A program made the translations under genes and the position numbers. DNA of 64,000 nt from Ramlibacter albus (GTDB lineage: Bacteria > Pseudomonadota > Gammaproteobacteria > Burkholderiales > Burkholderiaceae_C), in contig NZ_JACORU010000001.1 in assembly GCF_014297445.1 (NCBI RefSeq), positions 868,001 to 932,000 on the forward strand. The letters are read 5' to 3'. The notes under the pieces were generated by a model. That model did no database searches, was not told the DNA's origin, and saw only the letters and a list, made by a program, of their open reading frames with translations. Positions 1 to 64,000 of this stretch are shown here, piece by piece; position 1 is the first letter of the stretch, and each line of letters starts with the position of its first letter.

Positions 1-266
1 GCCTGCGCGTGTTCTCGGTGGCGGAGCAGGACCACCTCGGCGCGGCGTGCCTCGGGTTCATCGCCTTCCTAGAGTCCTCGGGCGTGCTGCCGCCGTACCT
101 GCGCGAGATCGTCGTCGACCGCGCGATGGCCGCGCCCGGCGACCCCGTGCCGCTGGACGCGCTGAAGATCATCGTGCTGATGGTTTACTGGCGCTTCGGG
201 CACGAGCCGGATGCGCTGGTGCTCGACGAGCTCTGCGACGACACCGAAGGGCGTCTCGCGCACTGA
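1..266 (+). CDS. smg: Smg (DUF494) family protein, 3' end only
   Basis: This is the C-terminal ~87 residues of a Smg/DUF494 protein; the reading frame is open from base 3 to the TGA at 264-266, and the start lies outside the window. The visible part has the family's run of a Gly-Phe-containing helix, a conserved 'YLREIVVDRAMA'-like helix, a hydrophobic 'LKIIVLMVYWRF' segment and an acidic tail ending in His. Smg is a small cytosolic protein of unknown biochemical role, often found next to dprA/topA or def/fmt in Proteobacteria; those neighbours would lie to the left. An apparent start at base 9 is an internal Val codon, not a real start. The stop lies 3 bp from the converging stop of the DUF1631 gene. 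The family call is confident; the function is unknown. Confidence 0.85.
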   Translation, partial: LRVFSVAEQDHLGAACLGFIAFLESSGVLPPYLREIVVDRAMAAPGDPVPLDALKIIVLMVYWRFGHEPDALVLDELCDDTEGRLAH

Positions 267-269
267 CGC

Positions 270-3062
270 CTACTGGACGAGGCGTTCGGGGTTGGCCTCG
301 AGCTTCGCCAGCGCCTCGCGCGTGGCGCGCACGGTGAGCGCTTCTTCTTCCGTCGGCACCAGCAAACCCGCCTGCAGGTACGCCGCGAGCCGGCGCAGCT
401 GGATCAGCCAGCTGCGGCCGTCGGACGATGCGAAGAGGTGCAGCTGGCGACGGTCGGAACGCCACACGTACTGCACCTGGCTCACCTTGCCGTTGTGGTC
501 CAGGTTGAACCAGTTGCCCAGCTGCAGCTCCTGCGCCCAGGCCTGCATGGCGGCGTTCGGCTGCGAGCCGCCGGAGCCGATCACCTCGATGTCCGTGGCG
601 TCGATGCCCAGCATCATCTCGATCGTTTCCTTGTCCAGCGGCAGGTCGGCCGTCTCGTCGTCCTCGATGAAGTCCTCGAGGTTGGCGAGGCGCTTGGCCA
701 TCATGTCGATGCGCTCGCGCGGGATCGACTCGGTCTTGGACAGGAAGGCATCGGCCAGCGTGTCGCCGATGGTCTTGATGTGCGTCTCCTGCGCCGGGCC
801 CTGCACGCCGATCAGCGTCATGCCGCTGCGCAGCCGCAGCAGCAGCTTGGGCAGGTCGGCGATGACCTTCGCGCGCTCGTTGCGGTTGGGCTTGGCGCTC
901 GCGGCCCAGACGAGGTCGGCCGCGGCCTTCTTCAGCGCCTGCGTCTCTTCGTGCTGCGGGCCGTGCTTCACGGCGGCCACGGCCAGCACCTCGGCCCAGA
1001 CCTTGAACAGGAACTCGCGGATTTCCTCCCGCACCGGCACGTCGGTGAGCAGCTTGCGCATCTCGATCGTGTACTGGATGGCGAGCGTTTCCTTCTGCTC
1101 CACCTGCTGCGCGACGCTCACCAGCTTCTGCGTGGCGCCCTTCTCGGTGAGGAACTTGCCGAGGAACTTCTGGAACTCGTCGTAGACCAGCTGGAACACG
1201 CGCCGGCCGGTCTCGGGGTACTGCTCGATCACCTGCACCACGCGCTTGATCTCGGTCTCCAGCGCGCTGCCGTTGATGGTGGCCTGGTTGAAGCCCAGCA
1301 CGCACGAGCCCATGCGGTCGATCAGCTGGCGGGCGGGGTGCTCGAGCGAGCCGAAGAACTCGGGCTCGGCGATCGCCACGCGCAGCACCGGCATCTGCAG
1401 CCGCGCGAACCACACGCGGATGGCCGCGGGGATGCGCTCTTCGGCCAGGATGCTCTGGAACATGAGCGCCACGATCTCGATCGTGGCCTTCTCGGTGGTG
1501 GTGGAGGCTTTCTTCTTGAGGTCGACGGTGCGCTTGCGCAGGTCCTGCGCGACCTGCTCCACCGCGGCGTCGTCGTACACCACGATCTCGCCGCCCTGCA
1601 CGGTGCCTTCCTGGCCGACGCGCGTGTTCACCTGCGTGTTGACCTGCGTGGCGTGCTCGTGCTGCGCCATCGCCTCGGCCAGCGCGGGTGACGGCTGCGC
1701 GCCCGCGACGCCGTCGTAGCCCTGCACCTTGTCGGTCAGCAGCCGGCGCAGCTGGCCGACGATGCCGGTCGCGCGGGCCCGCGCACGCGCCAGCGGCGTC
1801 GTGCCCGTGAGCATGCGCGTTTCGTCCTGGACACCGCCCTGGCCCGTGTAGGCGCTCTGGCCCCCGACCGTGGCGCCGCCGTCGCCCTGCCACATGCCGC
1901 TGCCGGCCTGCGGGGCGCCCTGGGCACCGCCGGGGCCGTACTCGCTTTGGCCGCCCGGTGAACCGTAACCCTGGCCGCCGGGAGCGCCATTGCGGCCCTG
2001 TCCGCCGGGCGCACCGTAGCCTTGGCCGCCGGCCGGCGCGTAGCCGCCCTGTCCGCCGCGGGCCGCCTGCCCGCCGCCCGGGTGGCCTTGCCCGCCGCCG
2101 GGATGTCCGTAGTTGCCGCCCGGCTGGCCGTAGCTGCCGGGAGGCCCGTAATTGCCGCCACCGCCGGCCTGCGGCAGCCCGCCCGGCCGGCTCGGTGCGA
2201 AACCGCCGTGGCCGGGGGCCGACGGGTGGCCGCCGTAGCCTCCCGGTGCCGATTGCTGCCCGTAACCTCCGGAGCTGGGCCCGTAGCCGCCCGAGCCCTG
2301 GCCGTAGCCACCGGACGTGGGGCCGTAACCACCGGACGCACCGGGGTCCATCGGCTGCTGCTCCTCGGGAGGCGGCGGCTCGCCCTGCGGGCCGGGGCCG
2401 GCGCGGCGCGGCGGCGCCGCCGAGCGCTTGACGCGGCCCGACATGTCGATCTCGGGCAGCACGCCGTTCTTCACCAGGAACTCGTTGGTGGATTTGTAGG
2501 CCTCCACCATCTTCGGCACCATCTGCTCGTGGATGACGTCCTTGACCAGCAGCCACGTCTCGCGCGGCAGCTTGGCGGCCATCCACTGCTCCACCATCAG
2601 CTGCGCGACAGCGTCGGGGTTGAGGATGTCCTCCTTGGCCAGCTCCTCGGTGCCCTCGACATGGCGCACGCGCGTCTTCAGGTCGTTGAGGTCGGACGCC
2701 TTCTCCTGCACCGCCAGCGCCAGGCGCGACGACAGGATCTTGTTCTCGACCACGTCGTCGCCGATCAGCTCGAGGCTCATCGCGTCCAGCCGCACGCGGG
2801 CCGTCGCCGTGGGCGGCACCACCGCGCCGCGCCACGCCTTCTGCGTGGCCTGCACCCAGGCGCCGCGCACGCGGTCGAACTCGAACATGGCGTCGCGCCT
2901 GTCCTGCATCTCGCGGGTGCTGCCGGCCGAGTCGACCAGCTCGATCAGCTTCTGGCGGATCTCGTCCGACAGGGGTGCGAGCGCAGCCTCCAGCTTGCCC
3001 ACGAAATGCTCCCGGGCCTGGCGGGCCGGGTTGGCTGCGTGGGGCATCTGGGGCATGGACAT
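270..3062 (-). CDS. DUF1631 family protein with Gly/Tyr-rich disordered insert
   Basis: A 930-residue cytosolic protein with the DUF1631 layout: an N-terminal helical region (about 1-215), a long C-terminal helical region (about 420-860) and a conserved C-terminal segment (about 865-930) rich in Trp, Arg and Leu. Between them, residues ~241-410 form a low-complexity insert built from GGYG, GGYGQ, PGGQGYG and similar units. No signal peptide or membrane segment is visible. It is the last gene of the yajC-secD-secF transcript, starting 16 bp after the secF stop. No strong Shine-Dalgarno sequence is visible; in-frame ATGs at residues 3 and 6 are alternative starts. The function of DUF1631 is not established to my knowledge. 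The low-complexity insert is unlike the flanking domains and resembles eukaryotic FUS-type condensate-forming segments. Confidence 0.85.
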   Translation of the reverse strand: MSMPQMPHAANPARQAREHFVGKLEAALAPLSDEIRQKLIELVDSAGSTREMQDRRDAMFEFDRVRGAWVQATQKAWRGAVVPPTATARVRLDAMSLELIGDDVVENKILSSRLALAVQEKASDLNDLKTRVRHVEGTEELAKEDILNPDAVAQLMVEQWMAAKLPRETWLLVKDVIHEQMVPKMVEAYKSTNEFLVKNGVLPEIDMSGRVKRSAAPPRRAGPGPQGEPPPPEEQQPMDPGASGGYGPTSGGYGQGSGGYGPSSGGYGQQSAPGGYGGHPSAPGHGGFAPSRPGGLPQAGGGGNYGPPGSYGQPGGNYGHPGGGQGHPGGGQAARGGQGGYAPAGGQGYGAPGGQGRNGAPGGQGYGSPGGQSEYGPGGAQGAPQAGSGMWQGDGGATVGGQSAYTGQGGVQDETRMLTGTTPLARARARATGIVGQLRRLLTDKVQGYDGVAGAQPSPALAEAMAQHEHATQVNTQVNTRVGQEGTVQGGEIVVYDDAAVEQVAQDLRKRTVDLKKKASTTTEKATIEIVALMFQSILAEERIPAAIRVWFARLQMPVLRVAIAEPEFFGSLEHPARQLIDRMGSCVLGFNQATINGSALETEIKRVVQVIEQYPETGRRVFQLVYDEFQKFLGKFLTEKGATQKLVSVAQQVEQKETLAIQYTIEMRKLLTDVPVREEIREFLFKVWAEVLAVAAVKHGPQHEETQALKKAAADLVWAASAKPNRNERAKVIADLPKLLLRLRSGMTLIGVQGPAQETHIKTIGDTLADAFLSKTESIPRERIDMMAKRLANLEDFIEDDETADLPLDKETIEMMLGIDATDIEVIGSGGSQPNAAMQAWAQELQLGNWFNLDHNGKVSQVQYVWRSDRRQLHLFASSDGRSWLIQLRRLAAYLQAGLLVPTEEEALTVRATREALAKLEANPERLVQ
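1833..2342 (-). repeat. Coding tandem repeat: GGYG-type low-complexity tract in DUF1631 protein
   Basis: About 510 bp inside the DUF1631 gene encode ~170 residues made almost entirely of Gly, Tyr, Gln, Pro, Ser and Ala. It opens with five near-regular GGYG units spaced 6-9 residues apart and continues with PGGQGYG/PGGQG units. At DNA level the repeat is degenerate (mixed codons), so it looks selected at protein level rather than being a recent slippage product. The reading frame stays open throughout. Confidence 0.85.
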
Positions 3063-3078
3063 GGGCGCTTGTACTACT

Positions 3079-4032
3079 TCAGACCGTGGCCCCTGCGTTG
3101 GGGTCGTTGGGGTCGCCTTCTCGTTTCGACTGGCCCTTCACCAGGTCCTCGCGGCGGATGCCGAGCCACATGGCGATGGCGGCCGCGACGAACACAGAGG
3201 AATAGATGCCGAACAGGATGCCGATGGTAAGCGCCAGCGCGAAATAGTGCAGCGTGGCCCCGCCGAAGAACAGCATCGACAGCACCATCATCTGCGTGCT
3301 GCCGTGCGTGATGATCGTGCGGCTGATCGTCGACGTGATGGCGTTGTCGATGATCTGCACCGTGTTCATCTTGCGGTAGCGGCGGAAGTTCTCGCGGATC
3401 CGGTCGAAGATCACGACCGATTCGTTCACGGAGTAGCCGAGCACCGCGAGCACCGCCGCCAGCACGGCCAGCGAGAACTCCCACTGGAAGAAGGCGAAGA
3501 AGCCCAGGATGATGATCACGTCGTGCAGGTTGGCGATGATCGCCGCCACCGCGAACTTCCACTCGAAGCGGATCGCGAGGTACAGCACGATACCCACCAC
3601 CACCATGGCCAGCGCCTTCAGGCCGTCGGTGGCGAGCTCGTCGCCGACCTGCGGCCCCACGAACTCCGTGCGGCGGTGCACCACGCTCGGGTCGGCGGCC
3701 TTCAGCGCGGTGAGCACTTTTTCGCTCTGTTGCGCCGAGCTCACACCCTTCTGCGCGGGCAGGCGGATCATCACGTCGCGGGCAGTACCGAAGTTCTGCA
3801 CCTGCACGTCGGTGTACCCGAGCTGGGCCACCGTGGCGCGCACCTTCTCGATGTCGGCGGGCTGCGAGTAGCTCACCTCCATGACGGTGCCGCCGGTGAA
3901 CTCCACCGACAGGTGCAGGCCCTTCGTCACGAGGAAGAAGACGGCGGCCAGGAAGGTCACCAGCGAGATCACGTTGAACACCAGCGCGTTCTTCATGAAC
4001 GGGATGTCCCGCCGGATCTTGAAGAATTCCAT
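3079..4032 (-). CDS. secF: Protein translocase subunit SecF
   Basis: A 317-residue inner-membrane protein of the SecDF-YajC complex, which uses the proton motive force to help preprotein export through SecYEG. The N-terminal membrane helix (about 15-37) is followed by the short periplasmic P1-like domain opening with the conserved 'FTGGTVMEV' segment, then five further membrane helices in the C-terminal half, including the 'GYSVNESVVIFDRIREN' signature near residues 195-212. Length is normal for the family (~310-320). It starts 10 bp after the secD stop; its Shine-Dalgarno sequence AAGGAAA overlaps the secD TAA, suggesting translational coupling. The DUF1631 gene follows 16 bp downstream. Confidence 0.97.
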   Translation of the reverse strand: MEFFKIRRDIPFMKNALVFNVISLVTFLAAVFFLVTKGLHLSVEFTGGTVMEVSYSQPADIEKVRATVAQLGYTDVQVQNFGTARDVMIRLPAQKGVSSAQQSEKVLTALKAADPSVVHRRTEFVGPQVGDELATDGLKALAMVVVGIVLYLAIRFEWKFAVAAIIANLHDVIIILGFFAFFQWEFSLAVLAAVLAVLGYSVNESVVIFDRIRENFRRYRKMNTVQIIDNAITSTISRTIITHGSTQMMVLSMLFFGGATLHYFALALTIGILFGIYSSVFVAAAIAMWLGIRREDLVKGQSKREGDPNDPNAGATV

Positions 4033-4042
4033 TTACTTTTCC

Positions 4043-5926
4043 TTACTCCGCCTTGGTTATAGCGGCTTCGCCGCCCGGCCGCCATACCGTGCCGATCGAA
4101 ACCGACTTGAGCTTCTTCTTGCGCCCGTACCAGAGGTTGACGAGGCCGCGCGAGAAGAACACCGCGGAGAACATCGAGGTGAGGATGCCGATGCAGTGCA
4201 CGACGGCGAAACCGCGCACCGGCCCCGAGCCGAAGATCAGCAGGGCCAAGCCGGCGATCAGCGTGGTGACGTTGGAGTCGAGGATGGTCGCCCAGGCGCG
4301 GTCGTAGCCCGCGTGGATGGCCGCCTGCGGTGAGGCGCCGCCCCGCAGCTCCTCGCGCACCCGCTCGTTGATCAGCACGTTCGAGTCGATGGCCATGCCG
4401 AGCGCCAGCGCCATGGCCGCCATGCCGGGCAGCGTGAGCGTGGCCTGCAGCATCGACAGGATGGCCACCAGCAGCAGCAGGTTCACCCCCAGCGCGATGC
4501 TGGAGAACACGCCGAACAGGTGGTAGTAGATGACCATGAACACGCAGATGGCCGCGAAGCCCCAGGCCACGCTGTGGAAGCCCTTGGTGATGTTCTCGGC
4601 GCCGAGCGACGGGCCGATGGTCATCTCCTCGATGAACTCCATGGGCGCGGCCAGCGAGCCGGCGCGCAGCAGCAGCGCGACGTCGTTGGCTTCCACGGTG
4701 GTCATGCGGCCGGAGATCTGCACGCGGCCGCCGCCGATCTCGCTGCGGATGACGGGGGCGGTGACGACCTCGCCCTTGCCCTTCTCGAACAGCAGGATGG
4801 CCATGCGCTTGCCGACGTTCTCGCGCGTGACGTCCTTGAAGATGCGCGCGCCCTTGGCGTCCAGCGTCAGGTGCACGGCGGGCTCCTGCGTCTGGTTGTC
4901 GAAGCCGGCCTGCGCGTCGGTGAGGTTGTCGCCGGTGAGCACCACCTGCTTCTTCACGACGATCTGGCGGCCTTCGCGGTCCGGGAAGCGCTCGTCGCCG
5001 AAAGGCACGGGCGCCGAGCCGAGCTCGGCGGCGCGGGCCTCGTTGCTCTCGTCGACCATGCGCACTTCCAGCGTGGCGGTGCGGCCGATGATGTCCTTGG
5101 CCTTGGCCGTGTCCTGCACGCCCGGCAGCTGCACGACGATGCGGTCGGCCCCCTGCTGCTGGATCACCGGTTCGGCGACGCCCAGCTCGTTGATGCGGTT
5201 GTGCAGCGTCACCATGTTCTGCTTCAGTGCCTGCTCTTGCACTTTGCGTGCCGCTTCGGGGCGGATGGTGCCGGTGAGCTTGGTGTCGCCGCCGTCGCTG
5301 GTCTCGGTGACCTGCATCTCGGGCAGCTGCTCGGCGATGATCTTCTTCGCGGCATCGGCCGCGCCGGGCTCGCGCAGGCGCACTTCCACCATCTGCCCGT
5401 TGCGCGCGATGCCGGCGTGGCGCACGTTCTTCTCGCGCAGCAGGGTGCGCAGGTCGCCCGCGAAGGACTCGGCCTTCTTGGTCAGGGCCGCCTGCATGTC
5501 CACCTGCAGCTGGAAGTGCACGCCGCCGCGCAGGTCCAGGCCCAGGTACATCGGCTGGGCATGGAGGGCGGTGAGCCACTGGGGCGAGCGCGACTGCAGG
5601 TTCAGGGCGACGACGAAGCTGGAGTCGTTGGCGTCCGGCACCAGCGCCTTCTGCAGCGCGTCCTTGGCCTTGAGCTGCTCCTCGCCGCTGGCCAGGCGCA
5701 CCTTGACGGAATTGGCATCCAGGGTGACCAATTGCGGCTGGATCCCGGCATTTTTGAGCGCCTGTTCCACACGCTGCTGCACGCCGGCGTCCACCTTGAC
5801 CGAAGGCTTGCCCGCCGACACCTGCACCGCCGGCGACTCGCCGAAGAAATTGGGGAGGGCGTAGATGGCCCCCACCAGCAACGCGACCACGATGATCGCG
5901 TACTTCCAGAGCGGATAGCGGTTCAT
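4043..5926 (-). CDS. secD: Protein translocase subunit SecD
   Basis: A 627-residue partner of SecF. It has an N-terminal membrane anchor (about 9-25), a large periplasmic region with the SecD signature 'LGLDLRGGVHF' (about 127-137) and P1-head domain, and a C-terminal block of membrane helices containing 'GMAIDSNVLINERVREEL' (about 513-530), equivalent to the SecF signature and including the conserved Asp implicated in proton coupling. Length is typical (~615-630). The ATG directly follows the yajC TAA with no spacer, a tight coupling usual in this operon. Confidence 0.97.
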   Translation of the reverse strand: MNRYPLWKYAIIVVALLVGAIYALPNFFGESPAVQVSAGKPSVKVDAGVQQRVEQALKNAGIQPQLVTLDANSVKVRLASGEEQLKAKDALQKALVPDANDSSFVVALNLQSRSPQWLTALHAQPMYLGLDLRGGVHFQLQVDMQAALTKKAESFAGDLRTLLREKNVRHAGIARNGQMVEVRLREPGAADAAKKIIAEQLPEMQVTETSDGGDTKLTGTIRPEAARKVQEQALKQNMVTLHNRINELGVAEPVIQQQGADRIVVQLPGVQDTAKAKDIIGRTATLEVRMVDESNEARAAELGSAPVPFGDERFPDREGRQIVVKKQVVLTGDNLTDAQAGFDNQTQEPAVHLTLDAKGARIFKDVTRENVGKRMAILLFEKGKGEVVTAPVIRSEIGGGRVQISGRMTTVEANDVALLLRAGSLAAPMEFIEEMTIGPSLGAENITKGFHSVAWGFAAICVFMVIYYHLFGVFSSIALGVNLLLLVAILSMLQATLTLPGMAAMALALGMAIDSNVLINERVREELRGGASPQAAIHAGYDRAWATILDSNVTTLIAGLALLIFGSGPVRGFAVVHCIGILTSMFSAVFFSRGLVNLWYGRKKKLKSVSIGTVWRPGGEAAITKAE

Positions 5927-6250
5927 TTACTTGAGCGTGCCCTTCGGCAGCACCTGCACGACCGCGCTGCGCTGCACCTGGATCTCCACGTTGCTGGCGA
6001 TCTCCAGCCCCAGGTAGGTGTCGTCCAGGCGGGTGACCTTGCCGATCACGCCGCCGGCGGTGGCCACCTCATCGCCCTTGGCGAGGGCTTCGATCATGGC
6101 GCGATGTTCCTTCTGCCGCTTCATCTGCGGGCGGATCATCACGAAGTAAAGCACCACGAACATCAGCACCAGCGGCAACATGCCGCCGAGCATGTCGGTG
6201 GCGCCACCCCCGGCGGGGGCGGCCTGGGCGTAGGCGGAAGGAATGAACAC
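5927..6250 (-). CDS. yajC: Preprotein translocase subunit YajC
   Basis: A 107-residue single-pass inner-membrane protein of the SecDF-YajC complex. One N-terminal membrane helix (about 22-42, 'MLPLVLMFVVLYFVMIRP') is followed by the cytosolic YajC domain with 'RPQMKRQKEHRAMIEAL', 'GDEVATAGGVIGKV' and the C-terminal 'VQRSAVVQVLPKGTLK'. Length is typical. It is first in the yajC-secD-secF-DUF1631 operon. In many Proteobacteria queA-tgt precede yajC; here the upstream neighbour is indolepyruvate ferredoxin oxidoreductase on the same strand, 100 bp away. Confidence 0.95.
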   Translation of the reverse strand: MFIPSAYAQAAPAGGGATDMLGGMLPLVLMFVVLYFVMIRPQMKRQKEHRAMIEALAKGDEVATAGGVIGKVTRLDDTYLGLEIASNVEIQVQRSAVVQVLPKGTLK

Positions 6251-6334
6251 TGCGGCTCCGAGGCGTTATGGGGATGGCAAAGCCCGCGAGCCGGCCGCGC
6301 TCAAGCGCCGCGCGGGTTCGCGGGGAAAAGGACG

Positions 6335-6340
6335 ATTGTA
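6335..6340 (-). promoter_or_regulatory. Possible -10 element for yajC operon
   Basis: The reverse strand reads TACAAT here, ~85 bp before the yajC ATG, in otherwise very GC-rich DNA just after the end of the preceding gene. No good -35 hexamer is visible at 16-18 bp, so this is a tentative promoter; the operon could also be read through from upstream. Confidence 0.3.
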
Positions 6341-6350
6341 GGGCCGCCGA

Positions 6351-9300
6351 TCAGGCGGCTTGCCGGCCGGCGGTGGGGCCCGCCGCCCACTGGCTTTCCA
6401 GCTCGGCCCAGCGGGTGCGGGCGGCGGCCAGGTTGCGCTCCTTCACGTGCCCGAAGCCCTTGACCTGCTCCGGGATGCGGGCGATCTCGACCGCCAGCGC
6501 GTGGTTGCCCGCAGCCAGCCCGGCCAGCAGCCGCTCGACGCTCGCGCGGTACTCGCCGATCAGGGCACGCTCGGTGCGGCGCTCCTCGGTGCGGCCGAAG
6601 ATGTCCAGCGCGGTACCGCGCAGTCCCTTGAGCTTGGCCAGCACCTTGAAGGCCATCACCGTGGCGGGGCCGAACTTCGACTTCACGAGTTCACCCTTCT
6701 CGTTGCGCCTGGCCAGCAGCGGCGGTGCGAGGTGGTAGTTGATCTTGAAATCACCTTCGAACTGGGCAGCCACGCGTTCGCGGAAACCGGTCTCGGTGTG
6801 CAGGCGCGCGACCTCGTACTCGTCCTTGTACGCCATCAGCTTGAAGAGGTTGCGGGCGACCGCTTCGGAGAGCGTCGTCTTGCCGAGCGCCGCTTCCGCC
6901 GCGCGGACGCGGTCGACGAAGTCGCGATAGGTGTCGGCGTACGCGGCGCTCTGGTAGTCCGTGAGGAACTCGACGCGGCGCGCGACGATGGTCTCCAGCG
7001 TCTCGCGCTTCTTCAGCTCGATCACCTGCGCGGGGGCGAGCAGCTTCTCGACCGAGGCCCAGTCGTGCGCGGCGCGGCGGCCCCACTCGAACGCGGCCTT
7101 GTTGGCCTCCACCGCCACGCCATTGAGCTCGATCGCGCGCAGCAGGGACTCGCGCGCCAGTGGCACCCAGCCCTTCTGCCACGCAAAGCCGAGCATCATG
7201 GGGTTGGTGTAGATGCTGTCGCCCATCAGCTTGGTCGACGCGGCTTCGGCGTTGAACGCAGCGACGCCGGCGTCACCCACCGCCTTGGCGATCTCGCCGG
7301 CGCAGGCGTCGGACGGGTTCGTCCAGGCCGAGTTCTTGACGAACGCGGCCGTCGGCGTGCCGTGCGCGTTGAGCGCCACGTGCGTGCGGCCTTCGCGCAT
7401 GCGCAGCACCGTCTCCTTGCCCGCGGTGACGATCGGGTCGCAGCCGATGATGAGGTCCGCGCCCGCCATGCCCACGCGCGTGGTGCGGATCGCGTCCTGC
7501 GAATCGGAGATCAGCACGTGGCTCCAGGTGGCGCCGCCCTTCTGGGCCAGGCCCGCGGCGTCCTGCGTCACGATGCCCTTGCCTTCCATATGCGCGGCCA
7601 TGCCGAGCAGCTGGCCGATGGTGATGACACCGGTGCCGCCGACGCCGGCGACCACGATGCCGTACGCATCGTGCGTCGAAGGCAGGCGCGGCTCGGGCAG
7701 CTCGCCCAGCTCGAACGGCGAGACGGCCTTGTCCTTGGCCTTCTTCTTCAGCTGCCCGCCCTCGACCGTGACGAACGACGGGCAGAAGCCCTTCAGGCAG
7801 CTCGTGTCCTTGTTGCAGGTGCTCTGGTTGATGGTGCGCTTGCGGCCGAACTCGGTCTCCAGCGGCTCGACCGACAGGCAGTTGCTCTTGGCGCTGCAGT
7901 CGCCGCAGCCTTCGCAGACCAGGTCGTTGATCATCACGCGCACGGCCGGGTCTTCCATCGTGCCGCGCTTGCGGCGGCGGCGTTTTTCCGTCGCGCAGGT
8001 CTGGTCGTAGATCATGGCCGTGACGCCGGGGATCTCGCGCAGCATGCGCTGCACCTTGTCGAGCTCGTCGCGGTGGAACACTTCGGTGCCCGGCGGCAGC
8101 TTGGCCAGCGTGTACTTCTCCGGCTGGTCCGTCACCATCACGAGCTTGTTCACGCCTTCGGCGACGAGGCTCGCCGCGATCTGCATCGGCGTGTGGCCTT
8201 CGGGGCGCTCGCCGACCGGTTGGCCACCCGTCATCGCGACGGCGTCGTTGTAGAGCACCTTGTAGGTGATGTTCACGCCGGCCGCGATCGACTGGCGGAT
8301 CGCGAGCAGGCCGCTGTGGAAGTACGTGCCGTCGCCGAGGTTGGCGAACATGTGCTTCTCGTTGCTGAAGGGCTGCATGCCGACCCACGGCACGCCTTCG
8401 CCGCCCATCTGCGTGAAGCCGACGGTCGCGCGGTCCATCCACGTCGCCATGAAGTGGCAGCCAATGCCGGCCATCGCGCGCGAGCCTTCGGGCACCACGG
8501 TCGACGTGTTGTGCGGGCAGCCGGAGCAGAACCACGGCTGGCGGTCGCCCTTGACCTCCACCACCGACATCGCGCGCTCTTTTGCTTCGAGGATCGCGAG
8601 CTGCGTGTCGATGCGCGCGGCGGTGTCGCTGTCCACGCCCAGCTTCTTCAGGCGCCTGGCGATCGCGCGCGCGATGAGCGCGGGTGACAGATCGGCGTTG
8701 GCACGCAGCAGCGTGTTGGCGGTGGGGTTCGGCTGCGACCACTCGCCGCCGGAGAAGTCACCCGCGACTTCGTCGAACTTGCCGAGCACGTCCGGGCGCA
8801 CGTCGGGGCGCCAGTTGTACAGCTCTTCCTTCAGCTGGTACTCGATGACCTGGCGCTTTTCCTCTACCACGAGGATCTCGCGCAGGCCCGTGGCGAACTC
8901 GCGCGTGATCTGCGCTTCGAGCGGCCACACGACGGCGACCTTGTGCAAACGGATGCCGAGGCGGCGGCACGTGTCGTCGTCGAGCCCGAGGTCCAGCAGC
9001 GCCTGCCGCGTGTCGTTGTACGCCTTGCCGCTGGCGATGATGCCGAAGCGGTCGTTGGGGCCTTCGATGACGTTGTGGTTCAGGCGGTTCGCGCGGATGT
9101 ACGCGAGCGCCGCGTACCACTTGGTGTCGAAGAGGCGCGCCTCCTGGTCGAGCGCAAGGTCGGGCCAGCGGATGTGCACGCCGCCGGGCGGCATGACGAA
9201 GTCGGTCGGCAGCTTGATCTCGACGCGCTCCGGGTCGATGGACGCCGTGGCGCTCGACTCGACGATCTCCTGGATCGTCTTCATGCCCGCCCAGACGCCC

Positions 9301-9914
9301 GCATAGCGGCTCATCGCGAAAGCGTGCAGCCCGAGGTCGAGGATCTCCTGCACGGTCGCCGGGAAGAACACCGGCAGGCCGCAGGCCTTGAAGATGTGGT
9401 CGCTCTGGTGCGCGGCCGTCGAGCTCTTCGCGACGTGGTCGTCACCGGCCACCGCGATCACGCCGCCCCAGGGCGTCGTGCCCGCCATGTTGGCGTGCTT
9501 GAACACGTCGGAGCAGCGGTCCACGCCCGGCCCCTTGCCGTACCAGATGCCGAACACGCCGTCGTGCTTGTTGCTGCCCGGCGGTGCGAAGCCCAGTTGC
9601 TGCGTGCCCCAGATGGCCGTGGCCGCGAGCTCCTCGTTCACGCCGGGCTGGAACACGATGTTCTGCGCCTGCAGGTACTTCTTGGCCTTCCACAGCGCCT
9701 GGTCGTAGCCGCCCAGCGGCGAGCCGCGGTAGCCGCTGATGAAGCCGGCGGTGTTCTTGCCTTGCAGCGCGTCGCGCTGGCGCTGCAGCATGGGCAGCTT
9801 CACGAGGGCTTGCACGCCGCTCATGAACGCGCGGCCATAGTCCAGCGAGTACTTGTCGTCGAGGGTGACCGTTTCGAGCGCCTTGCGGATGTGCTCGGGC
9901 AGGGGAGCGTTCAT
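6351..9914 (-). CDS. Indolepyruvate ferredoxin oxidoreductase, fused alpha-gamma type
   Basis: A 1187-residue cytosolic ThDP/iron-sulfur enzyme that oxidatively decarboxylates arylpyruvates (or branched 2-oxoacids) to acyl-CoA, reducing ferredoxin or an equivalent. An N-terminal pyrimidine-binding-like domain (about 20-400) carries 'FISGYRGSPLGGYDQALW'. A ThDP-binding domain (about 420-620) has 'CSGCPHNTST'. A Cys-rich segment ('CEGCGDC' near 666 and 'CNKDTSCLKGFCP' near 696) suits Fe-S clusters. A gamma domain (about 735-930) has 'GVGGTGVITIGQLL', followed by a C-terminal DUF6537-like region. The start at 9914 has AGGAGA at a good distance; the longer open frame beyond it is non-coding. It diverges from the RCC1-like lipoprotein gene. 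A nearby Lrp-type regulator might respond to amino acids, but this link is inference. Confidence 0.93.
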   Translation of the reverse strand: MNAPLPEHIRKALETVTLDDKYSLDYGRAFMSGVQALVKLPMLQRQRDALQGKNTAGFISGYRGSPLGGYDQALWKAKKYLQAQNIVFQPGVNEELAATAIWGTQQLGFAPPGSNKHDGVFGIWYGKGPGVDRCSDVFKHANMAGTTPWGGVIAVAGDDHVAKSSTAAHQSDHIFKACGLPVFFPATVQEILDLGLHAFAMSRYAGVWAGMKTIQEIVESSATASIDPERVEIKLPTDFVMPPGGVHIRWPDLALDQEARLFDTKWYAALAYIRANRLNHNVIEGPNDRFGIIASGKAYNDTRQALLDLGLDDDTCRRLGIRLHKVAVVWPLEAQITREFATGLREILVVEEKRQVIEYQLKEELYNWRPDVRPDVLGKFDEVAGDFSGGEWSQPNPTANTLLRANADLSPALIARAIARRLKKLGVDSDTAARIDTQLAILEAKERAMSVVEVKGDRQPWFCSGCPHNTSTVVPEGSRAMAGIGCHFMATWMDRATVGFTQMGGEGVPWVGMQPFSNEKHMFANLGDGTYFHSGLLAIRQSIAAGVNITYKVLYNDAVAMTGGQPVGERPEGHTPMQIAASLVAEGVNKLVMVTDQPEKYTLAKLPPGTEVFHRDELDKVQRMLREIPGVTAMIYDQTCATEKRRRRKRGTMEDPAVRVMINDLVCEGCGDCSAKSNCLSVEPLETEFGRKRTINQSTCNKDTSCLKGFCPSFVTVEGGQLKKKAKDKAVSPFELGELPEPRLPSTHDAYGIVVAGVGGTGVITIGQLLGMAAHMEGKGIVTQDAAGLAQKGGATWSHVLISDSQDAIRTTRVGMAGADLIIGCDPIVTAGKETVLRMREGRTHVALNAHGTPTAAFVKNSAWTNPSDACAGEIAKAVGDAGVAAFNAEAASTKLMGDSIYTNPMMLGFAWQKGWVPLARESLLRAIELNGVAVEANKAAFEWGRRAAHDWASVEKLLAPAQVIELKKRETLETIVARRVEFLTDYQSAAYADTYRDFVDRVRAAEAALGKTTLSEAVARNLFKLMAYKDEYEVARLHTETGFRERVAAQFEGDFKINYHLAPPLLARRNEKGELVKSKFGPATVMAFKVLAKLKGLRGTALDIFGRTEERRTERALIGEYRASVERLLAGLAAGNHALAVEIARIPEQVKGFGHVKERNLAAARTRWAELESQWAAGPTAGRQAA

Positions 9915-10115
9915 GCGGGGGAGTCTCCTGAATCGGCAGAGTGTAGGACCGCTCGGCAGATAAGTCTTTGCTTTGTTTGCCCGAATGGCGGCGGTTTGGG
10001 AAAGGTTCTTGCGCGTTTGGTCGAAGCGACGAAAGATAGCCCACAAATTACTGAAAGAGTTGCAATGCCGTGGCCGAGCAGTTACCGTGGCCGCGAAGAA
10101 CAACGGAGGTGGGGT
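9915..10115. other. Divergent intergenic region between IOR and lipoprotein genes
   Basis: A 201-bp spacer, more AT-rich than its flanks, that must hold divergent promoters. The forward strand shows TTGCGC at 10009-10014 and an A-rich AAAGAT at 10032-10037 (17-bp spacing), a weak promoter candidate. No inverted repeat strong enough to call an operator, no RNA gene and no small ORF with a convincing ribosome site were seen. Confidence 0.35.
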
Positions 10116-12935
10116 ATGGAGAAGTCCGGCGCGTTGCGGCTGGGGGCTGCGCTCGTTTCCGTCCTGCTGGTGTCGTGCGGTGGCGGAGCTTCGCCGCCCC
10201 CGGTTCGCCCGGCGCCGCTCGCGCAGGCACCCGCGCCGCAGTTGCAAGTGGCGGCCGCCGATGCGAGCACCACCGCGTTGCGTGCGTACCAGGCGTTCTA
10301 CAACGCCGCGCCCGGCTTCGGCGAGTACGCCACGCTGCTCGGCCAGGCCGGCGGCGGCAGCGCGGCACTTGCCACGCAGTTCGCGGCTGACTTCGCGAAC
10401 TACCCGGACACCACCTTCTCGACGATGGTGCTGGCCAACATGGGCGTCACCGCGCAATCGGTGAATCCGAACTCGTACAACATCCTCTATTCAGCCCTCG
10501 TCGCGTACTTCGGCGCCTATCCTTCGAGCGCGCGCGGCCAGATCGTCGCCAACCTCATCGGCATCCTCGTCGGGCTGGAATCCGACGTGACCTGGGGCTC
10601 CGCGGCGCGCGCTTTCAACACGCGGGTGACGAGCAACCGCACCTACTCGACGAACACCTCGAACACCTCGGCGAGCAGCTGCGCGGCGTCGGTGACCACC
10701 GGGTACGGCGCCGGCATCGAAAGCACCATCCCGAGCGCCGGCACCTGCGGGCGGTCCGCGTTCGCGGGGGCGCCGTCCCCGGGTGACCAGGGGGGCGACG
10801 GCAGCGGCGTGGGTGGCGTCGGCGGCGGGGCGGGCGTCGGCGGCGGCTTCGGCAAGGTGCTCGGCGGGCTGATGCAGGTGACCGACCTGTCCGACGGCAC
10901 CTTAATCGGCGAAGCGCTCACCGACAGCACGAACGGGCTCGTGACCGTGCGCACCTTCAACCGCACCGGTCCCTTCCTGCTCACGCTGCGCGGCCGCGCC
11001 GGCGCGCGCTACTTCGACGAAGGCCGCAACACGCTCGTCGATTTCCCGGCCGGCACGGTGATGCATGCGCTGGTGGACCGCTGGGACGAACACGTGGGCG
11101 TCTCGCCACTGACCGAAGCCGCTTTCCGCTACGCGCTCAACAACTACAAGCGCACGCCGTCGGCCATCCGCGCGGGGATCACGCCGTTGGCCGCCGACGG
11201 CGACCTGCGCGGCCTGACGGTGCAGCAGGTGCAGGCTGCGAACGAAGTGGTGCGCACCGCGGTGAACGTGCGCTACGTCGACAGCTACACGCTCGCGTCG
11301 GCGAAAGCGTTGCCGACACCGATCGACGCGAGCAGCAACGCGTCGACCGTGAAGAACAGCCGCTACGGCGTCTCGGCCATCGTCAACGGCGGCCTCGTCA
11401 AGAGCTCGCAGCGCTTCAACCCCTCGCTGGCCACGCCGGCGCTGTCGTTCGCCGAGGAGTTCGCGCGCGACCTCACCGACGGCCGCCTCGACGGCTACGC
11501 GCTCGACGGCACACCTGCGGCAACCACGCGCACCTATGCCGCGACTCGGTTGCCGGACTGGTCGCAGGCCGCCGCCGAGCAGCTGGCGGCCACCGTCGGC
11601 AGCGCGCTCGTGCCCACCGCGAAGTCGATCATCGACGTCGTGTACCGCATGGAGTACTACAACACGATCCCGCTCGTGGCCGACTCGAGCGTGAGCGACG
11701 CGCGCAACATCGTCATCGACACCGCCTTGCTGCTGGCCGACGGCACGGTGACGCTGTTCCGCACGACCAACGGCAGCACGATCACGCGCATCGACAACTT
11801 CGCGACCAACGTCAAGCGGCTGTTCCATTTCTCCACGCCCAACCTGCGCCAGACCGCGCTGCCGATCACCGCGGCGTCGGACCGCATCGCGCAGCAGGCG
11901 TACATGCTGAAGAACGACGGCACGGTGTGGGCGTGGGGGTCGGCCGTCTATTGCATCAGCAGCGTGTTCCTCAGCGGCACGGCCGCGGAGCAGTCGGCGC
12001 AGATCGCCGCGTCGCAGTTCCGGCTGCCGGGCAGCACGGGTGACAGCATCCCCTCGCCGATCCAGGTGCAGGGGCTTTCCAACATCACCGACATGGCGGT
12101 GGGCAAGTACAACGAGAACTGGATCGCACGCGACGCGAACGGCGACGTGTTCGTGTGGGGCCGCGACCAGTTCGGCGGTGCGGTCTACCGCCAGACGCCG
12201 GCGAGCGGCACCGGCCTGCTCCAGACGCGCGATTACATGCGCACGATCTTCGGCACGACGGTGACGACGCAGTCGCAGGCCAACCTGAACACCTACCGCG
12301 TGGTGCCGGCCTGCATCGCGCCGGTGCGGCAGGTGACGCCGCTGCCGAAGGCGGACTCGGTCGCCGCATCGGTGAACGCGCAGTTCGTGCTGACCACCGA
12401 CGGCCGCGTGTTCGGGTGGGGCTCGGGTTACGAAGCCGGATTCGGGTTCGCGGACGCGTCGACGTTCAACACCGACCAGGCGGTCTTCAACCTCAACCAG
12501 CAGTTCACGGCGCGCAACCTCAACCTCCCGGGCGTGGTGCGCCAGTTGAACAGCGTCAAGGCGTCCGGCGCGGCCGCCGACACGATCTACGCGGCGACGC
12601 TGACCGACGAGGTCTACGTGTGGGGTGGGTCGACGGCTGCGGGAACTTCGCCCCGCACGTATTCGCAGGCCTTCGGCCGCGCGGCGCCGCTGTACCGCGA
12701 CATCGGCGCGGACATCGCCACCGGCTCGAACATCCTGCTGCGCGACACCGGCATCATCGACTTCGGCAACCCGGGCGGCGGCACGACCTTCATTTTCGTG
12801 CCGTCGCTCATCCGCGTGCTCAAGCCGGTGGCCGACCGCACCTGGCTGTTCGCGAAGGACGGGCGCATCTACGAGATGGATGCGAGCCGCGCGCCGGTGG
12901 ACATCACGCCGGGCCTGCGCGCGGGGAGCAAGTGA
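10116..12935 (+). CDS. Secreted lipoprotein with RCC1-like beta-propeller repeats
   Basis: A 939-residue protein with a lipoprotein signal peptide (lipobox LVSC, Cys21). An N-terminal helical region of ~200 residues begins with 'AYQAFYNAAPGFGEYA' (a DUF4214-like pattern is possible but unproven). A Gly-rich linker spans ~223-250, followed by a central domain of unknown fold. From about residue 538 there are spaced repeats of the form 'DGTVWAWG', 'NGDVFVWG', 'DGRVFGWG', 'DEVYVWG' and 'DGRIYEM' (near 541, 601, 673, 761, 829 and 914), the pattern of RCC1/regulator-of-chromosome-condensation propeller blades. The start is fixed by GGAGGT 5 bp before the ATG. It probably sits at the outer membrane or cell surface; substrate and role are unknown. 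It is not obviously linked to either neighbour. Confidence 0.8.
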   Translation: MEKSGALRLGAALVSVLLVSCGGGASPPPVRPAPLAQAPAPQLQVAAADASTTALRAYQAFYNAAPGFGEYATLLGQAGGGSAALATQFAADFANYPDTTFSTMVLANMGVTAQSVNPNSYNILYSALVAYFGAYPSSARGQIVANLIGILVGLESDVTWGSAARAFNTRVTSNRTYSTNTSNTSASSCAASVTTGYGAGIESTIPSAGTCGRSAFAGAPSPGDQGGDGSGVGGVGGGAGVGGGFGKVLGGLMQVTDLSDGTLIGEALTDSTNGLVTVRTFNRTGPFLLTLRGRAGARYFDEGRNTLVDFPAGTVMHALVDRWDEHVGVSPLTEAAFRYALNNYKRTPSAIRAGITPLAADGDLRGLTVQQVQAANEVVRTAVNVRYVDSYTLASAKALPTPIDASSNASTVKNSRYGVSAIVNGGLVKSSQRFNPSLATPALSFAEEFARDLTDGRLDGYALDGTPAATTRTYAATRLPDWSQAAAEQLAATVGSALVPTAKSIIDVVYRMEYYNTIPLVADSSVSDARNIVIDTALLLADGTVTLFRTTNGSTITRIDNFATNVKRLFHFSTPNLRQTALPITAASDRIAQQAYMLKNDGTVWAWGSAVYCISSVFLSGTAAEQSAQIAASQFRLPGSTGDSIPSPIQVQGLSNITDMAVGKYNENWIARDANGDVFVWGRDQFGGAVYRQTPASGTGLLQTRDYMRTIFGTTVTTQSQANLNTYRVVPACIAPVRQVTPLPKADSVAASVNAQFVLTTDGRVFGWGSGYEAGFGFADASTFNTDQAVFNLNQQFTARNLNLPGVVRQLNSVKASGAAADTIYAATLTDEVYVWGGSTAAGTSPRTYSQAFGRAAPLYRDIGADIATGSNILLRDTGIIDFGNPGGGTTFIFVPSLIRVLKPVADRTWLFAKDGRIYEMDASRAPVDITPGLRAGSK

Positions 12936-12951
12936 GACACTACGAGGACCC

Positions 12952-13455
12952 ATGGACCTCGACAAATTCGACATCGCGATCCTCAAGGAGCTGCAGGCCG
13001 ACGCGCGCCTCACGAACGCGGAGCTCGCGCAGCGCGTGGGCCTGTCGGCGGCGCCCTGCTGGCGGCGCGTGCGGGCGCTGGAGGAGTCGGGCTACATCAA
13101 GGGCTACCGCGCCGAAATCGACCGGCACAAGATCGGCCTGGGCGTGCTGGCGTTCGTGCGGCTGGACGCCGACAAGAACACCGGCGAGCGCACGCGGGAG
13201 ATGGAGGAAGCGATCCGCAAGATCCCGGAGATCGTGTCGTGCCACTACATCAGCGGCGCGGGCACCTTCGAGCTGCAGGTGGTCGCCCGCGACCTCGAAG
13301 CTTTCTCGGTGCTCGCGCGCAAGGTGCTGATCAACCTGCCGAACGTGAAGGACCTGCACACGAGCTTTTCGCTCGGCGAGGTCAAGGCGAGCAGCGAGCT
13401 GCCGCTGGCGCACCTTTCCAAGTCCGTCAGCGCGGCCAGAGCACCCAAAGCCTGA
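12952..13455 (+). CDS. Lrp/AsnC family transcriptional regulator
   Basis: A 167-residue DNA-binding regulator. The N-terminal winged helix-turn-helix spans about 4-62 ('LDKFDIAILKELQADAR', 'NAELAQRVGLSAAPCWRRV'). A C-terminal RAM (ligand-binding and oligomerisation) domain spans about 70-145. Length and order are typical of Lrp-like proteins, which sense amino acids. It follows the lipoprotein gene by 16 bp on the same strand, and its 3' end overlaps the converging mltA 3' end by 29 bp. The nearby indolepyruvate ferredoxin oxidoreductase, an amino-acid catabolism enzyme, is a plausible target, but the sequence does not prove it. Confidence 0.92.
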   Translation: MDLDKFDIAILKELQADARLTNAELAQRVGLSAAPCWRRVRALEESGYIKGYRAEIDRHKIGLGVLAFVRLDADKNTGERTREMEEAIRKIPEIVSCHYISGAGTFELQVVARDLEAFSVLARKVLINLPNVKDLHTSFSLGEVKASSELPLAHLSKSVSAARAPKA

Positions 13456-14563
13456 GCGGCTGCTTCAGGCGCCCCGCGACTTCGCCCGCCTCGTTGCCCG
13501 AACCCACGAAGTAGTCCGCCCGCACGGCGCCGGTGATCGCACTGCCGGTGTCCTGCGCCATCACGAGCCGCTGCAGGTTCACCAGCGGGCCCGGCGAAGC
13601 GAGCCACACGGGCGCACCGTAGGGAATGCTGTCCTTGTCGACCGCGATGGAACGGCCCGCCGTCAGCGGCACGCCCTGCGCGCCGCGCGGGCCGGCGGAG
13701 GCATCGCCCTCCGGCAGCGGCTCCTCGCGGAAGAACACGTAGCGCGGGTTGCTCCACAGCATCTCGTTCACGCGCTGCGGGTTCTGCTGCGCCCACGCCT
13801 TGATGCCGGGCCAGGACGCATCGCGGATCGCGCCCTGCTGCAGCAGCCAGCCACCGACGCTGCGATAGGGCTGCTCGTTGCTGCCCGCGAAGGCAACCCG
13901 CACGAGGCGCTGGCGGCCGTCGGGCTCGGCGATGCGCAGCTTGCCGGAGCCCTGGATGTGCAGGCCCAGCGTGTCGATCGGGTCGGCAAGGTAAGCGATC
14001 TCGCGGCCGCGCAAGGCGGCGCGCGCTTCGGGCAAGGTGTCGATCTCCTGCCGCGTGTACCAGGGCCGGCGCGACGCGAGCCCTGCGGGAACGCCGTACA
14101 AAGGCACGCTGCTCGTCGCCGTGGGCTGCCGCGTCGCGTCGAGCAGCGGCTCGTAGTAGCCGGTGAGCAGGCCTTCATTCGGGCCGGAAAGCGGCTCCAC
14201 GCGATACGGCTGCAGCCGGCGCGTCATCCACGCGCGCTGTTCCTGCGCGGAAGCGATGGACAGGCGCCGCACGTCCGCGCACAGCGCGCCGATGGTGGGC
14301 ATCGGCCGTTCGCAGCTGCGCAGCCATGCATTCCACGCCTCGTGCAAGGGGTCGTCGTTGAAGCCGGGCAGCTCGGCCCAGCGTACGGGCACCCACCGGC
14401 TCTTGCCGAAGGTGATGGGGGCGGGCAGCGGCACCTCGTTGTCGACAACGGGCGCTGACGGAGCGGGCGCTGGCGCGGCGACCGGCGGCAACGGCGGCAG
14501 CGGCGTCGTGCCGCACGCCGCCAGCATTGCTACGATCGCGGCCAACCCAAGGAAACGCTGCAT
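13427..14563 (-). CDS. mltA: Membrane-bound lytic murein transglycosylase A
   Basis: A 378-residue outer-membrane lipoprotein that cleaves the beta-1,4 MurNAc-GlcNAc bond of peptidoglycan to give 1,6-anhydro-MurNAc ends. The signal peptide ends at the lipobox LAAC (Cys17), followed by a Pro/Ala-rich linker. The MltA domain carries 'LTGYYEPLLDATR' near 125-137. The C-terminal 3D domain carries 'AQDTGSAITGAVRADYF' near 340-356; its Asp residues fit the catalytic position of the family. The start at 14563 gives a proper lipoprotein signal; a longer frame adds 28 residues with no signal-peptide character. The start codon overlaps, on the opposite strand, the ATG of a 40-residue membrane ORF. Confidence 0.93.
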   Translation of the reverse strand: MQRFLGLAAIVAMLAACGTTPLPPLPPVAAPAPAPSAPVVDNEVPLPAPITFGKSRWVPVRWAELPGFNDDPLHEAWNAWLRSCERPMPTIGALCADVRRLSIASAQEQRAWMTRRLQPYRVEPLSGPNEGLLTGYYEPLLDATRQPTATSSVPLYGVPAGLASRRPWYTRQEIDTLPEARAALRGREIAYLADPIDTLGLHIQGSGKLRIAEPDGRQRLVRVAFAGSNEQPYRSVGGWLLQQGAIRDASWPGIKAWAQQNPQRVNEMLWSNPRYVFFREEPLPEGDASAGPRGAQGVPLTAGRSIAVDKDSIPYGAPVWLASPGPLVNLQRLVMAQDTGSAITGAVRADYFVGSGNEAGEVAGRLKQPLRLWVLWPR

Positions 14564-14684
14564 GCTGCTGATTCTGCTCGAAGCCCTGCTGGCGCTGGTG
14601 CTGCTGGTGGGCATCGTCTGGTGGACGATGTTCTCGGGGCGGCCCAAGGGCGAGTTGCCGCAGGAGAAGAAGAAGGACGACTAG
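14562..14684 (+). CDS. Small single-pass membrane protein, 40 residues
   Basis: A short ORF with a hydrophobic N-terminal helix (residues 2-23, Leu/Ala/Val-rich, ending 'GIVWWTMFSG') and a charged tail (EKKKDD). It has a good ribosome site, AAGGAAA at 14549-14555, 6 bp before the ATG. It fills exactly the space between mltA and the response-regulator gene. Its ATG overlaps the mltA start codon within CATG, and its TAG overlaps the regulator's stop codon within CTAG. I cannot assign a function. The ribosome site, membrane helix and length favour a real small protein. It is too short for standard gene callers and could be missed. Confidence 0.6.
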   Translation: MLLILLEALLALVLLVGIVWWTMFSGRPKGELPQEKKKDD

Positions 14685-15307
14685 TTCGCCCTCAGCATGT
14701 TCGCGAGCTCGACCGCCGACTTCACATCCATCTTGTCGAACACGCGGGCGCGGTGCACCTCTACCGTCCGCACGCTGATGGCCAGCTGGTCCGCGATGAG
14801 CTTGTTGGGCAGGCCCTTGGCCACGAGCTCCATCACGTCGCGCTCCCGGTCCGTAAGGTCGGCCAGGCGCGTGGCGAGCTTCTGCTTTTCCCCACGGGCC
14901 GCGAGCACCGATGAGGACTTCGCCAGCGCCTGCTCGATGCGGTCGACCAGCGCGTTGTCGGAAAACGGCTTCTCGCAGAAGTCGAACGCGCCGCGCTTGA
15001 CCATGTCCACGGCCGTGGGCACGTCGGCGTGGCCGGTGAGGAACAGCACCGGCATCGCTTCGGCGAGGCCACGCTCCACGACCTTGTCGAACAGGGCCAG
15101 GCCGCTCATGCCCGGCATGCGCACGTCCAGCAGCAGGCAGCAGGGCTGCGTGGGCGTGAAGCCGCGCTGCAGCATCGCCTCGAACTCCTCGGCGCCGCTG
15201 TAGCTTTCGGAGAGCAGGTGGCGCGAGCGCAGCAGCCAGGCCAGCGCCTCGCGGACGCTGTCGTCGTCGTCGACGATGAAAACGGTGGCATTCGGGGCGG
15301 GTTGCAT
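14681..15307 (-). CDS. FixJ/NarL-type response regulator
   Basis: A 208-residue two-component regulator. The receiver domain (about 8-120) has the acidic pocket 'IVDDDDS', phospho-acceptor Asp61 in 'LLLDVRMPGMSG', and 'FCEKPF' with the conserved Lys. A LuxR-type helix-turn-helix (about 145-200) has 'LTDRERDVMELVAKG' and 'KLIADQLAISVRTVEVHRA'. The architecture matches FixJ/TodT-like regulators. Its ATG overlaps the histidine kinase stop by one base (TGATG), so the two form a cognate pair. It is the last gene of the YhdP-Nit-kinase-regulator operon. Confidence 0.93.
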   Translation of the reverse strand: MQPAPNATVFIVDDDDSVREALAWLLRSRHLLSESYSGAEEFEAMLQRGFTPTQPCCLLLDVRMPGMSGLALFDKVVERGLAEAMPVLFLTGHADVPTAVDMVKRGAFDFCEKPFSDNALVDRIEQALAKSSSVLAARGEKQKLATRLADLTDRERDVMELVAKGLPNKLIADQLAISVRTVEVHRARVFDKMDVKSAVELANMLRAN

Positions 15308-17400
15308 CAGGCGCTTGCGGTGGCTGTATTCGTGTCCTGTGACGCGGCTTCGACGGGCTCGGCAGGCAATGTGAACCGGAAAATCGTACCTTGCGGACGG
15401 TTGGGCTCGAATGCGAGGAATCCCCCATGCTGCTCCACGACCGTGCGGCAAAGCGACAGGCCCAGGCCCATGCCTTCCTCTTTCGTCGTGAAAAAGGGCG
15501 TGAACAGCTGCTGCTGCACTTCCTCCGGGATGCCGGGGCCCACGTCCGCCACGGAAAACTCCAGCCAGTGCTTGCGTTGCTCCCCGCCTTCCTCGCTGCG
15601 GCCGATGGTGCGCACCGAGATGTGCAGCGCGGGCGCGGCGACGCGCGCCTCGTCCATCGCCTGCATCGCGTTGCGCGCGAGGTTCAGCAGCACCTGCTCC
15701 ACCATCGTGCGGTCGCACAGCACCGCGGGCAGCGGCTCGTGCAACTGCGTGGTCACCTGCACGCCCAGCTTGCGGGCCTGCAGGTTGACCAGCGGCAGGA
15801 TGGCGTCGAGCAGCGCATGCGGCGCCACCGGCTCGCGCTGGTTGTCGCGGCGGCGCACGAAGTCGTGCACGCTCTTGATGACGCGGCCGGCGCGTTCGGC
15901 CTGCTCCGCAATGCGGCGCATGGCCACCTCGATGTCGCCGGGAAAATTGGAATCTGACCCCGATTTCAGGAGGTTCATCGAGCCGGTGGCATAGCTGCTG
16001 ATGGCGGCCAGCGGCTGGTTGAGTTCGTGGCTGAGGAGCGAGGCCATTTCGCCGACGGTGGCCAGGCGCGCGGTGGCTTGCAGACGCTCCTGGCTGGCGC
16101 GCGAGAGCTCCTCGACGCGGCGCTGCTCGCTGATGTCGAGGACGGCGCTCATCCAGCCGGTCTGCATGCCGTGCGCGGCGATCAGGGGCGCCTCGATGAT
16201 CAGCACCGGGAAGCGCGTGCCGTCCTTGCGCATGAACAGCGACTCGAAGCCCTCGCGCGGCGGCCCGTAGCGGCCCGCCAGGCGCAGCTCCTGCCGCTTG
16301 TGGTATTCGCTGGCGAGCTCGGGCGGCCAGTAGGGCGAAGGCGCGCCCTTGCCGAGCAGTTCGTCGGCGGTGAAGCCCACCATCTGGCAGAACGCCGGGT
16401 TCACGTAGGTCGTGCGGCCCTGCAGGTCGCGCGCGCGCAGGCCGGTGACGAGCGAGTCCTCCATGGCCTTGCGGAACGCAAGCGCGTCGGCCAGGTCCTG
16501 CTCCACGCGGATGCGCCGGCGCATGTCGTGGCCCAGCATCACGAGCACGGCGACGAGCGCGATCGACATCGCGGTGACCAGCGCCGTGAGCACGTTCGGG
16601 AACAGGTCCGGCGCGGCGCGCCAGGCGTCCATGCGCAGCACCATCGTGTTGCCGGGCAGGTCCAGCAGCTGCTGCGACGTGAAGACGCGGCTGCCGCGCT
16701 TGGTGGCGCCGTGCGTGGCCAGGCGCGTGCCATCCGCCTCGGTGAACGCGATCTCCTGCGAGCGCGTGAGGTTGGGCCCGACGAGGTTGGTGAGGATCTC
16801 GCCGAGCGAATAGGTCGCCACGACGTATCCGGTGAGCACGCCGGCCGTGACCTGCGGCAGGCACACCTCCATCAGCTCGAGGCCAAGGCCGTCCATCTGC
16901 GGCACGTAGTAGCTGCGCGCGTAGGCGGGGCCGGTGAGCCGCCGCGCGGCGGTGCAGGCCTGCAGCACGTCGTTGTGCGAATTGGCGCGGCCCAGGCGGG
17001 CAAAGACGGGCGAGCGGAACGGCGTGTCCACGGCCGCGACCGTGCCGAGGTTGGAGTCGCGCCACTCGATGCGCACCCACTCGCGGTGCTCGCGCAGCAG
17101 GCGCGCCGCATCGGCCGTCCAGCTCTCGCGGGTGAACTGGCCCGAGTGCAGGGCCTGCAAGGTCTGCACGTTGCGCGTGAGCGCGGAGCGGATGTCGGAG
17201 AGGGCTTCGGTGGTGTCGCGCTCGACGTGCGCCTGCGCCTGGCTCGCCTCGTAGCGGCCCGCCAGCCACACCAGCGTGGCGAGCAGCGAGATCACAAGGC
17301 CGGCCAGCAGGCCCCACAGCGTCCAGCGCATGGGCGTGCCGAGCCGCCGCGCAGGAGACGCGCGCCGCGGTTCCTGCACGTCTGGTGAGGTCACGCTCAT
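15307..17400 (-). CDS. Membrane sensor histidine kinase with PAS domain
   Basis: A 697-residue inner-membrane kinase. Membrane helix 1 (about 26-48) precedes a periplasmic sensor region of ~215 residues, then helix 2 (about 268-292). A cytosolic PAS domain (about 315-425) has 'YVNPAFCQMVGF'. The HisKA domain carries the phospho-acceptor His in 'LSHELNQPLAAISSY' (near 455), and the HATPase domain has 'DVGPGIPEE' (near 618) and 'GMGLGLSLCRTVVEQHGG' (near 643). The H-box with Asn-Gln-Pro-Leu places it in the FixL/DctB-like group. Its ATG overlaps the Nit-amidase stop (ATGA). The signal sensed is unknown; coupling to YhdP and an amidase hints at envelope or nitrogen-related cues, but this is inference. 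Confidence 0.92.
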   Translation of the reverse strand: MSVTSPDVQEPRRASPARRLGTPMRWTLWGLLAGLVISLLATLVWLAGRYEASQAQAHVERDTTEALSDIRSALTRNVQTLQALHSGQFTRESWTADAARLLREHREWVRIEWRDSNLGTVAAVDTPFRSPVFARLGRANSHNDVLQACTAARRLTGPAYARSYYVPQMDGLGLELMEVCLPQVTAGVLTGYVVATYSLGEILTNLVGPNLTRSQEIAFTEADGTRLATHGATKRGSRVFTSQQLLDLPGNTMVLRMDAWRAAPDLFPNVLTALVTAMSIALVAVLVMLGHDMRRRIRVEQDLADALAFRKAMEDSLVTGLRARDLQGRTTYVNPAFCQMVGFTADELLGKGAPSPYWPPELASEYHKRQELRLAGRYGPPREGFESLFMRKDGTRFPVLIIEAPLIAAHGMQTGWMSAVLDISEQRRVEELSRASQERLQATARLATVGEMASLLSHELNQPLAAISSYATGSMNLLKSGSDSNFPGDIEVAMRRIAEQAERAGRVIKSVHDFVRRRDNQREPVAPHALLDAILPLVNLQARKLGVQVTTQLHEPLPAVLCDRTMVEQVLLNLARNAMQAMDEARVAAPALHISVRTIGRSEEGGEQRKHWLEFSVADVGPGIPEEVQQQLFTPFFTTKEEGMGLGLSLCRTVVEQHGGFLAFEPNRPQGTIFRFTLPAEPVEAASQDTNTATASA

Positions 17401-18206
17401 AACACCCTGTGTTCCAGCGCCGGTAATTGGCTGCGCACCTGCGCCAGGCGTGAGTGTTCTACATCCGCGATCACGACGCCAGCCCCCGCTTCGGCGCGTT
17501 CGGCCAGCACCACGCCCCACGGGTCGACCACCATGGAGTGGCCCCAGGTGCGCCGGCCGCTCTCGTGCTCGCCGCCTTGCGCGGGCGCGACCACGTAAGC
17601 GAGGTTCTCGACGGCGCGGGCGCGCAGCAGCAGCTCCCAATGCGCCTGCCCGGTCACGTACGTGAACGCGCTGGGCACGAGCAGGATGTCGGCCGCGAGC
17701 GCGCGGTAAAGCTCGGGGAAGCGCAGGTCGTAGCACACCGACATGCCGACGCGCCACTTCTCGCCGGCGCGCGACGTCACCTCGAACACCTGCGGCGCGC
17801 TGCCCGCCTCGATCACGCGCGATTCGTCGTACTTCTCGCGGCCGTTCTCGAATTTGAAGAGGTGGATCTTGTCGTAGCGGGCCACGCGCTCGCCGTCGGG
17901 CCCGAAGACGAGGCTGGTGTTGCGCACGTGCTGCGCGTCGCCGGCCTCCAGCGGCAGCGTGCCGCCCACGAGCCACACGCGATGCTCGCGCGCGGCCTCC
18001 GACAAACACTGCTGGATCGCCCCGCTGCCGAATGCCTCGCGCACGTCGAGCTTGTCCGTGTCCTTGCGGCCCATCAGGCAGAAATATTCCGGCAGCACCG
18101 CCAGCTCGGCCCCTGCCGATGCAGCCTGCGCAACAAGCTCGCGCGCGGAGCGCAGGTTCGCGTCGACCGACGCGGCGGAAACCATCTGGAGGGCGGCGAC
18201 CTTCAT
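17397..18206 (-). CDS. Carbon-nitrogen hydrolase, Nit1/deaminated-glutathione-amidase type
   Basis: A 269-residue cytosolic nitrilase-superfamily amidase. The catalytic triad is visible as Glu40 ('VLPEYF'), Lys113 ('YDKIHLF') and Cys158 ('SVCYDLRFPE'). The 'CYDLRFPELYR' signature is typical of the Nit1/YbeM branch, which hydrolyses deaminated glutathione, so a metabolite-repair role is likely. It lies between yhdP and the histidine kinase, overlapping both by ATGA junctions. The yhdP-nit neighbourhood is common in Betaproteobacteria as far as I know. Substrate is inferred from the family only. Confidence 0.9.
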   Translation of the reverse strand: MKVAALQMVSAASVDANLRSARELVAQAASAGAELAVLPEYFCLMGRKDTDKLDVREAFGSGAIQQCLSEAAREHRVWLVGGTLPLEAGDAQHVRNTSLVFGPDGERVARYDKIHLFKFENGREKYDESRVIEAGSAPQVFEVTSRAGEKWRVGMSVCYDLRFPELYRALAADILLVPSAFTYVTGQAHWELLLRARAVENLAYVVAPAQGGEHESGRRTWGHSMVVDPWGVVLAERAEAGAGVVIADVEHSRLAQVRSQLPALEHRVL

Positions 18207-21200
18207 CTCGTTGCGGTGTTGTCGGCGGCGTTGCCGCTGGTGCTGGTGGGCGAGCGGCCCGAGAGCTTGGTGACGCGCGGGTCGCTCCACGTCCCGTCGA
18301 TGTGGAACTCCTGCGTCGCGGCGCGGATGAGCGGCTGGCGCAGGAACATCTGAGCGAGGAACGAGCCCAGCCCGATCGCCGGGTTGATCATCGTCGCCAC
18401 CAGCGACGCCGTGCCCGCGTTGATCTCCGGCACCACCACCACCTTGATGTCCTGCGTCTCGCGCGCGATGTCCGCCTTGCCTTCCATCAGCACGGCGGCA
18501 TTCACGCCTTTCATCTGCAGGTTGTTGGTGGACGCGATGCCCTGCTCGATCGCCACGTCGCCGCGGATGAAGTCGAAGGAGAAACCCTCGGTGAACACGT
18601 CGCGGAAGTCGAGCACCAGGCGCCGCGGCAGCGACTGCAGGCTCAGCACGCCCAGCAGCTTGGCAAGCCCCGGGTCCGCCTTGAGGAACTGGCCGCTCTC
18701 CACGTTCACCTGGAACGCGCCGGACAAGGACGGGTAGTCGAGCGCCAGCGGCGAACCCACCCACGCGATCTGGCCTTCGAGCTTGCCGCGGCCGCGCCGC
18801 ACGATCTCCTTCATGCCGAAGCGTGCGAGCAGGCCGCCGGCGTCGGCGATGTCCAGCTGGAATTTCATCGCGGTGCGCTTCTTCTCCGCGCGCGGTGCCT
18901 GCCGCGGCCCGCCCGGGGGCACCGCGGTCGCACCGATCGCGGCCCAGTTGCCCGTCGCCGTGAACACCGCCTCCGGCGTGGTCAGCGCGAGCTTGTTCAA
19001 GCGCCACTCGCGGATGCCGCCTTCGCGCTGCACGGTGCCCGCACCGCGGTTGGTGGCGTCGATCTCCAGCTTGCCCAGCTTCTTGCCCTTGAGCTCGAAG
19101 TCGTCCACCACGATGTCCAGCGCGGGGATGCTGTTCACCTGGTCGTCGAGCAGCGACTCCACTTCGTTCGCCGCGGCCGCGGCTAGCTTCAGGCGCGCGA
19201 GGCGCGCATGCAGCCGCCCCGCGCCCTGCCCCGAGGGCTGGCGGTATTCGAGGTAGCCGTTCAATTCGTCGGCGTCGATGTTCGCGCGCCAGGTGAGCCC
19301 GTCACGCGATCCGCCCATCACCACGTTGTGCAGCGTGCGGCCCTCGACGCTCAGCTCCTTGGCGCGCACCGCCATCAGCGTGGGGATGTAGCCCGGCCCG
19401 CCGGCCGCCGCGCGGAACGGCGACGCGGCCACCGTGGGAACCGGTGCGCCCGCAGCCGCCTGCTCCTCGGTGGTGGCACGCGTGAGCACGTCTTCCCAGG
19501 CGTCCACGTTGAACCCGGCGAGGTTGATGTTGGCCATCACCCCCGCATCCGGCAGCGAGACGCTTTCGCCGGGCGCGAGCCCGACGGCGATCGTGCCTCG
19601 CAGCACCTTGGCGTCCGCGCCGGAGACGTCGCGCACGTAGTGCACGTTCGCGATCCGGCCGATGTCGAGCGTCAGCTGGTCCTGCATGCGCACGGGCGAG
19701 CCTTCGGGCGCCATCATGGCGTCGCGCGTGGCGATCGTCTCGTAACGCAGCGGCAGCACGCCCTCGGCGGTCTTGGCCAGGGGTGCCGGCAGGTTCAGCG
19801 CCATGCCCTGCAGGTTGCTCGTGACCAGGATCTCCGGCGAGCCGCGCCGCACGCCCAGCGTGAGCGAATAGTTGGCGCTGCCCGCCATCTCGCGCGCCAG
19901 GCGCGAGATGAAGCCGAGCTCGCGCGCCTGCCGCAAGCCATCCGCCGTCGCCACACCCTGCGCCCGCACGACGATGGGCGCATCCAGGCTGCCCGGGGGC
20001 AACGTGCGCGAGCCGCCTTCGATGCGCGCGTCGCCGCCCAGCGCCCGCGCCTGGCCGCCCGCGATGCGGAAACCCTTCTCGCTGAAAGTGACCGTGCCTT
20101 TCGCGCGCGCGAGCATGGGGCTGTCGGGCGTGATCTGCAGGTCGTTGTTGGCCAGCGTGATGGTGCCCAGCACCTGCGAGTTCTCGATCTTCGCCACCGG
20201 CAGGTTCAGCTGCAGCTGGACGTCGGCATTGCCGGTGGCTTTGGACTTCGCGAGCGCCTGGTTCGTCATGGCCGACATGGGCGAGGTGTTCACCACGCCC
20301 AGTGCCTCGCCGAGCGGGCCCTGCACCTGGCCCTTCACCGCCACCACGGTGCTGCGGAAGTCGGGGATCTGCGCTTCGGCCTTCACCTGCAGCTTCGACG
20401 GCGCGCCGAAGAGGCCGCGCGCGTTCTTCACCTGCATGCCGTTGCCCTGGAACACCAGTTCCCCCGCGAGCTGCGTGAGCGCCGGCCACTGCCCCGGCCC
20501 CTTGTTGGCGCTCTGCGGCACGTACGCGTAGGTGGCGCCCTGCACGTCGGCGGTGACGAGGAACTCGCCGTTGCGGTTCTCGGGGAACGGGAACTCCGCG
20601 AGGTCGCCGCGCACGCGGAACTTCGCGTTCGTCGCCGTGCCGTGCTGCACCGACTCGTGCACGTAGTCGCGTGCGGTCTTGGGCACGCCCAGCGGCAGGT
20701 AGCGCCATACGCGCGTGCCGTCGGCACGCGACAGCGTGGCCTGCAGGTCCAGCACGCCGGGGAAGCGCGACTTCGAGACCGACTTCGCGGGGTCCGACGT
20801 GCGCCACGTGGCCTTCGCCTCGCCCTGCGCGTCGGCGTTCGCGAACTTCATGTTGTTGAGCGTGACCGAAGCCTGCGCGCCATCGAGCTGCCACAGCACG
20901 TCGCCCGCGAGCGTGGCGACCGGGATCGCCGGCTCCTCGAACACGCCGGGGAATTCGAGCGCGCCGTTCTCCATGGCCAGCCGCGCCTTGCCGCCCTTGT
21001 GCGTGAGGTCGAAGTCGATGTTGGCCCCGCGCACGCCGGGCGTGCCGGCCGCCTGGTTGCGCGGGTCGGGGCGGGCCGCCACCTGCAGGGCCGTGGCGCG
21101 GCCTTTCGCCTCATAAGACACGGGTGCATCGACAGGCCCCTGCCATTTGGCCTGGATGTCCACCAGCCCCTGCGGCGAATACGCGGTGAGCGCCGCATGC

Positions 21201-22351
21201 GTGGGCGTGCCCAGCGGCAGCCGGGTGGCCACCTGCGTCAGTGCTGCCAGGTCCAGCTTGTCGCCCTTGAACTCGCCCTGCGCCGGCAGCTGGCCGTGCG
21301 CCGCGCTCCATGAGACCTTCACGTTGCCGCCGGGCCACCGGTGGCCGTCGCGGGTCTGGAACTGCAGGCCCTGGGTCTCGAACTCGAAGCCCTCCTCGAA
21401 GCGCTTGCCCCCCAGCCGTCCCGCCACCGAGACCAGCGCCAGCGGCTCGAGCTTCGGGCCGAGGCGCGCGTCCACGTCCGCCAGCACCACGTCGGCGGTG
21501 CCGCCAACGACCTGCCCTTTTTCCACATCGACCCAGGCCCGCAGCGCGCCGCGGCCCTGCGTGATCTGCACGCCGAGGTCCGCATGGCGGCGCAGCTGCG
21601 ACAAATCCACCCGGGCGAAGTCGCCATACACCTGCCCGGCCCAGTGCTGCCAGTGGCCGCCATGGCGCACCAGCAGCGGCTGGCGGAACTGCGCCGCGAG
21701 CGTGAAGCGCTCGCCCCACTCCGGCGGCGGCGTGGCGTCCAGGCGGATCGAATGGCGGCGCGACTTGTTGCGCACCACGAGGTCCACGTCGCCCAGCGCC
21801 AGCGGCGGCGCATGGCGCATCTCGTCGGTCCAGCGGATGGTGCCGCCCCGGATGACGAACTCCGACTGCTCGAAGAACCAGTCGGCCGCGCGGCCGTCGT
21901 TGTCGCCGGTGCGCGAGAGGTCCAGCCCCGCGACCACGAGGCGGCCGTCGGTGGCGCGGCGGATGTCCAGCTCCGGCTTGTCGATGTAAAGCTGCTCGAA
22001 GCCGAGGTTCAGGAGGGACCGGGGGCTGAGCGCGACCAGCACGCGCGGCAGGGTCAGCGCCGGGCGCTGCTGCGCGTCCAGCAGCACCACGTCCTGCAGT
22101 TCGAACGACGGAATGAGCCCTTCGCTGCGCGCCTGCACGCTGCCGATGCGGACGGGTACCCCCAGGGCGCGCCCGGCTTGCTTTTCGAGCTCGGGGCGAA
22201 GCTCGCCGATTCGCGGCACAATGAATCCATGCAGCGCCCCCCAAGCCAGTACAAGGGCCAGCCAGAAGGCCGCCAGCAACCACAGCAAACCCCTGGCGGC
22301 AACGGCGTAGGCCCTCAGCGCGCGTGACGGATTCGTCGGGGGAGCATTCAT
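18203..22351 (-). CDS. yhdP: YhdP family AsmA-like phospholipid transport protein
   Basis: A 1382-residue inner-membrane-anchored protein. One N-terminal membrane helix (about 20-42) precedes a very long periplasmic region with the DUF3971/AsmA-type repeating beta pattern and, near the end, the AsmA-like C-terminal domain ('FSFDFIRGDVAIEQGIAS' and 'MKGVNAAVLMEGKADIA'). YhdP in E. coli helps carry phospholipids to the outer membrane. Length is slightly above the E. coli protein (1266). The start at 22351 gives a proper anchor; the longer open frame runs into glnE on the other strand. It is first in a reverse operon of four genes with overlapping stop/start codons. Only 24 bp separate it from the divergent glnE start, so its promoter must lie inside glnE. 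Confidence 0.9.
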   Translation of the reverse strand: MNAPPTNPSRALRAYAVAARGLLWLLAAFWLALVLAWGALHGFIVPRIGELRPELEKQAGRALGVPVRIGSVQARSEGLIPSFELQDVVLLDAQQRPALTLPRVLVALSPRSLLNLGFEQLYIDKPELDIRRATDGRLVVAGLDLSRTGDNDGRAADWFFEQSEFVIRGGTIRWTDEMRHAPPLALGDVDLVVRNKSRRHSIRLDATPPPEWGERFTLAAQFRQPLLVRHGGHWQHWAGQVYGDFARVDLSQLRRHADLGVQITQGRGALRAWVDVEKGQVVGGTADVVLADVDARLGPKLEPLALVSVAGRLGGKRFEEGFEFETQGLQFQTRDGHRWPGGNVKVSWSAAHGQLPAQGEFKGDKLDLAALTQVATRLPLGTPTHAALTAYSPQGLVDIQAKWQGPVDAPVSYEAKGRATALQVAARPDPRNQAAGTPGVRGANIDFDLTHKGGKARLAMENGALEFPGVFEEPAIPVATLAGDVLWQLDGAQASVTLNNMKFANADAQGEAKATWRTSDPAKSVSKSRFPGVLDLQATLSRADGTRVWRYLPLGVPKTARDYVHESVQHGTATNAKFRVRGDLAEFPFPENRNGEFLVTADVQGATYAYVPQSANKGPGQWPALTQLAGELVFQGNGMQVKNARGLFGAPSKLQVKAEAQIPDFRSTVVAVKGQVQGPLGEALGVVNTSPMSAMTNQALAKSKATGNADVQLQLNLPVAKIENSQVLGTITLANNDLQITPDSPMLARAKGTVTFSEKGFRIAGGQARALGGDARIEGGSRTLPPGSLDAPIVVRAQGVATADGLRQARELGFISRLAREMAGSANYSLTLGVRRGSPEILVTSNLQGMALNLPAPLAKTAEGVLPLRYETIATRDAMMAPEGSPVRMQDQLTLDIGRIANVHYVRDVSGADAKVLRGTIAVGLAPGESVSLPDAGVMANINLAGFNVDAWEDVLTRATTEEQAAAGAPVPTVAASPFRAAAGGPGYIPTLMAVRAKELSVEGRTLHNVVMGGSRDGLTWRANIDADELNGYLEYRQPSGQGAGRLHARLARLKLAAAAANEVESLLDDQVNSIPALDIVVDDFELKGKKLGKLEIDATNRGAGTVQREGGIREWRLNKLALTTPEAVFTATGNWAAIGATAVPPGGPRQAPRAEKKRTAMKFQLDIADAGGLLARFGMKEIVRRGRGKLEGQIAWVGSPLALDYPSLSGAFQVNVESGQFLKADPGLAKLLGVLSLQSLPRRLVLDFRDVFTEGFSFDFIRGDVAIEQGIASTNNLQMKGVNAAVLMEGKADIARETQDIKVVVVPEINAGTASLVATMINPAIGLGSFLAQMFLRQPLIRAATQEFHIDGTWSDPRVTKLSGRSPTSTSGNAADNTATR

Positions 22352-22375
22352 GAAAACATCGAGGTGGCAGGCATT

Positions 22376-25144
22376 ATGACCCCCGGCGTCGCGCTGGGTT
22401 TCAACGCGCAGCAACCCGCTGTGTCCAACCGCAACGACCCTGCGCCGCTGTCGGCCTATTCGCGGCTGGCGCAGCGCCTGCGCCGCCGCTATGGCAGCGA
22501 GCTCGCCCTGCTGCCCGAGGGCACGCCCGACCGCGCCTCGATGGCTGCGTGCTTCGACGCCCTGCGTGCGCGCGGCGAGCCGCTGCCGGCCGCCTTGCGC
22601 ATCCTGCGCCAGTTGGTGATCGAGCGCCTTCTCACGCTCGATTGCGACCGCCAGGCGCCGCTGGCCGACGTCACGCTGGCGATGACGGAGCTTGCCGAAT
22701 TCGCGCTCGACGCCGCCTGCCGTCACTCCCAGCAGGAGCTCGACGCGGTGCACGGCGCACCACTCGCGCCCGGCGGCGGCCGCGCGCAGCTATGGGTCGT
22801 CGGCATGGGCAAGCTGGGAGCGCGCGAGCTCAACGTGTCCAGCGACATCGACCTGGTCTACGTCTACGACCAGGACGGCGAGACGGCCGGCACGCCCGAG
22901 GGGCGCGGGCGCATCACCAACCACGAATACTTCGGCAAGGTCGTCAAGGCGATCTTCGGGATCATCGGCGACGTCACCGAGCACGGCTTCGTGTTCCGCG
23001 TGGACCTTGCGCTGCGCCCCAACGGCAATTCCGGGCCGCCCGCCGTGTCCCTCGGCGCGCTGGAGGAGTACTTCCTTGTGCAGGGCCGCGAGTGGGAACG
23101 CTTCGCGTGGCTCAAGAGCCGAGTAGTCGCGCCGCGCTCCTGCATCGAGGACGGTTCTGCGCAAGGCCTGCGCACCGCGGTGTTGCCTTTCGTGTTCCGC
23201 CGCTACCTCGATTACGGCGTTTTCGACTCGCTGCGGGTGCTGCACCGGCAGATCCGCGAGCACGCCGCCAAGCGCGCGGCCGGGCGGCCCGAGCGCGCCA
23301 ACGACGTCAAGCTGTCGCGCGGCGGCATCCGCGAGATCGAATTCATCGTGCAGTTGCTGCAGGTCGTGCGCGGCGGCCAGTTCCCGGAGCTGCGCACGCG
23401 GCCCACGCTCGCCGCGCTGCAGCGCCTGGCCAAGGCCGGGCTGATGCCGCAGGCCACGGCCGACGGCCTGGCGAAGGCGTACGAATTCCTGCGCCGCACC
23501 GAGCACCGCATCCAGTACCTCGACGACCAGCAGACGCACGTGCTGCCCATGGGCACCTGCGACGACGACGACGGCGACCTGAGCTGGATCGGCCGCACGA
23601 TGGGCTATGCCGATTGCTGCCCCTTCCTGCACGAGCTGGACAGCCACCGCGAGTTCGTGGCGCAGGAGTTCGACACGCTGCTGGGCAGCGGGCAGCGCGA
23701 GTGCAAGGGCTGCGCCGGCCCGAAGGCGCCGCGCGTGGCGCCGGAGCTGGACTCGCTGGTGGACGAACTGCCGCCGCAGATGAAAGAGCGCGTCGCCGCC
23801 TGGTGCCGCAACCCGCGCGTGCAGGCGCTGCGCGACGACGGCCGTGCGCGGCTTGCGCGGCTGATGGCGCGCACCGCGCAGTGGCTGCAGGAAGGCCGCG
23901 TCGAGGAAGACGCCGCGCTGCGCCTGGCCGACTGGATCGAGCCGCTGCTGCGCCGCGAGAGCTACCTCGCGCTGCTGGTGGAGCGCCCCGGCGTGCACGA
24001 GCGCCTGCTGCGGCTGCTGGGCGCCGCGCGCTGGCCGGCGCGCTATTTGATGCAGCACCCGGGCGTGATCGACGAACTCGCGAGCGACCAGCTGCTCACC
24101 GAGCGCTTCAGCGCGCGCGACTTCGAGGACGAGCTGGAGCGCCGCCGCCGCTCGCTGCAGATCACGGGCGAGGACGACGACGAGGCCCTGCTCAACCTGC
24201 TGCGCCGCGCGCACCACGCGGAGGTGTTCCGCACGCTGGCGCGCGACCTCGAAGGCGCGCTGTCGGTGGAGCAGGTGGCCGACGAGCTGAGTGCGCTCGC
24301 CGACTCGGTGCTGCGCGTCACGGCGCGCTGGTGCTGGGACCGCTTGAAGCAGCGCCACCGCGACGAGCCGCAGTTCGCGATCATCGGCTACGGCAAGCTG
24401 GGCGGCAAGGAGCTGGGCTACGGCAGCGACCTCGACATCGTGTTCGTCTACGAGGACGAGGACGACCGCGCGCCGGAGGCCTACGCGGCCTTCGTGCGCA
24501 AGCTCATCATCTGGCTGGGCACCAAGACGGCCGAGGGCGACCTGTTCGAGATCGACACCGCCCTGCGCCCCAACGGCAGCTCGGGCCTGCTGATCACCAC
24601 CTTTGCCGCGTATGCCGATTACCAGCAGAACCGCGGCAGCAACACCGCATGGACGTGGGAGCACCAGGCCATGACGCGGGCGCGGTTCGTGCTGGGCAGC
24701 GACTCGCTGCGCACGCGGTTCGACCTCGTGCGCGAGGCCGTGATCACCGCGCCGCGCAACGTGGATGCATTGCGCCTCGAGATCGAGACGATGCGCGAGC
24801 GCGTGAGCCACGCGCACCCGGTGAAGCCGGGCCTCTTCGACGTGAAGCACAGCCCCGGCGGCATGGTGGACGCGGAGTTCGCGGTGCAGTTCCTCGTGCT
24901 GTCGCAGTCGGCCGAGCATGCCGAGCTGCGGCCCAACGTCGGCAACATCGCGCTGCTGCAGCGCGCCGAGGCGTCGGGGCTGCTGCCGCGCGGCGTCGGC
25001 ACGGCCGCGGCCGATGCGTACCGCGAGCTGCGCCGCACGCAGCACCGCGCGCGCCTGAACGAAGAGACCACGCAGGTGCCGCAGGCGCACCTGCAACGCG
25101 AGCAGAAAGCCGTGCTCGCGCTCTGGCACCACGTCTTCAGCTGA
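22376..25144 (+). CDS. glnE: Bifunctional glutamine synthetase adenylyltransferase/adenylyl-removing enzyme
   Basis: A 922-residue cytosolic enzyme that adenylylates and deadenylylates glutamine synthetase in response to PII, controlling nitrogen assimilation. Two nucleotidyltransferase domains are visible: the N-terminal one with 'GMGKLGARELNVSSDIDL' (about 145-162) and the C-terminal one with 'GYGKLGGKELGYGSDLDI' (about 671-688). Each is followed by a helical PII-uridylyltransferase-associated domain with 'RGGIREIEF' and 'PGGMVDAEF'. The metal-binding Asp-x-Asp residues are present in both. Length is close to the E. coli protein (946). I chose ATG 22376; a GTG four codons earlier is possible. 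Confidence 0.95.
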   Translation: MTPGVALGFNAQQPAVSNRNDPAPLSAYSRLAQRLRRRYGSELALLPEGTPDRASMAACFDALRARGEPLPAALRILRQLVIERLLTLDCDRQAPLADVTLAMTELAEFALDAACRHSQQELDAVHGAPLAPGGGRAQLWVVGMGKLGARELNVSSDIDLVYVYDQDGETAGTPEGRGRITNHEYFGKVVKAIFGIIGDVTEHGFVFRVDLALRPNGNSGPPAVSLGALEEYFLVQGREWERFAWLKSRVVAPRSCIEDGSAQGLRTAVLPFVFRRYLDYGVFDSLRVLHRQIREHAAKRAAGRPERANDVKLSRGGIREIEFIVQLLQVVRGGQFPELRTRPTLAALQRLAKAGLMPQATADGLAKAYEFLRRTEHRIQYLDDQQTHVLPMGTCDDDDGDLSWIGRTMGYADCCPFLHELDSHREFVAQEFDTLLGSGQRECKGCAGPKAPRVAPELDSLVDELPPQMKERVAAWCRNPRVQALRDDGRARLARLMARTAQWLQEGRVEEDAALRLADWIEPLLRRESYLALLVERPGVHERLLRLLGAARWPARYLMQHPGVIDELASDQLLTERFSARDFEDELERRRRSLQITGEDDDEALLNLLRRAHHAEVFRTLARDLEGALSVEQVADELSALADSVLRVTARWCWDRLKQRHRDEPQFAIIGYGKLGGKELGYGSDLDIVFVYEDEDDRAPEAYAAFVRKLIIWLGTKTAEGDLFEIDTALRPNGSSGLLITTFAAYADYQQNRGSNTAWTWEHQAMTRARFVLGSDSLRTRFDLVREAVITAPRNVDALRLEIETMRERVSHAHPVKPGLFDVKHSPGGMVDAEFAVQFLVLSQSAEHAELRPNVGNIALLQRAEASGLLPRGVGTAAADAYRELRRTQHRARLNEETTQVPQAHLQREQKAVLALWHHVFS

Positions 25145-25203
25145 TCAGGCGCACCGCCCCGCGCGGTGTTACGCTCCCGGGTTCGCCAGGAGAACAAGGA
25201 CCT

Positions 25204-26607
25204 ATGGGCCAAAAGCTCGCGCTGGCTTGCGCCTGCGCACTTGTCTTGAGCGCGTGCGCCGTACCGCGCCCGGCCGCCACCGTGGACCCGGATGCGCCGC
25301 CGAAGTGGTACGCGCCCCTGCCGCACAACGGCACGCTCACCGATTTGAACCGCTGGTGGCAGCAGTTCAACGACCCGCTGCTGGTCGAGTTGATCGAAGC
25401 GGCGCAGACCGCGAGCCCCACGGTCGCCACGGCACGCTCGCGCATCGTGCAGGCGCGCGCGGCACGTGCGGCCGCGCAGGCGACGCTGCTGCCGTCGGTC
25501 GACGGCAACGCGACGGCGGTGCGCGCGAAGCAGCCGCCCACCCCCATCGCCACCACTGTCACCACCGGCGCGCAGGCTGCGTGGGAGATCGACCTGTTTG
25601 GCGGCAACCGCGCCGCCACCGACGCGGCCCGTGAACGGCTGCAAGGCGCGGAGGCGGGCTGGCACGACGCGCGGGTTTCGGTTGCCGCGGAAACCGCCAA
25701 CAGCTACCTCGCGCTGCGCACCTGCGAGCGCCAGCTCCTCGTCGCGACGCGCGATGCGCAGTCGCGCGCGGAGACGGCGCGCCTGACGCAGCTGAGCGCC
25801 AATGCGGGCTTCACGCCGCCGGCCACCGCGGCGCTGGCCCGCGCCAGTGCCGCGGAAGGCGCGGCACGCGCGACGCAGCAGCGCGCGCAGTGCGACATCG
25901 AAGTGAAGGCGCTCGTCGCATTGAGCGCCTTGCCCGAACCGCGCCTGCGCGAGCGCCTGGGCGCCTCGTGGAAGGAGCCCGCGGAGTTCGCGTTGCTCAC
26001 GGTCGCGTCGATTCCCGCGGAGCTGCTTGCACAACGGCCGGACGTGTACCAGGCCGAACGCGAAGTGGCCGCCGCGAGCGCCGACGTGGGCAGCGCACGC
26101 GCGCAGCAACTGCCGCGGTTGTCGCTCACGGGCTCCATCGCGCTCGGCAAGGCGCACGCGGGCGGCGACACCTTCGATGTCGAAACGTGGTCGATCGGCC
26201 CGCTCGCGCTCACGCTGCCGATCTTCGACGCCGGGCGGCGCGCCGCGAACGTCGATTCGGCGCAGGCGCGCTACGAAGAAGCGGCGGCGCTCTACAAGGC
26301 CCGCGTGCGGCAGGCGGTGCGCGAAGTGGAAGAAGCACTCGTCAACCTCGAAAGCGCCCGCGCGCGTGCCGAAGACGCGCGCATCGCGGTCGAAGGCTAC
26401 AGCGCGTCGTTCGTCGCGACGGAAGCACGCTACCGCAGTGGCCTGGGCAGCCTGATCGAACTGGAAGACCAGCGCCGCGCGATGCTGGCGGCCGAAACCG
26501 CTCTCGTGGCGCTGCAGCGCGAGCGCGTGGCCTCGTGGATCGCGCTGTATCGCGCGGTGGGCGGCGGCTGGACGCGCGCGCAACAAGAAGAAGCAAGGAC
26601 CCCATGA
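25204..26607 (+). CDS. RND efflux outer-membrane lipoprotein, NodT/OprM type
   Basis: A 467-residue outer-membrane channel of a tripartite efflux pump. The lipoprotein signal ends at LSAC (Cys18), followed by the family opening 'RWWQQFNDPLL' (about 51-61). Two OEP repeats of long amphipathic helices and beta hairpins follow ('QAAWEIDLFGGNRAATDAAR' and 'LPIFDAGRRAANVDSAQAR'). It is first in a forward operon with the periplasmic adaptor (ATGA overlap) and the RND pump. Ribosome-site candidates AGGAGA and AAGGA precede the ATG. Confidence 0.93.
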   Translation: MGQKLALACACALVLSACAVPRPAATVDPDAPPKWYAPLPHNGTLTDLNRWWQQFNDPLLVELIEAAQTASPTVATARSRIVQARAARAAAQATLLPSVDGNATAVRAKQPPTPIATTVTTGAQAAWEIDLFGGNRAATDAARERLQGAEAGWHDARVSVAAETANSYLALRTCERQLLVATRDAQSRAETARLTQLSANAGFTPPATAALARASAAEGAARATQQRAQCDIEVKALVALSALPEPRLRERLGASWKEPAEFALLTVASIPAELLAQRPDVYQAEREVAAASADVGSARAQQLPRLSLTGSIALGKAHAGGDTFDVETWSIGPLALTLPIFDAGRRAANVDSAQARYEEAAALYKARVRQAVREVEEALVNLESARARAEDARIAVEGYSASFVATEARYRSGLGSLIELEDQRRAMLAAETALVALQRERVASWIALYRAVGGGWTRAQQEEARTP

Positions 26608-27716
26608 AGAAGAACACCTGGATCGCCGTCGGGCTGGCCGCACTGCTGGCCGGCTGCGGCGGCGACGACAAGGCCGCCAAGGCGCCGGTGAAGCCTGCGC
26701 TGACGGTCACGACCACCGTGCCCGCGCAGGTGATGATGGCGACGAAGCTGGCCGCGAACGGCAGCCTCGCGGCTTGGCAGGAAGCGATCATCGGTGCCGA
26801 GGCGAGCGGACTTCGACTGACCGAAGTGCTGGTGAACGTGGGCGACCGGGTCAGGCAGGGGCAAGTCCTCGCGACCTTCGCCAGCGAGACGAGCCGCGCC
26901 GACCTGCACCAGGCGCAGGCCAACGTGGCCGAAGCGGAGGCCAATGCGGCGGATGCCGCATCCAACGCGGAGCGCGCACGCACGCTGGAGAAGACCGGGG
27001 CGATGTCGCAGTCGCAGATCAACCAGTACGTGACGGCCGCCAAGACGGCGCAGGCGCGCGTGGAAGCTGCGCGTGCGACTTTCCAGGCGCAGCAGGCGAG
27101 GCTCGCGCAGACGCGCGTGCTGGCGCCGGACGATGGCGTGATCTCCGCGCGCACGGCCACGCTCGGTGCCGTGGTCGGCCCGGGCACCGAGCTCTTCCGG
27201 CTGATCCGCAAGGGCCGGCTGGAATGGCGCGCCGAAGTGACGGCCGCCGAACTCGGCCGCCTCACGCCGGGCACCACGGCCATCATCACGACTTCGAGCG
27301 GCGCGCGCCTCGAGGGCCGCATCCGCACGATCGCGCCCAGCCTCGACCCGCAGAGCCGCACCGCGCTCGTCTACGTGGACGTGAAGCCGCTGCCGGGCCC
27401 CGCGGCCGGCAGCGCACGCGCGGGGATGTATGCGCGCGGCGAGTTCGACCTCGGCGCGACGCCGACGCTCACCGTCCCGCAAGCCTCCGTGGTCGTGCGC
27501 GAAGGCTTCCACTACGTCTTCCGCGTGAACCCCGACAACCGCGTGACGCAGGTCAAGGTGCAGATCGGCCGCATCGAGGCCGACCGGCTCGAAGTGGTGG
27601 GTGGCGTGACGCCGGGCATGCGCATCGTGGCCACCGGTGCGGGTTTCCTGAACGACGGCGACCTCGTGCGCGTCGCCGATGCCGCGGCCCGGCCTGCTTC
27701 GGCTGCGAGCAAGTAA
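26604..27716 (+). CDS. RND efflux periplasmic adaptor subunit (lipoprotein)
   Basis: A 370-residue membrane-fusion protein linking the RND pump to the outer-membrane channel. The lipobox LAGC places the lipidated Cys at residue 18. A barrel-sandwich (lipoyl-like) half spans about 55-90 ('VGDRVRQGQVLATF'). An Ala-rich alpha hairpin covers about 95-160, followed by the second lipoyl half ('LAPDDGVISARTATLG'), a beta-barrel and the membrane-proximal domain. Start overlaps the channel gene stop (ATGA); the pump gene starts 8 bp downstream. Confidence 0.93.
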   Translation: MKKNTWIAVGLAALLAGCGGDDKAAKAPVKPALTVTTTVPAQVMMATKLAANGSLAAWQEAIIGAEASGLRLTEVLVNVGDRVRQGQVLATFASETSRADLHQAQANVAEAEANAADAASNAERARTLEKTGAMSQSQINQYVTAAKTAQARVEAARATFQAQQARLAQTRVLAPDDGVISARTATLGAVVGPGTELFRLIRKGRLEWRAEVTAAELGRLTPGTTAIITTSSGARLEGRIRTIAPSLDPQSRTALVYVDVKPLPGPAAGSARAGMYARGEFDLGATPTLTVPQASVVVREGFHYVFRVNPDNRVTQVKVQIGRIEADRLEVVGGVTPGMRIVATGAGFLNDGDLVRVADAAARPASAASK

Positions 27717-27724
27717 GGACAGCC

Positions 27725-30700
27725 ATGCTCAACGTCTCCGCATGGTCCATCCGCAACCCGATCCCGTCGGTGATGTTCTTCGTGCTGCTCACGTTCGCGG
27801 GCATGTACTCCTTCCACGCGATGAAGGTGCAGAACTTCCCGGACATCGACCTGCCCACCGTGATGGTGACGGCCGCCTTGCCCGGCGCCGCACCGACGCA
27901 GCTGGAGACCGACGTCGCGCGCAAGCTCGAGAACTCGGTAGCCACCGTGCAGGGCCTCAAGCACATCTTCACCAAGGTGCAGGACGGCGTGGTCACGCTC
28001 ACGGCGGAATTCCGCCTCGAGAAGCCGGTGCAGGAGGCCGTGGACGACGTGCGCTCCGCCGTCGCGCGCGTGCGGGCCGACATGCCGGCGGACCTGCGCG
28101 ACCCGATCGTCACCAAGCTCGACTTCGCCGCGCAGCCGGTGCTGGCGTACACGATCGCGTCGAAGCAGATGGACGAGGAGGCGCTCTCCTGGTTCGTCGA
28201 CAACGAGGTCTCGCGCAAGCTGCTCGCCGTGCGCGGCGTGGGCGCGGTCAACCGCGTCGGCGGCGTGGCGCGTGAAGTGCGCGTGGCGCTGGACCCGCTG
28301 AAGTTGCAGGCGCTGGGCGCAACGGCGGCCGACATCTCGCGCACGCTGCGCCAGATGCAGGTCGAAAGCGCGGGCGGCCGCGCCGACCTCGGCACGGCGG
28401 AGCAGCCGGTGCGCACGCTCGCGACGGTGAAATCGGCGCGCGAGATCGGCCTCATCGAGATCCCCCTGGCTGGGCCGGGCGGCGGCGCGGGCGCCGCGAA
28501 CCGCACGATCCGATTGCAGGACGTGGCCACGGTCACCGACACGATTGCCGAACGCCGCGCGGCCGCGCTGCTGAACGGCCGCCCCGTGGTCGGCTTCGAA
28601 GTCGCGCGCAGCCGCGGCGAAAGCGAAGTGCAGGTCGGCGCCGCCGTGCGCAAGGCGCTCGACGAACTGAGGGCACAGCGCCCCGACATCGAGCTCACGC
28701 AGGCGTTCGACTTCGTCACGCCGGTGGAGGAAGAGTACGAGGGCTCGCTGCACCTGCTGTACGAAGGCGCGCTGCTCGCGGTGCTGGTGGTGTGGCTGTT
28801 CCTGCGCGACTGGCGCGCCACCTTCGTTTCGGCCGTGGCATTGCCGATGTCGGTGATCCCCGCTTTCATCGGCATGCACCTGCTCGGCTTTTCGATCAAC
28901 GTGGTGACGCTGCTCGCGCTCTCCCTCGTCATCGGCATCCTGGTCGACGACGCCATCGTGGAGGTGGAGAACATCGTGCGCCACCTGAACATGGGCAAGA
29001 CGCCTTACCAGGCGTCGATGGAAGCGGCGGACGAGATCGGACTGGCGGTGATCGCCACGACCTTCACGCTGATCGCGGTGTTCCTGCCCACGGCTTTCAT
29101 GAGCGGCGTGGCGGGCAAGTTCTTCAAGCAGTTCGGCTGGACGGCGGCGCTCGCCGTCTTCGCGTCGCTCGTCGTCGCGCGCATGCTCACGCCGATGATG
29201 TCCGCGTACATGCTGCGCGCCAAGGCCGGCGGCCACCCGGAGCCGCGCTGGATGCCCGCCTACCTGAAGGCGGTGAGCTGGAGCATGCGGCACAAGCTCG
29301 CGACCTTCGTGCTGTCGGGCCTGTTCTTCATCGGCTCGGTGCTGCTGATCCCGCTGCTGCCCACGGGTTTCATCCCGCCCGACGACAACTCGCAGACGCA
29401 GGTGTACCTGGAGCTGCCGCCCGGCTCGACGCTGGAGCAGACGGTGGCGACCGCCGAACAGGCGCGGCTGATGGTCTCGAAGGTGAAGGACGTGAAGAGC
29501 GTCTACACCACGGTTGGCGGTGGCAGCGCGGGCACGGACCCGTTCAGCAACGCGGGCGCCGCCGAAGCGCGCAAGGCCACGCTCACGATCCTTCTCACCG
29601 AGCGCGGCGACCGGCCGAAGAAGCAGCCGATCGAGAACGAGATCCGCCGCGCGCTGGAGCCGCTGCCGGGCGTGCGCTCGAAAGTGGGCCTGGGCGGCTC
29701 GGGCGAGAAATACGTGCTGGTGCTCACGGGCGAAGACCCTGTGGCGCTGCAATCCGCGGCGCTCGCGGTGGAGAAGGACCTGCGCTCGATCCCGGGCCTC
29801 GGCAGCGTTGCTTCGACCGCCAGCCTCGTGCGGCCCGAGATCGTGGTGCGCCCCGACTTCGTGAAGGCCGCCGATCTCGGCGTGACCAGCAGCGCGATCG
29901 CCGACACGCTGCGCATCGCCACTGCGGGCGACTACGACGTGGCGTTGCCCAAGCTCAATCTCGCGCAGCGACAGGTGCCCATCGTGGTGAAGTTGCAGGA
30001 GGAAGCACGCAAGGACCTCTCGACGCTCGAACGCCTGGGCGTGCCCGGCAGCCGCGGCACGGTGATGCTCGGGCAGGTGGCGACGCTCGAACTCGCGGGC
30101 GGGCCCGCGGTGATCGACCGCTACGACCGCTCGCGCAACATCAACTTCGAGATCGAACTGTCGGGGCTGCCGCTCGGCGACGTGAAGGCCAAGGTGGAAG
30201 AACTGCCCGCGGTGAAGAACCTGCCGCCGGGCGTGAAGATCGTGGAGATCGGCGACGCCGAAGTGATGGGCGAGCTCTTCGCGAGCTTCGGCCTGGCCAT
30301 CCTCACCGGCATCCTGTGCATCTACGTCGTGCTGGTGCTGCTGTTCAAGGACTTCCTCCACCCGGTGACGATCCTCGCCGCGCTGCCGCTTTCCATCGGC
30401 GGGGCCTTCCTGGGCCTGCTGCTCGCGCAGAAGAGCTTCTCGATGCCGTCGCTCATCGGGCTGATCATGCTGATGGGCATCGCGACGAAGAACTCGATCC
30501 TGCTCGTGGAGTACGCCATCGTCGCGCGCCGCGACCACGGCATGAGCCGCTTCGACGCGCTGCTGGACGCGTGCCACAAGCGCGCGCGGCCGATCATCAT
30601 GACCACCATCGCGATGGGCGCGGGCATGCTGCCGATCGCGATCGGCCTGTCGAAATCGGACCCGAGCTTCCGCTCGCCGATGGCGATTGCCGTGATCGGC

Positions 30701-30832
30701 GGCCTGATCACGTCCACCGTGCTGAGCCTGCTGGTGATCCCGGCCGTGTTCCTGTTCATGGACGACAACCTCAAGCGCTGGGCGCGGGCCGCGCGCGGCA
30801 AGCTGCGCTGGCGAAAGAAAGTGCCTGCGTGA
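27725..30832 (+). CDS. RND efflux transporter, HAE1-like inner-membrane pump
   Basis: A 1035-residue proton-driven efflux pump of the AcrB/MexB superfamily. Membrane helix 1 is at about 10-30. A porter domain with 'NFPDIDLPTVMVTAALPGA' opens the periplasmic part. The central helix block has 'SLVIGILVDDAIVEVENIVR', with the paired Asp residues of proton relay in TM4. A second porter half follows, and the last helices carry 'GIATKNSILLVEYA'. Length is typical (~1030). Together with the preceding genes it forms a complete tripartite pump; substrate cannot be told from sequence. No local repressor gene is present. Confidence 0.95.
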   Translation: MLNVSAWSIRNPIPSVMFFVLLTFAGMYSFHAMKVQNFPDIDLPTVMVTAALPGAAPTQLETDVARKLENSVATVQGLKHIFTKVQDGVVTLTAEFRLEKPVQEAVDDVRSAVARVRADMPADLRDPIVTKLDFAAQPVLAYTIASKQMDEEALSWFVDNEVSRKLLAVRGVGAVNRVGGVAREVRVALDPLKLQALGATAADISRTLRQMQVESAGGRADLGTAEQPVRTLATVKSAREIGLIEIPLAGPGGGAGAANRTIRLQDVATVTDTIAERRAAALLNGRPVVGFEVARSRGESEVQVGAAVRKALDELRAQRPDIELTQAFDFVTPVEEEYEGSLHLLYEGALLAVLVVWLFLRDWRATFVSAVALPMSVIPAFIGMHLLGFSINVVTLLALSLVIGILVDDAIVEVENIVRHLNMGKTPYQASMEAADEIGLAVIATTFTLIAVFLPTAFMSGVAGKFFKQFGWTAALAVFASLVVARMLTPMMSAYMLRAKAGGHPEPRWMPAYLKAVSWSMRHKLATFVLSGLFFIGSVLLIPLLPTGFIPPDDNSQTQVYLELPPGSTLEQTVATAEQARLMVSKVKDVKSVYTTVGGGSAGTDPFSNAGAAEARKATLTILLTERGDRPKKQPIENEIRRALEPLPGVRSKVGLGGSGEKYVLVLTGEDPVALQSAALAVEKDLRSIPGLGSVASTASLVRPEIVVRPDFVKAADLGVTSSAIADTLRIATAGDYDVALPKLNLAQRQVPIVVKLQEEARKDLSTLERLGVPGSRGTVMLGQVATLELAGGPAVIDRYDRSRNINFEIELSGLPLGDVKAKVEELPAVKNLPPGVKIVEIGDAEVMGELFASFGLAILTGILCIYVVLVLLFKDFLHPVTILAALPLSIGGAFLGLLLAQKSFSMPSLIGLIMLMGIATKNSILLVEYAIVARRDHGMSRFDALLDACHKRARPIIMTTIAMGAGMLPIAIGLSKSDPSFRSPMAIAVIGGLITSTVLSLLVIPAVFLFMDDNLKRWARAARGKLRWRKKVPA

Positions 30833-30842
30833 CGAATTCCGC

Positions 30843-30872
30843 TTGCGCGTGGCGTAGGGCGGATGGTTTAAT
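30843..30872 (+). promoter_or_regulatory. Predicted sigma-70 promoter for the 118-residue protein gene
   Basis: TTGCGC at 30843-30848 and TTTAAT at 30867-30872 are 18 bp apart, and TGG directly before the second hexamer gives an extended -10 element. The expected start of transcription is near 30879, about 20 bp before the ATG at 30898. It lies just beyond the RND pump stop, so the small gene need not be part of the efflux operon. Confidence 0.5.
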
Positions 30873-30897
30873 CCTTGAGTACTCTTTCAGGGAACCC

Positions 30898-31254
30898 ATG
30901 GGCCAGGCCACCCCGGCGGCATCCGTCGGCGACATCGAAAGTTTCATCACGCTGCTGCGCTCGGCCTGCAGCGACGACGACGTCTACCAGAAGCTCGAGC
31001 GCCTGCTGGCCATGCCGGACGAAAAGCGCCGCGCCTTGGTGCAGAAATGGGTGGAAGACCTCGTGGTCCAGCGCGCGCCCACCGATTTCATCCGCGCCAT
31101 CGCCTGCCTGCTGGACGACCAGGTGGCCGAAAAGGCCTATGAAGTGATCTACCGCTGCGAGCACCCGCCGCTGCCGCCCGTGGGCGCGTTGTGGGTCGGC
31201 GGCATCGCCGCCGCGAGCGTGGCGGCGCTGGTGGGCTGGAAGCTGTTCGCCTAG
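30898..31254 (+). CDS. Small tail-anchored membrane protein, unknown function
   Basis: A 118-residue protein with a soluble helical N-terminal part and one C-terminal membrane helix (about 96-117, 'ALWVGGIAAASVAALVGWKL'), so a tail-anchored topology is likely. The soluble part is rich in acidic and basic helices ('DDVYQKLERLLAMPDEKRRALV', with 'ACLLDDQVAEKAYEVI' later). I do not recognise a family. Its TAG overlaps the stop codon of the converging rfaE2 gene inside CTAG. A plausible promoter lies directly upstream. Confidence 0.75.
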   Translation: MGQATPAASVGDIESFITLLRSACSDDDVYQKLERLLAMPDEKRRALVQKWVEDLVVQRAPTDFIRAIACLLDDQVAEKAYEVIYRCEHPPLPPVGALWVGGIAAASVAALVGWKLFA

Positions 31255-31721
31255 CCGCGGATCTTCTTGACGAGGGACGTCGTGGAGTAACCGTCCACGA
31301 AGGGGATGGCGAGTGCGCGGCCGCCATACGATTCGACGACGCGCGTCTCTTCGATCTTGCGCATGTCGTAGTCGCCACCTTTGACGTACACGTGCGGCTT
31401 GAGCTCGCCGATGAGGGCCACGGGCGTGTCCTCGTCGAAGAAGGTCACGAGGCTCACCGACTCCAGCGCGGCGATCACCGCCGCGCGGTCCTGCTCCCCG
31501 TTCAACGGCCGGTCCGGCCCCTTGCCCAGGCGGCGAGCGGAAGCATCGGTATTGAGCGCGACCACAAGTGACGCACCTTGCGCACGCGCGGCTTCGAGGT
31601 AAGTCACGTGCCCGCGATGCAGCACGTCGAAAACGCCGTTGGTGAAGACGACCGGCTGGGCGAGTTGCGCGATGCGCGCCGCGGCCTGCTCGCGCGGCAC
31701 GACCTTCGACGCAATGCTCAC
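31251..31721 (-). CDS. rfaE2: D-glycero-beta-D-manno-heptose 1-phosphate adenylyltransferase
   Basis: A 156-residue stand-alone version of the C-terminal domain of HldE. It transfers AMP to heptose-1-phosphate in ADP-heptose synthesis for the LPS inner core. The nucleotidyltransferase fold shows 'TNGVFDVLHRGHVTYLE' with the HxGH-like motif, 'VVALNTDASARRLGKGPDRP' and a C-terminal 'GYSTTSLVKKIRG', equivalent to the ISTS-type motif. The start is GTG at 31721, overlapping the ferritin-like gene stop as GTGA; the frame runs open far upstream, but that part is a shadow. The separate kinase (rfaE1) is not in the window. Confidence 0.92.
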   Translation of the reverse strand: MSIASKVVPREQAAARIAQLAQPVVFTNGVFDVLHRGHVTYLEAARAQGASLVVALNTDASARRLGKGPDRPLNGEQDRAAVIAALESVSLVTFFDEDTPVALIGELKPHVYVKGGDYDMRKIEETRVVESYGGRALAIPFVDGYSTTSLVKKIRG

Positions 31722-32578
31722 GCCGGCAAGGCGCCGCCGCCCGCGGAGCCCAGGCTGCCCTGCAGCTCCTTGCGGTAGCGGTTGAGCTCCTGCACGCTCT
31801 TGAAGCTGCGGTCCATCAGCAGGCTCATGTTGTGCAGGATGCGCTCGACGACCTTGCTTTCCCACACCGCGTCGAAGTTGATCTGCTTGTCCAGCCACTC
31901 CTCCAGCCACTCGGGGTTGGGCAGGCGCGACTGGATGGTGTCGCGCGGGAACAGCGCCTTGTTGACGTGCAGGTTGGTCGGGTGCAGCGCCTGGGCCGTG
32001 CGGCGCGCGCTCGCCATCAGCACGCCCACCTTCGCAAAAGCGGCCTTGGCTTCGACGCCGAAGTTGTTGATCGCGCGCTTCATGTAGCGCAGGTACGCGC
32101 CGCCGTGGCGCGCCTCGTCCTGCGACAGCGTGGTGTAGATGTGCTTGATGACCGGCTCGGTGTGCCACTCGGACGCCCGGCGGTACCAGTGGTTCAGCCG
32201 GATCTCGCCGCAGAAATGCAGCATGAGCGTCTCCAGCGCCGGGGCCGGGTCGAACTCGAAGCGGATCTCGTGCAGCTCCTGCTCGGTGGGCGCCAGGTCC
32301 GGGCGGAAGCGGCGCAGGTACTCCATGAGCACCAGCGAGTGCTTCTGCTCCTCGAAGAACCAGATGGACATGAACGCGGAGAAATCGCTGTCGTCGCGGT
32401 TGTCGCGCAGGAACATCTCGGTGGCCGGCAGCGCCGCCCACTCGGTGATGGCGTTCATCTTGATGGTCTGCGCCTGCTCGTCGGACAGCTTGGAGGCGTC
32501 GAACTGGTCCCAGGGGATGTCCTTGTCCATGTCCCAGCGGACGGATTCGAGCTGCTTGAAAAGTTCGGGGTAGAGCAT
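31718..32578 (-). CDS. Ferritin-like di-iron domain protein
   Basis: A 286-residue all-helical cytosolic protein with two Glu-x-x-His type iron-binding motifs, 'FFEEQKHSLVL' (about 74-84) and 'LSQDEARHGGAYL' (about 151-163), as in ferritin-like or acyl-ACP-desaturase-related di-iron proteins. Additional Glu residues in the first and third helices fit a four-helix bundle. I cannot say whether it is an oxygenase, desaturase-like enzyme or iron store. It is translationally coupled to rfaE2, an arrangement without obvious pathway logic, and diverges from the glutathione peroxidase gene 54 bp away. Confidence 0.8.
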   Translation of the reverse strand: MLYPELFKQLESVRWDMDKDIPWDQFDASKLSDEQAQTIKMNAITEWAALPATEMFLRDNRDDSDFSAFMSIWFFEEQKHSLVLMEYLRRFRPDLAPTEQELHEIRFEFDPAPALETLMLHFCGEIRLNHWYRRASEWHTEPVIKHIYTTLSQDEARHGGAYLRYMKRAINNFGVEAKAAFAKVGVLMASARRTAQALHPTNLHVNKALFPRDTIQSRLPNPEWLEEWLDKQINFDAVWESKVVERILHNMSLLMDRSFKSVQELNRYRKELQGSLGSAGGGALPA

Positions 32579-32620
32579 GGGTCGGACGGTACGGGCAGCC
32601 CCGATTTTACCGGTGGGTGT

Positions 32621-32626
32621 GACAAT
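32621..32626 (+). promoter_or_regulatory. Candidate -10 element close to the gpx start
   Basis: GACAAT lies 6 bp before the gpx ATG (32633). If used, transcription would begin at or within a base or two of the start codon, giving a leaderless or nearly leaderless mRNA. No clear -35 hexamer is visible, and no Shine-Dalgarno sequence precedes the ATG. Confidence 0.3.
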
Positions 32627-32632
32627 TGGTTG

Positions 32633-33166
32633 ATGCGTACCTTGCTATTCCTGCTGCTGGCGGCCTTTGCGGGGGCCGCCAGCGCCCAGAAGGCCTGCCC
32701 CGCCACCCTTGCCCACACCTTCCCGCGTTTGCAGGATGAGAAGCCGCAGTCGCTGTGCCAGTACAGCGGCAAGGTGGCCCTGGTGGTGAACACCGCCAGC
32801 TATTGCGGCTTCACCCCGCAGTACAAGGGGCTGGAGGCGCTCTACTCGAAATACAAGGACCGCGGCCTCGTCATCCTGGGTTTCCCCTCGAACGACTTCG
32901 CGCAGGAGAAGGGCAGCAACAAGGAGATCGCGGAGTTCTGCGAGAACACCTTCGGCGTGAAATTCCCGATGTTCGCGGCCTCGCACGTGCGCGGCGGCGA
33001 CGCGAACCCGCTCTTCAAGCAGCTGGAAGCCGCCACCGGCACCAGCGTGAAGTGGAATTTCTACAAGTACCTGCTGGATCGGAGCGGGAAGGTGGTGGCT
33101 GCCTACAACAGCACCACCACCCCCGAGGAGCTGGGGCCGCAGATCGAGAAGCTGCTGGCCCCCTGA
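32633..33166 (+). CDS. Exported glutathione peroxidase (thiol peroxidase type)
   Basis: A 177-residue peroxidase with an N-terminal signal peptide (cleavage likely after 'AGAASA', residue 18), so it acts in the periplasm. The peroxidatic Cys58 is in 'NTASYCGFT'. The catalytic Gln is within 'FPSNDFAQEKGSN' and the Trp within 'VKWNFYKYLLDR', so the Cys-Gln-Trp set is complete. Cys rather than selenocysteine is encoded. Length is short, like bacterial BtuE/Gpx enzymes that use thioredoxin-like reductants. It is monocistronic. Confidence 0.92.
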   Translation: MRTLLFLLLAAFAGAASAQKACPATLAHTFPRLQDEKPQSLCQYSGKVALVVNTASYCGFTPQYKGLEALYSKYKDRGLVILGFPSNDFAQEKGSNKEIAEFCENTFGVKFPMFAASHVRGGDANPLFKQLEAATGTSVKWNFYKYLLDRSGKVVAAYNSTTTPEELGPQIEKLLAP

Positions 33167-33380
33167 AAGAAAAAAGCCGCGAAGCGCCCTGAAACGAAGG
33201 AGGGAGGGAGGGAGGAGGAGAAGAGGCGCTCCAGGATTGCAGCCGGACCGAACTGGCGATCACGGCAGGCTTCGCAGCGATAAAACCGATTGAATCCCTG
33301 TCCCGTTGTTGGATGGACAGCAGTTGGCGCCCCGGGGTTCCCCTATCAAGAGGCCTTCCGAGGTAAATTTTTGTGAACAG
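33167..33380. other. Intergenic region between converging gpx and gst
   Basis: A 214-bp non-coding gap. Apart from the purine repeat it holds unremarkable sequence with an AT-richer end near gst (a 'taaatttttg' stretch around 33363-33372). No ORF, tRNA or canonical terminator was recognised. Confidence 0.5.
33183..33230. repeat. GGGA/GGA purine repeat within a potential stem-loop
   Basis: A forward-strand purine tract at about 33196-33226 contains (GGGA)3 flanked by GGA units. It is enclosed by a 6-bp inverted repeat, AGCGCC (33183-33188) and GGCGCT (33225-33230), with a ~36-nt loop. It lies 17 bp after the gpx stop and before the converging gst gene. It could act as a transcription end structure or G-quadruplex, or simply be slippage DNA. 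No U-tract follows. Confidence 0.45.
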
Positions 33381-33995
33381 TCAGGCCGGCTTGCTGTCCG
33401 CGAAGCTGGGACGGGCCGACAGCTTTTCGTAAAGTTTCGCCAGGTTCGGATACGGCGTGCGCCAGTCGATCTCCGGGAAGCGGAAGTCGAGGTAGCCCAG
33501 CGCGCAGCCGACGGCGATGTCGGCCAGGCTCAGGTAGATGCCCGCGCAGAACGGCTTGTCGCCCAGGCCCTGGCTCATCGCCTTCAGGCTGGCGTGGGTC
33601 TTGGCGAGCTGGCGGTCGATCCAGGCCTGCGAACGCTGCGCCTTGGTGCGCCCGGCCCAGTTGCCTTCGAGGCGCGCCAGGATGAGCGCGTCCAGCACGC
33701 CGTCGGCCAGCGCTTCCCACGTCTTGACCTCCGCGCGCTCGCGGCCGACGGCCGGGATGAGCTTGCCGACGGGCGAGAGCGTGTCGAGGTATTCGACGAT
33801 GACGCGCGAGTCGAACAGCGCCTCGCCGCCTTCCATCACCAGGCAGGGCACCTTGCCCAGCGGGTTGGACTGCATGATGGCCGTGTCGGCCGACCAGACG
33901 TCCTCCAGCACGAACTGGTAGTCGAGTTTCTTCTCGGCCATCACGATGCGTACCTTGCGCACGTAGGGGCTGGTGGTGGCGCCGATCAACTTCAT
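33381..33995 (-). CDS. Glutathione S-transferase family protein
   Basis: A 204-residue cytosolic enzyme with the thioredoxin-fold N-terminal domain (about 1-78). This carries 'TTSPYVRKV' with the candidate catalytic Ser9, the cis-Pro region 'NPLGKVPCL' and the glutathione-binding 'FDSRVI'. The C-terminal helical domain (about 85-200) has 'LSLADIAVGCALGYLDFR' (N-capping box type). The pattern resembles the YibF/beta-type branch. The substrate is unknown. It is monocistronic and diverges from purB 120 bp away. Confidence 0.92.
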   Translation of the reverse strand: MKLIGATTSPYVRKVRIVMAEKKLDYQFVLEDVWSADTAIMQSNPLGKVPCLVMEGGEALFDSRVIVEYLDTLSPVGKLIPAVGRERAEVKTWEALADGVLDALILARLEGNWAGRTKAQRSQAWIDRQLAKTHASLKAMSQGLGDKPFCAGIYLSLADIAVGCALGYLDFRFPEIDWRTPYPNLAKLYEKLSARPSFADSKPA

Positions 33996-34103
33996 GGGGC
34001 TTCGCTTGCTTCGTTCGAGTTCTGTGCGGGTTGTCGCTTCATTCTAGGGGAAGGCGTTTTTCCCGCTGTCGCAGCCCAGCGACAGGGCAACTTGACCGCC
34101 ACT

Positions 34104-35495
<1,392 letters not shown>

Positions 35496-35499
35496 CCCG

Positions 35500-36060
35500 G
35501 TGGCCCTCAAATCCACCATCTTCAAGGCGAGCCTGAACGTCGCCGACATCGACCACGGCTACTACGCCGAGCATGCGCTCACGCTCGCGCGGCACCCGAG
35601 CGAGAACGACGAGCGCATGATGATCCGCCTGGCCGCGTTCGCCTTCAATGCGCACGCGCTGCAGACGATGTGCAACGGCGACGGCACGCTCGCGTTCGGC
35701 GCGGGCCTGTCGGATCCCGACGACCCGGACGTGTGGCTGCGCGACTTCACGGGCGCGACCAAGCTCTGGATCGAGGTCGGCCAGCCCGACGAAACGGCCA
35801 TCACCAAGGCCTGCCGCAAGTCGGAGCAGGTAGCGGTCTACGCCTTCCACCACGCGGCGGAAGTGTGGTGGCGCGGCATCGAAGGCAAGCTCACGCGGCT
35901 GTCCAACCTCGCCGTGTGGCGCGTGCCGGCCGAGGCTTCACAGGCGCTGGCGCAGCTGGCCGAGCGCAGCATGCAGCTGCAGGCGACGATCCAGGAAGGC
36001 GCGTTGATGCTCTCCAGCGGCTCGCGCACCGTCGATATCGAACCCGTCCGCTGGAAGTAA
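35500..36060 (+). CDS. yaeQ: YaeQ family protein
   Basis: A 186-residue YaeQ-family cytosolic protein (PD-(D/E)XK nuclease-like fold in the family). It opens with the typical 'ALKSTIFKASLNVADIDHGYY'-like start region (first 20 residues). It contains 'WIEVGQPDETAITKA', the family's Glu-x-Gly-x-Pro motif, and ends with 'RTVDIEPVRW'. The start is GTG at 35500, 4 bp after the purB stop. E. coli YaeQ was once linked to RfaH suppression, but its role remains unclear. The 3' end lies 3 bp from the converging DUF3717 gene stop. Confidence 0.9.
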   Translation: MALKSTIFKASLNVADIDHGYYAEHALTLARHPSENDERMMIRLAAFAFNAHALQTMCNGDGTLAFGAGLSDPDDPDVWLRDFTGATKLWIEVGQPDETAITKACRKSEQVAVYAFHHAAEVWWRGIEGKLTRLSNLAVWRVPAEASQALAQLAERSMQLQATIQEGALMLSSGSRTVDIEPVRWK

Positions 36061-36063
36061 GAC

Positions 36064-36465
36064 TCAGGCAGCGCGCTCCGCGTACCGGTTGAACCGCCAC
36101 GCATCGCCTTCCAGCGTGATGCGCCGCCACACATGCCGCTTCTCGGCGGGCGACATCTCGGTCCAGTGCTGCACTTCGGCAAAGGTGCGCCCGCAGCCCT
36201 TGCACTCGGCGTCGCCCTGGCTCGTGGAGCAGATGGCGATGCACGGCGTATCCGGCTGGGTGTCGTACCAGGCCTTCCAGGCGGCGTAGGCCTCCTTGGG
36301 GAACCCCGACTCGGCGGCCTCGTCTTCGCGGTAGAACACCATCAGGGCATAGACCTCCGCCAGCGCGCGCAGCTCGGGCGCCAGCGTGATGCCGTCGGGT
36401 GAAGGCTTCTTCTCGCGCCACCAGTTGATGGCGGCTTCGACGTCGGTGATGTGGATCGCGGCCAT
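36064..36465 (-). CDS. DUF3717-DUF1289 fusion protein
   Basis: A 133-residue protein with two small domains. Residues ~1-68 match DUF3717 ('IHITDVEAAINWWREKKPS' and 'ALAEVYALMVFY'). Residues ~74-120 match DUF1289, with the Cys pattern 'PCIAICSTSQGDAECKGCGR' (Cys at about 74, 78, 87 and 90) followed by 'EVQHWTEMSPAEKRHVWRRI'. The four Cys could bind a metal or Fe-S cluster. The two domains are often separate genes, so this is a fusion. Function unknown. It converges on yaeQ. Confidence 0.85.
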   Translation of the reverse strand: MAAIHITDVEAAINWWREKKPSPDGITLAPELRALAEVYALMVFYREDEAAESGFPKEAYAAWKAWYDTQPDTPCIAICSTSQGDAECKGCGRTFAEVQHWTEMSPAEKRHVWRRITLEGDAWRFNRYAERAA

Positions 36466-36525
36466 GGCGCAGGCGGGGGGAGCCGGATCATACGTGTTCT
36501 TCCTAGGGACGAAACGCCGGGAATG

Positions 36526-36534
36526 TGCTGTAAT
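36526..36534 (+). promoter_or_regulatory. Extended -10 promoter for the terC leader
   Basis: TGC-TGTAAT forms an extended -10 element; the predicted start near 36541 falls just before the first paired helix of the riboswitch. No good -35 hexamer is visible, as is common for extended -10 promoters. Confidence 0.4.
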
Positions 36535-36542
36535 CCTGCTTA

Positions 36543-36646
36543 CCGAAGGGGAGTAGCTCCCAGCGGCAGGTCGTCAATACGAAGCAGGGTATCGCTTCCG
36601 GCCTGTCGGGCATAACAACATACTCCACGCTGAGCAAGACCTTCGA
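36543..36646 (+). ncRNA. yybP-ykoY (Mn2+) riboswitch aptamer
   Basis: The leader of terC has the hallmarks of the yybP-ykoY class. The basal helix pairs CGAAGG (36544-36549) with CCTTCG (36640-36645). The conserved GGGGAGTAG loop sequence is at 36548-36556, the partner loop 'ACATACTCC' at about 36618-36626, and 'TGAGCAAGACCTT' closes the element. This class senses Mn2+ and commonly sits upstream of TerC/Alx/MntP genes (established knowledge). The downstream gene here is a TerC-family protein, which supports the call. No database search was run. Confidence 0.85.
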
Positions 36647-36717
36647 TTGGCGCCCGCCATGGGTGCGATCGAAGTGCCACGTCTTCACAGCGTCCGGCAC
36701 TCCATATCGCGCACTGG

Positions 36718-36739
36718 CGGGTTGTGAATCGACAACCCG
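36718..36739 (+). promoter_or_regulatory. Hairpin abutting the terC ribosome site (likely expression platform)
   Basis: An 8-bp stem CGGGTTGT/ACAACCCG (36718-36725 with 36732-36739) with loop GAATCG ends on the first G of the GGAG ribosome site (36739-36742), 7 bp before the terC ATG at 36750. A competing pairing of TCCGG (36693-36697) with CCGGA (36737-36741) would cover the ribosome site. This suggests translational control by the upstream aptamer. There is no U-tract, so transcription termination is less likely. Confidence 0.5.
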
Positions 36740-36749
36740 GAGCTTGTTC

Positions 36750-37442
36750 ATGGAGTTTCTCTCCAGCGCCTGGTGGTCCGCGCTCGCGGCCATCATCCTC
36801 ATCGACCTCGTCCTTGCCGGCGACAACGCGATCGTGATCGCGCTGGCGGCGCGCAACCTTCCCTCCCACCTGCAGAAGCGGGCCATCATCTGGGGCACCG
36901 TCGGCGCCATCGTCGTGCGCTCGATCATGACCCTGGCCGTCGTCTGGCTGCTCAAGATCCCCGGCCTCATGCTCATCGGCGGCCTGGCGCTGCTGTGGAT
37001 CGCCTACAAGCTGCTCGTGGACGACAGCGACGGCGCCGAGCACCACCCGGTGGCCAGCACCTTCTGGGGCGCGATGAAGACCATCGTGATCGCCGACGCG
37101 CTGATGGGCATCGACAACGTGCTGGGCGTCGCGGGTGCCGCGCACGGCTCGTTCGACCTCGTCGTGATCGGCCTGCTCGTGAGCGTGCCCATCGTGGTGT
37201 TCGGCAGCACCATGGTGCTCAAGCTGGTCGAGCGCTTCCCCATCATCATCCAGGCCGGCGCGGCGGTGCTCGCGGTGACGGCCGGCAAGATGATCGTCAG
37301 CGAACCGCTGCTGGACGACATCTTCGACCCCAACACGCTCGCCCGCTGGGGCGTGTACATCGCTGCCGTCGCCGGGGTGCTCGCCGCCGGCCGGTACGCG
37401 GCGTCCCGAAACCACCAGCAACCTTCCCACGCCCGTCCGTAA
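36750..37442 (+). CDS. TerC family integral membrane protein
   Basis: A 230-residue inner-membrane protein with about seven helices. The family motif 'LVLAGDNAIVIALAARNLP' is near 19-37, and its repeat-like partner 'IADALMGIDNVLGVAGAA' is near 113-130; the Asp residues in the helices fit metal transport. TerC/Alx/YkoY proteins export Mn2+ or help metallate exported proteins (established for several members). The start at 36750 uses GGAG; the frame extends 29 codons upstream, but those codons lie in the riboswitch leader. Mn2+-dependent control is inferred from the leader. A small unknown gene follows after 25 bp. Confidence 0.92.
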   Translation: MEFLSSAWWSALAAIILIDLVLAGDNAIVIALAARNLPSHLQKRAIIWGTVGAIVVRSIMTLAVVWLLKIPGLMLIGGLALLWIAYKLLVDDSDGAEHHPVASTFWGAMKTIVIADALMGIDNVLGVAGAAHGSFDLVVIGLLVSVPIVVFGSTMVLKLVERFPIIIQAGAAVLAVTAGKMIVSEPLLDDIFDPNTLARWGVYIAAVAGVLAAGRYAASRNHQQPSHARP

Positions 37443-37467
37443 AAGCAGAAAGCCCAGGAGATACAAC

Positions 37468-37911
37468 ATGGAAACGGTCATTGTGTTCGTCGACGACGCC
37501 GACTACGCGCACCAGCAGCTCGCGCCGGTGAAGAACCAGCAGCCCACGCACTGGGTGGTGGTGGGCTGCGCCCCGCAGCTCACGCGCCGCGCCGGCAAGT
37601 GGGTGTCGCAGTCGGCGCGCCAGCAGTGGCGCGCGCGCTGGTGCGAGAAGCTGTTCTCGCGCGTGACGCCCCAGCTCGCGGGAGCCGAGGACAAGGTGAC
37701 GACGGTCATCGCCAAGCGGCCGCTGCCGCAGCTCACGCGCGAGCTGCTGATGCGCCACGGCGCCGGCCGCGTCTTCGACGCCCGCCGCCCGAAGTTCGGC
37801 CACCAGATGGACCCGGTCACCGCCGACCAGCCGGTGCAGCAGCGCCCGGCGTGGGAAGTGCCCGGCGCCATCGCGGGGCTGGGTGCGGCGCTGGTGCTCG
37901 CCGCGGAATAG
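37468..37911 (+). CDS. Conserved hypothetical protein downstream of terC
   Basis: A 147-residue protein of unknown family. The N-terminal half has an alternating beta-alpha pattern ('METVIVFVDDADYAHQQL', 'THWVVVGCAPQLTRR'), reminiscent of a UspA-like or Rossmann-like half. The middle contains 'AEDKVTTVIAKRPLPQLTRE', and the C-terminus has a short hydrophobic stretch ('AGLGAALVLAAE'). AGGAG stands 7 bp before the ATG, so translation is well supported. It lies 25 bp after terC and is likely cotranscribed under the Mn2+ riboswitch. I do not recognise a function. Confidence 0.7.
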   Translation: METVIVFVDDADYAHQQLAPVKNQQPTHWVVVGCAPQLTRRAGKWVSQSARQQWRARWCEKLFSRVTPQLAGAEDKVTTVIAKRPLPQLTRELLMRHGAGRVFDARRPKFGHQMDPVTADQPVQQRPAWEVPGAIAGLGAALVLAAE

Positions 37912-37953
37912 CGCACACGCTTGCGTGGGGCCGGTGCGCTATGCTCCGGCCTC

Positions 37954-38310
37954 ATGGTCAAGCTGCTTGTGAAGTGGGGCCTCTCGGCTTGCGCCCTGCT
38001 GCTCGTCGCCTACCTCTACAGCGGCGTGGAGGTGCGCACATTCGGTTCGGCGCTGCTCGCCGCTTTCGTCATCGGGCTGCTCAACGCCTTCGTGCGGCCG
38101 CTGCTGGTGGTGCTGACGCTGCCGGTGACCATCCTCACGCTCGGCCTCTTCCTGTTCGTCATCAACGCGGCGGTCTTCTGGCTGGCCGCGCAGATGCTCG
38201 ACGGCTTCCAGGTGCGCGACTTCGTGGCGGCCCTGCTCGGCTCGCTCATGTACACCGCCATCGGCGTGGTGATCGAGTCAGCGCTCGAGAGTCTGTTCGC
38301 GAAGAAGTAG
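37954..38310 (+). CDS. Phage holin family IV (DUF360-type) membrane protein
   Basis: A 118-residue protein with four membrane helices and the family motif 'FVIGLLNAFVRPLLVVLTLP' (about 33-52) plus 'NAAVFWLAAQMLDGF'. The name comes from a mycobacteriophage holin superfamily; chromosomal members are common in bacteria, have no proven lytic role, and no phage genes are nearby. The 3' end overlaps the converging M48 protease gene by 33 bp. A TATGCT hexamer ends 8 bp before the ATG and might be its -10 element. Confidence 0.88.
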   Translation: MVKLLVKWGLSACALLLVAYLYSGVEVRTFGSALLAAFVIGLLNAFVRPLLVVLTLPVTILTLGLFLFVINAAVFWLAAQMLDGFQVRDFVAALLGSLMYTAIGVVIESALESLFAKK

Positions 38311-39801
38311 CTGGATCTGCCGCGCGCGGGTGTCGATGATCGACGCCTCGATGTGGTCGGTCGCGCCCGCGCCCTTTCGCATCAGGTCCTGCGCGGCGCG
38401 CAGCCGGTCCAGCGCCGCCTGGTAGTCGAGCTGCGAAGCCTGCGACTCCGCATCGGCGCGGATCGCGCGCACCTGCTGGCCCTGCGCGGCGAACGCGCGC
38501 CCGAGCAGCTGCCACGCGGTGCCGTCCTTGCCGTGGATCGTCACCCAGGTCTGCAACGGACCGACTGCATCCGCGGCGCGGCCCGCCGCCAGCCGCGCTT
38601 CGCCCAGGAGCAGCACTTCGGGGCGCTCGGCGCCGCGCACGTCGGTCAGCGCAATGGTGGTGGGGGCATCGCCGGCAGCGAGCGCCGCTTCCGCGGCAAG
38701 CAGCCGCGCAAGGCGTGTGCCTGCCGCGTCGCCGGCGGTCGCCGGCTTCAGCCGCGTGAGCAGCCGGCCCGCGGCCGCGTTCTCCTTCAGGCGCGAGGCA
38801 GCCAGCGCGGAGCCATAGAGCACCGCGGCCTGCCGCACCTGCGGCAAGGTGGCGAAGTTGCTCGCGTCCGCCTCGCCCATCATCGCCCGCAACGCATCGA
38901 CGCCGGAGTTGGAGACGACGCGCGCGCGCGCCGCGATCATCGCGTGCTCCATCGTCGGCACGAGCGGGCCGGCGCGCTGCGCGAGCGGCTGGCGCGCCTG
39001 CATCTCGGCGATGCGCTCGGTGGTGAGGGGGTGCGTGCGCAGGTAGGGGAAGTTGCCGCTGTCGTTGTGGCGCGAGGCCTGGTACAGCCGGTCGAACATG
39101 TTGACGAAGCCTTGCGGCTCGTAGCCCGCCTGCGTGGCCACGCCGTAGCCGATGCGGTCGGCTTCGCGCTCCATGTCGCGCGAGAAGTTCAGCCCCAGTT
39201 GCTGCCCCAGCGCGCTGCCGCCGGCGATCATCGCCTGGCCCACCTGCGGGTTCTTGCTGGCCGCGATCGCGCCGAGGATCATCGCGCCGATCATCAGCGG
39301 CGTGGTCTTGCCCTCCTGCTCGATCATGCGCGAGATGTGGCGCTGCGTGACGTGGCTCAGTTCGTGCGCGAGCACCGACGCGAGCTCGTCCTGCGTCTGC
39401 GTCACGGCGATCAGGCCCATGTGCAGCCCGAGCCAGCCGCCGGGCACGGCGAAAGCGTTGATCGAGCGGTCCTTGCCAAGCAGCACGCGCCACGCGAAGC
39501 GGTCGTCGAGTTCACCCGTGAGCTCGCCGCGCGAACGCGCGGCCGCGAGCAGCGGCTGCCAGATCTTCTGGACGTATTCGCTGACGACGGGGTCGTCGAT
39601 GTAGTCGGGGTCGCGGAACAGCTCGCGGGCGACACGTTCACCCAGCTTGCGTTCGGCGGCGGTCGTCATCGCGCCGTCGCCGCTGCCCAGGCCGGGCAGC
39701 GCGCCGCGCTGCTGCGCGCCGCCGGGCACATGGGCGGCCAGCACCAGCGCGAGGACCAGCGGGGTCCACTTGCGGCGTCGCGAGGGGGTGGGGGCGGTCA
39801 T
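38278..39801 (-). CDS. M48 family metalloprotease, BepA-like, with TPR region
   Basis: A 507-residue periplasmic zinc protease. An N-terminal signal peptide (about 10-30) is followed by the M48 peptidase domain, with the zinc motif '[12 protein letters not shown]' (about 144-155) and the third-ligand helix '[12 protein letters not shown]' (about 211-222). The C-terminal half (about 300-490) is Ala/Leu-rich with a TPR-like repeat pattern, as in BepA/YfgC, which degrades or chaperones stalled outer-membrane proteins such as LptD. Length is near E. coli BepA (487). It diverges from moaC. Confidence 0.9.
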
Positions 39802-39873
39802 CGCCTTATGATGCTCGGGCAGGGTAAAGCCGGCGTGAAGCCGGAACTTTGCTTTTTACCACGCACGCCAAAC

Positions 39874-40353
39874 ATGAGCTCGCTGACCCACTTCGACGCG
39901 CAGGGACAAGCCCACATGGTGGATGTGGGCGCGAAGGCATCCACCCACCGGGTCGCGGTCGCCACCGGCCGCATCGATTTGCAGGCCGCGACGCTGGCGG
40001 TCATCCAGTCCGGCACCGCGAAGAAGGGCGACGTGCTGGGCATCGCGCGCATCGCGGGCATCCAGGGCGCCAAGCGCACGAGCGAGCTCGTTCCCCTGTG
40101 CCATCCCATTCCTCTCACACGGCTCGCCGTGGAGTTCGAGGTCGACGCCGCGGCCAACGCGGTGGTGTGCACCGCGACCGCCGAAACCGTCGGCCCGACA
40201 GGCGTCGAGATGGAGGCGCTGTGCGCCGTGCAGGTGGCGCTGCTCACCATCTACGATATGTGCAAGTCGGTGGACCGGGGGATGACGATTGGCGGCGTGC
40301 GTTTGCTGGAAAAGCGCGGGGGCAAGTCGGGCGAGTGGAAGGCGCCGGCGTGA
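39874..40353 (+). CDS. moaC: Cyclic pyranopterin monophosphate synthase
   Basis: A 159-residue enzyme that converts 3',8-cyclo-GTP to cyclic pyranopterin monophosphate in molybdenum-cofactor synthesis. Conserved stretches include '[20 protein letters not shown]', '[20 protein letters not shown]', 'LCHPIPL' and '[13 protein letters not shown]', with the catalytic Lys in the last. Length is typical (~160). The stop overlaps the GTG of gtrA (GTGA), an unexpected coupling of cofactor synthesis with a glycan flippase. Confidence 0.96.
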
Positions 40354-40748
40354 GCGCATCGGCCGGGCTCGTGCGCCGGCTTGCGCAGAACCGGGTTGCG
40401 CGGTTCATCGTCGTCGGCGGCGTGAACACCGTGTTCGGCTACGGCTGCTTCTGGCTGCTGCTGTACGTGGGGCTGCATTACTCGATGGCCTTGCTGATCG
40501 GCACCGTGCTGGGCGTGCTGTTCAACTTCAAGACCACCGGCACGCTCGTCTTCGGCTCGCACGATAACCGGCTGATCTTCCGCTTCGTGGGCTCCTACGT
40601 CTTCACCTACTTCTGCAACCTCGCGGGGCTGCGCGTGCTGGTGGGGGCCGGCTTCTCGCCGCAGGTGGGCGGGCTGCTCCTGATCCTGCCCATGGCCGCG
40701 GTTTCGTTCGTCATCCTGCGCAGGTTCGTCTTCGCCGCCAAAACATGA
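40350..40748 (+). CDS. GtrA family polyprenyl-phosphate-sugar flippase
   Basis: A 132-residue membrane protein with four helices and the GtrA signature '[20 protein letters not shown]' (about 18-37). A '[11 protein letters not shown]' loop follows, and the protein ends with Arg-rich '[11 protein letters not shown]'. GtrA/GtcA proteins flip undecaprenyl-phosphate-linked single sugars across the inner membrane. The start is GTG overlapping the moaC stop. Its own stop overlaps the GT2 start by ATGA, making the classic gtrA-gtrB pair. Confidence 0.9.
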
Positions 40749-41674
40749 ACAAGCTGATCAGCATCGTCACGCCCTGCTACAACGAGTCGGAGAACGTCGT
40801 GGAGCTGCACGAGCGCATCGCGGCCGCGATGGCGAAGCTGCCCTACGACTACGAGCACATCTGCATCGACAATGCGTCGACGGACGACACGGTGGCCAAG
40901 CTCAAGGCGATCGCGGCGACGGACAAGCGGCTGAAGATCATCGTCAACGCGCGCAACTTCGGCCATGTGCGGTCGCCGTACTACGCCATCCTGCAGGCGA
41001 AGGGCGACGCGGTGATCGCCATCGCCTCCGACCTCCAGGACCCACCGGAGATGATCCCCGAGTTCATCGAGAAGTGGGAGCAGGGCTACAAGACGGTGAT
41101 GGCCGTCAAGCCGCAAAGCCAGGAGTCGCCGCTGATGTTCCTCGTGCGGCGCACCTACTACATGCTGATCACGCGCATCTCCGACGTGCCGCTGGTGCAG
41201 AACGCCACCGGCGCGGGGCTGTTCGACCGCGCCGTGATCGACGTCATGCGCGACCTCGACGACCCCTACCCCTACGTGCGGGGCCTCGTCTCGGAGATCG
41301 GCCTGCCGATCGCCACCGTGCCGTTCAAGCAGCCGCGGCGCAAGCGCGGCATCACCAAGAACAACTTCTACACGCTGTACGACGTGGCGATGCTGGGCAT
41401 CACCAACCATTCGAAGGTGCCGCTGCGGCTGATGACCATGGGCGGCTTCGCGGTGTCGATCCTGAGCCTGCTCGTCGCCTTCTTCTACCTCGCGGCCAAG
41501 CTGCTGTTCTGGGACTCGTTCCAGCTGGGCATCGCGCCGATCCTGATCGGCATTTTCTTCTTCGGCGCGGTGCAGCTGTTCTGCATCGGCATGCTGGGGG
41601 AATACATCGGCTCCATCCACACCAAGCTGCGCAAGCTGCCGCTGGTGGTGGAGGCCGAGCGCGTCAACTTCTAG
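40745..41674 (+). CDS. GT2 polyprenyl-phosphate glycosyltransferase, GtrB/CsbB type
   Basis: A 309-residue membrane enzyme that moves a sugar from a nucleotide sugar to undecaprenyl phosphate on the cytosolic face. The GT-A domain has 'SIVTPCYNESENVVELHERI' (first 26 residues), 'IDNASTDDTVAKL' and the metal-binding 'IASDLQDPPEMI'. The C-terminal part carries two membrane helices (about 235-260 and 270-295). Length and topology match GtrB/CsbB/ArnC. Coupled to gtrA. Its 3' end overlaps the converging ugd gene by 11 bp. The sugar carried is unknown; the UDP- and CDP-sugars made by the adjacent operon are candidates. Confidence 0.9.
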   Translation: MNKLISIVTPCYNESENVVELHERIAAAMAKLPYDYEHICIDNASTDDTVAKLKAIAATDKRLKIIVNARNFGHVRSPYYAILQAKGDAVIAIASDLQDPPEMIPEFIEKWEQGYKTVMAVKPQSQESPLMFLVRRTYYMLITRISDVPLVQNATGAGLFDRAVIDVMRDLDDPYPYVRGLVSEIGLPIATVPFKQPRRKRGITKNNFYTLYDVAMLGITNHSKVPLRLMTMGGFAVSILSLLVAFFYLAAKLLFWDSFQLGIAPILIGIFFFGAVQLFCIGMLGEYIGSIHTKLRKLPLVVEAERVNF

Positions 41675-43001
41675 CGCGCCCGATGCCTTCGTAGGCCGGC
41701 AGGTCGGCGGGGCTGATGAAGCGGCGGCCGTCCACCAGGGGGATGTCCTTGCCGCGCAGCAGCTGCGGCAGCTCCTTGTATTGCGGCCATGACGTCACGA
41801 GCAAGGCGGCATCGGCGCCTTGCAACGCATCCTCCAGCGAACCGGTGAACGACAGGCGCGGCGACGACAGCACACGCGAGGTCGGCTCGATGGCGATCGG
41901 GTCGTGCGCGACGACCGTGGCCTGCTCGTCGAGCAGCATGCGGATGACGGGGACCGCCGGCGATTCGCGGATGTCGTCGGTGCCCGGCTTGAACGCGAGG
42001 CCCAGCACCGCGATGCGCCGGCCGGCGAGGGAGCCGAGCCGCTGCTTCGCAAGATCGACCAGCACGCCCGGCTGCAGCCGGTTGCGTGCGATGACGGCGT
42101 CGAGGATGCCGGGCATCGCGCCCTTGGCGGAGCCGAATGCGGCAAGCGCCTTCAGGTCCTTGGGAAAGCAGGAGCCGCCGAACCCCGTGCCCGGGTGCAG
42201 GAACGCCAGCACGCCGGGCGACACGCGGCCCTGCGGCGTGACCGGCGAGATGCGGCGGTCGAGGTACACCGTTCGCAGCACGTCGACCACGTCGACGTCG
42301 CCGCACCGGCTGCACAGGTCGGCGATCTCGTTGGAGAACGAGATCAGCGTCGCGAGCAGCGCATTGGCGGTGTACTTGCCCATCTCGGCCGTGCTCGGTG
42401 TCGTGACGACGACTTCGGTGCGCGCGAAGGGCGCGTACAGCTCGCGCATCACGCTTTCCGTGCGCGCTTCGCGCGTGCCGATCACGATGCGGTCCGGGTT
42501 CATGAAGTCCTTCACCGCGGTGCCTTCGGCCAGGAACTCCGGGTTCATGCACAGCCCGAAGTCGCGGCCGGCAACCAGGCCCGAGGCCGCCTCGACCAAG
42601 GGGCCGACGACGTCGCTCGTCGTACCCGGCACCACGGTGCTCTTGACGCACACCACGTGGTAGCGGCCCTTCGGCAGGTGGCGGCCGATGTCGGTGGCCG
42701 CCTGCTTCACGTACTGCAGGTCGATCACGGAGCCGTCGAATGGGGTCCCCACCGCGATCAGCGAGACGTCGGCGCCCGCCAGCGCGGCGCCGAGGTCGGT
42801 GCTGGCCGTGAGCCGGCCGGCATCGACCTGCTTCTTCAGCAGGGCCGGCAAGCCCTCCTCATGGATCGGCGGCTCGCCGCGGCGGATGCTCTCGACCTTC
42901 GCCTGGTCGACGTCGACGCACACCACCTCGTGGCCGATCTCCGCCAGGCCCACGCCCGACACGAGCCCCACATACCCGGTGCCGACGACGACGACCTTCA
43001 C
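41664..43001 (-). CDS. ugd: UDP-glucose 6-dehydrogenase
   Basis: A 445-residue cytosolic enzyme oxidising UDP-glucose to UDP-glucuronate with NAD+. The Rossmann motif 'VVGTGYVGLVSGVGLAEIGH' lies at the N-terminus. The catalytic Cys (about residue 264) is in 'GTGFGGSCFPKDLKALAA', and the C-terminal domain has 'LGLAFKPGTDDIRESPA'. I chose the GTG at 43001, which overlaps the preceding stop as GTGA and starts exactly at the Rossmann strand; an ATG 7 codons upstream lies inside the previous gene. It is the last gene of the 13-gene glycan operon. UDP-glucuronate would feed the UXS-like neighbour. Confidence 0.95.
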   Translation of the reverse strand: MKVVVVGTGYVGLVSGVGLAEIGHEVVCVDVDQAKVESIRRGEPPIHEEGLPALLKKQVDAGRLTASTDLGAALAGADVSLIAVGTPFDGSVIDLQYVKQAATDIGRHLPKGRYHVVCVKSTVVPGTTSDVVGPLVEAASGLVAGRDFGLCMNPEFLAEGTAVKDFMNPDRIVIGTREARTESVMRELYAPFARTEVVVTTPSTAEMGKYTANALLATLISFSNEIADLCSRCGDVDVVDVLRTVYLDRRISPVTPQGRVSPGVLAFLHPGTGFGGSCFPKDLKALAAFGSAKGAMPGILDAVIARNRLQPGVLVDLAKQRLGSLAGRRIAVLGLAFKPGTDDIRESPAVPVIRMLLDEQATVVAHDPIAIEPTSRVLSSPRLSFTGSLEDALQGADAALLVTSWPQYKELPQLLRGKDIPLVDGRRFISPADLPAYEGIGRARS

Positions 43002-44104
43002 TCGCGGTTCCCCGAATACCACGCGAGCGCGCGCTTGAGGCCCTCGTCGAGGCCGACGTACGGCTCGTAGCCGAGCCGGGTGCGCGCCTTGCCGATGTCG
43101 GGGCAGCGCCGGTTGGGGTTGTCGGTGAGGTAGTGGCGGTCGTCGCTCGACTGCTGCACCACGTTGCCGCGCCAGCCGTGCTGCTCGGCGCCGATGGCCG
43201 CGGCCTTGTTGACGAAGTCGCGCACGGAGATCTCGGGCCTCTCGGTGCCGATGTTGTAGGGCTCGCCCGCTTCGCCATGCGTGAGCACCTTGAGGTAGCC
43301 GCTCACCGCGTCGGCGATGTAGCAGAAGGTGCGGGTCGCGGTGCCGTCGGACAGCTGCACGATGTCGCGGCCTTCGAAGATGTCGCGCGCGACGTCAGGG
43401 AGCAGTCGCCGGTCGTGGATCGACAGGCCCGGCCCGTAGTTGTTGAACGGCCGCGCGATGGTGACGTGGCAGCCGTACTGCCGCGCGAAGTTCACGCACA
43501 GCGTCTCGCCCAGCCGCTTGGATTCGTCGTAGCAGGCGCGCGGGCCGGTGCAGGACACGAGGCCGCGGTAGTCCTCCTTCGTCGGGATGGAGGACGGGTC
43601 CGGGTCGCCGTAGATCTCGCTGCTGGAGAAGAACAGCATGCCGCGCACCGGGTTCTTCTCCTGCCTCGCGCGCATGTGGTCGAGCAGGTGGCGCACGCCG
43701 TTGACGTTGGCGTCGATCGTCTCGATGGGGTACTGGCGGTAGAAGATGGGCGAGGCGATCGACGCGGCATGCACGATGTAGTCGAACGCGGGCGCGTCGG
43801 CCGGCAGCGGCTTCGTGATGTCGTGGTTCACCACCTGCACGTGCGGCCGCGCGCCGAGCTGCTCCAGCCACGCCTTGCGGCCGCGCAGCATGTTGTCGTA
43901 GACGGTCAGCTGCACCGGCGCGCGTCCGTCGCCTTCGCCGATGGTGGCAAGCACGTGCAGCATCTCGTAGCCGAGGAAGCCGGCGCCCCCGGTCATGAGC
44001 ACGCGCATGCCGGCGAGCCGGTCGAGGCTGCCGCGCGCGTGGGTGCGGATCTCTTCGAGGTCGGTTTCGAGCACCTGCGCGGCAGGAGTCGTGCGTTGCG
44101 TCAT
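42998..44104 (-). CDS. SDR family NAD-dependent epimerase/decarboxylase, UXS-like
   Basis: A 368-residue extended-SDR enzyme. The NAD motif 'MTGGAGFLGYEML' is at about 37-49. 'VHAASIASPIFYRQYP' and 'FFSSSEIYGDPDP' follow, with the catalytic Tyr-x-x-x-Lys in 'GPRACYDESKRLGETL'. The 'SEIYGDP' and 'CYDESKR' motifs closely resemble UDP-glucuronate decarboxylase, which makes UDP-xylose, and the gene is coupled (GTGA) to ugd, the source of UDP-glucuronate. A 4,6-dehydratase or epimerase role cannot be excluded. Start at 44104 overlaps the upstream stop (ATGA). Confidence 0.8.
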   Translation of the reverse strand: MTQRTTPAAQVLETDLEEIRTHARGSLDRLAGMRVLMTGGAGFLGYEMLHVLATIGEGDGRAPVQLTVYDNMLRGRKAWLEQLGARPHVQVVNHDITKPLPADAPAFDYIVHAASIASPIFYRQYPIETIDANVNGVRHLLDHMRARQEKNPVRGMLFFSSSEIYGDPDPSSIPTKEDYRGLVSCTGPRACYDESKRLGETLCVNFARQYGCHVTIARPFNNYGPGLSIHDRRLLPDVARDIFEGRDIVQLSDGTATRTFCYIADAVSGYLKVLTHGEAGEPYNIGTERPEISVRDFVNKAAAIGAEQHGWRGNVVQQSSDDRHYLTDNPNRRCPDIGKARTRLGYEPYVGLDEGLKRALAWYSGNRE

Positions 44105-45075
44105 CGGGCGGTTTCCAGCAGGGCGTCGCGCCGGCGCAGCGCCGCCGCGGTATCGCGGACGGCCTGCTCCAGCTCGATCGTGACCGTGAGGCCGAGCTCG
44201 TCGCGGGCGCGGCTCACGTCGGGGACATAGTAGGTGGGCGGAGTCGGCGAGCCGGCGCCGAGGATGTGCACGGGCTTGCCGGGCGCGATGGCGTTCACGA
44301 TGGCCTGCGCCAGTTCCGCGATCGTCACCGCCCGGCCGGAGCCGACGTTGTACGCGCGGCCGGCGCGGCCTTTCTCCAGCAACGTGAGCAGCCAGTGCGC
44401 GAGGTCGCGCTGGTCCATGTACGAGCGCACGCTGCGGCCGTCGCCGCCGATGCGGATGGCGTCGGCGGTGAGCGCGTCGCGGATGAAGTTGCCGGCGGCG
44501 TAGTGCACGTCCAGCGGCAGGTCCTCGCCGACGAAGGCGAAGCAGCGCGCGACGACGACCTCGAGGACGTGCTGCGCGCCGTAGAGCATGCACAGGTGTT
44601 CCGCGGCGCGTTTCGCGCACGCGTACACGTTGGCGGGTTCCAGCGGATCGGGAGCGCCCGCCCAGTCTTCCGGCACCGCGGGTGAAGCCGGCAAGCGGCC
44701 ATAGACCATCCCGGAACTCGTGAGCAGCATGCGCTTCACGCCTCGCTCGACGGCGAGGTCGAGCACGTTGCGCGTGCCGCCTACGATTTCGTCGTGCAGC
44801 GCCAGGCGTGGGCGCTTCGGCCCGAGCGTCGAATCCGTGGCGGCATGGATGACGGCGTCGAACGCGGGCAGCGCGCGCAGCTTCGGCATGTCGACGATGT
44901 CGCCGCCCGCGAGCTCGAGCCACTCGAGTTCGCGGAATTCGGGGTAGCGCAAGAAAAAGCGCTGCGGGTCGCGCGACAGGCCGATGACCTGCGGCGGCTC
45001 GCTGCTCGCCGCCCAGTGCCGCAGCAGCGCGCGACCGAAGAAGCCGGTCGCCCCGGTGAGCAGGACTCGCTTCAT
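44101..45075 (-). CDS. NAD(P)-dependent SDR family sugar reductase/epimerase
   Basis: A 324-residue extended-SDR enzyme with 'LLTGATGFFGRALLRHW' at the N-terminus, 'AVIHAATDST', 'TSSGMVYGR' and the catalytic Tyr-x-x-x-Lys in 'NVYACAKRAAEHL'. It is distinct from the neighbouring UXS-like protein. Candidate roles are reduction of a keto-sugar (as YerF or RfbS-like enzymes do) or epimerisation. It is coupled on both sides by ATGA overlaps. The substrate is inferred only from the gene cluster. Confidence 0.82.
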   Translation of the reverse strand: MKRVLLTGATGFFGRALLRHWAASSEPPQVIGLSRDPQRFFLRYPEFRELEWLELAGGDIVDMPKLRALPAFDAVIHAATDSTLGPKRPRLALHDEIVGGTRNVLDLAVERGVKRMLLTSSGMVYGRLPASPAVPEDWAGAPDPLEPANVYACAKRAAEHLCMLYGAQHVLEVVVARCFAFVGEDLPLDVHYAAGNFIRDALTADAIRIGGDGRSVRSYMDQRDLAHWLLTLLEKGRAGRAYNVGSGRAVTIAELAQAIVNAIAPGKPVHILGAGSPTPPTYYVPDVSRARDELGLTVTIELEQAVRDTAAALRRRDALLETAR

Positions 45076-46154
45076 GGTTTCGGCACGGCGTAAAGGACGC
45101 TGTCGAAGGTATTGGCCTGGTGCTGCCCGACGTGGAAGTCGTAGCCGGGGCACATCTCGAACAGCAGCTCCGGCAGCTCCCAGAGGTCCTGCGGGTTGTG
45201 GTACAGCGAGACGGCGAGCACCGGGCGCGAACGCTCGATGAGGCGGCGCGCGCCGCGCAGCGCCATCGCCTCGCCGCCTTCGACGTCGAGCTTGAGCATC
45301 CCGATGCTTTCGTTGGGGAGCAGCTCGTCGAGCGCGACCGCTGCGACGCTCACGCTCCCATCGCCGACGCGGCTGGCCTCGCCTTCATCGGCGGTGAAGG
45401 ACAGCATGCGGTAGCGGTCCGCAGCGGCAAGCGGCAGGCAAACGGCAGGCACCTTCTCACCGGCCACGCGCGCGGCGAGCTTCGCGAAGTTGGCCGGGTC
45501 CGGCTCCAGCAGCCACGCACGGGAACACTTCACGCGTGGCAGCGCGAGCAGGTCCGCGAACGTGTCGCCGTCGTACGCGCCGCAGTCGACGTACGCGATC
45601 GGCTTTTCCGCGAAGCGCGCAAGCGTGTAGCTGTTGAAGTAGCGCGGCTCCTCGCTCAACCGGCTGGAGAACGGCAGGTCCTGCCCCAGGCGGAAGGCGA
45701 GCGTGCGCGCGAACGTGGCGCGGCTCTCCTCGTCGGCCAGCCTTTCGGCGACGGCGGCCGCGCGTTCCACGTTGGCGAGCAGGAACTCGCGGCGCGAAAG
45801 CCAGTAACGCCAGCCGAGCGCGTCCGCGAACTGGTCGTAGAGCTCGTGCGCGAGGAAGGGCGCCTCGAAGCCGTGCGAGCTCGCGAGCGCGTGCATGCCG
45901 TCCAGCGGCAGGAAGTGGTTGTAGATGCCGACGGCGAGCTGCTCGCCGCGGCTCGACGCCGGCAGGTCGGCCCACGCCTGCACCGGCAGGCCCAACACGT
46001 TGGTGGCCTTCGGTTGGGTCTCGACGAAACCCGCGACATCGAAGCCCTGCGACTGCAGTGCACGGCACACCGCACGGCCGAACAAGCCGGCGCCGAAGAT
46101 CCAGACGCGCGACTCGCGCTTGAGCGCCCGGCACGGCTCGGCGCGCCGCTTCAT
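45072..46154 (-). CDS. FkbM family methyltransferase with N-terminal Rossmann-like domain
   Basis: A 360-residue protein in two parts. The N-terminal part (about 10-90) has a dinucleotide-like 'VWIFGAGLFGRAVCRALQ' and a 'GFVETQPKATNVLGLPV' pattern. The C-terminal FkbM methyltransferase (about 160-355) has 'YVDCGAYDGDTFADLL', 'LLEPDPANFAKL' and 'GMLKLDVEGGEAMALRGA'. FkbM enzymes O-methylate sugars or secondary metabolites using S-adenosylmethionine. Start is uncertain: ATG 46154 gives a natural N-terminus, while an in-frame ATG at 46208 adds a Ser-rich 18-residue stretch and overlaps the upstream gene. Neither has a good ribosome site. Probably methylates a hydroxyl of the glycan. Confidence 0.85.
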   Translation of the reverse strand: MKRRAEPCRALKRESRVWIFGAGLFGRAVCRALQSQGFDVAGFVETQPKATNVLGLPVQAWADLPASSRGEQLAVGIYNHFLPLDGMHALASSHGFEAPFLAHELYDQFADALGWRYWLSRREFLLANVERAAAVAERLADEESRATFARTLAFRLGQDLPFSSRLSEEPRYFNSYTLARFAEKPIAYVDCGAYDGDTFADLLALPRVKCSRAWLLEPDPANFAKLAARVAGEKVPAVCLPLAAADRYRMLSFTADEGEASRVGDGSVSVAAVALDELLPNESIGMLKLDVEGGEAMALRGARRLIERSRPVLAVSLYHNPQDLWELPELLFEMCPGYDFHVGQHQANTFDSVLYAVPKP

Positions 46155-46185
46155 CGCGTCGAACGCGCTGACAGAGCTACTAGAG

Positions 46186-47334
46186 CTAATAGAGTTTGAT
46201 GAGCTCATTGGGGTAGCGCTGCGCGAGTTGCTTCTCGATCTCGTCCTGGAAGCGGAAGGACGAGACCAGCACCGGAAGCCGCGGATGTTTCGCGATCTCC
46301 GCCGGTGCGACGATCGGGCTGCCGCCCATCCGCGAACCCTGCAGGTTGGGGTTGGCATCGGCAAGCAGGCGCACCTGCGCGCCGCAACGCGGCCCCAGCT
46401 GCGGCAGCAAGCGCGCCGTGTGCGAGCCCGCGCCGTAAACGATCATCTCGCGGGCCGGCACGCGCGCCAGCGCCTTGTCGAGGCGGCCGCCGCAGACTTC
46501 GAGATAGCGGCGCATCGTCGCCGCGTCGTTTTCGCTGCGCCGCGGCACGGACCCCGGCTTGCCGGTGACCTGGTACAGCGCGAGCAGCGCCCGACCGCTC
46601 ATGCCGCCGCATTCGACGTAGCGGTGGCTCAGGGGCGCGGCGCCGAGCGTCGCCATCAATGCGTCGAGGCTGTCGCGGCTGAAGTACTGGATGTGTTCGA
46701 GCGAGAGCTCGCCGAAGGGCTCGCCGCGTTCGCCATCGAAGGTCTCGAGGGCCGGCACGTCCACCATCAGGTGCGTGCCCGGCCGCAGCCGGGCGAACAG
46801 CCCCGCCATGTCGCGCTGCGGGTCCCACAGGTGCTCCAGCACGGCCATCACCATGACGACGCTCGCTTCGGCAATCGGCACGACCTCGTGGCAATCGGCC
46901 ATGGAGCCGCGGCGGACGCCCGTCAAGCCGAACAGCTCGTTGGCAAGCTTGCCCGCGTTCGGCGCCGGGTCCACGCCGTGAAGGTTGGTGTAGCCCGCGC
47001 GCTTGAGGAGGGACAGCAGCGTGCCGCTGCCGCAGCCGACATCGACGACCGGCGCGTCCCTCGCCACGACGTTCTCGATCAGCGCCGCGGCCGCTTCGCC
47101 GCGCGCGGCGTCCACGACCGACACGACGCTCGAATGGTCGTACTTGGAATAGCGCGCGTAGTACCGCGAATAGTCCGGCTCCGGTGGCAGCTCGCCCGCG
47201 AACACGAAGCCGCACTCGGCGCACTCGTGCACCGCGTAGCTCATGTCGAGCGCGTCCAGCGCCGCCATGGCGTTGGTGAACAGCAGCTTGCTGCCACGCG
47301 AACGGCACAGCGGGCAGGCGCGCACAACGCTCAT
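46186..47334 (-). CDS. Class I SAM-dependent methyltransferase, zinc-finger/Methyltransf_14 type
   Basis: A 382-residue sugar C- or O-methyltransferase of the TylC3-like layout. An N-terminal zinc-binding module has Cys pairs 'CPLC' (7-10) and 'CAEC' (about 38-41). The SAM-binding domain (about 85-200) has 'VVDVGCGSGTLLSLLKRAGY'. A C-terminal domain (about 285-380) carries 'MIVYGAGSHTARLLPQL' and 'GSPIVAPAEIAKHPRLPVLV'. TylC3-type enzymes C-methylate keto-deoxysugars, which fits the nearby dideoxysugar genes. Coupled to the NeuB-like gene by an ATGA overlap. Confidence 0.87.
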   Translation of the reverse strand: MSVVRACPLCRSRGSKLLFTNAMAALDALDMSYAVHECAECGFVFAGELPPEPDYSRYYARYSKYDHSSVVSVVDAARGEAAAALIENVVARDAPVVDVGCGSGTLLSLLKRAGYTNLHGVDPAPNAGKLANELFGLTGVRRGSMADCHEVVPIAEASVVMVMAVLEHLWDPQRDMAGLFARLRPGTHLMVDVPALETFDGERGEPFGELSLEHIQYFSRDSLDALMATLGAAPLSHRYVECGGMSGRALLALYQVTGKPGSVPRRSENDAATMRRYLEVCGGRLDKALARVPAREMIVYGAGSHTARLLPQLGPRCGAQVRLLADANPNLQGSRMGGSPIVAPAEIAKHPRLPVLVSSFRFQDEIEKQLAQRYPNELIKLY

Positions 47335-48875
47335 GCCGTGCGCGGCTCGTGCCAGAAGTTCAGGAACGACTTGCGCGCGGTGTTCGCCGCGATGGCCGGG
47401 TCGGTGTAGTACGAGTCGGCCTTGTCGTGGTTCGTCGAGATCTCCTCGAAGATCACGTCGGTGAGCGCGACGAAGCGGTGGCGCTGCTCGCGCTGCACCG
47501 TCAGCACGTCACCGCGCTTGAGGACGCGCGGCTGCCCGTCGATCCATGTCTCCAGCTCGCCGCTGACCATGAGGAAGGTCTCTTCCTTCTTCAGGTGGTA
47601 CTGCTCCGGATGCTCCTGGCCCTTGAACATGACCAGGATCTTCTTGCAGTACTCGCGGTTCACCACCGTCACCATCGCCAGGCCCGTGCGGGCGTACTCG
47701 GCGATGCCGTAATGGTGGGAGATTTCCAGCGGCTGCCCGGGCGGCGCGGCAACGCCGGCATCGCGCAGCAGGTCGTCCACGCGCAGGGCGATCTGGCGCA
47801 GCTGGCCCAGCAGGTCTTCGCGCGTGACCGCAGCAGCATCCACGGGCTCGCCCGGCGCGATGTCGCGCTGCGCGCGGAACACGGCGTACTTGGACCAGTC
47901 GTTGGCGAGATACTGGCCCGGCTTGGGCGGGAAAGCGAATTCGACGCTGTCGGCACTGAGCACTTCGCCCTTGCGCACGGCACGGCGCGTCCACACGCCG
48001 CGGCGCAGCTCGCGCAGGCTCGCGAGTTCGGCGGCGCTCGGGGCGGGCCAGCCGGCCGGGCCTTTCATCTTGACGGCCTCGCGCGCCGCGGACAGCCACG
48101 CCTTCGTCTGTTCGGGCGACGCGGAGTACGCATTGAGCTTGTAGCTGCCCGCCTCCAGCCCGATGTGCTTCTCGAACACGCGCGCGCCGGTCGCGATGGC
48201 CATCATCACGGGCAGCGTGGCGGAGGGCTCTTCGTGCGTCGAGTAGCCGATGATCGCCTGCGGGTAGGCTTTCGCGAGCTCCGCGATGCGGCCCAGGCGC
48301 AAGTCGTCGTCGGGCGTCGGGTATTCCGCCACGCAGTGCATCAGCGCGAAGCGCTTCTCGCGGTTGGTGAGGAACAGTGCGACGCGGTCCACTTCCTCCT
48401 TCGTCGCGCCACCCGTGGACACCACCAGCGGCAGCTGCGTGCGCACCGCGCGCTCCAGCAGCGGCCAGTCGGTCAGCGAGCAGCTGGCGATCTTGAGGAT
48501 GTCGTAGCCCTCGTTCTCGACGCGCTCCACCGAGACTTCATCGAACGGCGTGCACATGACGAGCAGGCCGAGTTGCCGGGCACGCGTGCGCATGCGCTCG
48601 AACTGGCCGGCGTCCAGCCGCGTCTCCTCGAAGCGCTTGACCAGCTTGATCGTGTGGTCGCCCTTCGCGCTCGAATGCACGAAGGTGTCCAGGTCGCGGT
48701 ACTGGAACTTGATCGCGCAGTCGAACTCGGGGAACTGCGCCGCGATCGCGGCATAGGTCTCGACGATGCGCACCCCGTGCTCCACGTCGCCCATGTGGTT
48801 GTTCGCCATCTCGAAGACGAACAGGGGGCGCGTGAAGATCGATGCGCGGCGCGTCTTGCTGTCGGTGGTTGTCAT
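47331..48875 (-). CDS. NeuB-family sialic-acid-synthase-like protein with SAF and cupin domains
   Basis: A 514-residue three-domain protein. The NeuB TIM-barrel (about 15-275) has 'FEMANNHMGDVEHGVRIV', 'AIKFQYRDLDTF' and 'KIASCSLTDWPLLE', then 'GYSTHEEPSATLPVMMAIA', the place of the usual 'GYSDHT' motif. An SAF/antifreeze-like domain (about 287-350) has 'RRAVRKGEVLSADSVEFAFP'. A C-terminal cupin (about 385-500) has 'HPEQYHLKKEETFLMVSGEL' and 'REQRHRFVAL' with candidate metal ligands, similar to D-lyxose-isomerase-like cupins. NeuB enzymes condense phosphoenolpyruvate with an aldose to make nonulosonic acids; the exact acceptor here is unknown. GAGAGGTGA precedes the start, 26 bp after the ThDP gene. 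Confidence 0.87.
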   Translation of the reverse strand: MTTTDSKTRRASIFTRPLFVFEMANNHMGDVEHGVRIVETYAAIAAQFPEFDCAIKFQYRDLDTFVHSSAKGDHTIKLVKRFEETRLDAGQFERMRTRARQLGLLVMCTPFDEVSVERVENEGYDILKIASCSLTDWPLLERAVRTQLPLVVSTGGATKEEVDRVALFLTNREKRFALMHCVAEYPTPDDDLRLGRIAELAKAYPQAIIGYSTHEEPSATLPVMMAIATGARVFEKHIGLEAGSYKLNAYSASPEQTKAWLSAAREAVKMKGPAGWPAPSAAELASLRELRRGVWTRRAVRKGEVLSADSVEFAFPPKPGQYLANDWSKYAVFRAQRDIAPGEPVDAAAVTREDLLGQLRQIALRVDDLLRDAGVAAPPGQPLEISHHYGIAEYARTGLAMVTVVNREYCKKILVMFKGQEHPEQYHLKKEETFLMVSGELETWIDGQPRVLKRGDVLTVQREQRHRFVALTDVIFEEISTNHDKADSYYTDPAIAANTARKSFLNFWHEPRTA

Positions 48876-48901
48876 GCGGGTCACCTCTCGGGTGCGGGTA
48901 T

Positions 48902-50776
48902 CTACAGGCCGCGCGCCGCGAGCGAGGCGGGCGCGACTTCGCCGCCCATCCATTCGCGCAGCACGTCGATGGGCAGCAAAGGGGTCATGTCTTCGAGCGG
49001 CATGGAGAGCATGCTGCCGTCCGGCTGCGGCAGCGAGGCGCATCGCGGCCACAAGGCTTCGTCCTTGACGAGGCCGACGCGCAGCAGGCGCGGGCCGCTC
49101 GCCTTGGGGTCCATGAGGCGTGCCAGCGCGCCGCCCACGTTGGCCAGGTCGTCCACCTCGTCGTACGCGATGCCGAAGGCGCCGCAGGTGGCGCGCCAGT
49201 CGGGGAACAGCACGCCCGCCTCGCCGCCGGTGCCGACGTGGCGGCCCTTGAAGTAGTTGCGCTGCGTGAGCCGGATCGACGCGTAGCCCGCGTTGTCCAT
49301 CAGCACGATCGCGAGGTCGGGCGCGCGCGCGCGCAAGGTGGCGAGCTCCTGCAGGTTCATCATCAGGCTGCCGTCGCTTTCGACCAGCACCGCGCGGCGG
49401 CCGGGTTGCGCTTCGCACGCACCGATGGCAGCCGCAAGGCCATAGCCCATCGCGCCGAGGCCGGACGTGAGGAACACGCGCTGGCCCGCGCGGTTGCGAA
49501 AGCCCAGGTAGAACGACTCCACGCACAGGCCGGAGCTGCCGGTGACCACGAGCGCGCCTTCGGGCACGGCCGTCGACAGCTCGTGCGCGACGTCGGCCGA
49601 TTCGATCGGGCCTTTCGCTGCCGGCTTCGCGCCGTCGCGCGCGGGGAAGCGCCGCTTGACGTCGGCGATCCAGGACAGCCACGGGCGGCGATCCGCGGGC
49701 CGCGTTTCCGCCTTGGCGAACGCGGCATCGACCGCGGCGAGCGCGGCCTCGGCCGTCGCCTGCCAGCGGTGCGTGGCCGCACCTTCGAGCTTGGCGAGTT
49801 CGGCCGTGTCGATGTCGAACACGATCTTCTGCGCGTTGCGCGCGAAGCCGCGCGGGTTGTAGGCGGTGACCACGTTGTCCATGCGCGCGCCGATGGTGAT
49901 CAGCAGGTCGCTGCGCTGCACCGCGAGGTTGGCGCAACGCTGGGCGATCGCGCCCGGCCGGCCGGCATTGAGCGGGTCGTCCCACTCCAGCATGTCCATC
50001 GCGTTCCAGGTGAAGACCGCCGGGATCTCGTGGCGGCGCATCACTTCGACAAGACGCTGCGCACAACCGGCGAGCCGCACGCCGTGGCCGACGAGCAGCA
50101 CGGGACGCGACGCACGCGAGACGGCAGCCAGCAATGCGTCGGTGTCCATGGCCCATTGCGCAGGCACGGGCGCCTGTGCGGCCGCCTCGGCGGCAAGCAG
50201 TTCCTTTTCGAAGCGCGCCGCATCGGCGGCCCAGTCGCCGGGATAAGGCGCACCTTGCACGTCCAGCGGCACGTCCACCCAGCACGGCCCCATGCGCCCG
50301 CTGTTGGCGAGGTGCCAGGCCTTGCAGATGCTGCGCAGCGCTTCTTCCGGCGACATCACCGTGGTGGCGAACTTGCACGACGTGGCGGCCATCGCCACGA
50401 CATCGACTTCCTGCGCGCCGCGCTGGCGCACGCCGGTTCCCGCCTTGAGGTCGGCGCGCTTCACCTGCCCCGACACGACGACGAGCGGCGTGGATTCGAT
50501 CCAGGCACCCGCCACGGGCGTGAGGATGTTGGTGGCACCGGGACCGGTCGTCACCATCGCCACGCCGGCATGGCCGCGCACGCGGCCCCAGGCCTCCGCC
50601 GCGATGCCGCAGGCCTGTTCATGGTGGCAATGCACCGGGCCGATCTCCGAGCGGGCCAGCGCGTCGTTCAGATGCATCGCGCCGCCGCCGGGCACGAAGA
50701 AGATCCGGTCCACGCCCTTGGCGCGCAAGTAGGCGAGCAGCGCGTCGGCCGTGGTCATGCGGGGAGTACTGTCCAT
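48902..50776 (-). CDS. ThDP-dependent enzyme, acetolactate-synthase/YerE-like
   Basis: A 624-residue cytosolic thiamine-diphosphate enzyme with the three-domain acetolactate-synthase fold. The pyrimidine-binding domain (about 8-180) has catalytic Glu in 'VHCHHEQACGIAAEAWGRV'. The central domain has 'RPVLLVGHGVRLAG'. The diphosphate-binding domain has 'GLGAMGYGLAAAIGA' and 'ESDGSLMMNLQELATL', where Ser-Asp-Gly replaces the usual Gly-Asp-Gly, and then 'DNAGYASIRLTQRNYF'. Flanked by RfbH and NeuB-like genes, it is unlikely to serve valine synthesis. YerE, which adds a two-carbon unit from pyruvate to CDP-3,6-dideoxy-4-ketoglucose in yersiniose formation, is the best-known analogue (inference). 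It starts 3 bp after the rfbH stop. Confidence 0.85.
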   Translation of the reverse strand: MDSTPRMTTADALLAYLRAKGVDRIFFVPGGGAMHLNDALARSEIGPVHCHHEQACGIAAEAWGRVRGHAGVAMVTTGPGATNILTPVAGAWIESTPLVVVSGQVKRADLKAGTGVRQRGAQEVDVVAMAATSCKFATTVMSPEEALRSICKAWHLANSGRMGPCWVDVPLDVQGAPYPGDWAADAARFEKELLAAEAAAQAPVPAQWAMDTDALLAAVSRASRPVLLVGHGVRLAGCAQRLVEVMRRHEIPAVFTWNAMDMLEWDDPLNAGRPGAIAQRCANLAVQRSDLLITIGARMDNVVTAYNPRGFARNAQKIVFDIDTAELAKLEGAATHRWQATAEAALAAVDAAFAKAETRPADRRPWLSWIADVKRRFPARDGAKPAAKGPIESADVAHELSTAVPEGALVVTGSSGLCVESFYLGFRNRAGQRVFLTSGLGAMGYGLAAAIGACEAQPGRRAVLVESDGSLMMNLQELATLRARAPDLAIVLMDNAGYASIRLTQRNYFKGRHVGTGGEAGVLFPDWRATCGAFGIAYDEVDDLANVGGALARLMDPKASGPRLLRVGLVKDEALWPRCASLPQPDGSMLSMPLEDMTPLLPIDVLREWMGGEVAPASLAARGL

Positions 50777-50779
50777 TGC

Positions 50780-52105
50780 TTATTCGAAAGACACGCCGAG
50801 GAAGGCCTCGACGCGGCTCACGGCGTAATCGAGCATCTCGGTGGTGAGCTGCGGCTGCAGCCCGATGCAGAAGGTGTTGTTCATCACGATGTCGCTGTTG
50901 CGCAAATCGCCGACGGCGCGCCAGTTGCGCCCCATCATCGACGGCTGCCTCGTGATGTTGCCCGCGAACAGCAGGCGCGTGCCCACCCGTTGCTGGTCGA
51001 GATACGTGAGAAGGTCCACGCGCGTCACGGGCGCGTTGTCTTTCAGCGTCAGCGGGAAGCCGAACCACGACGGGTCGGAGTGCTCGGTCGGCTCGGGCAG
51101 CACGAGGTACTCCTCGCAGCTCGCCAACTTGTCACGCAGGTACTTGAAGTTGGCCCTGCGCTGCGCGATGAAGTCCGGCGCCTTCTGCAGCTGCGCGAGC
51201 CCGCAGGCCGCCTGCATGTCCGTGATCTTCAGGTTGTAGCCGAGGTGGCTGTAGATGTACTTGTGGTCGTAGCCCTCGGGCAGGTCGCCCAGCTTCCAGC
51301 AATAGCGCTTGCCGCAGGTGTTCTCCTTGCCGGGCGGGCAGTAGCAGTCGCGGCCCCAGTCGCGGAAGCTCTCGGCGATCACCTTCAGCTCGGAGTTGTT
51401 GGTGAACACCGCGCCGCCCTCGCCCATCGTGATGTGGTGCGCCGGGTAGAAGCTGAGGGTGCCGAAGTCGCCGAAGGTGCCGACCTTCTGGCCGCGGTAG
51501 GTGGAGCCGAGCGCGTCGCAGCAGTCCTCGATGAGCCACAGGTGGTGCTTCTCGCAGACCTCGCGCACGACGTCGAGGTTGTACGGGTTGCCCAGCGTGT
51601 GGGCGAGCATGATCGCCTTGGTCTTCGGCGAGATGGCCTTGCGCAGGCCGTCGACGTCGATGTTGTAGGTGCCGATGTCGACGTCCACGAACACGGGAAT
51701 GGCACCGAACTGCACGATGGGATTCACCGTGGTGGGGAAGCCCGCCGCCACGCCGATCACCTCGTCGCCGGGCTTGATGGCGCGGCTACCGAGCTTGGGG
51801 CTGGTCAGCGCGCTGAACGCGATGAGGTTCGCGGACGAACCCGAGTTCACCGTCATCGCGTGCTTCACGCCGAGGAAGGCCGCGAGCTCCGTCTCGAACT
51901 GGTCGTTGAAGCGCCCGGTGGTGAGCCAACCGTCGAGCGACGCATCCACCATCGAGCGCAGCTCCTCCGCGCCAATGAGCTTGCCGGTGGCCGGCACCAT
52001 GGTGGCGCCCGGCATGAACGGCTGGCGCTTGAGCGCGATCGCCGCGTATTCGTCCACCAACGCGCCGATGCGCGCGCGCAGGTCCAGGAGCGTGTCCCTG
52101 TTCAT
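50780..52105 (-). CDS. rfbH: RfbH/AscC-type CDP-4-keto-6-deoxyglucose-3-dehydrase (E1)
   Basis: A 441-residue PLP- and [2Fe-2S]-dependent enzyme that removes the C-3 hydroxyl of CDP-4-keto-6-deoxyglucose. It has the DegT fold, but with His223-His224 in '[15 protein letters not shown]' at the site of the usual PLP-binding Lys, the hallmark of E1 dehydrases. The iron-sulfur ligands are complete: Cys196, Cys254, Cys256 and Cys264 give the exact C-x57-C-x1-C-x7-C spacing of E1. It needs an E3 reductase partner, which is not in the window, and CDP-4-keto-6-deoxyglucose from an RfbG, also absent here. Coupled to rfbF by ATGA. Confidence 0.93.
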
Positions 52106-52887
52106 CGGCGTCCCTCCGGTTGCCACATCTTCCACGGCGGCGAGCCGCTCGCCCACAGTTCCTCGAGGTAGGTCTTGTCGCGCAGCGTGTCCATCGGTTG
52201 CCAGAAGCCGTGATGCATGTAGGCCTGCAGGTTGCCGGCGTGAGCCATCGCCACAAGCGGCCCCGACTCCCACGACGTGTCGTCGCCTTCGATCAGCTCC
52301 AGCACCTTGGGCGAGAGCACGAAGAAGCCGCCATTGATCCAGCCACCGTCGCCCAGCGGCTTTTCCATGAACTGGCGGATGGCCGTGCCATCGAGCTGCA
52401 CCGCGCCGAAGCGGCCCGGCGGCCGCACGGCCGTCATGGTGGCCATGCGGCCGTGGTGGCGGTGGAAGGCGACGAGCTCGGCGATGTCGACGTTGCCGAC
52501 GCCGTCGCCGTACGTCATGCAGAAGTCGCCGTCCTGCACGTACTCCGAGACGCGCTTGACGCGGCCGCCGGTGCCGGTCTTGTCGCCGGTGTCGACCAGC
52601 GTGACGCGCCAGGGTTCGGCGTTGCGGTGGTGCACTTCCATGCGGTTGGAAGCCATGTCGAACGTCACGTCGGACATGTGCAGGAAGTAGTTGGCGAAGT
52701 ACTCCTTGATGACGTAGCCCTTGTAGCCGCAGCAGATCACGAATTCGTGGATGCCGTGGGCCGAGTACATCTTCAGGATGTGCCAGAGGATGGGCCGCCC
52801 GCCGATCTCGATCATCGGCTTGGGCCGCACGCTGGACTCCTCGGAGATCCGCGTTCCCAGCCCGCCCGCAAGGATGACTGCCTTCAT
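52102..52887 (-). CDS. rfbF: Glucose-1-phosphate cytidylyltransferase
   Basis: A 261-residue nucleotidyltransferase making CDP-glucose, the first step to CDP-dideoxyhexoses. The N-terminal motif is '[20 protein letters not shown]', then '[20 protein letters not shown]'. '[19 protein letters not shown]' and 'DTSWESGPL' further in are typical of the family. Length matches RfbF/DdhA (~257). ATGA overlaps link it to the upstream YfhO-type gene and the downstream rfbH. Confidence 0.95.
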
Positions 52888-55337
52888 TCCGGGATATTAG
52901 CTTGGCGGGTGTCGGCGCCCGCCGCCCGACGATGTGTGGGCGCTGTGGGTTCCCGAGTGGCGCGGCGGCGTCGCTGCAGGAGCACAAGTACCGCAACGGC
53001 CAGCGCGCCGAGCAGCAAACCGGGCACCAGCCCCGGCAGCCGGTAGCGCATTTCCACCTCGAGCTTACCGGCGGTAACAGGCGCCGCGATCATGCCGAAA
53101 TTCGCGGTCATCCAATCCACCGGCTGCCCATCGATGCGCAGCTGCCAGCCACGCGACGCGGGGATGGAGAACACAAGGATGCCGGGCGCGTCCGGGTGGA
53201 TCGTGCCCTTGAAGTGGTCGTCCGAGAACTGCGTCACCTGCAGGCCGGTGCGCTGCAGCGCCTGCGCGGGCTGCAGGTAGTGCTCGGGCACGTTGACCAC
53301 GCCCTTGTCCGCGACCGCGGCGAGGTCGAAGCGGCCGCCCAGTTGCGGCATCGGCGTGTCGACCACCACCGCGTTGACGAGCGCGAGGTCCTTGAGCCAG
53401 CGCGCGCGCTCGATCGGCAAGGACGAAAGGCTTGCCATCTCGGCGGCCGTCACCTGCTTCGTGTGCACCACGCCCAGCGGAAACGCGAGCTCGTTGCGGT
53501 AAGCGAACCAGTCCTTGCCCGAGCCGACCTTCTCCAGCCCCACCCAGTCGAGCGGGTAGTGGCTGACGATGTAGCGCACGCCCAGCACCGACTGCAGCAT
53601 GAAGCGGTTGCCCGGCGGCGGCAGCCAGTTGGTGAAATTGACGGCCCGCTTGCTGCCGCCGTCGAGCAGCATGTCCACGCCGGCATGGAAGTTCACGATG
53701 CCGCGGCCATGGTAGTAGTAGGACTTGACGCCCCGGTAGTCCTGCGCCATCGCGTCGCCGAGGCCGAACGTGTCGAAGGTCTTCTCCACGCGGTAGAAGA
53801 GGGGCGGCTTGTCGGCGCGGATGGCATCGAGCGCGGGCAGCGTCACGTCGTCGTAGGGGCGCTCGTCGGGCCGCACGTGCGTGCGCATCACGTAGTACGA
53901 GGGCCACGCGGTGGTGACGAGCTCCACGATCATCAGCGCGAGCAGGATGGAGGGCAGCTTCGCCTGCAGCCCGCGCACGCGCGTGGCAAGGGCGAGCGCC
54001 GCCGCACCCGCGGCGATGAACACGGCCATTCGCACGGCGTGCTCGCCGGATGCCGGCGGGAAGAACGCCATCGCGAGCAGCAGCAGCCACACCGCACCCG
54101 CGCCGACGGCCAGCATCGGCAAGTCCGCGCCGCGCGTGAGCACCCGATCGAGCGCGGGCGTCGCGAGCACCAGCAGGCCCAATGTCACCCAGATCAGCGT
54201 GCCGCGGAAGTACGGCACCGCGAAACCGAATGCGGCAAGCCGGAACACCGGCAGCAGCATGTAGAGCGCGATAGCCGTGAGGCCGGCAACGAGCATGCGG
54301 CGCTGCGCGGGCGTGCCGCGCCACAGCTGCGGGATGACCAGGAGCGGCAGCATGCCGACGTAGAACCCCGGGCTCTCCAGGTAGTTCATGTACGAACGGT
54401 GGAAGCCGCCGATGCCGAAGATGTCCTTGTGGAACAGCCCGCCGACCTGCAGCAGCAGCATCGACAGGTCCGTCACCGCGAACGCCTCGCCCGCCACGCG
54501 GCTGAGTGCCGAGGCCGTGCCGCCGCCGACGCGCGGGCTGTCGAGCAGTTGCAGGGCCATCGGGATCACGTAGGGCGCGGCCAGCAGGAAGCCGAGCGCC
54601 GCGAGCGGCACCATCCGCGTGAGCCAGGTGCGCAGCATCGCGCGCGGGTCTTCGGAAGCAGCCACGCAGACCGCGCCCGCAACCGCGAGCGAAACGCCCA
54701 CCATCAGGAAGAACACGCCCGTGGACAGCACCGCCGCGACCGCGAGCGGGAAGGTGACGACGTCGCCATGGCGCAGGTGGCGCTGGATGCCCCACAGCAC
54801 CAGCGGCGCGAACACGTAGATGCTGGTCTCGGAATCCCACACGCCGTTGCTGACGATGTAGCCGCAGAACGAATAGGCGAGCGCCACGAGCAGCGCGCTT
54901 TCCTTGCGCTCGACCCAGCCGCGCGCGAAGAGGAAGAAGAAGCCGCCGCCCAGCGCGATCTTCAGCAGGTACACCCAGATGCGCAGGTCGGCCACGTGCT
55001 CGGCGCCGCCGAGCTGGCTGAGCAGCCCGAAGGGGTCGTTGAACATGAACACGACCGGCGCGCCCAGCCCGAGGCTGAACGACCAGCCGGAGAAGCCCTC
55101 GCGGCCGAGCAGGCGCGCCAGGTGCATGCCGCCGGTCATCGAGTGGTACGTGTCGGACGCGATGTCGAGGAACGCGAAGTTCAGCACGCCGGTGATGAAC
55201 GGGAAGAGCACGATCAGCGCGACCAGCGCCTGCAGCCCGAGCAGCGGCAGCCACTGCTTCCACGTGGCCTCGCGCGGGGCAGGCGTTGCGTGCGGCAGCG
55301 TGGCCGCCGCGGAAAGTTCCGTTCCTCCTGTGTGCAT
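52884..55337 (-). CDS. YfhO-type multi-pass membrane protein, copy 2
   Basis: An 817-residue inner-membrane protein with about 12-13 helices. A long periplasmic domain of ~300 residues near the C-terminus contains '[14 protein letters not shown]' and the YfhO-type '[20 protein letters not shown]', and is followed by a last helix and an Arg-rich tail. YfhO in Bacillus and relatives is a GT-C-like enzyme that moves a sugar from undecaprenyl phosphate to a surface polymer. It is a paralogue of the protein at 56837-59299, sharing motifs over the full length. The start at 55337 has AGGGGA upstream. It lies between the PglL-like ligase gene (10-bp gap) and rfbF (ATGA overlap). Confidence 0.85.
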
Positions 55338-55347
55338 CGATGTCCCC

Positions 55348-56826
55348 TCAGCGCGAATCCAGTATAGGTGCCGTGTGTTGCGTATCCGCCGCGGATGCGC
55401 CCCGCCAGCGTGCATATTCCTTGGGAAACGCCGCGCGATAGCGCGCCGCGTGCCACGCGGCCTCGTCCGCGCGCCCGAGCAGGCGGGCGCTCTCGATCAG
55501 CTTCTCCGCCACCATGGGCTCGGGCGAGTAGTGCAGCGCGCCGAGCGCGAGTTCGTGCACGCGCTGCGCGGTGCGCGCATCGACGTCGCTGATCGACAGC
55601 TCCGCGAAGTGCAGTTGCGCGCCGAAGAGGAGCGTGCGGCCCGCGGCGGCGATCGGGTCTTCCCGGAAAGCCCGCCAGCGGTCGGGCGGCAGGCGGTAGG
55701 CCTGGCTCACCTTGGCGTACTCGAAAGCCGCGTACGCGATGGCGGCCAGCCCGAGCCCCACGAACGCGCCCGCTGCGGCCCCGATGCGCAGCGAGTAGCC
55801 GGGGCGCCGCTGCGGCAACAGCAGCAGCACCGAGTACAGGGCGGCCAGCTGGAAGGGCCCGTACCAGAGCGGGTATTCGAGCATGCTGTGCAGCGCAATG
55901 AGCAGCAGCGCGGTCCATGCGAGTTGCCGGTGCGTGTCCGCCTCGTGCCACGGCCGCCCGCGCCACACGGCCGCGAGCAGCACGGCCGTCACCAGCAGCG
56001 CGGCGGGCACGCCCAGTTCCACCGCGATGTGCAGCGGCAGGTTGTGCGCGTTGTCGAGGATGTCGCAGAAGCGCTCGCCCGGATACAGCGTGGCGTAGTG
56101 CGCGTAATCGAGTTCGCCGATGCCCCAGCCGGTCCACGGCCGCTGCGCGATGAGGTATGCCACGTTGCCCCACAACACCTTGCGGCTGCTGCACCCCAGC
56201 TCGCTGAACGCGCGGCCGACGGCCGTGGCCGCATCCACGCCGCGCCACTCCATCAGCGCCCAGGGGAGCAGCAGGACGGCCGCGATGTAAGCCGCAATCG
56301 CCACCGCACAGGTCCGCAGCCGCTCGCCGCGCGCACCCGGCCACGCAGCTGCGAGGACAGTGATCGCGGCGACCTGCAGCAGCCCGGTGCGCGAGGATGA
56401 CGCGACGCTCGCGACTGCGAGCAGGGCCGCTGCCGCGTACGTCGGCGCCTTCGGCATGGAAGGTGCCCAGACCAGCGCGGCCAGCCCCAGCGACATCAAC
56501 GTGGCGAACTGGTTGCGCTGGCGCAGGTTGCCGTACGCCTCGCCGACCTGCGCCGTGCTGATGCCCGCAACGTCCGGCGCCACGCCGAACCACTGCGCGA
56601 GGCCGATCACGGCCGACACGAGCGCCGCGACGGTCCAGGCCTGCGGCAAGGTGGCGCGCAGCAGTTCGGTGCGATCGCCCGCGAGCAGCAGCGGCACTGA
56701 CAGCAGCAGGCAGGTCCACGCACCGAGCAGCGGGCCCACGTTGGGCGACGGGCCCGGCGTGTAGGCCCACAGCCATGGCAGGACCATGAGCAGCAGCAGG
56801 GGCATGCGAAGCGCGCGTGGATGCAT
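55348..56826 (-). CDS. PglL-like O-oligosaccharyltransferase / Wzy_C O-antigen ligase family
   Basis: A 492-residue inner-membrane protein with about 11 helices. The N-terminal part carries the PglL-type stretch 'GEAYGNLRQRNQFATLMSLG' (about 91-110). A conserved periplasmic segment has 'DNAHNLPLHIAVELGVPAAL' (about 255-274), with the catalytic-type His. The C-terminal soluble region (about 395-492) corresponds to the Wzy_C_2 part of pilin ligases. PglL/PilO enzymes transfer lipid-linked glycans en bloc to Ser/Thr of pilins. The presence of pilin genes upstream supports this over a pure LPS ligase role. The start at 56826 leaves 10 bp after the upstream stop; a start at 56805 is possible. Confidence 0.82.
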   Translation of the reverse strand: MHPRALRMPLLLLMVLPWLWAYTPGPSPNVGPLLGAWTCLLLSVPLLLAGDRTELLRATLPQAWTVAALVSAVIGLAQWFGVAPDVAGISTAQVGEAYGNLRQRNQFATLMSLGLAALVWAPSMPKAPTYAAAALLAVASVASSSRTGLLQVAAITVLAAAWPGARGERLRTCAVAIAAYIAAVLLLPWALMEWRGVDAATAVGRAFSELGCSSRKVLWGNVAYLIAQRPWTGWGIGELDYAHYATLYPGERFCDILDNAHNLPLHIAVELGVPAALLVTAVLLAAVWRGRPWHEADTHRQLAWTALLLIALHSMLEYPLWYGPFQLAALYSVLLLLPQRRPGYSLRIGAAAGAFVGLGLAAIAYAAFEYAKVSQAYRLPPDRWRAFREDPIAAAGRTLLFGAQLHFAELSISDVDARTAQRVHELALGALHYSPEPMVAEKLIESARLLGRADEAAWHAARYRAAFPKEYARWRGASAADTQHTAPILDSR

Positions 56827-56836
56827 GCGTGCAACT

Positions 56837-59299
56837 TCAGGCGGCGGCGCGCCGGCGCGCGCGCAGCAGCAACAGCAGCAGCACGCCGAGCCCGGCACCG
56901 GCCAGCCAGAGCCCCTGCACCAGGCCCGGCACGCGGTACTTCAATTCGATGCGGTGCGTGCCCGCCTCGACCGGCGCGGCGAGCATGCCGTAGTTCGCGG
57001 CGAACCACGGCACGGGTTGGCCGTCGACCTGCAGCGTCCAGCCGCGCGAGGCCGGAATCGAGAAGACGAGGATGCCGCGTTCCTCGGGGCGGATGGTGCC
57101 GGCGACGTGGTCGTTGGCGAAATGCGTGACTTCGAGTCCGGTGCGCTGGAGTGCGCGGGCCGGCTCCGCGTAATGGGACTCGGTGTACTTCGACGGATCG
57201 TCGAGGTCGCTGCGGGCCGCCCAGACGTGCGTCCAGCCGCCGATGCCGACGATGCCGTACTCGGGCGGCACGCCGGCGTCGCTGTCATGGGCAGGCATCG
57301 AGAGGTCGGCAAGGCGTCCCCACCGCGGCATCGGCTCGCCGAGCACGACGGCGTTCGCGAGCACGAGGTCCTTCAGCCACACCCCGCGCCGCAGGCAGGC
57401 GAACAGCTGCATCTGCGCCTCCGTGACCTGGCGCGTGTGCACCACACCCAGCGGCAGCGCGAACTCGTTGCGGTACACGGACCAGCCGCGGCCCGCGGCG
57501 ACCTTCTGCAGGCCGTACCAGTTCAGCGGGATATGGCTGATGAGGTAGCGCACACCCAGCGCGCTGTGCAGCATGTAGCGGTTGCCGGGGGACGGCAGCC
57601 AGTTGGTGTGGTTCACGAGCTTCGAGCCCGTGAGCAGGTCCATGTTCTCGTGGAAGCGGACCACGGAGCGTCCATGGTAGTAGTACGACTTCACGCCGCG
57701 ATAGTCCTGCGCGAGCGCGTCGTTCAGCACCCACGCGAGGCTGTCGAACGTCTTCTCCACCCGGTAGAAGGGCGGCGGGTTGTCGGCGCGGATCGCGGCG
57801 AGCGCGGGCAGCGACAGGTCGTCGAAGGGCCGCTCGTCCGGCTTCACGAGCATGCGCTTCTCGTTGAACGAGGGCCAGGCCGTTGCCGCAAGTTCCACGG
57901 CGAGCAGCGCCAGCAGCACCGCCGGCAATGCCGCGCGCGAGATGCGCCCGGTCGCAGCCGTCGCGAGCACCACGCCCCACGCGATGATCGCGAAGGCCAT
58001 GCGGGCCGCGTGCTCGATCTGCACCGGGGCCAGCCAGGCGACGACTTCGAGCAGCACCAGCAGGGTCCCCGCGCCGACGAGCAGCATCCGGCGGTCGACG
58101 CCGTGCACCAGGACGCGGTCGAGCGCGCGCACGCCGAGCACCAGCAGGCCGAGCGTCACCCAGACCAGCGTGCCGCGGTAGTACGGCGCCGCGAAGCCGA
58201 AGGCAGACAGCCGCACCAGCGGGAACAGCATGTACACCGCGATGCCCACGAGCCCCACGACGAGCAGGCGCCGGTCGGCGGCCGTGCCGCGCCACAGCTG
58301 CGGCAGCACCACCAGCGGCAGCATGCCGACGTAGAAGCCCGGGCTGTCGAGGTACTGCATCCACGACCAGTGGTAATTGGCGACGCCGAAGATGTCCTTG
58401 TGGAACAGGCCGCCCAGCTGCAGCAGCAGCTGGTAGCCCTCGCTCGGTGCGAGCCCGCGGTCGATGAAACGCTCCAGTTGCGAGGCGGTGCCGATGCGCG
58501 GGCTGTCGAACAGCTGCAGCACCATGGGCAGCTCGAACGGCGCGGCCAGCACGAAACCGAGGGCGCACAGCGGCAGCACGCCCAGCAGCCAGCGGCGCGC
58601 CATCGCGCGCGGCTGCTCCGCCGCCGCCACGCACAGTGCGAACGCCACGAGCAGCGACACGCCGACGAGCAGGAAGAACACGCCGGCGCACAGGGTCGCC
58701 GCGAGGGCCAGCGGCAGCGCCACCACGTCGCCCGTGCGCAGGTGGCGCCGGATGGCCCAGGCCACGAGCGGCGCGAAGACGAAGATGTTCGTCTCCGAGT
58801 CCCAGATGCCGTTGACGACGACGTAGCCGCAGAACGAATACGCCAGCGCCGCGATCACCGCCGTTTCGCGGCGCTCGGCCCAGCTGCGGGCCAGCAGGTA
58901 GAAGAAGCCGCCGCCCAGCGCGATCTTCAGCAGGTAGACCCAGAGGCGCAGCTGGGCGACATGGTCGGCCCCGCCCAGCTGGCTGAGGAGCATGAACGGG
59001 TCGTTGAACATGAACAGCGTCGGCGCGCCCAGCCCGATGCTGAACGACCAGCCGGGGATGCCTTCGGTGGCGAAAAGTCGCGCGAGGTGCATGCTGCCGG
59101 CGCGCCCCTGGTGCGTGTCGGTCGCCACGTCGAGGAAGGCGAAGTCGTACTCGCCGGTGATGAACGGGAACAGGACCACGAGCGCGACCAGCGCCAGCAA
59201 GGCCAGCAGCAGCGCCGGGCCCCAGCGCAGCCACGTTCGCTGCACCGGCGCGCCCGCCGCCGCATCGGGCAGGCCCAGGTCCACGGCTTCGCGTCTCAT
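56837..59299 (-). CDS. YfhO-type multi-pass membrane protein, copy 1
   Basis: An 820-residue inner-membrane protein with the same plan as the protein at 52884-55337. The first helix region has '[20 protein letters not shown]'. Many helices follow to about residue 490, then a periplasmic domain with '[14 protein letters not shown]' and '[20 protein letters not shown]', and a final helix plus Arg-rich tail. The two copies flank the PglL-like gene and probably arose by duplication. The start at 59299 lies 8 bp after the glycosyltransferase stop. A GT-C-type sugar transfer role is inferred from YfhO. Confidence 0.85.
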   Translation of the reverse strand: MRREAVDLGLPDAAAGAPVQRTWLRWGPALLLALLALVALVVLFPFITGEYDFAFLDVATDTHQGRAGSMHLARLFATEGIPGWSFSIGLGAPTLFMFNDPFMLLSQLGGADHVAQLRLWVYLLKIALGGGFFYLLARSWAERRETAVIAALAYSFCGYVVVNGIWDSETNIFVFAPLVAWAIRRHLRTGDVVALPLALAATLCAGVFFLLVGVSLLVAFALCVAAAEQPRAMARRWLLGVLPLCALGFVLAAPFELPMVLQLFDSPRIGTASQLERFIDRGLAPSEGYQLLLQLGGLFHKDIFGVANYHWSWMQYLDSPGFYVGMLPLVVLPQLWRGTAADRRLLVVGLVGIAVYMLFPLVRLSAFGFAAPYYRGTLVWVTLGLLVLGVRALDRVLVHGVDRRMLLVGAGTLLVLLEVVAWLAPVQIEHAARMAFAIIAWGVVLATAATGRISRAALPAVLLALLAVELAATAWPSFNEKRMLVKPDERPFDDLSLPALAAIRADNPPPFYRVEKTFDSLAWVLNDALAQDYRGVKSYYYHGRSVVRFHENMDLLTGSKLVNHTNWLPSPGNRYMLHSALGVRYLISHIPLNWYGLQKVAAGRGWSVYRNEFALPLGVVHTRQVTEAQMQLFACLRRGVWLKDLVLANAVVLGEPMPRWGRLADLSMPAHDSDAGVPPEYGIVGIGGWTHVWAARSDLDDPSKYTESHYAEPARALQRTGLEVTHFANDHVAGTIRPEERGILVFSIPASRGWTLQVDGQPVPWFAANYGMLAAPVEAGTHRIELKYRVPGLVQGLWLAGAGLGVLLLLLLRARRRAAA

Positions 59300-59307
59300 C
59301 GCGCCCC

Positions 59308-62208
59308 CTAGGCGGGCTGCCGTTCGGCGAAGAACGCGCTGGCGACCTGCGCCGCCTCCGCGGGGCTGCGCACGGGAACGGAGAGCGCCAGCGTGTCCTC
59401 GTCCGTCATCGGGAAGGGCTCCAGGGCCAGCAGGTCGGCGCAGCGCACGCGCGCTTCGGCGTGGTTCGACGTGTCCAGCGGGATCGCGGCGTCGACGAAG
59501 ACGCCGAGGTCGCGGCTGACGACGAGCCGGCGGCCCTCGGCCGCGAGCCGGTTGCTCCAGAACTCCTCCAGCAGGGCATGCGAGCCGAGCAGTTCCTCGT
59601 CGAAGAGGGCCGGCACGCCCGCGCGCGCGGCGAGCAAGGCGCCATCGAGTACCGCCATGCCGTCGGCGCGGCGCGCCGTGCCCGCGCCGACGATGTTGAC
59701 GTCGGTGAAGCCCTCCGCCTCGCGCGAGCGCGAGAGGAAGCAGGCGGACTTCAGCGCGTACTCCTCGGCACGCCAGTCCATGCGCGTCCAGCGGCGCGCG
59801 CCGGCGAAGCCGACGACGTCGGCGCCTTCGAGCGCTTCAGCCACTTCCAGTGCGAACCCGGGGCCATGGATCTCGACGTTCTTCTGCATCAGCACGACGA
59901 TGTCGGTCCCGGCACCGGCCAGTGCTTCGACATACGCCTCGATGCGGTCGCGCTCGCGGCAACGCTCGAAGTCCATCTCCCAGCCGTCCGGGCAAGTGCA
60001 CGTGGCCTTGACCTGCCGCCGGATCGCGTCGAAGCGCTCCGGCTCGTCGCAGGGCACGACGAACACGATCCGTCGCGCCGGCCCTGCGGCAGCGGCGCGG
60101 GCAGGTGCGTCGGCCGCCGCGAGCGCGCAGCGATACAGCGCGAGCTGCTCGCGGTCGAAGGCGTCCGTGACGTCGAGCGCGAGCGCGCGCTGCAGCAGCT
60201 CGCCCGCGGCGTCGCGCCGGCCGGCGAGCAGCTGGAAGCGGATCGCAAGGATCAGCATCGACGCGTGTTCCGCGGGGTTCAGGCGGCTACCCTGCTCGAT
60301 CAGGTAGGCGATGGCTTCGTCGCCCTTGCCGTCGACCGTCATCAGCTGCGCGCGCAGCAGGTGGGCCGTGCCGGTTTCGGGGTGGTGCTCGAGGCAGTGC
60401 GCGACGATGCGCCTGGCGGCCTCGACGCGGCCGTAGCGCGCAACCGCGTATGCCCGGCGCACCAGCTCGCGCGCTGGCAGCACCGGCACTTTGGTTTCGT
60501 AGTGGAACTCGCCTGCATTGCGGCGCGCGAGCAGGTCTTCGACAGCGCGCTCGAAATCGCGTGCGAACAGTTTGCCGTTGCCGAGGGTGCAGGCGCGGTA
60601 CTGCTCGCGCGCGCCGGCGCGGAAGCGCGTGAGGAAGTCGACATCGCGGGCAAGCGCCACCGCGCGGTCGGCGTAGGCGTCGAGGTCGGGCACTGCAAGG
60701 TCGGCAGCGCCCATCGCAGCCATCACCGAGAGGCCCATCCGGCTGATCAGCGACTCGCCGTAGAAGCTGACCACCGGCACGCCCATGTAGACGGCCAGGC
60801 ACGACGTGGTGCCACCGTTGAACGGGAAAGTGTCGAGGACGATGTCGAGCTCATGGTAGGTCTCGTACAGTGCGTGGCCGTGCGCCGGCTTGAGCAGCTC
60901 CACGCGGTCCATCGGCAGGCCCGCGGCGGCGAAGCGCTTCTCGTTGGCCTTGCGCGACTCCTCGTCCTCGAAGCTGATGGAGCGCACGAGCAGGCGGCTG
61001 TCCTCCACCCGCTCGAGGATCGACTTCCATGCGGCAAGCAGGCGCGCCGAGATCTTGGCGACGTTGCCCGCGCAACCGAACGTCACGTAGCCCTTGGCCA
61101 GCACCGGCGGCGGCGCCGGCTCCGGTGCGTCCTCCATCGGGTCGAAGCACCAGAAGGTGCCGGGCAACGCCACCGGCGCCTCGGTGTAGTAGCGCTGCGG
61201 GTCGGGGCCGGCCGCGTGCACGTCCACGAGTTTCGCGTCGAGCCCGCGCAGCCCGGTCGTCGAAGGGTCGCCCAGCGCCGTCATCTGTACCGGCGCCAGC
61301 CTGCGCTGGAACAGGTGCAGGCGGTTGAACGACGTGTGGCCCGCCAGTTCGACGAGGATGTCGATGCGGTCCTCGCGCACGCGGTCGATCAGCGCGGCGT
61401 CGGACATCTCGTGCACGTCGAGGAAGTGCTCGGACGCGGCCTCGATCAGCTTCGTCTGGGCGTCGGTGACGGGCGAGTCGTGGTACAGGAACAGCTCGAA
61501 GCGGTCGCGGTCATGGTTCTCGTGCAGCGGCCGGAAGAAGTAGCGCACCGAGTGGCTGCGGAAGTCCGGCGAGAGGTAGCCGATGCGGATGCGGCGGCCT
61601 TCGAGGGGCTGCGGCGCGAGCGGCTTCTCGCCGTGCGCGGCGGGCGGCGCCGTGTCGGCCCAGAAGCGGTGCTCGGACGCGATGCGCTCCTCGGTCACGT
61701 CGGCATAAGCGAGGTTCCAGAGGAAGGAGTTGCCGTGCCGCAGGCTGTCGAACTCGGCGAGCCACGCGCGCAGGTGGAAACGCGCGGCGCGCTCGGCGTC
61801 GCCATTGCCGATGCAGTAGGCCGCGTAGAAGGCTTCCGCCTGGATCGCCTCGGGGTCGACGACTTTCGCGCGCCGCAGGAAGCGCATCGCCTCCGCGCCG
61901 CGCTTCTGGTCCAGCAGCACGCGCGCGTGGTTGATGATCGTCGGCAGGAAAGTGTCGTCGAGCGAATAGGCCAGCTCGAAGACGTGCTCGGCATCCTTGG
62001 AGCGGCCGACGTACGCGAGGCAGGCGCCGAGGTCGTTGAGCGCGCGCAGCTCGCCCGGCTCGCGCTCCAGCACTTCGCGCAGCTTCTCCATCGAGCGCGT
62101 GACGTCGCCCGCCTCGCGCAGCTTCACTGCTTCGACGAGCATGTTCTCGCGCCATTGCGCGGCCCGCTTCGACTTGGGCACGAAGCGGCGGAGGAGGTTG
62201 GCCAGCAT
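59308..62208 (-). CDS. TPR/OGT-like glycosyltransferase fused to StrF-like glycosyltransferase domain
   Basis: A 966-residue cytosolic protein. TPR-type helices occupy about 20-165. The OGT/SPINDLY catalytic region (GT41-like) is at about 205-560, with 'RIRIGYLSPDFRSHSVRYFF', 'FGCAGNVAKISARLLAAWKS' and 'DTFPFNGGTTSCLAVYMGVP'. A second TPR-like block covers about 575-690. The C-terminal domain (about 708-960) begins 'RIVFVVPCDEPERFDAIRRQ' and has 'DIVVLMQKNVEIHGPGF' and 'DVVGFAGARRW', resembling the StrF/Glyco_tranf_2_5 family. Such TPR-GTs modify proteins (for example flagellin in Caulobacter by FlmG). It is the first gene of the 13-gene operon; a role in protein O-glycosylation of pilin or another surface protein is plausible but inferred. 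Confidence 0.85.
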   Translation of the reverse strand: MLANLLRRFVPKSKRAAQWRENMLVEAVKLREAGDVTRSMEKLREVLEREPGELRALNDLGACLAYVGRSKDAEHVFELAYSLDDTFLPTIINHARVLLDQKRGAEAMRFLRRAKVVDPEAIQAEAFYAAYCIGNGDAERAARFHLRAWLAEFDSLRHGNSFLWNLAYADVTEERIASEHRFWADTAPPAAHGEKPLAPQPLEGRRIRIGYLSPDFRSHSVRYFFRPLHENHDRDRFELFLYHDSPVTDAQTKLIEAASEHFLDVHEMSDAALIDRVREDRIDILVELAGHTSFNRLHLFQRRLAPVQMTALGDPSTTGLRGLDAKLVDVHAAGPDPQRYYTEAPVALPGTFWCFDPMEDAPEPAPPPVLAKGYVTFGCAGNVAKISARLLAAWKSILERVEDSRLLVRSISFEDEESRKANEKRFAAAGLPMDRVELLKPAHGHALYETYHELDIVLDTFPFNGGTTSCLAVYMGVPVVSFYGESLISRMGLSVMAAMGAADLAVPDLDAYADRAVALARDVDFLTRFRAGAREQYRACTLGNGKLFARDFERAVEDLLARRNAGEFHYETKVPVLPARELVRRAYAVARYGRVEAARRIVAHCLEHHPETGTAHLLRAQLMTVDGKGDEAIAYLIEQGSRLNPAEHASMLILAIRFQLLAGRRDAAGELLQRALALDVTDAFDREQLALYRCALAAADAPARAAAAGPARRIVFVVPCDEPERFDAIRRQVKATCTCPDGWEMDFERCRERDRIEAYVEALAGAGTDIVVLMQKNVEIHGPGFALEVAEALEGADVVGFAGARRWTRMDWRAEEYALKSACFLSRSREAEGFTDVNIVGAGTARRADGMAVLDGALLAARAGVPALFDEELLGSHALLEEFWSNRLAAEGRRLVVSRDLGVFVDAAIPLDTSNHAEARVRCADLLALEPFPMTDEDTLALSVPVRSPAEAAQVASAFFAERQPA

Positions 62209-62231
62209 CGGGCGCTTCCGGGGGGTCGGGA

Positions 62232-62261
62232 CCGCGGCACCATTGCCGCGGCCGGATCATA
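62232..62261 (-). promoter_or_regulatory. Possible promoter and leader hairpin of the glycan operon
   Basis: The reverse strand has TATGAT (complement of 62256-62261) as a candidate -10 element, followed by a perfect 8-bp hairpin (62232-62239 with 62244-62251, loop of 4) located 23 bp before the ATG of the TPR-glycosyltransferase gene. No -35 hexamer is clear. The hairpin lacks a U-tract, so it is more likely a leader structure or attenuator than a terminator. Confidence 0.35.
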
Positions 62262-62264
62262 AGG

Positions 62265-62612
62265 TTACCGGCCGCCCCCGCCCGGGGCGGCGGGGCGTTT
62301 CGCGGCGGCCTTCGACATCTCCATCACGAGGCCCTCGGTCGCGACGTCGATGAACTCGTCGGAATAACCGGCATTGCGCAGCTCCCACTTGAAGTGGTTG
62401 GCGAATGCCGCGCGCCGGAAGAACCCCAGGCGGCGCTCGGCCTGGTAGTCGGACGCCGTCTCGTACGTCTTCTCGAGCTGGCGCGTGATGCGGTTGACGG
62501 TGGCGCCCTTGCCCGCGCCGGCCACGCTGTCGGGCGGCAGGGACGCCTTGAGCTTCGTCACCAGGCCGGCAACGAACTCCTTTTCGGCCTCGGTACTCAG
62601 GAACTTCAGCAT
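62265..62612 (-). CDS. Hypothetical protein, 115 residues
   Basis: A small, probably cytosolic protein: 'MLKFLSTEAEKEFVAGLVTK' at the N-terminus, 'RITRQLEKTYETASDYQAER' in the middle, and 'FANHFKWELRNAGYSDEFID' before a Pro/Gly-rich C-terminal tail. It looks all-helical; I do not recognise a family. The longer open frame upstream runs through a terminator and is not used. It lies between the pilin terminator and the glycan operon, on the same strand, 56 bp upstream of the TPR-glycosyltransferase gene. Confidence 0.65.
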   Translation of the reverse strand: MLKFLSTEAEKEFVAGLVTKLKASLPPDSVAGAGKGATVNRITRQLEKTYETASDYQAERRLGFFRRAAFANHFKWELRNAGYSDEFIDVATEGLVMEMSKAAAKRPAAPGGGGR

Positions 62613-62630
62613 CGCGCGACTTCCGGAATG

Positions 62631-62655
62631 AAAAGCCCCCGGCTCGCGGGGGCTT
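62631..62655 (-). terminator. Rho-independent terminator after pilin gene 2
   Basis: A 9-bp GC-rich stem (62633-62641 with 62647-62655, loop of 5) lies about 20 bp beyond the pilin stop. On the reverse strand the stem is followed by TTTTC. It separates pilin transcription from the downstream hypothetical gene. Confidence 0.8.
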
Positions 62656-62676
62656 GCTTTCGGGACCGCAGCGAAA

Positions 62677-63090
62677 TCAGCCGCGGCACGTACCCGGCAG
62701 GTACTTGACCGGCGAACCCTGGCAGGTCCACGTGAGCGTACCGCCACTGGCCGTGGGCGTCAAAGTGACCGTGACGGCCGCACCGACGGAGGCGGAGTTG
62801 CCGCTGACGGTGACGACGCCGTTCGCCGCGACGGAAGCCGCGGACACCTTGCCGACGGGCGCGACGGAGCAGTCGGCCGAGACGTTGCTCGGGATCGTGC
62901 CGCCGTTGGACTGGGTCAGCTCGGTCACGCACGTGCGCGCGCCGGAGGCGGAAAGCATCAGCTCCGAGACCTTGGCGCGGATCGTGTAGTCCTGGTAAGC
63001 CGGCAGGGCCACCGCCGCCAGGATGCCGATGATCGCGACCACGATCATCAGTTCGATCAGGGTGAAGCCCTGTTGCAGTTGACGCTTCAT
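62677..63090 (-). CDS. Type IV major pilin, copy 2 (PilA-like)
   Basis: A 137-residue prepilin: a short basic leader MKRQLQQG, then the mature Phe and the invariant Glu5 in '[20 protein letters not shown]'. The polymerisation helix continues to about residue 55, and the beta domain carries four Cys (54, 74, 123 and 135), probably two disulfides, one of them closing the C-terminal D-loop. PilD-type peptidase would cleave after Gly8. It differs from copy 1 at only five residues (76, 78, 88, 90, 92). GGAGG precedes the ATG. It has its own sigma-54 promoter and a strong terminator, so it can be expressed alone. Confidence 0.95.
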
Positions 63091-63122
63091 TACACCTCCA
63101 GAAATGATTGGAACTCTCGACA

Positions 63123-63138
63123 AGCAATTCACATGCCT
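63123..63138 (-). promoter_or_regulatory. Sigma-54 promoter of pilin gene 2
   Basis: Read on the reverse strand, AGGCATGTGAATTGCT matches the sigma-54 consensus TGGCACG-N4-TTGCW with exact GG-N10-GC spacing (GG at 63137-63136, GC at 63125-63124). The predicted start near 63112 leaves a 22-nt leader with a good ribosome site. PilA is RpoN/PilR-controlled in Pseudomonas and relatives (established), which fits. Confidence 0.8.
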
Positions 63139-63211
63139 TTGGCCGCTGCGGGCTTTCGCGTTGAAAAACCCGCACTGGCCGCCGTCATCGTGACGAATGC
63201 GGCGAATGGCG

Positions 63212-63238
63212 TGACATTCCTGTCATTCAACAATGACA
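63212..63238 (-). promoter_or_regulatory. Overlapping inverted repeats upstream of the sigma-54 promoter, possible PilR sites
   Basis: TGACA-ttcc-TGTCA (63212-63225) overlaps TGTCATT-caac-AATGACA (63221-63238), giving several TGTC units on both strands 100-126 bp before the predicted pilin start. PilR sites described for pilA are TGTC-containing repeats roughly 80-120 bp upstream (established knowledge of P. aeruginosa). The assignment here is inference; the second repeat could also be part of the preceding terminator region. Confidence 0.45.
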
Positions 63239-63260
63239 AAGGCCTCCGCGAGGAGGCCTT
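63238..63260 (-). terminator. Terminator hairpin after pilin gene 1
   Basis: A perfect 9-bp stem AAGGCCTCC/GGAGGCCTT (63239-63247 with 63252-63260, loop of 4) lies about 20 bp beyond the stop of pilin copy 1 and ends in a short T-run (TTTGTC) on the reverse strand. The weak U-tract makes it a moderately strong terminator. Confidence 0.65.
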
Positions 63261-63279
63261 GCCATGTCACAGCGGACGA

Positions 63280-63693
63280 TCAGCCGCGGCAGGTACCCGG
63301 CAGGTACTTCACGGGCGAGCCCTGGCAGGTCCAGGTCAGCGTGCCGCCGCTGGCGGTGGGGGTCAGCGTCACCGTGACGGCCGCGCCGACGGAGGCCGAG
63401 TTGCCGCTCACTGTCACGATGCCGGCCGCGTCCACGGAAGCCGCGGACACCTTGCCGACGGCCGCGATGGAGCAGTCGGCCGACACGTTGCTGGGGATCG
63501 TGCCGCCGTTGGACTGGGTCAGCTCAGTGACGCAGGTGCGAGCGCCGGAGGCCGACAGCATCAGCTCCGACACTTTCGCGCGGATCGTGTAGTCCTGGTA
63601 GGCGGGCAGCGCGACGGCCGCCAGGATGCCGATGATCGCGACGACGATCATCAGTTCGATGAGGGTGAAGCCCTGTTGTAATTGACGTTTCAT
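63280..63693 (-). CDS. Type IV major pilin, copy 1 (PilA-like)
   Basis: A 137-residue prepilin nearly identical to copy 2, with the same leader, N-terminal helix, four Cys (54, 74, 123, 135) and C-terminal 'YLPGTCRG'. The five substitutions (Ile76, Ala78, Asp88, Ala90, Ile92) cluster in one 17-residue stretch. The DNA differs at many synonymous sites, so the copies are not a very recent duplication. GGAG lies about 6 bp before the ATG. Upstream there is only a weak GG-N10-GC site (GG near 63755, GC near 63743), so transcription may come from pilin 3. Confidence 0.95.
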
Positions 63694-63765
63694 GTTTTCT
63701 CCGAGTGGGTGGAAAGGAAGCCCTCGACGACGACTGAGAGCGCTGGGGCCGGGCCGATCGTTCGA

Positions 63766-64000
63766 TCAGCCGCGGCAACTGCCGGGGAGGTACTTCAGGG
63801 GGGTTCCGGCGCACGTCCAGGTGAGCGTGCCGCCCGAAGCCGCGGGCACGAGCGTCACGGTGACCGCCGCGCCGACCGATGCCGAGTTGCCGACGATCGT
63901 CACGACGCCGTTGGCACCGACGTCCGCCGAGGACACCTTGCCGACCGCGGCGATGGAGCAGTCGGCCGAGACGTTGCTCGGGATGATGCCGCCGTTGGAT
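63766..64000 (-). CDS. Type IV major pilin, copy 3 (partial, N-terminus outside the window)
   Basis: The C-terminal 78 residues of a third pilin are visible. They read in frame from the window edge ('[20 protein letters not shown]' and onward) to a stop at 63766-63768. The end is 'LKYLPGSCRG', with the same Cys positions as the other two. It is more diverged, with substitutions along the domain such as 'VTIVGNSASV' and 'CAGTPLKYLPGS'. The N-terminal leader and helix lie beyond base 64000, so it is cut by the window rather than broken. Confidence 0.9.
   Translation of the reverse strand, partial: SNGGIIPSNVSADCSIAAVGKVSSADVGANGVVTIVGNSASVGAAVTVTLVPAASGGTLTWTCAGTPLKYLPGSCRG

Follow-up and report, generated by a model that had tools for sequence, protein, structure and literature searches.

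A putative glycosylation island in Ramlibacter albus, which occupies a fixed chromosomal address between a PilB-like ATPase gene with pilA on one side and moaC on the other, appears on balance to combine two systems for modifying the type IV pilin, one centered on a PglL-type oligosaccharyltransferase and the other on a TPR-containing glycosyltransferase of family GT41. That the pilin is modified by at least one of these two enzymes is very probable; modification by PglL is likely in itself, and modification by GT41 is a reading that we favor only slightly. The island was analyzed in a stretch of 64,000 nucleotides (G000:C1:868001-932000, hereafter the window) of a genome of 6.1 Mb in 39 contigs. 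Names of flanking genes in relatives and upstream of the window (PilB-like ATPase, moaC, recA, recX, argC, maeB, ffh, and MsbA) are presumptive readings of the sequences. Genes of relatives were called by crude scripts, with starts and some small frames unsure, and the family tallies given for them are Pfam matches.

Organization of the Pilin Island

The island and its two flanks carry the following genes.

L004 7371-9797, upstream of the pilins: presumed PilB/GspE-type ATPase, named from its sequence
63766..64000, minus strand: pilA1, last part only, with its 5′ end beyond the window (entire gene, L004 6767-7180)
63280..63693, minus strand: pilA2, type IV pilin of 137 aa with four Cys; PF00114 and PF07963 over cut-offs
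62677..63090, minus strand: pilA3, type IV pilin of 137 aa ending in CRG; PF00114 and PF07963 over cut-offs (frame with one extra codon)
62265..62612, minus strand: ORF115, helical, 115 aa; adjoins TPR-GT41 genes in 20 of 24 loci
59308..62208, minus strand: TPR-GT41 glycosyltransferase, 966 aa; PF13844, 121.5 bits
56837..59299, minus strand: YfhO1, predicted membrane GT-C glycosyltransferase, 820 aa; PF09586, 192.7 bits (cut-off 28.5)
55348..56826, minus strand: pglL, predicted O-oligosaccharyltransferase, 492 aa; Wzy_C, PglL_A, and Wzy_C_2
52884..55337, minus strand: YfhO2, second predicted GT-C enzyme, 817 aa; PF09586, 167.8 bits (cut-off 28.5)
52102..52887, minus strand: rfbF, glucose-1-phosphate cytidylyltransferase; TIGR02623, 471.7 bits, over cut-off
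50780..52105, minus strand: rfbH, LPS-type sugar biosynthesis protein; NF011936, 730 bits, over cut-off
48902..50776, minus strand: TPP enzyme of the acetolactate synthase superfamily, with a putative role in the sugar pathway
47331..48905, minus strand: NeuB-SAF-cupin protein (frame is an upper bound); PF03102, PF08666, and PF07883
46186..47334, minus strand: methyltransferase; PF13489
45072..46157, minus strand: FkbM-type methyltransferase; PF05050
44101..45153, minus strand: NAD-dependent epimerase/dehydratase (likely start near 45075); PF01370
42998..44128, minus strand: second NAD-dependent epimerase/dehydratase; PF01370
41664..43022, minus strand: nucleotide-sugar (UDP-glucose type) dehydrogenase; TIGR03026, 402.5 bits, over cut-off
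40745..41674, plus strand: GtrB/PgfS-like polyprenyl-phosphate glycosyltransferase; PF00535, and NF047588 (PgfS) at 175 bits, below its cut-off of 500
40371..40748, plus strand: GtrA-type membrane protein, putative flippase (start maybe a few codons off); PF04138, 56 bits, over cut-off
39874..40353, plus strand: presumed moaC, the outer flank of the island, named from its sequence

From pilA3 through ORF115, GT41, YfhO1, pglL, YfhO2, rfbF, and rfbH to the TPP gene, the genes are closely spaced on the minus strand with intergenic gaps of -4 to 64 bases; beyond the TPP gene, the starts of some genes are bounds only. The products of pilA1 to pilA3 are 137 aa each, with pairwise identities of 121 to 132 of 137 residues (88-96%). 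The original prediction had placed three pilin genes just upstream of a ligase. Three genes were indeed found, two complete in the window and the third completed in L004, and they lie upstream of the ligase on the same strand; the immediate proximity did not hold, however, as approximately 5.8 kb and three genes (ORF115, GT41, and YfhO1) lie between, of which the prediction had missed ORF115 and GT41. The prediction was also right in that the pilins lack a C-terminal Ser, all three ending in CRG, and in that residues 93-120 are rich in Ser/Thr (11 of 28), which is the top count among 28-residue windows from residue 41 on, tied with neighboring windows. A terminator-like stem-loop lies 3′ of pilA2 and is weak, with two sites found against 1.6 expected in shuffles.

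The PglL-Type Ligase and the Sugar Genes

The ligase, whose product contains 'GNLRQRNQFATL', matches PglL_A (PF15864) at 42.7 bits (cut-off 25), Wzy_C (PF04932) at 63.3 bits (cut-off 31.7), and Wzy_C_2 (PF11846) at 124.1 bits (cut-off 28.5). Its frame was originally given as 55348..56898 on the minus strand; the likely start is 56826. A PDB search retrieved a single match below E 0.3, the oligosaccharyltransferase 9rmk at 6.7e-11, and the sole named relative in a scan of genome contigs was one locus of Polaromonas sp. YR568 with 45% identity. Excerpts of Schulz 2013 give Q178, N180, G316, G318, H400, E404, and P406 of Neisseria meningitidis PglL as residues found in PglL and not in WaaL (PMC3643930). 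The motifs RQRN, PWTGWG, and HSMLEYP are present in the window ligase with correct spacing inside each, as judged motif by motif and not from an alignment with N. meningitidis PglL. Both of the genome's other Wzy_C proteins lack RQ.N and H...E.P; one of them has P..G.G and the other lacks all three. Among these other Wzy_C proteins, one without PglL motifs, encoded at L007 on contig C12, is WaaL-like, and its neighbor presumably resembles MsbA. WaaL identity is thus disfavored for the window ligase, which carries the PglL motifs while a WaaL-like gene lies elsewhere in the genome. The three domains and the PglL-specific motifs uphold the earlier view of a PglL-like enzyme and support its placement in the PglL class, with transfer of a glycan to protein as its predicted activity. 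The label TfpO, which the prediction had used alongside PglL, had to be dropped: membership among the pilin-specific TfpO/PilO ligases was rejected because the acceptor, a C-terminal Ser, is absent from all three pilins. Known TfpO and TfpM enzymes lack PglL_A and Wzy_C_2, according to excerpts of a 2025 review (PMC12645811).

Pilin-linked PglL is already known. The systems described in the excerpted parts of Schulz 2013 share the PglL_A and Wzy_C regions and the specific residues with the window ligase, and have a pilin in their genetic context, in Polaromonas and Rhodoferax too (PMC3643930). Unlike them, the window ligase stands in the middle of an operon, flanked by two YfhO genes and with a GT41 gene ahead of it.

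YfhO1 contains 12 hydrophobic 19-mers. In excerpted literature, YfhO was proposed to be a GT-C enzyme working with a GtrB-like partner (PMC5836110), and PgfS, PgfM1, PgfE, and PgfM2 of Streptococcus mutans were reported to take part in surface-protein modification (PMC5856776). As in the window, CsbB-YfhO and PgfS-PgfM combine a GtrB/PgfS-like enzyme with YfhO/PgfM-like membrane enzymes, but the two systems were described, in these excerpts, for Gram-positive bacteria (PMC5836110; PMC5856776). Membership in the PgfM1/PgfM2/PgfS system itself was rejected, the window proteins scoring below the NCBIfam equivalog cut-offs (48-63 bits against 1400-1500, and 175 against 500 for PgfS). The YfhO enzymes and the PgfS-like GtrB suggest that the glycan may be decorated by polyprenyl-phosphate sugars.

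The TPR-GT41 Protein

The second putative pilin-modifying enzyme matches Glyco_transf_41 (PF13844) at 121.5 bits (cut-off 25) and TPR_19 at 36.1 bits (cut-off 25), and a simple count shows no strongly hydrophobic stretch in it. Its best match is SPINDLY (phmmer, 4e-66). The best of five structural models has a pLDDT of 85.8 (lowest, 57.2) and comprises helical repeats at approximately 14-186, a GT41 core at approximately 207-564, further helical repeats at 579-700, and a C-terminal alpha/beta domain at 713-961. Superposition on SPINDLY (PDB 7y4i) gave a Z of 43.2 with an rmsd of 3.3 over 548 residues. Mutation of H495, S496, K665, or T748 in SPINDLY kills or lowers its activity, and Y744 is also important, as stated in excerpts of PMC9715652. 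The first four correspond to H219, S220, K385, and T467 of the window protein and are invariant in eight relatives, whereas N661 and Y744 are not conserved, being G381 and F463. The fold, the arrangement of TPR and catalytic parts, and four key residues are common to the window GT41, SPINDLY, OGT, and Thermobaculum OGT, as far as the excerpts describe these (PMC9715652; PDB 7y4i, 5djs), and a protein-modifying activity is proposed. The window enzyme differs from SPINDLY and OGT in being bacterial, in being linked to pilin genes, and in having approximately 400 extra C-terminal residues.

This C-terminal part may also be a glycosyltransferase. Its domain matches Glyco_tranf_2_5 at E 0.006-0.007 (16.5-16.8 bits, below the cut-off of 27), and three of the eight GT41 relatives give a match to the same family at E 1 or better. 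A profile search of the domain against the PDB returned nothing below E 0.6. The structure comparison barely covers it because the list of matches spans residues 13-571 only. The protein is also matched, over a range that was not given, by a glycosyltransferase-like viral model of 226 aa.

Two Proposed Routes to Pilin

In the PglL pathway, the products of rfbF, rfbH, and the TPP, NeuB-like, and epimerase genes would make a sugar, which would be assembled on a polyprenyl carrier and then flipped. The YfhO enzymes would decorate the glycan in the periplasm, using sugars that GtrB supplies and GtrA flips, and PglL would then move the lipid-linked glycan onto an internal Ser/Thr of the pilin. We infer every chemical step here, the genes, their families, and their linkage being what was observed. 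In the GT41 pathway, the soluble TPR-GT41 enzyme, aided by ORF115, would glycosylate Ser/Thr of the prepilin in the cytoplasm before its full membrane insertion, and the C-terminal domain, or a neighboring GT2-type enzyme in relatives, would extend the sugar. For this cassette, fold, active-site residues, and linkage were observed, and we infer the pilin as substrate and the role of ORF115. A cytoplasmic GT41 would have to reach the prepilin before or during insertion, which counts against this half of the proposal.

FlmG of Caulobacter may serve as a model for the GT41 half: its N-terminal TPR binds a filament subunit, and its C-terminal GT-B domain glycosylates this subunit in the cytoplasm without an oligosaccharyltransferase, as described in excerpts of PMC7591256. 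The likeness is one of description only, and differs in that the FlmG substrate is flagellin, while the suggested substrate of the window GT41 is a type IV pilin, and in that the window system has ORF115 and an extra C-terminal part. In the excerpted literature, O-glycosylation of pilin is treated as the work of periplasmic oligosaccharyltransferases, and flagellin is given as the example of stepwise cytoplasmic glycosylation (PMC12645811; PMC7591256). Among titles and abstract starts of the open-licence literature, we found no description of a GT41 enzyme acting on type IV pilins, and in open-licence literature we found nothing on pilin glycosylation in Ramlibacter. If true, a pilin-bound GT41 cassette would break the division between periplasmic pilin and cytoplasmic flagellin glycosylation, and glycans of two kinds might be added to one pilin, each from a different side of the membrane. 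Such a cassette would also supply, from bacteria, an OGT/SPINDLY-like enzyme paired with a substrate encoded beside it, and a compact system for studying substrate choice by TPRs.

The GT41-Pilin Cassette in Relatives

The survey for GT41 relatives used the whole window GT41 protein as query, without the pilin, so that a linkage to pilin was not built in. In the genus sample (59 genomes drawn from a larger group), matches at E 1e-30 were found in 24 genomes, full-length only in R. albus itself and G024. In the family, at least 7 of 399 genomes, own included, had matches at E 1e-90, all of them nearly full-length and no two in the same genus; two candidates were scored per genome, and further relatives may have been missed. 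All eight full-length relatives found, from seven genera, lie directly after pilA-ORF115 on the same strand.

A ligase was not found near the pilin in four of these eight genomes (G205, G247, G368, and G067). Wzy_C_2 has no match in G205, G368, and G067, and one in G247 at a distance of approximately 660 kb. Wzy_C has no match in G368 (95% complete), one match each in G205 and G067, on a contig other than that of the pilin, and two in G247, the nearer approximately 70 kb off. Because of these four genomes, GT41 seems not to need the ligase. A PglL-type ligase does lie beside the GT41 cassette in G024, in G364, and in the window, and the context in G111 cannot be judged because its pilin is at a contig end and its Wzy_C_2 match on another contig. 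Scanned frames beside GT41 match Glyco_tranf_2_5 over cut-off in G205 and G368, on the GT41 strand, and in G024 and G067, on the opposite strand; methyltransferases follow in G205, G368, and G247, and in G364 one that is barely over a cut-off. By gene make-up, the GT41 relatives thus look like a stepwise, lipid-independent system. A broader and more tentative proposal, to which we give slightly less than even weight, is that pilins in several genera are glycosylated cytoplasmically by GT41 and ORF115, without lipid carrier or oligosaccharyltransferase, and that this cassette and PglL islands interchange at the address, the window having both.

ORF115 has no match over cut-off in Pfam or NCBIfam. 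Its model is all helical, with a pLDDT of 89.0 (27 sequences), and nothing in a fold search against the PDB reached E 0.001. ORF115 relatives were found in 25 of the 59 genus genomes and in 10 of 120 genomes of the family, R. albus itself and G020 among them, and loci were fetched for 16 of the 24 genus genomes besides our own and for 7 of 8 further family genomes. A GT41-labelled frame lies within 2 kb in 20 of the resulting 24 loci, own included (17 over 100 bits; at low scores, TPRs alone may account for the match). In 13 of the loci, one of them with a weak match, a pilin lies within 8 kb. GT41/ORF115 pairs are found between the ATPase and pilA in G042, G019, and G044, at the same locus as pilin and ligase in G166, G063, and G176, and elsewhere between presumed recA/recX and argC genes or beside presumed maeB and ffh genes. 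In G008, a GT41 match with E 4e-97 covers the core only in a 569-aa frame, and no pilin is labelled around it (L129). Owing to this match and the many pairs at other sites, neither family can be called pilin-bound as a whole; the two families generally occur as a pair, of which some branches only are bound to pilin. A role of ORF115 as an adaptor or chaperone is suggested.

These loci bear on the reading that only PglL modifies the pilin, while GT41 and ORF115 are accessory, acting on other cytoplasmic proteins or making a precursor, and travel as passengers of a transferable pilin cassette. GT41/ORF115 pairs away from pilins speak for it, as do G024 and G364, which carry the cassette together with a ligase as the window does; moreover, PglL is a complete family member, and the excerpts of Schulz 2013 establish pilin-linked PglL (PMC3643930). 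Nevertheless, we hold it to be unlikely, given that all eight full-length GT41 relatives found adjoin pilA-ORF115 and that four of the eight have no ligase found near the pilin.

Linkage of Ligase and Pilin Across the Genus

Wzy_C_2 is present in 52 of the 59 genus genomes and a PF00114 pilin in 55. Pilin and ligase share a contig in 42 of the 52 ligase-bearing genomes, and in every one of these 42 the pilin lies upstream of the ligase on its strand; in the other 10, no pilin match is on the ligase contig. Distances, measured between domain matches, are within 3 kb for 15 pairs, within 10 kb for 26, and within 20 kb for 41, the last pair being 66 kb apart. The pilin rows of G001, G005, G011, G016, G020, G031, and G040, Wzy_C_2 rows that fell below the cut-off, and the second piece of one G049 ligase were left out of this count, and on re-reading the match lists they change none of its numbers. 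Among 120 family genomes, a match was found in 93, over cut-off in 90.

A pilin glycosylation island, as originally predicted, is in this way well supported as a linkage. The accompanying statement that adjacency is the rule holds within the genus, with 41 of the 42 co-located pairs within 20 kb, but is too simple in general: pilin-ligase adjacency was described for most candidates in excerpts of Schulz 2013 (PMC3643930), and excerpts of the 2025 review list PglL as genetically unlinked to its targets (PMC12645811). The latter view, in which PglL enzymes are general and usually unlinked, would suit an explanation in which LPS or periplasmic proteins other than pilin are the main targets of the ligase and its linkage to pilin is a relic, as would rfbF and rfbH, which are LPS-type sugar genes. 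This explanation is rather improbable; the separate WaaL-like protein on C12 and a linkage kept across the genus argue against it.

Islands fetched for 18 genus genomes have recurring flanks, with the ATPase and pilA on one side and presumed moaC on the other. The ligase ends less than 100 bases from moaC in 12 of the 15 fetched stretches holding both; the window ligase differs from these relatives in being approximately 15 kb from it. Their cargo of 98 proteins includes, among the families listed (the best 25 of 60), 26 matches to GT2, 13 to Glyco_trans_1_4, 5 each to Polysacc_synt and Glyco_transf_9, 4 to epimerase, 3 to ABC2, and 10 each to several methyltransferase families. To judge from these families, the cargo is of predicted glycan type and varies between species.

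Pilin Phylogeny and Enzyme Type

A tree was built from 41 pilins of 29 genomes, omitting G111, which has only a pilin end on its contig. Its pilins fall into four module classes: those linked to long GT41 (11 pilins), to the other GT41 form (6), to ORF115 alone (5), and to neither (19), the last class (D) being drawn from 14 long-island genomes only, without genomes of short pilA-ligase spacing. Each class forms one side of a branch, with supports of 89/88, 100/99, 100/97, and 93/87 for the four. The classes need three changes, the minimum, against a shuffled mean of 19.3, and no value as low was obtained in 200 shuffles, a test that near-copies inflate; the tree program, moreover, flagged long branches that join one another. 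R. albus and G024 pilins cluster with pilins from other genera rather than with those from their own genus, which points to joint transfer of pilin and enzyme. Linked inheritance or transfer, or tandem near-copies, would give the same pattern, and the tree therefore supports a unit of pilin and enzyme and not a reaction. Ser/Thr content was rejected as a mark of GT41-linked pilins (mean of 0.29 in 9 against 0.27 in 32, p 0.05, with two G024 pilins from L074 wrongly counted in the non-GT41 set).

An improbable last alternative is that the island serves the synthesis of a capsule or exopolysaccharide and lies by pilA as a transfer hotspot without functional link, which the diverse, polysaccharide-like cargo of relatives and the need for YfhO in lipoteichoic acid glycosylation of Bacillus subtilis (excerpts of PMC5836110) would fit, but against which PglL-type ligase and pilins recur at the address while cargo varies, and pilin type follows module type among the 29 genomes of the tree.

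Genes flanking pglL

The O-oligosaccharyltransferase gene pglL is flanked on both sides by YfhO genes with gaps of 10 bases (window 52884-59299), and YfhO matches were found in only 4 of the 59 genus genomes, the R. albus genome itself included. At window 47331-52887, rfbF and rfbH are directly followed by the genes of a TPP enzyme and of a NeuB-SAF-cupin protein; a CDP-glucose 4,6-dehydratase was not recognised in the scanned neighbours of this row, whose product may be an unusual deoxysugar.

ORF115 and GT41-like genes at other loci

Pilins of a distinct type, own to these loci, adjoin ORF115 in two fetched stretches, L081 and L106. No GT41-labelled gene lies within either stretch, and the role of GT41 may be filled there by another enzyme. 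An ORF115-like partner is also repeatedly paired with TPR/GT41-like genes in the recA region of genus relatives (L099-L103, L113-L115, L118), where the neighbours are presumably recA/recX and argC. The ORF115 search of the genus genomes gave no match at the recA region of R. albus, in which the counterpart of these genes is:

L116 6407-8380 (G000, R. albus), TPR protein

A fourth pilin and possible pilus-regulation genes

Away from the window, R. albus carries a fourth PF00114 pilin, about 28% identical to a window pilin over the matched part:

G000:C37:290290-290658 (L012), PF00114 pilin

Upstream of the pilin ATPase, the genes at positions 9794-17308 of the neighbouring stretch L004 appear to encode a pair of large membrane proteins along with one metallo-beta-lactamase-like, one FHA-like and one PP2C-like protein, possibly acting in pilus regulation. 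Look-alikes of these genes are present in another fetched stretch, L090.
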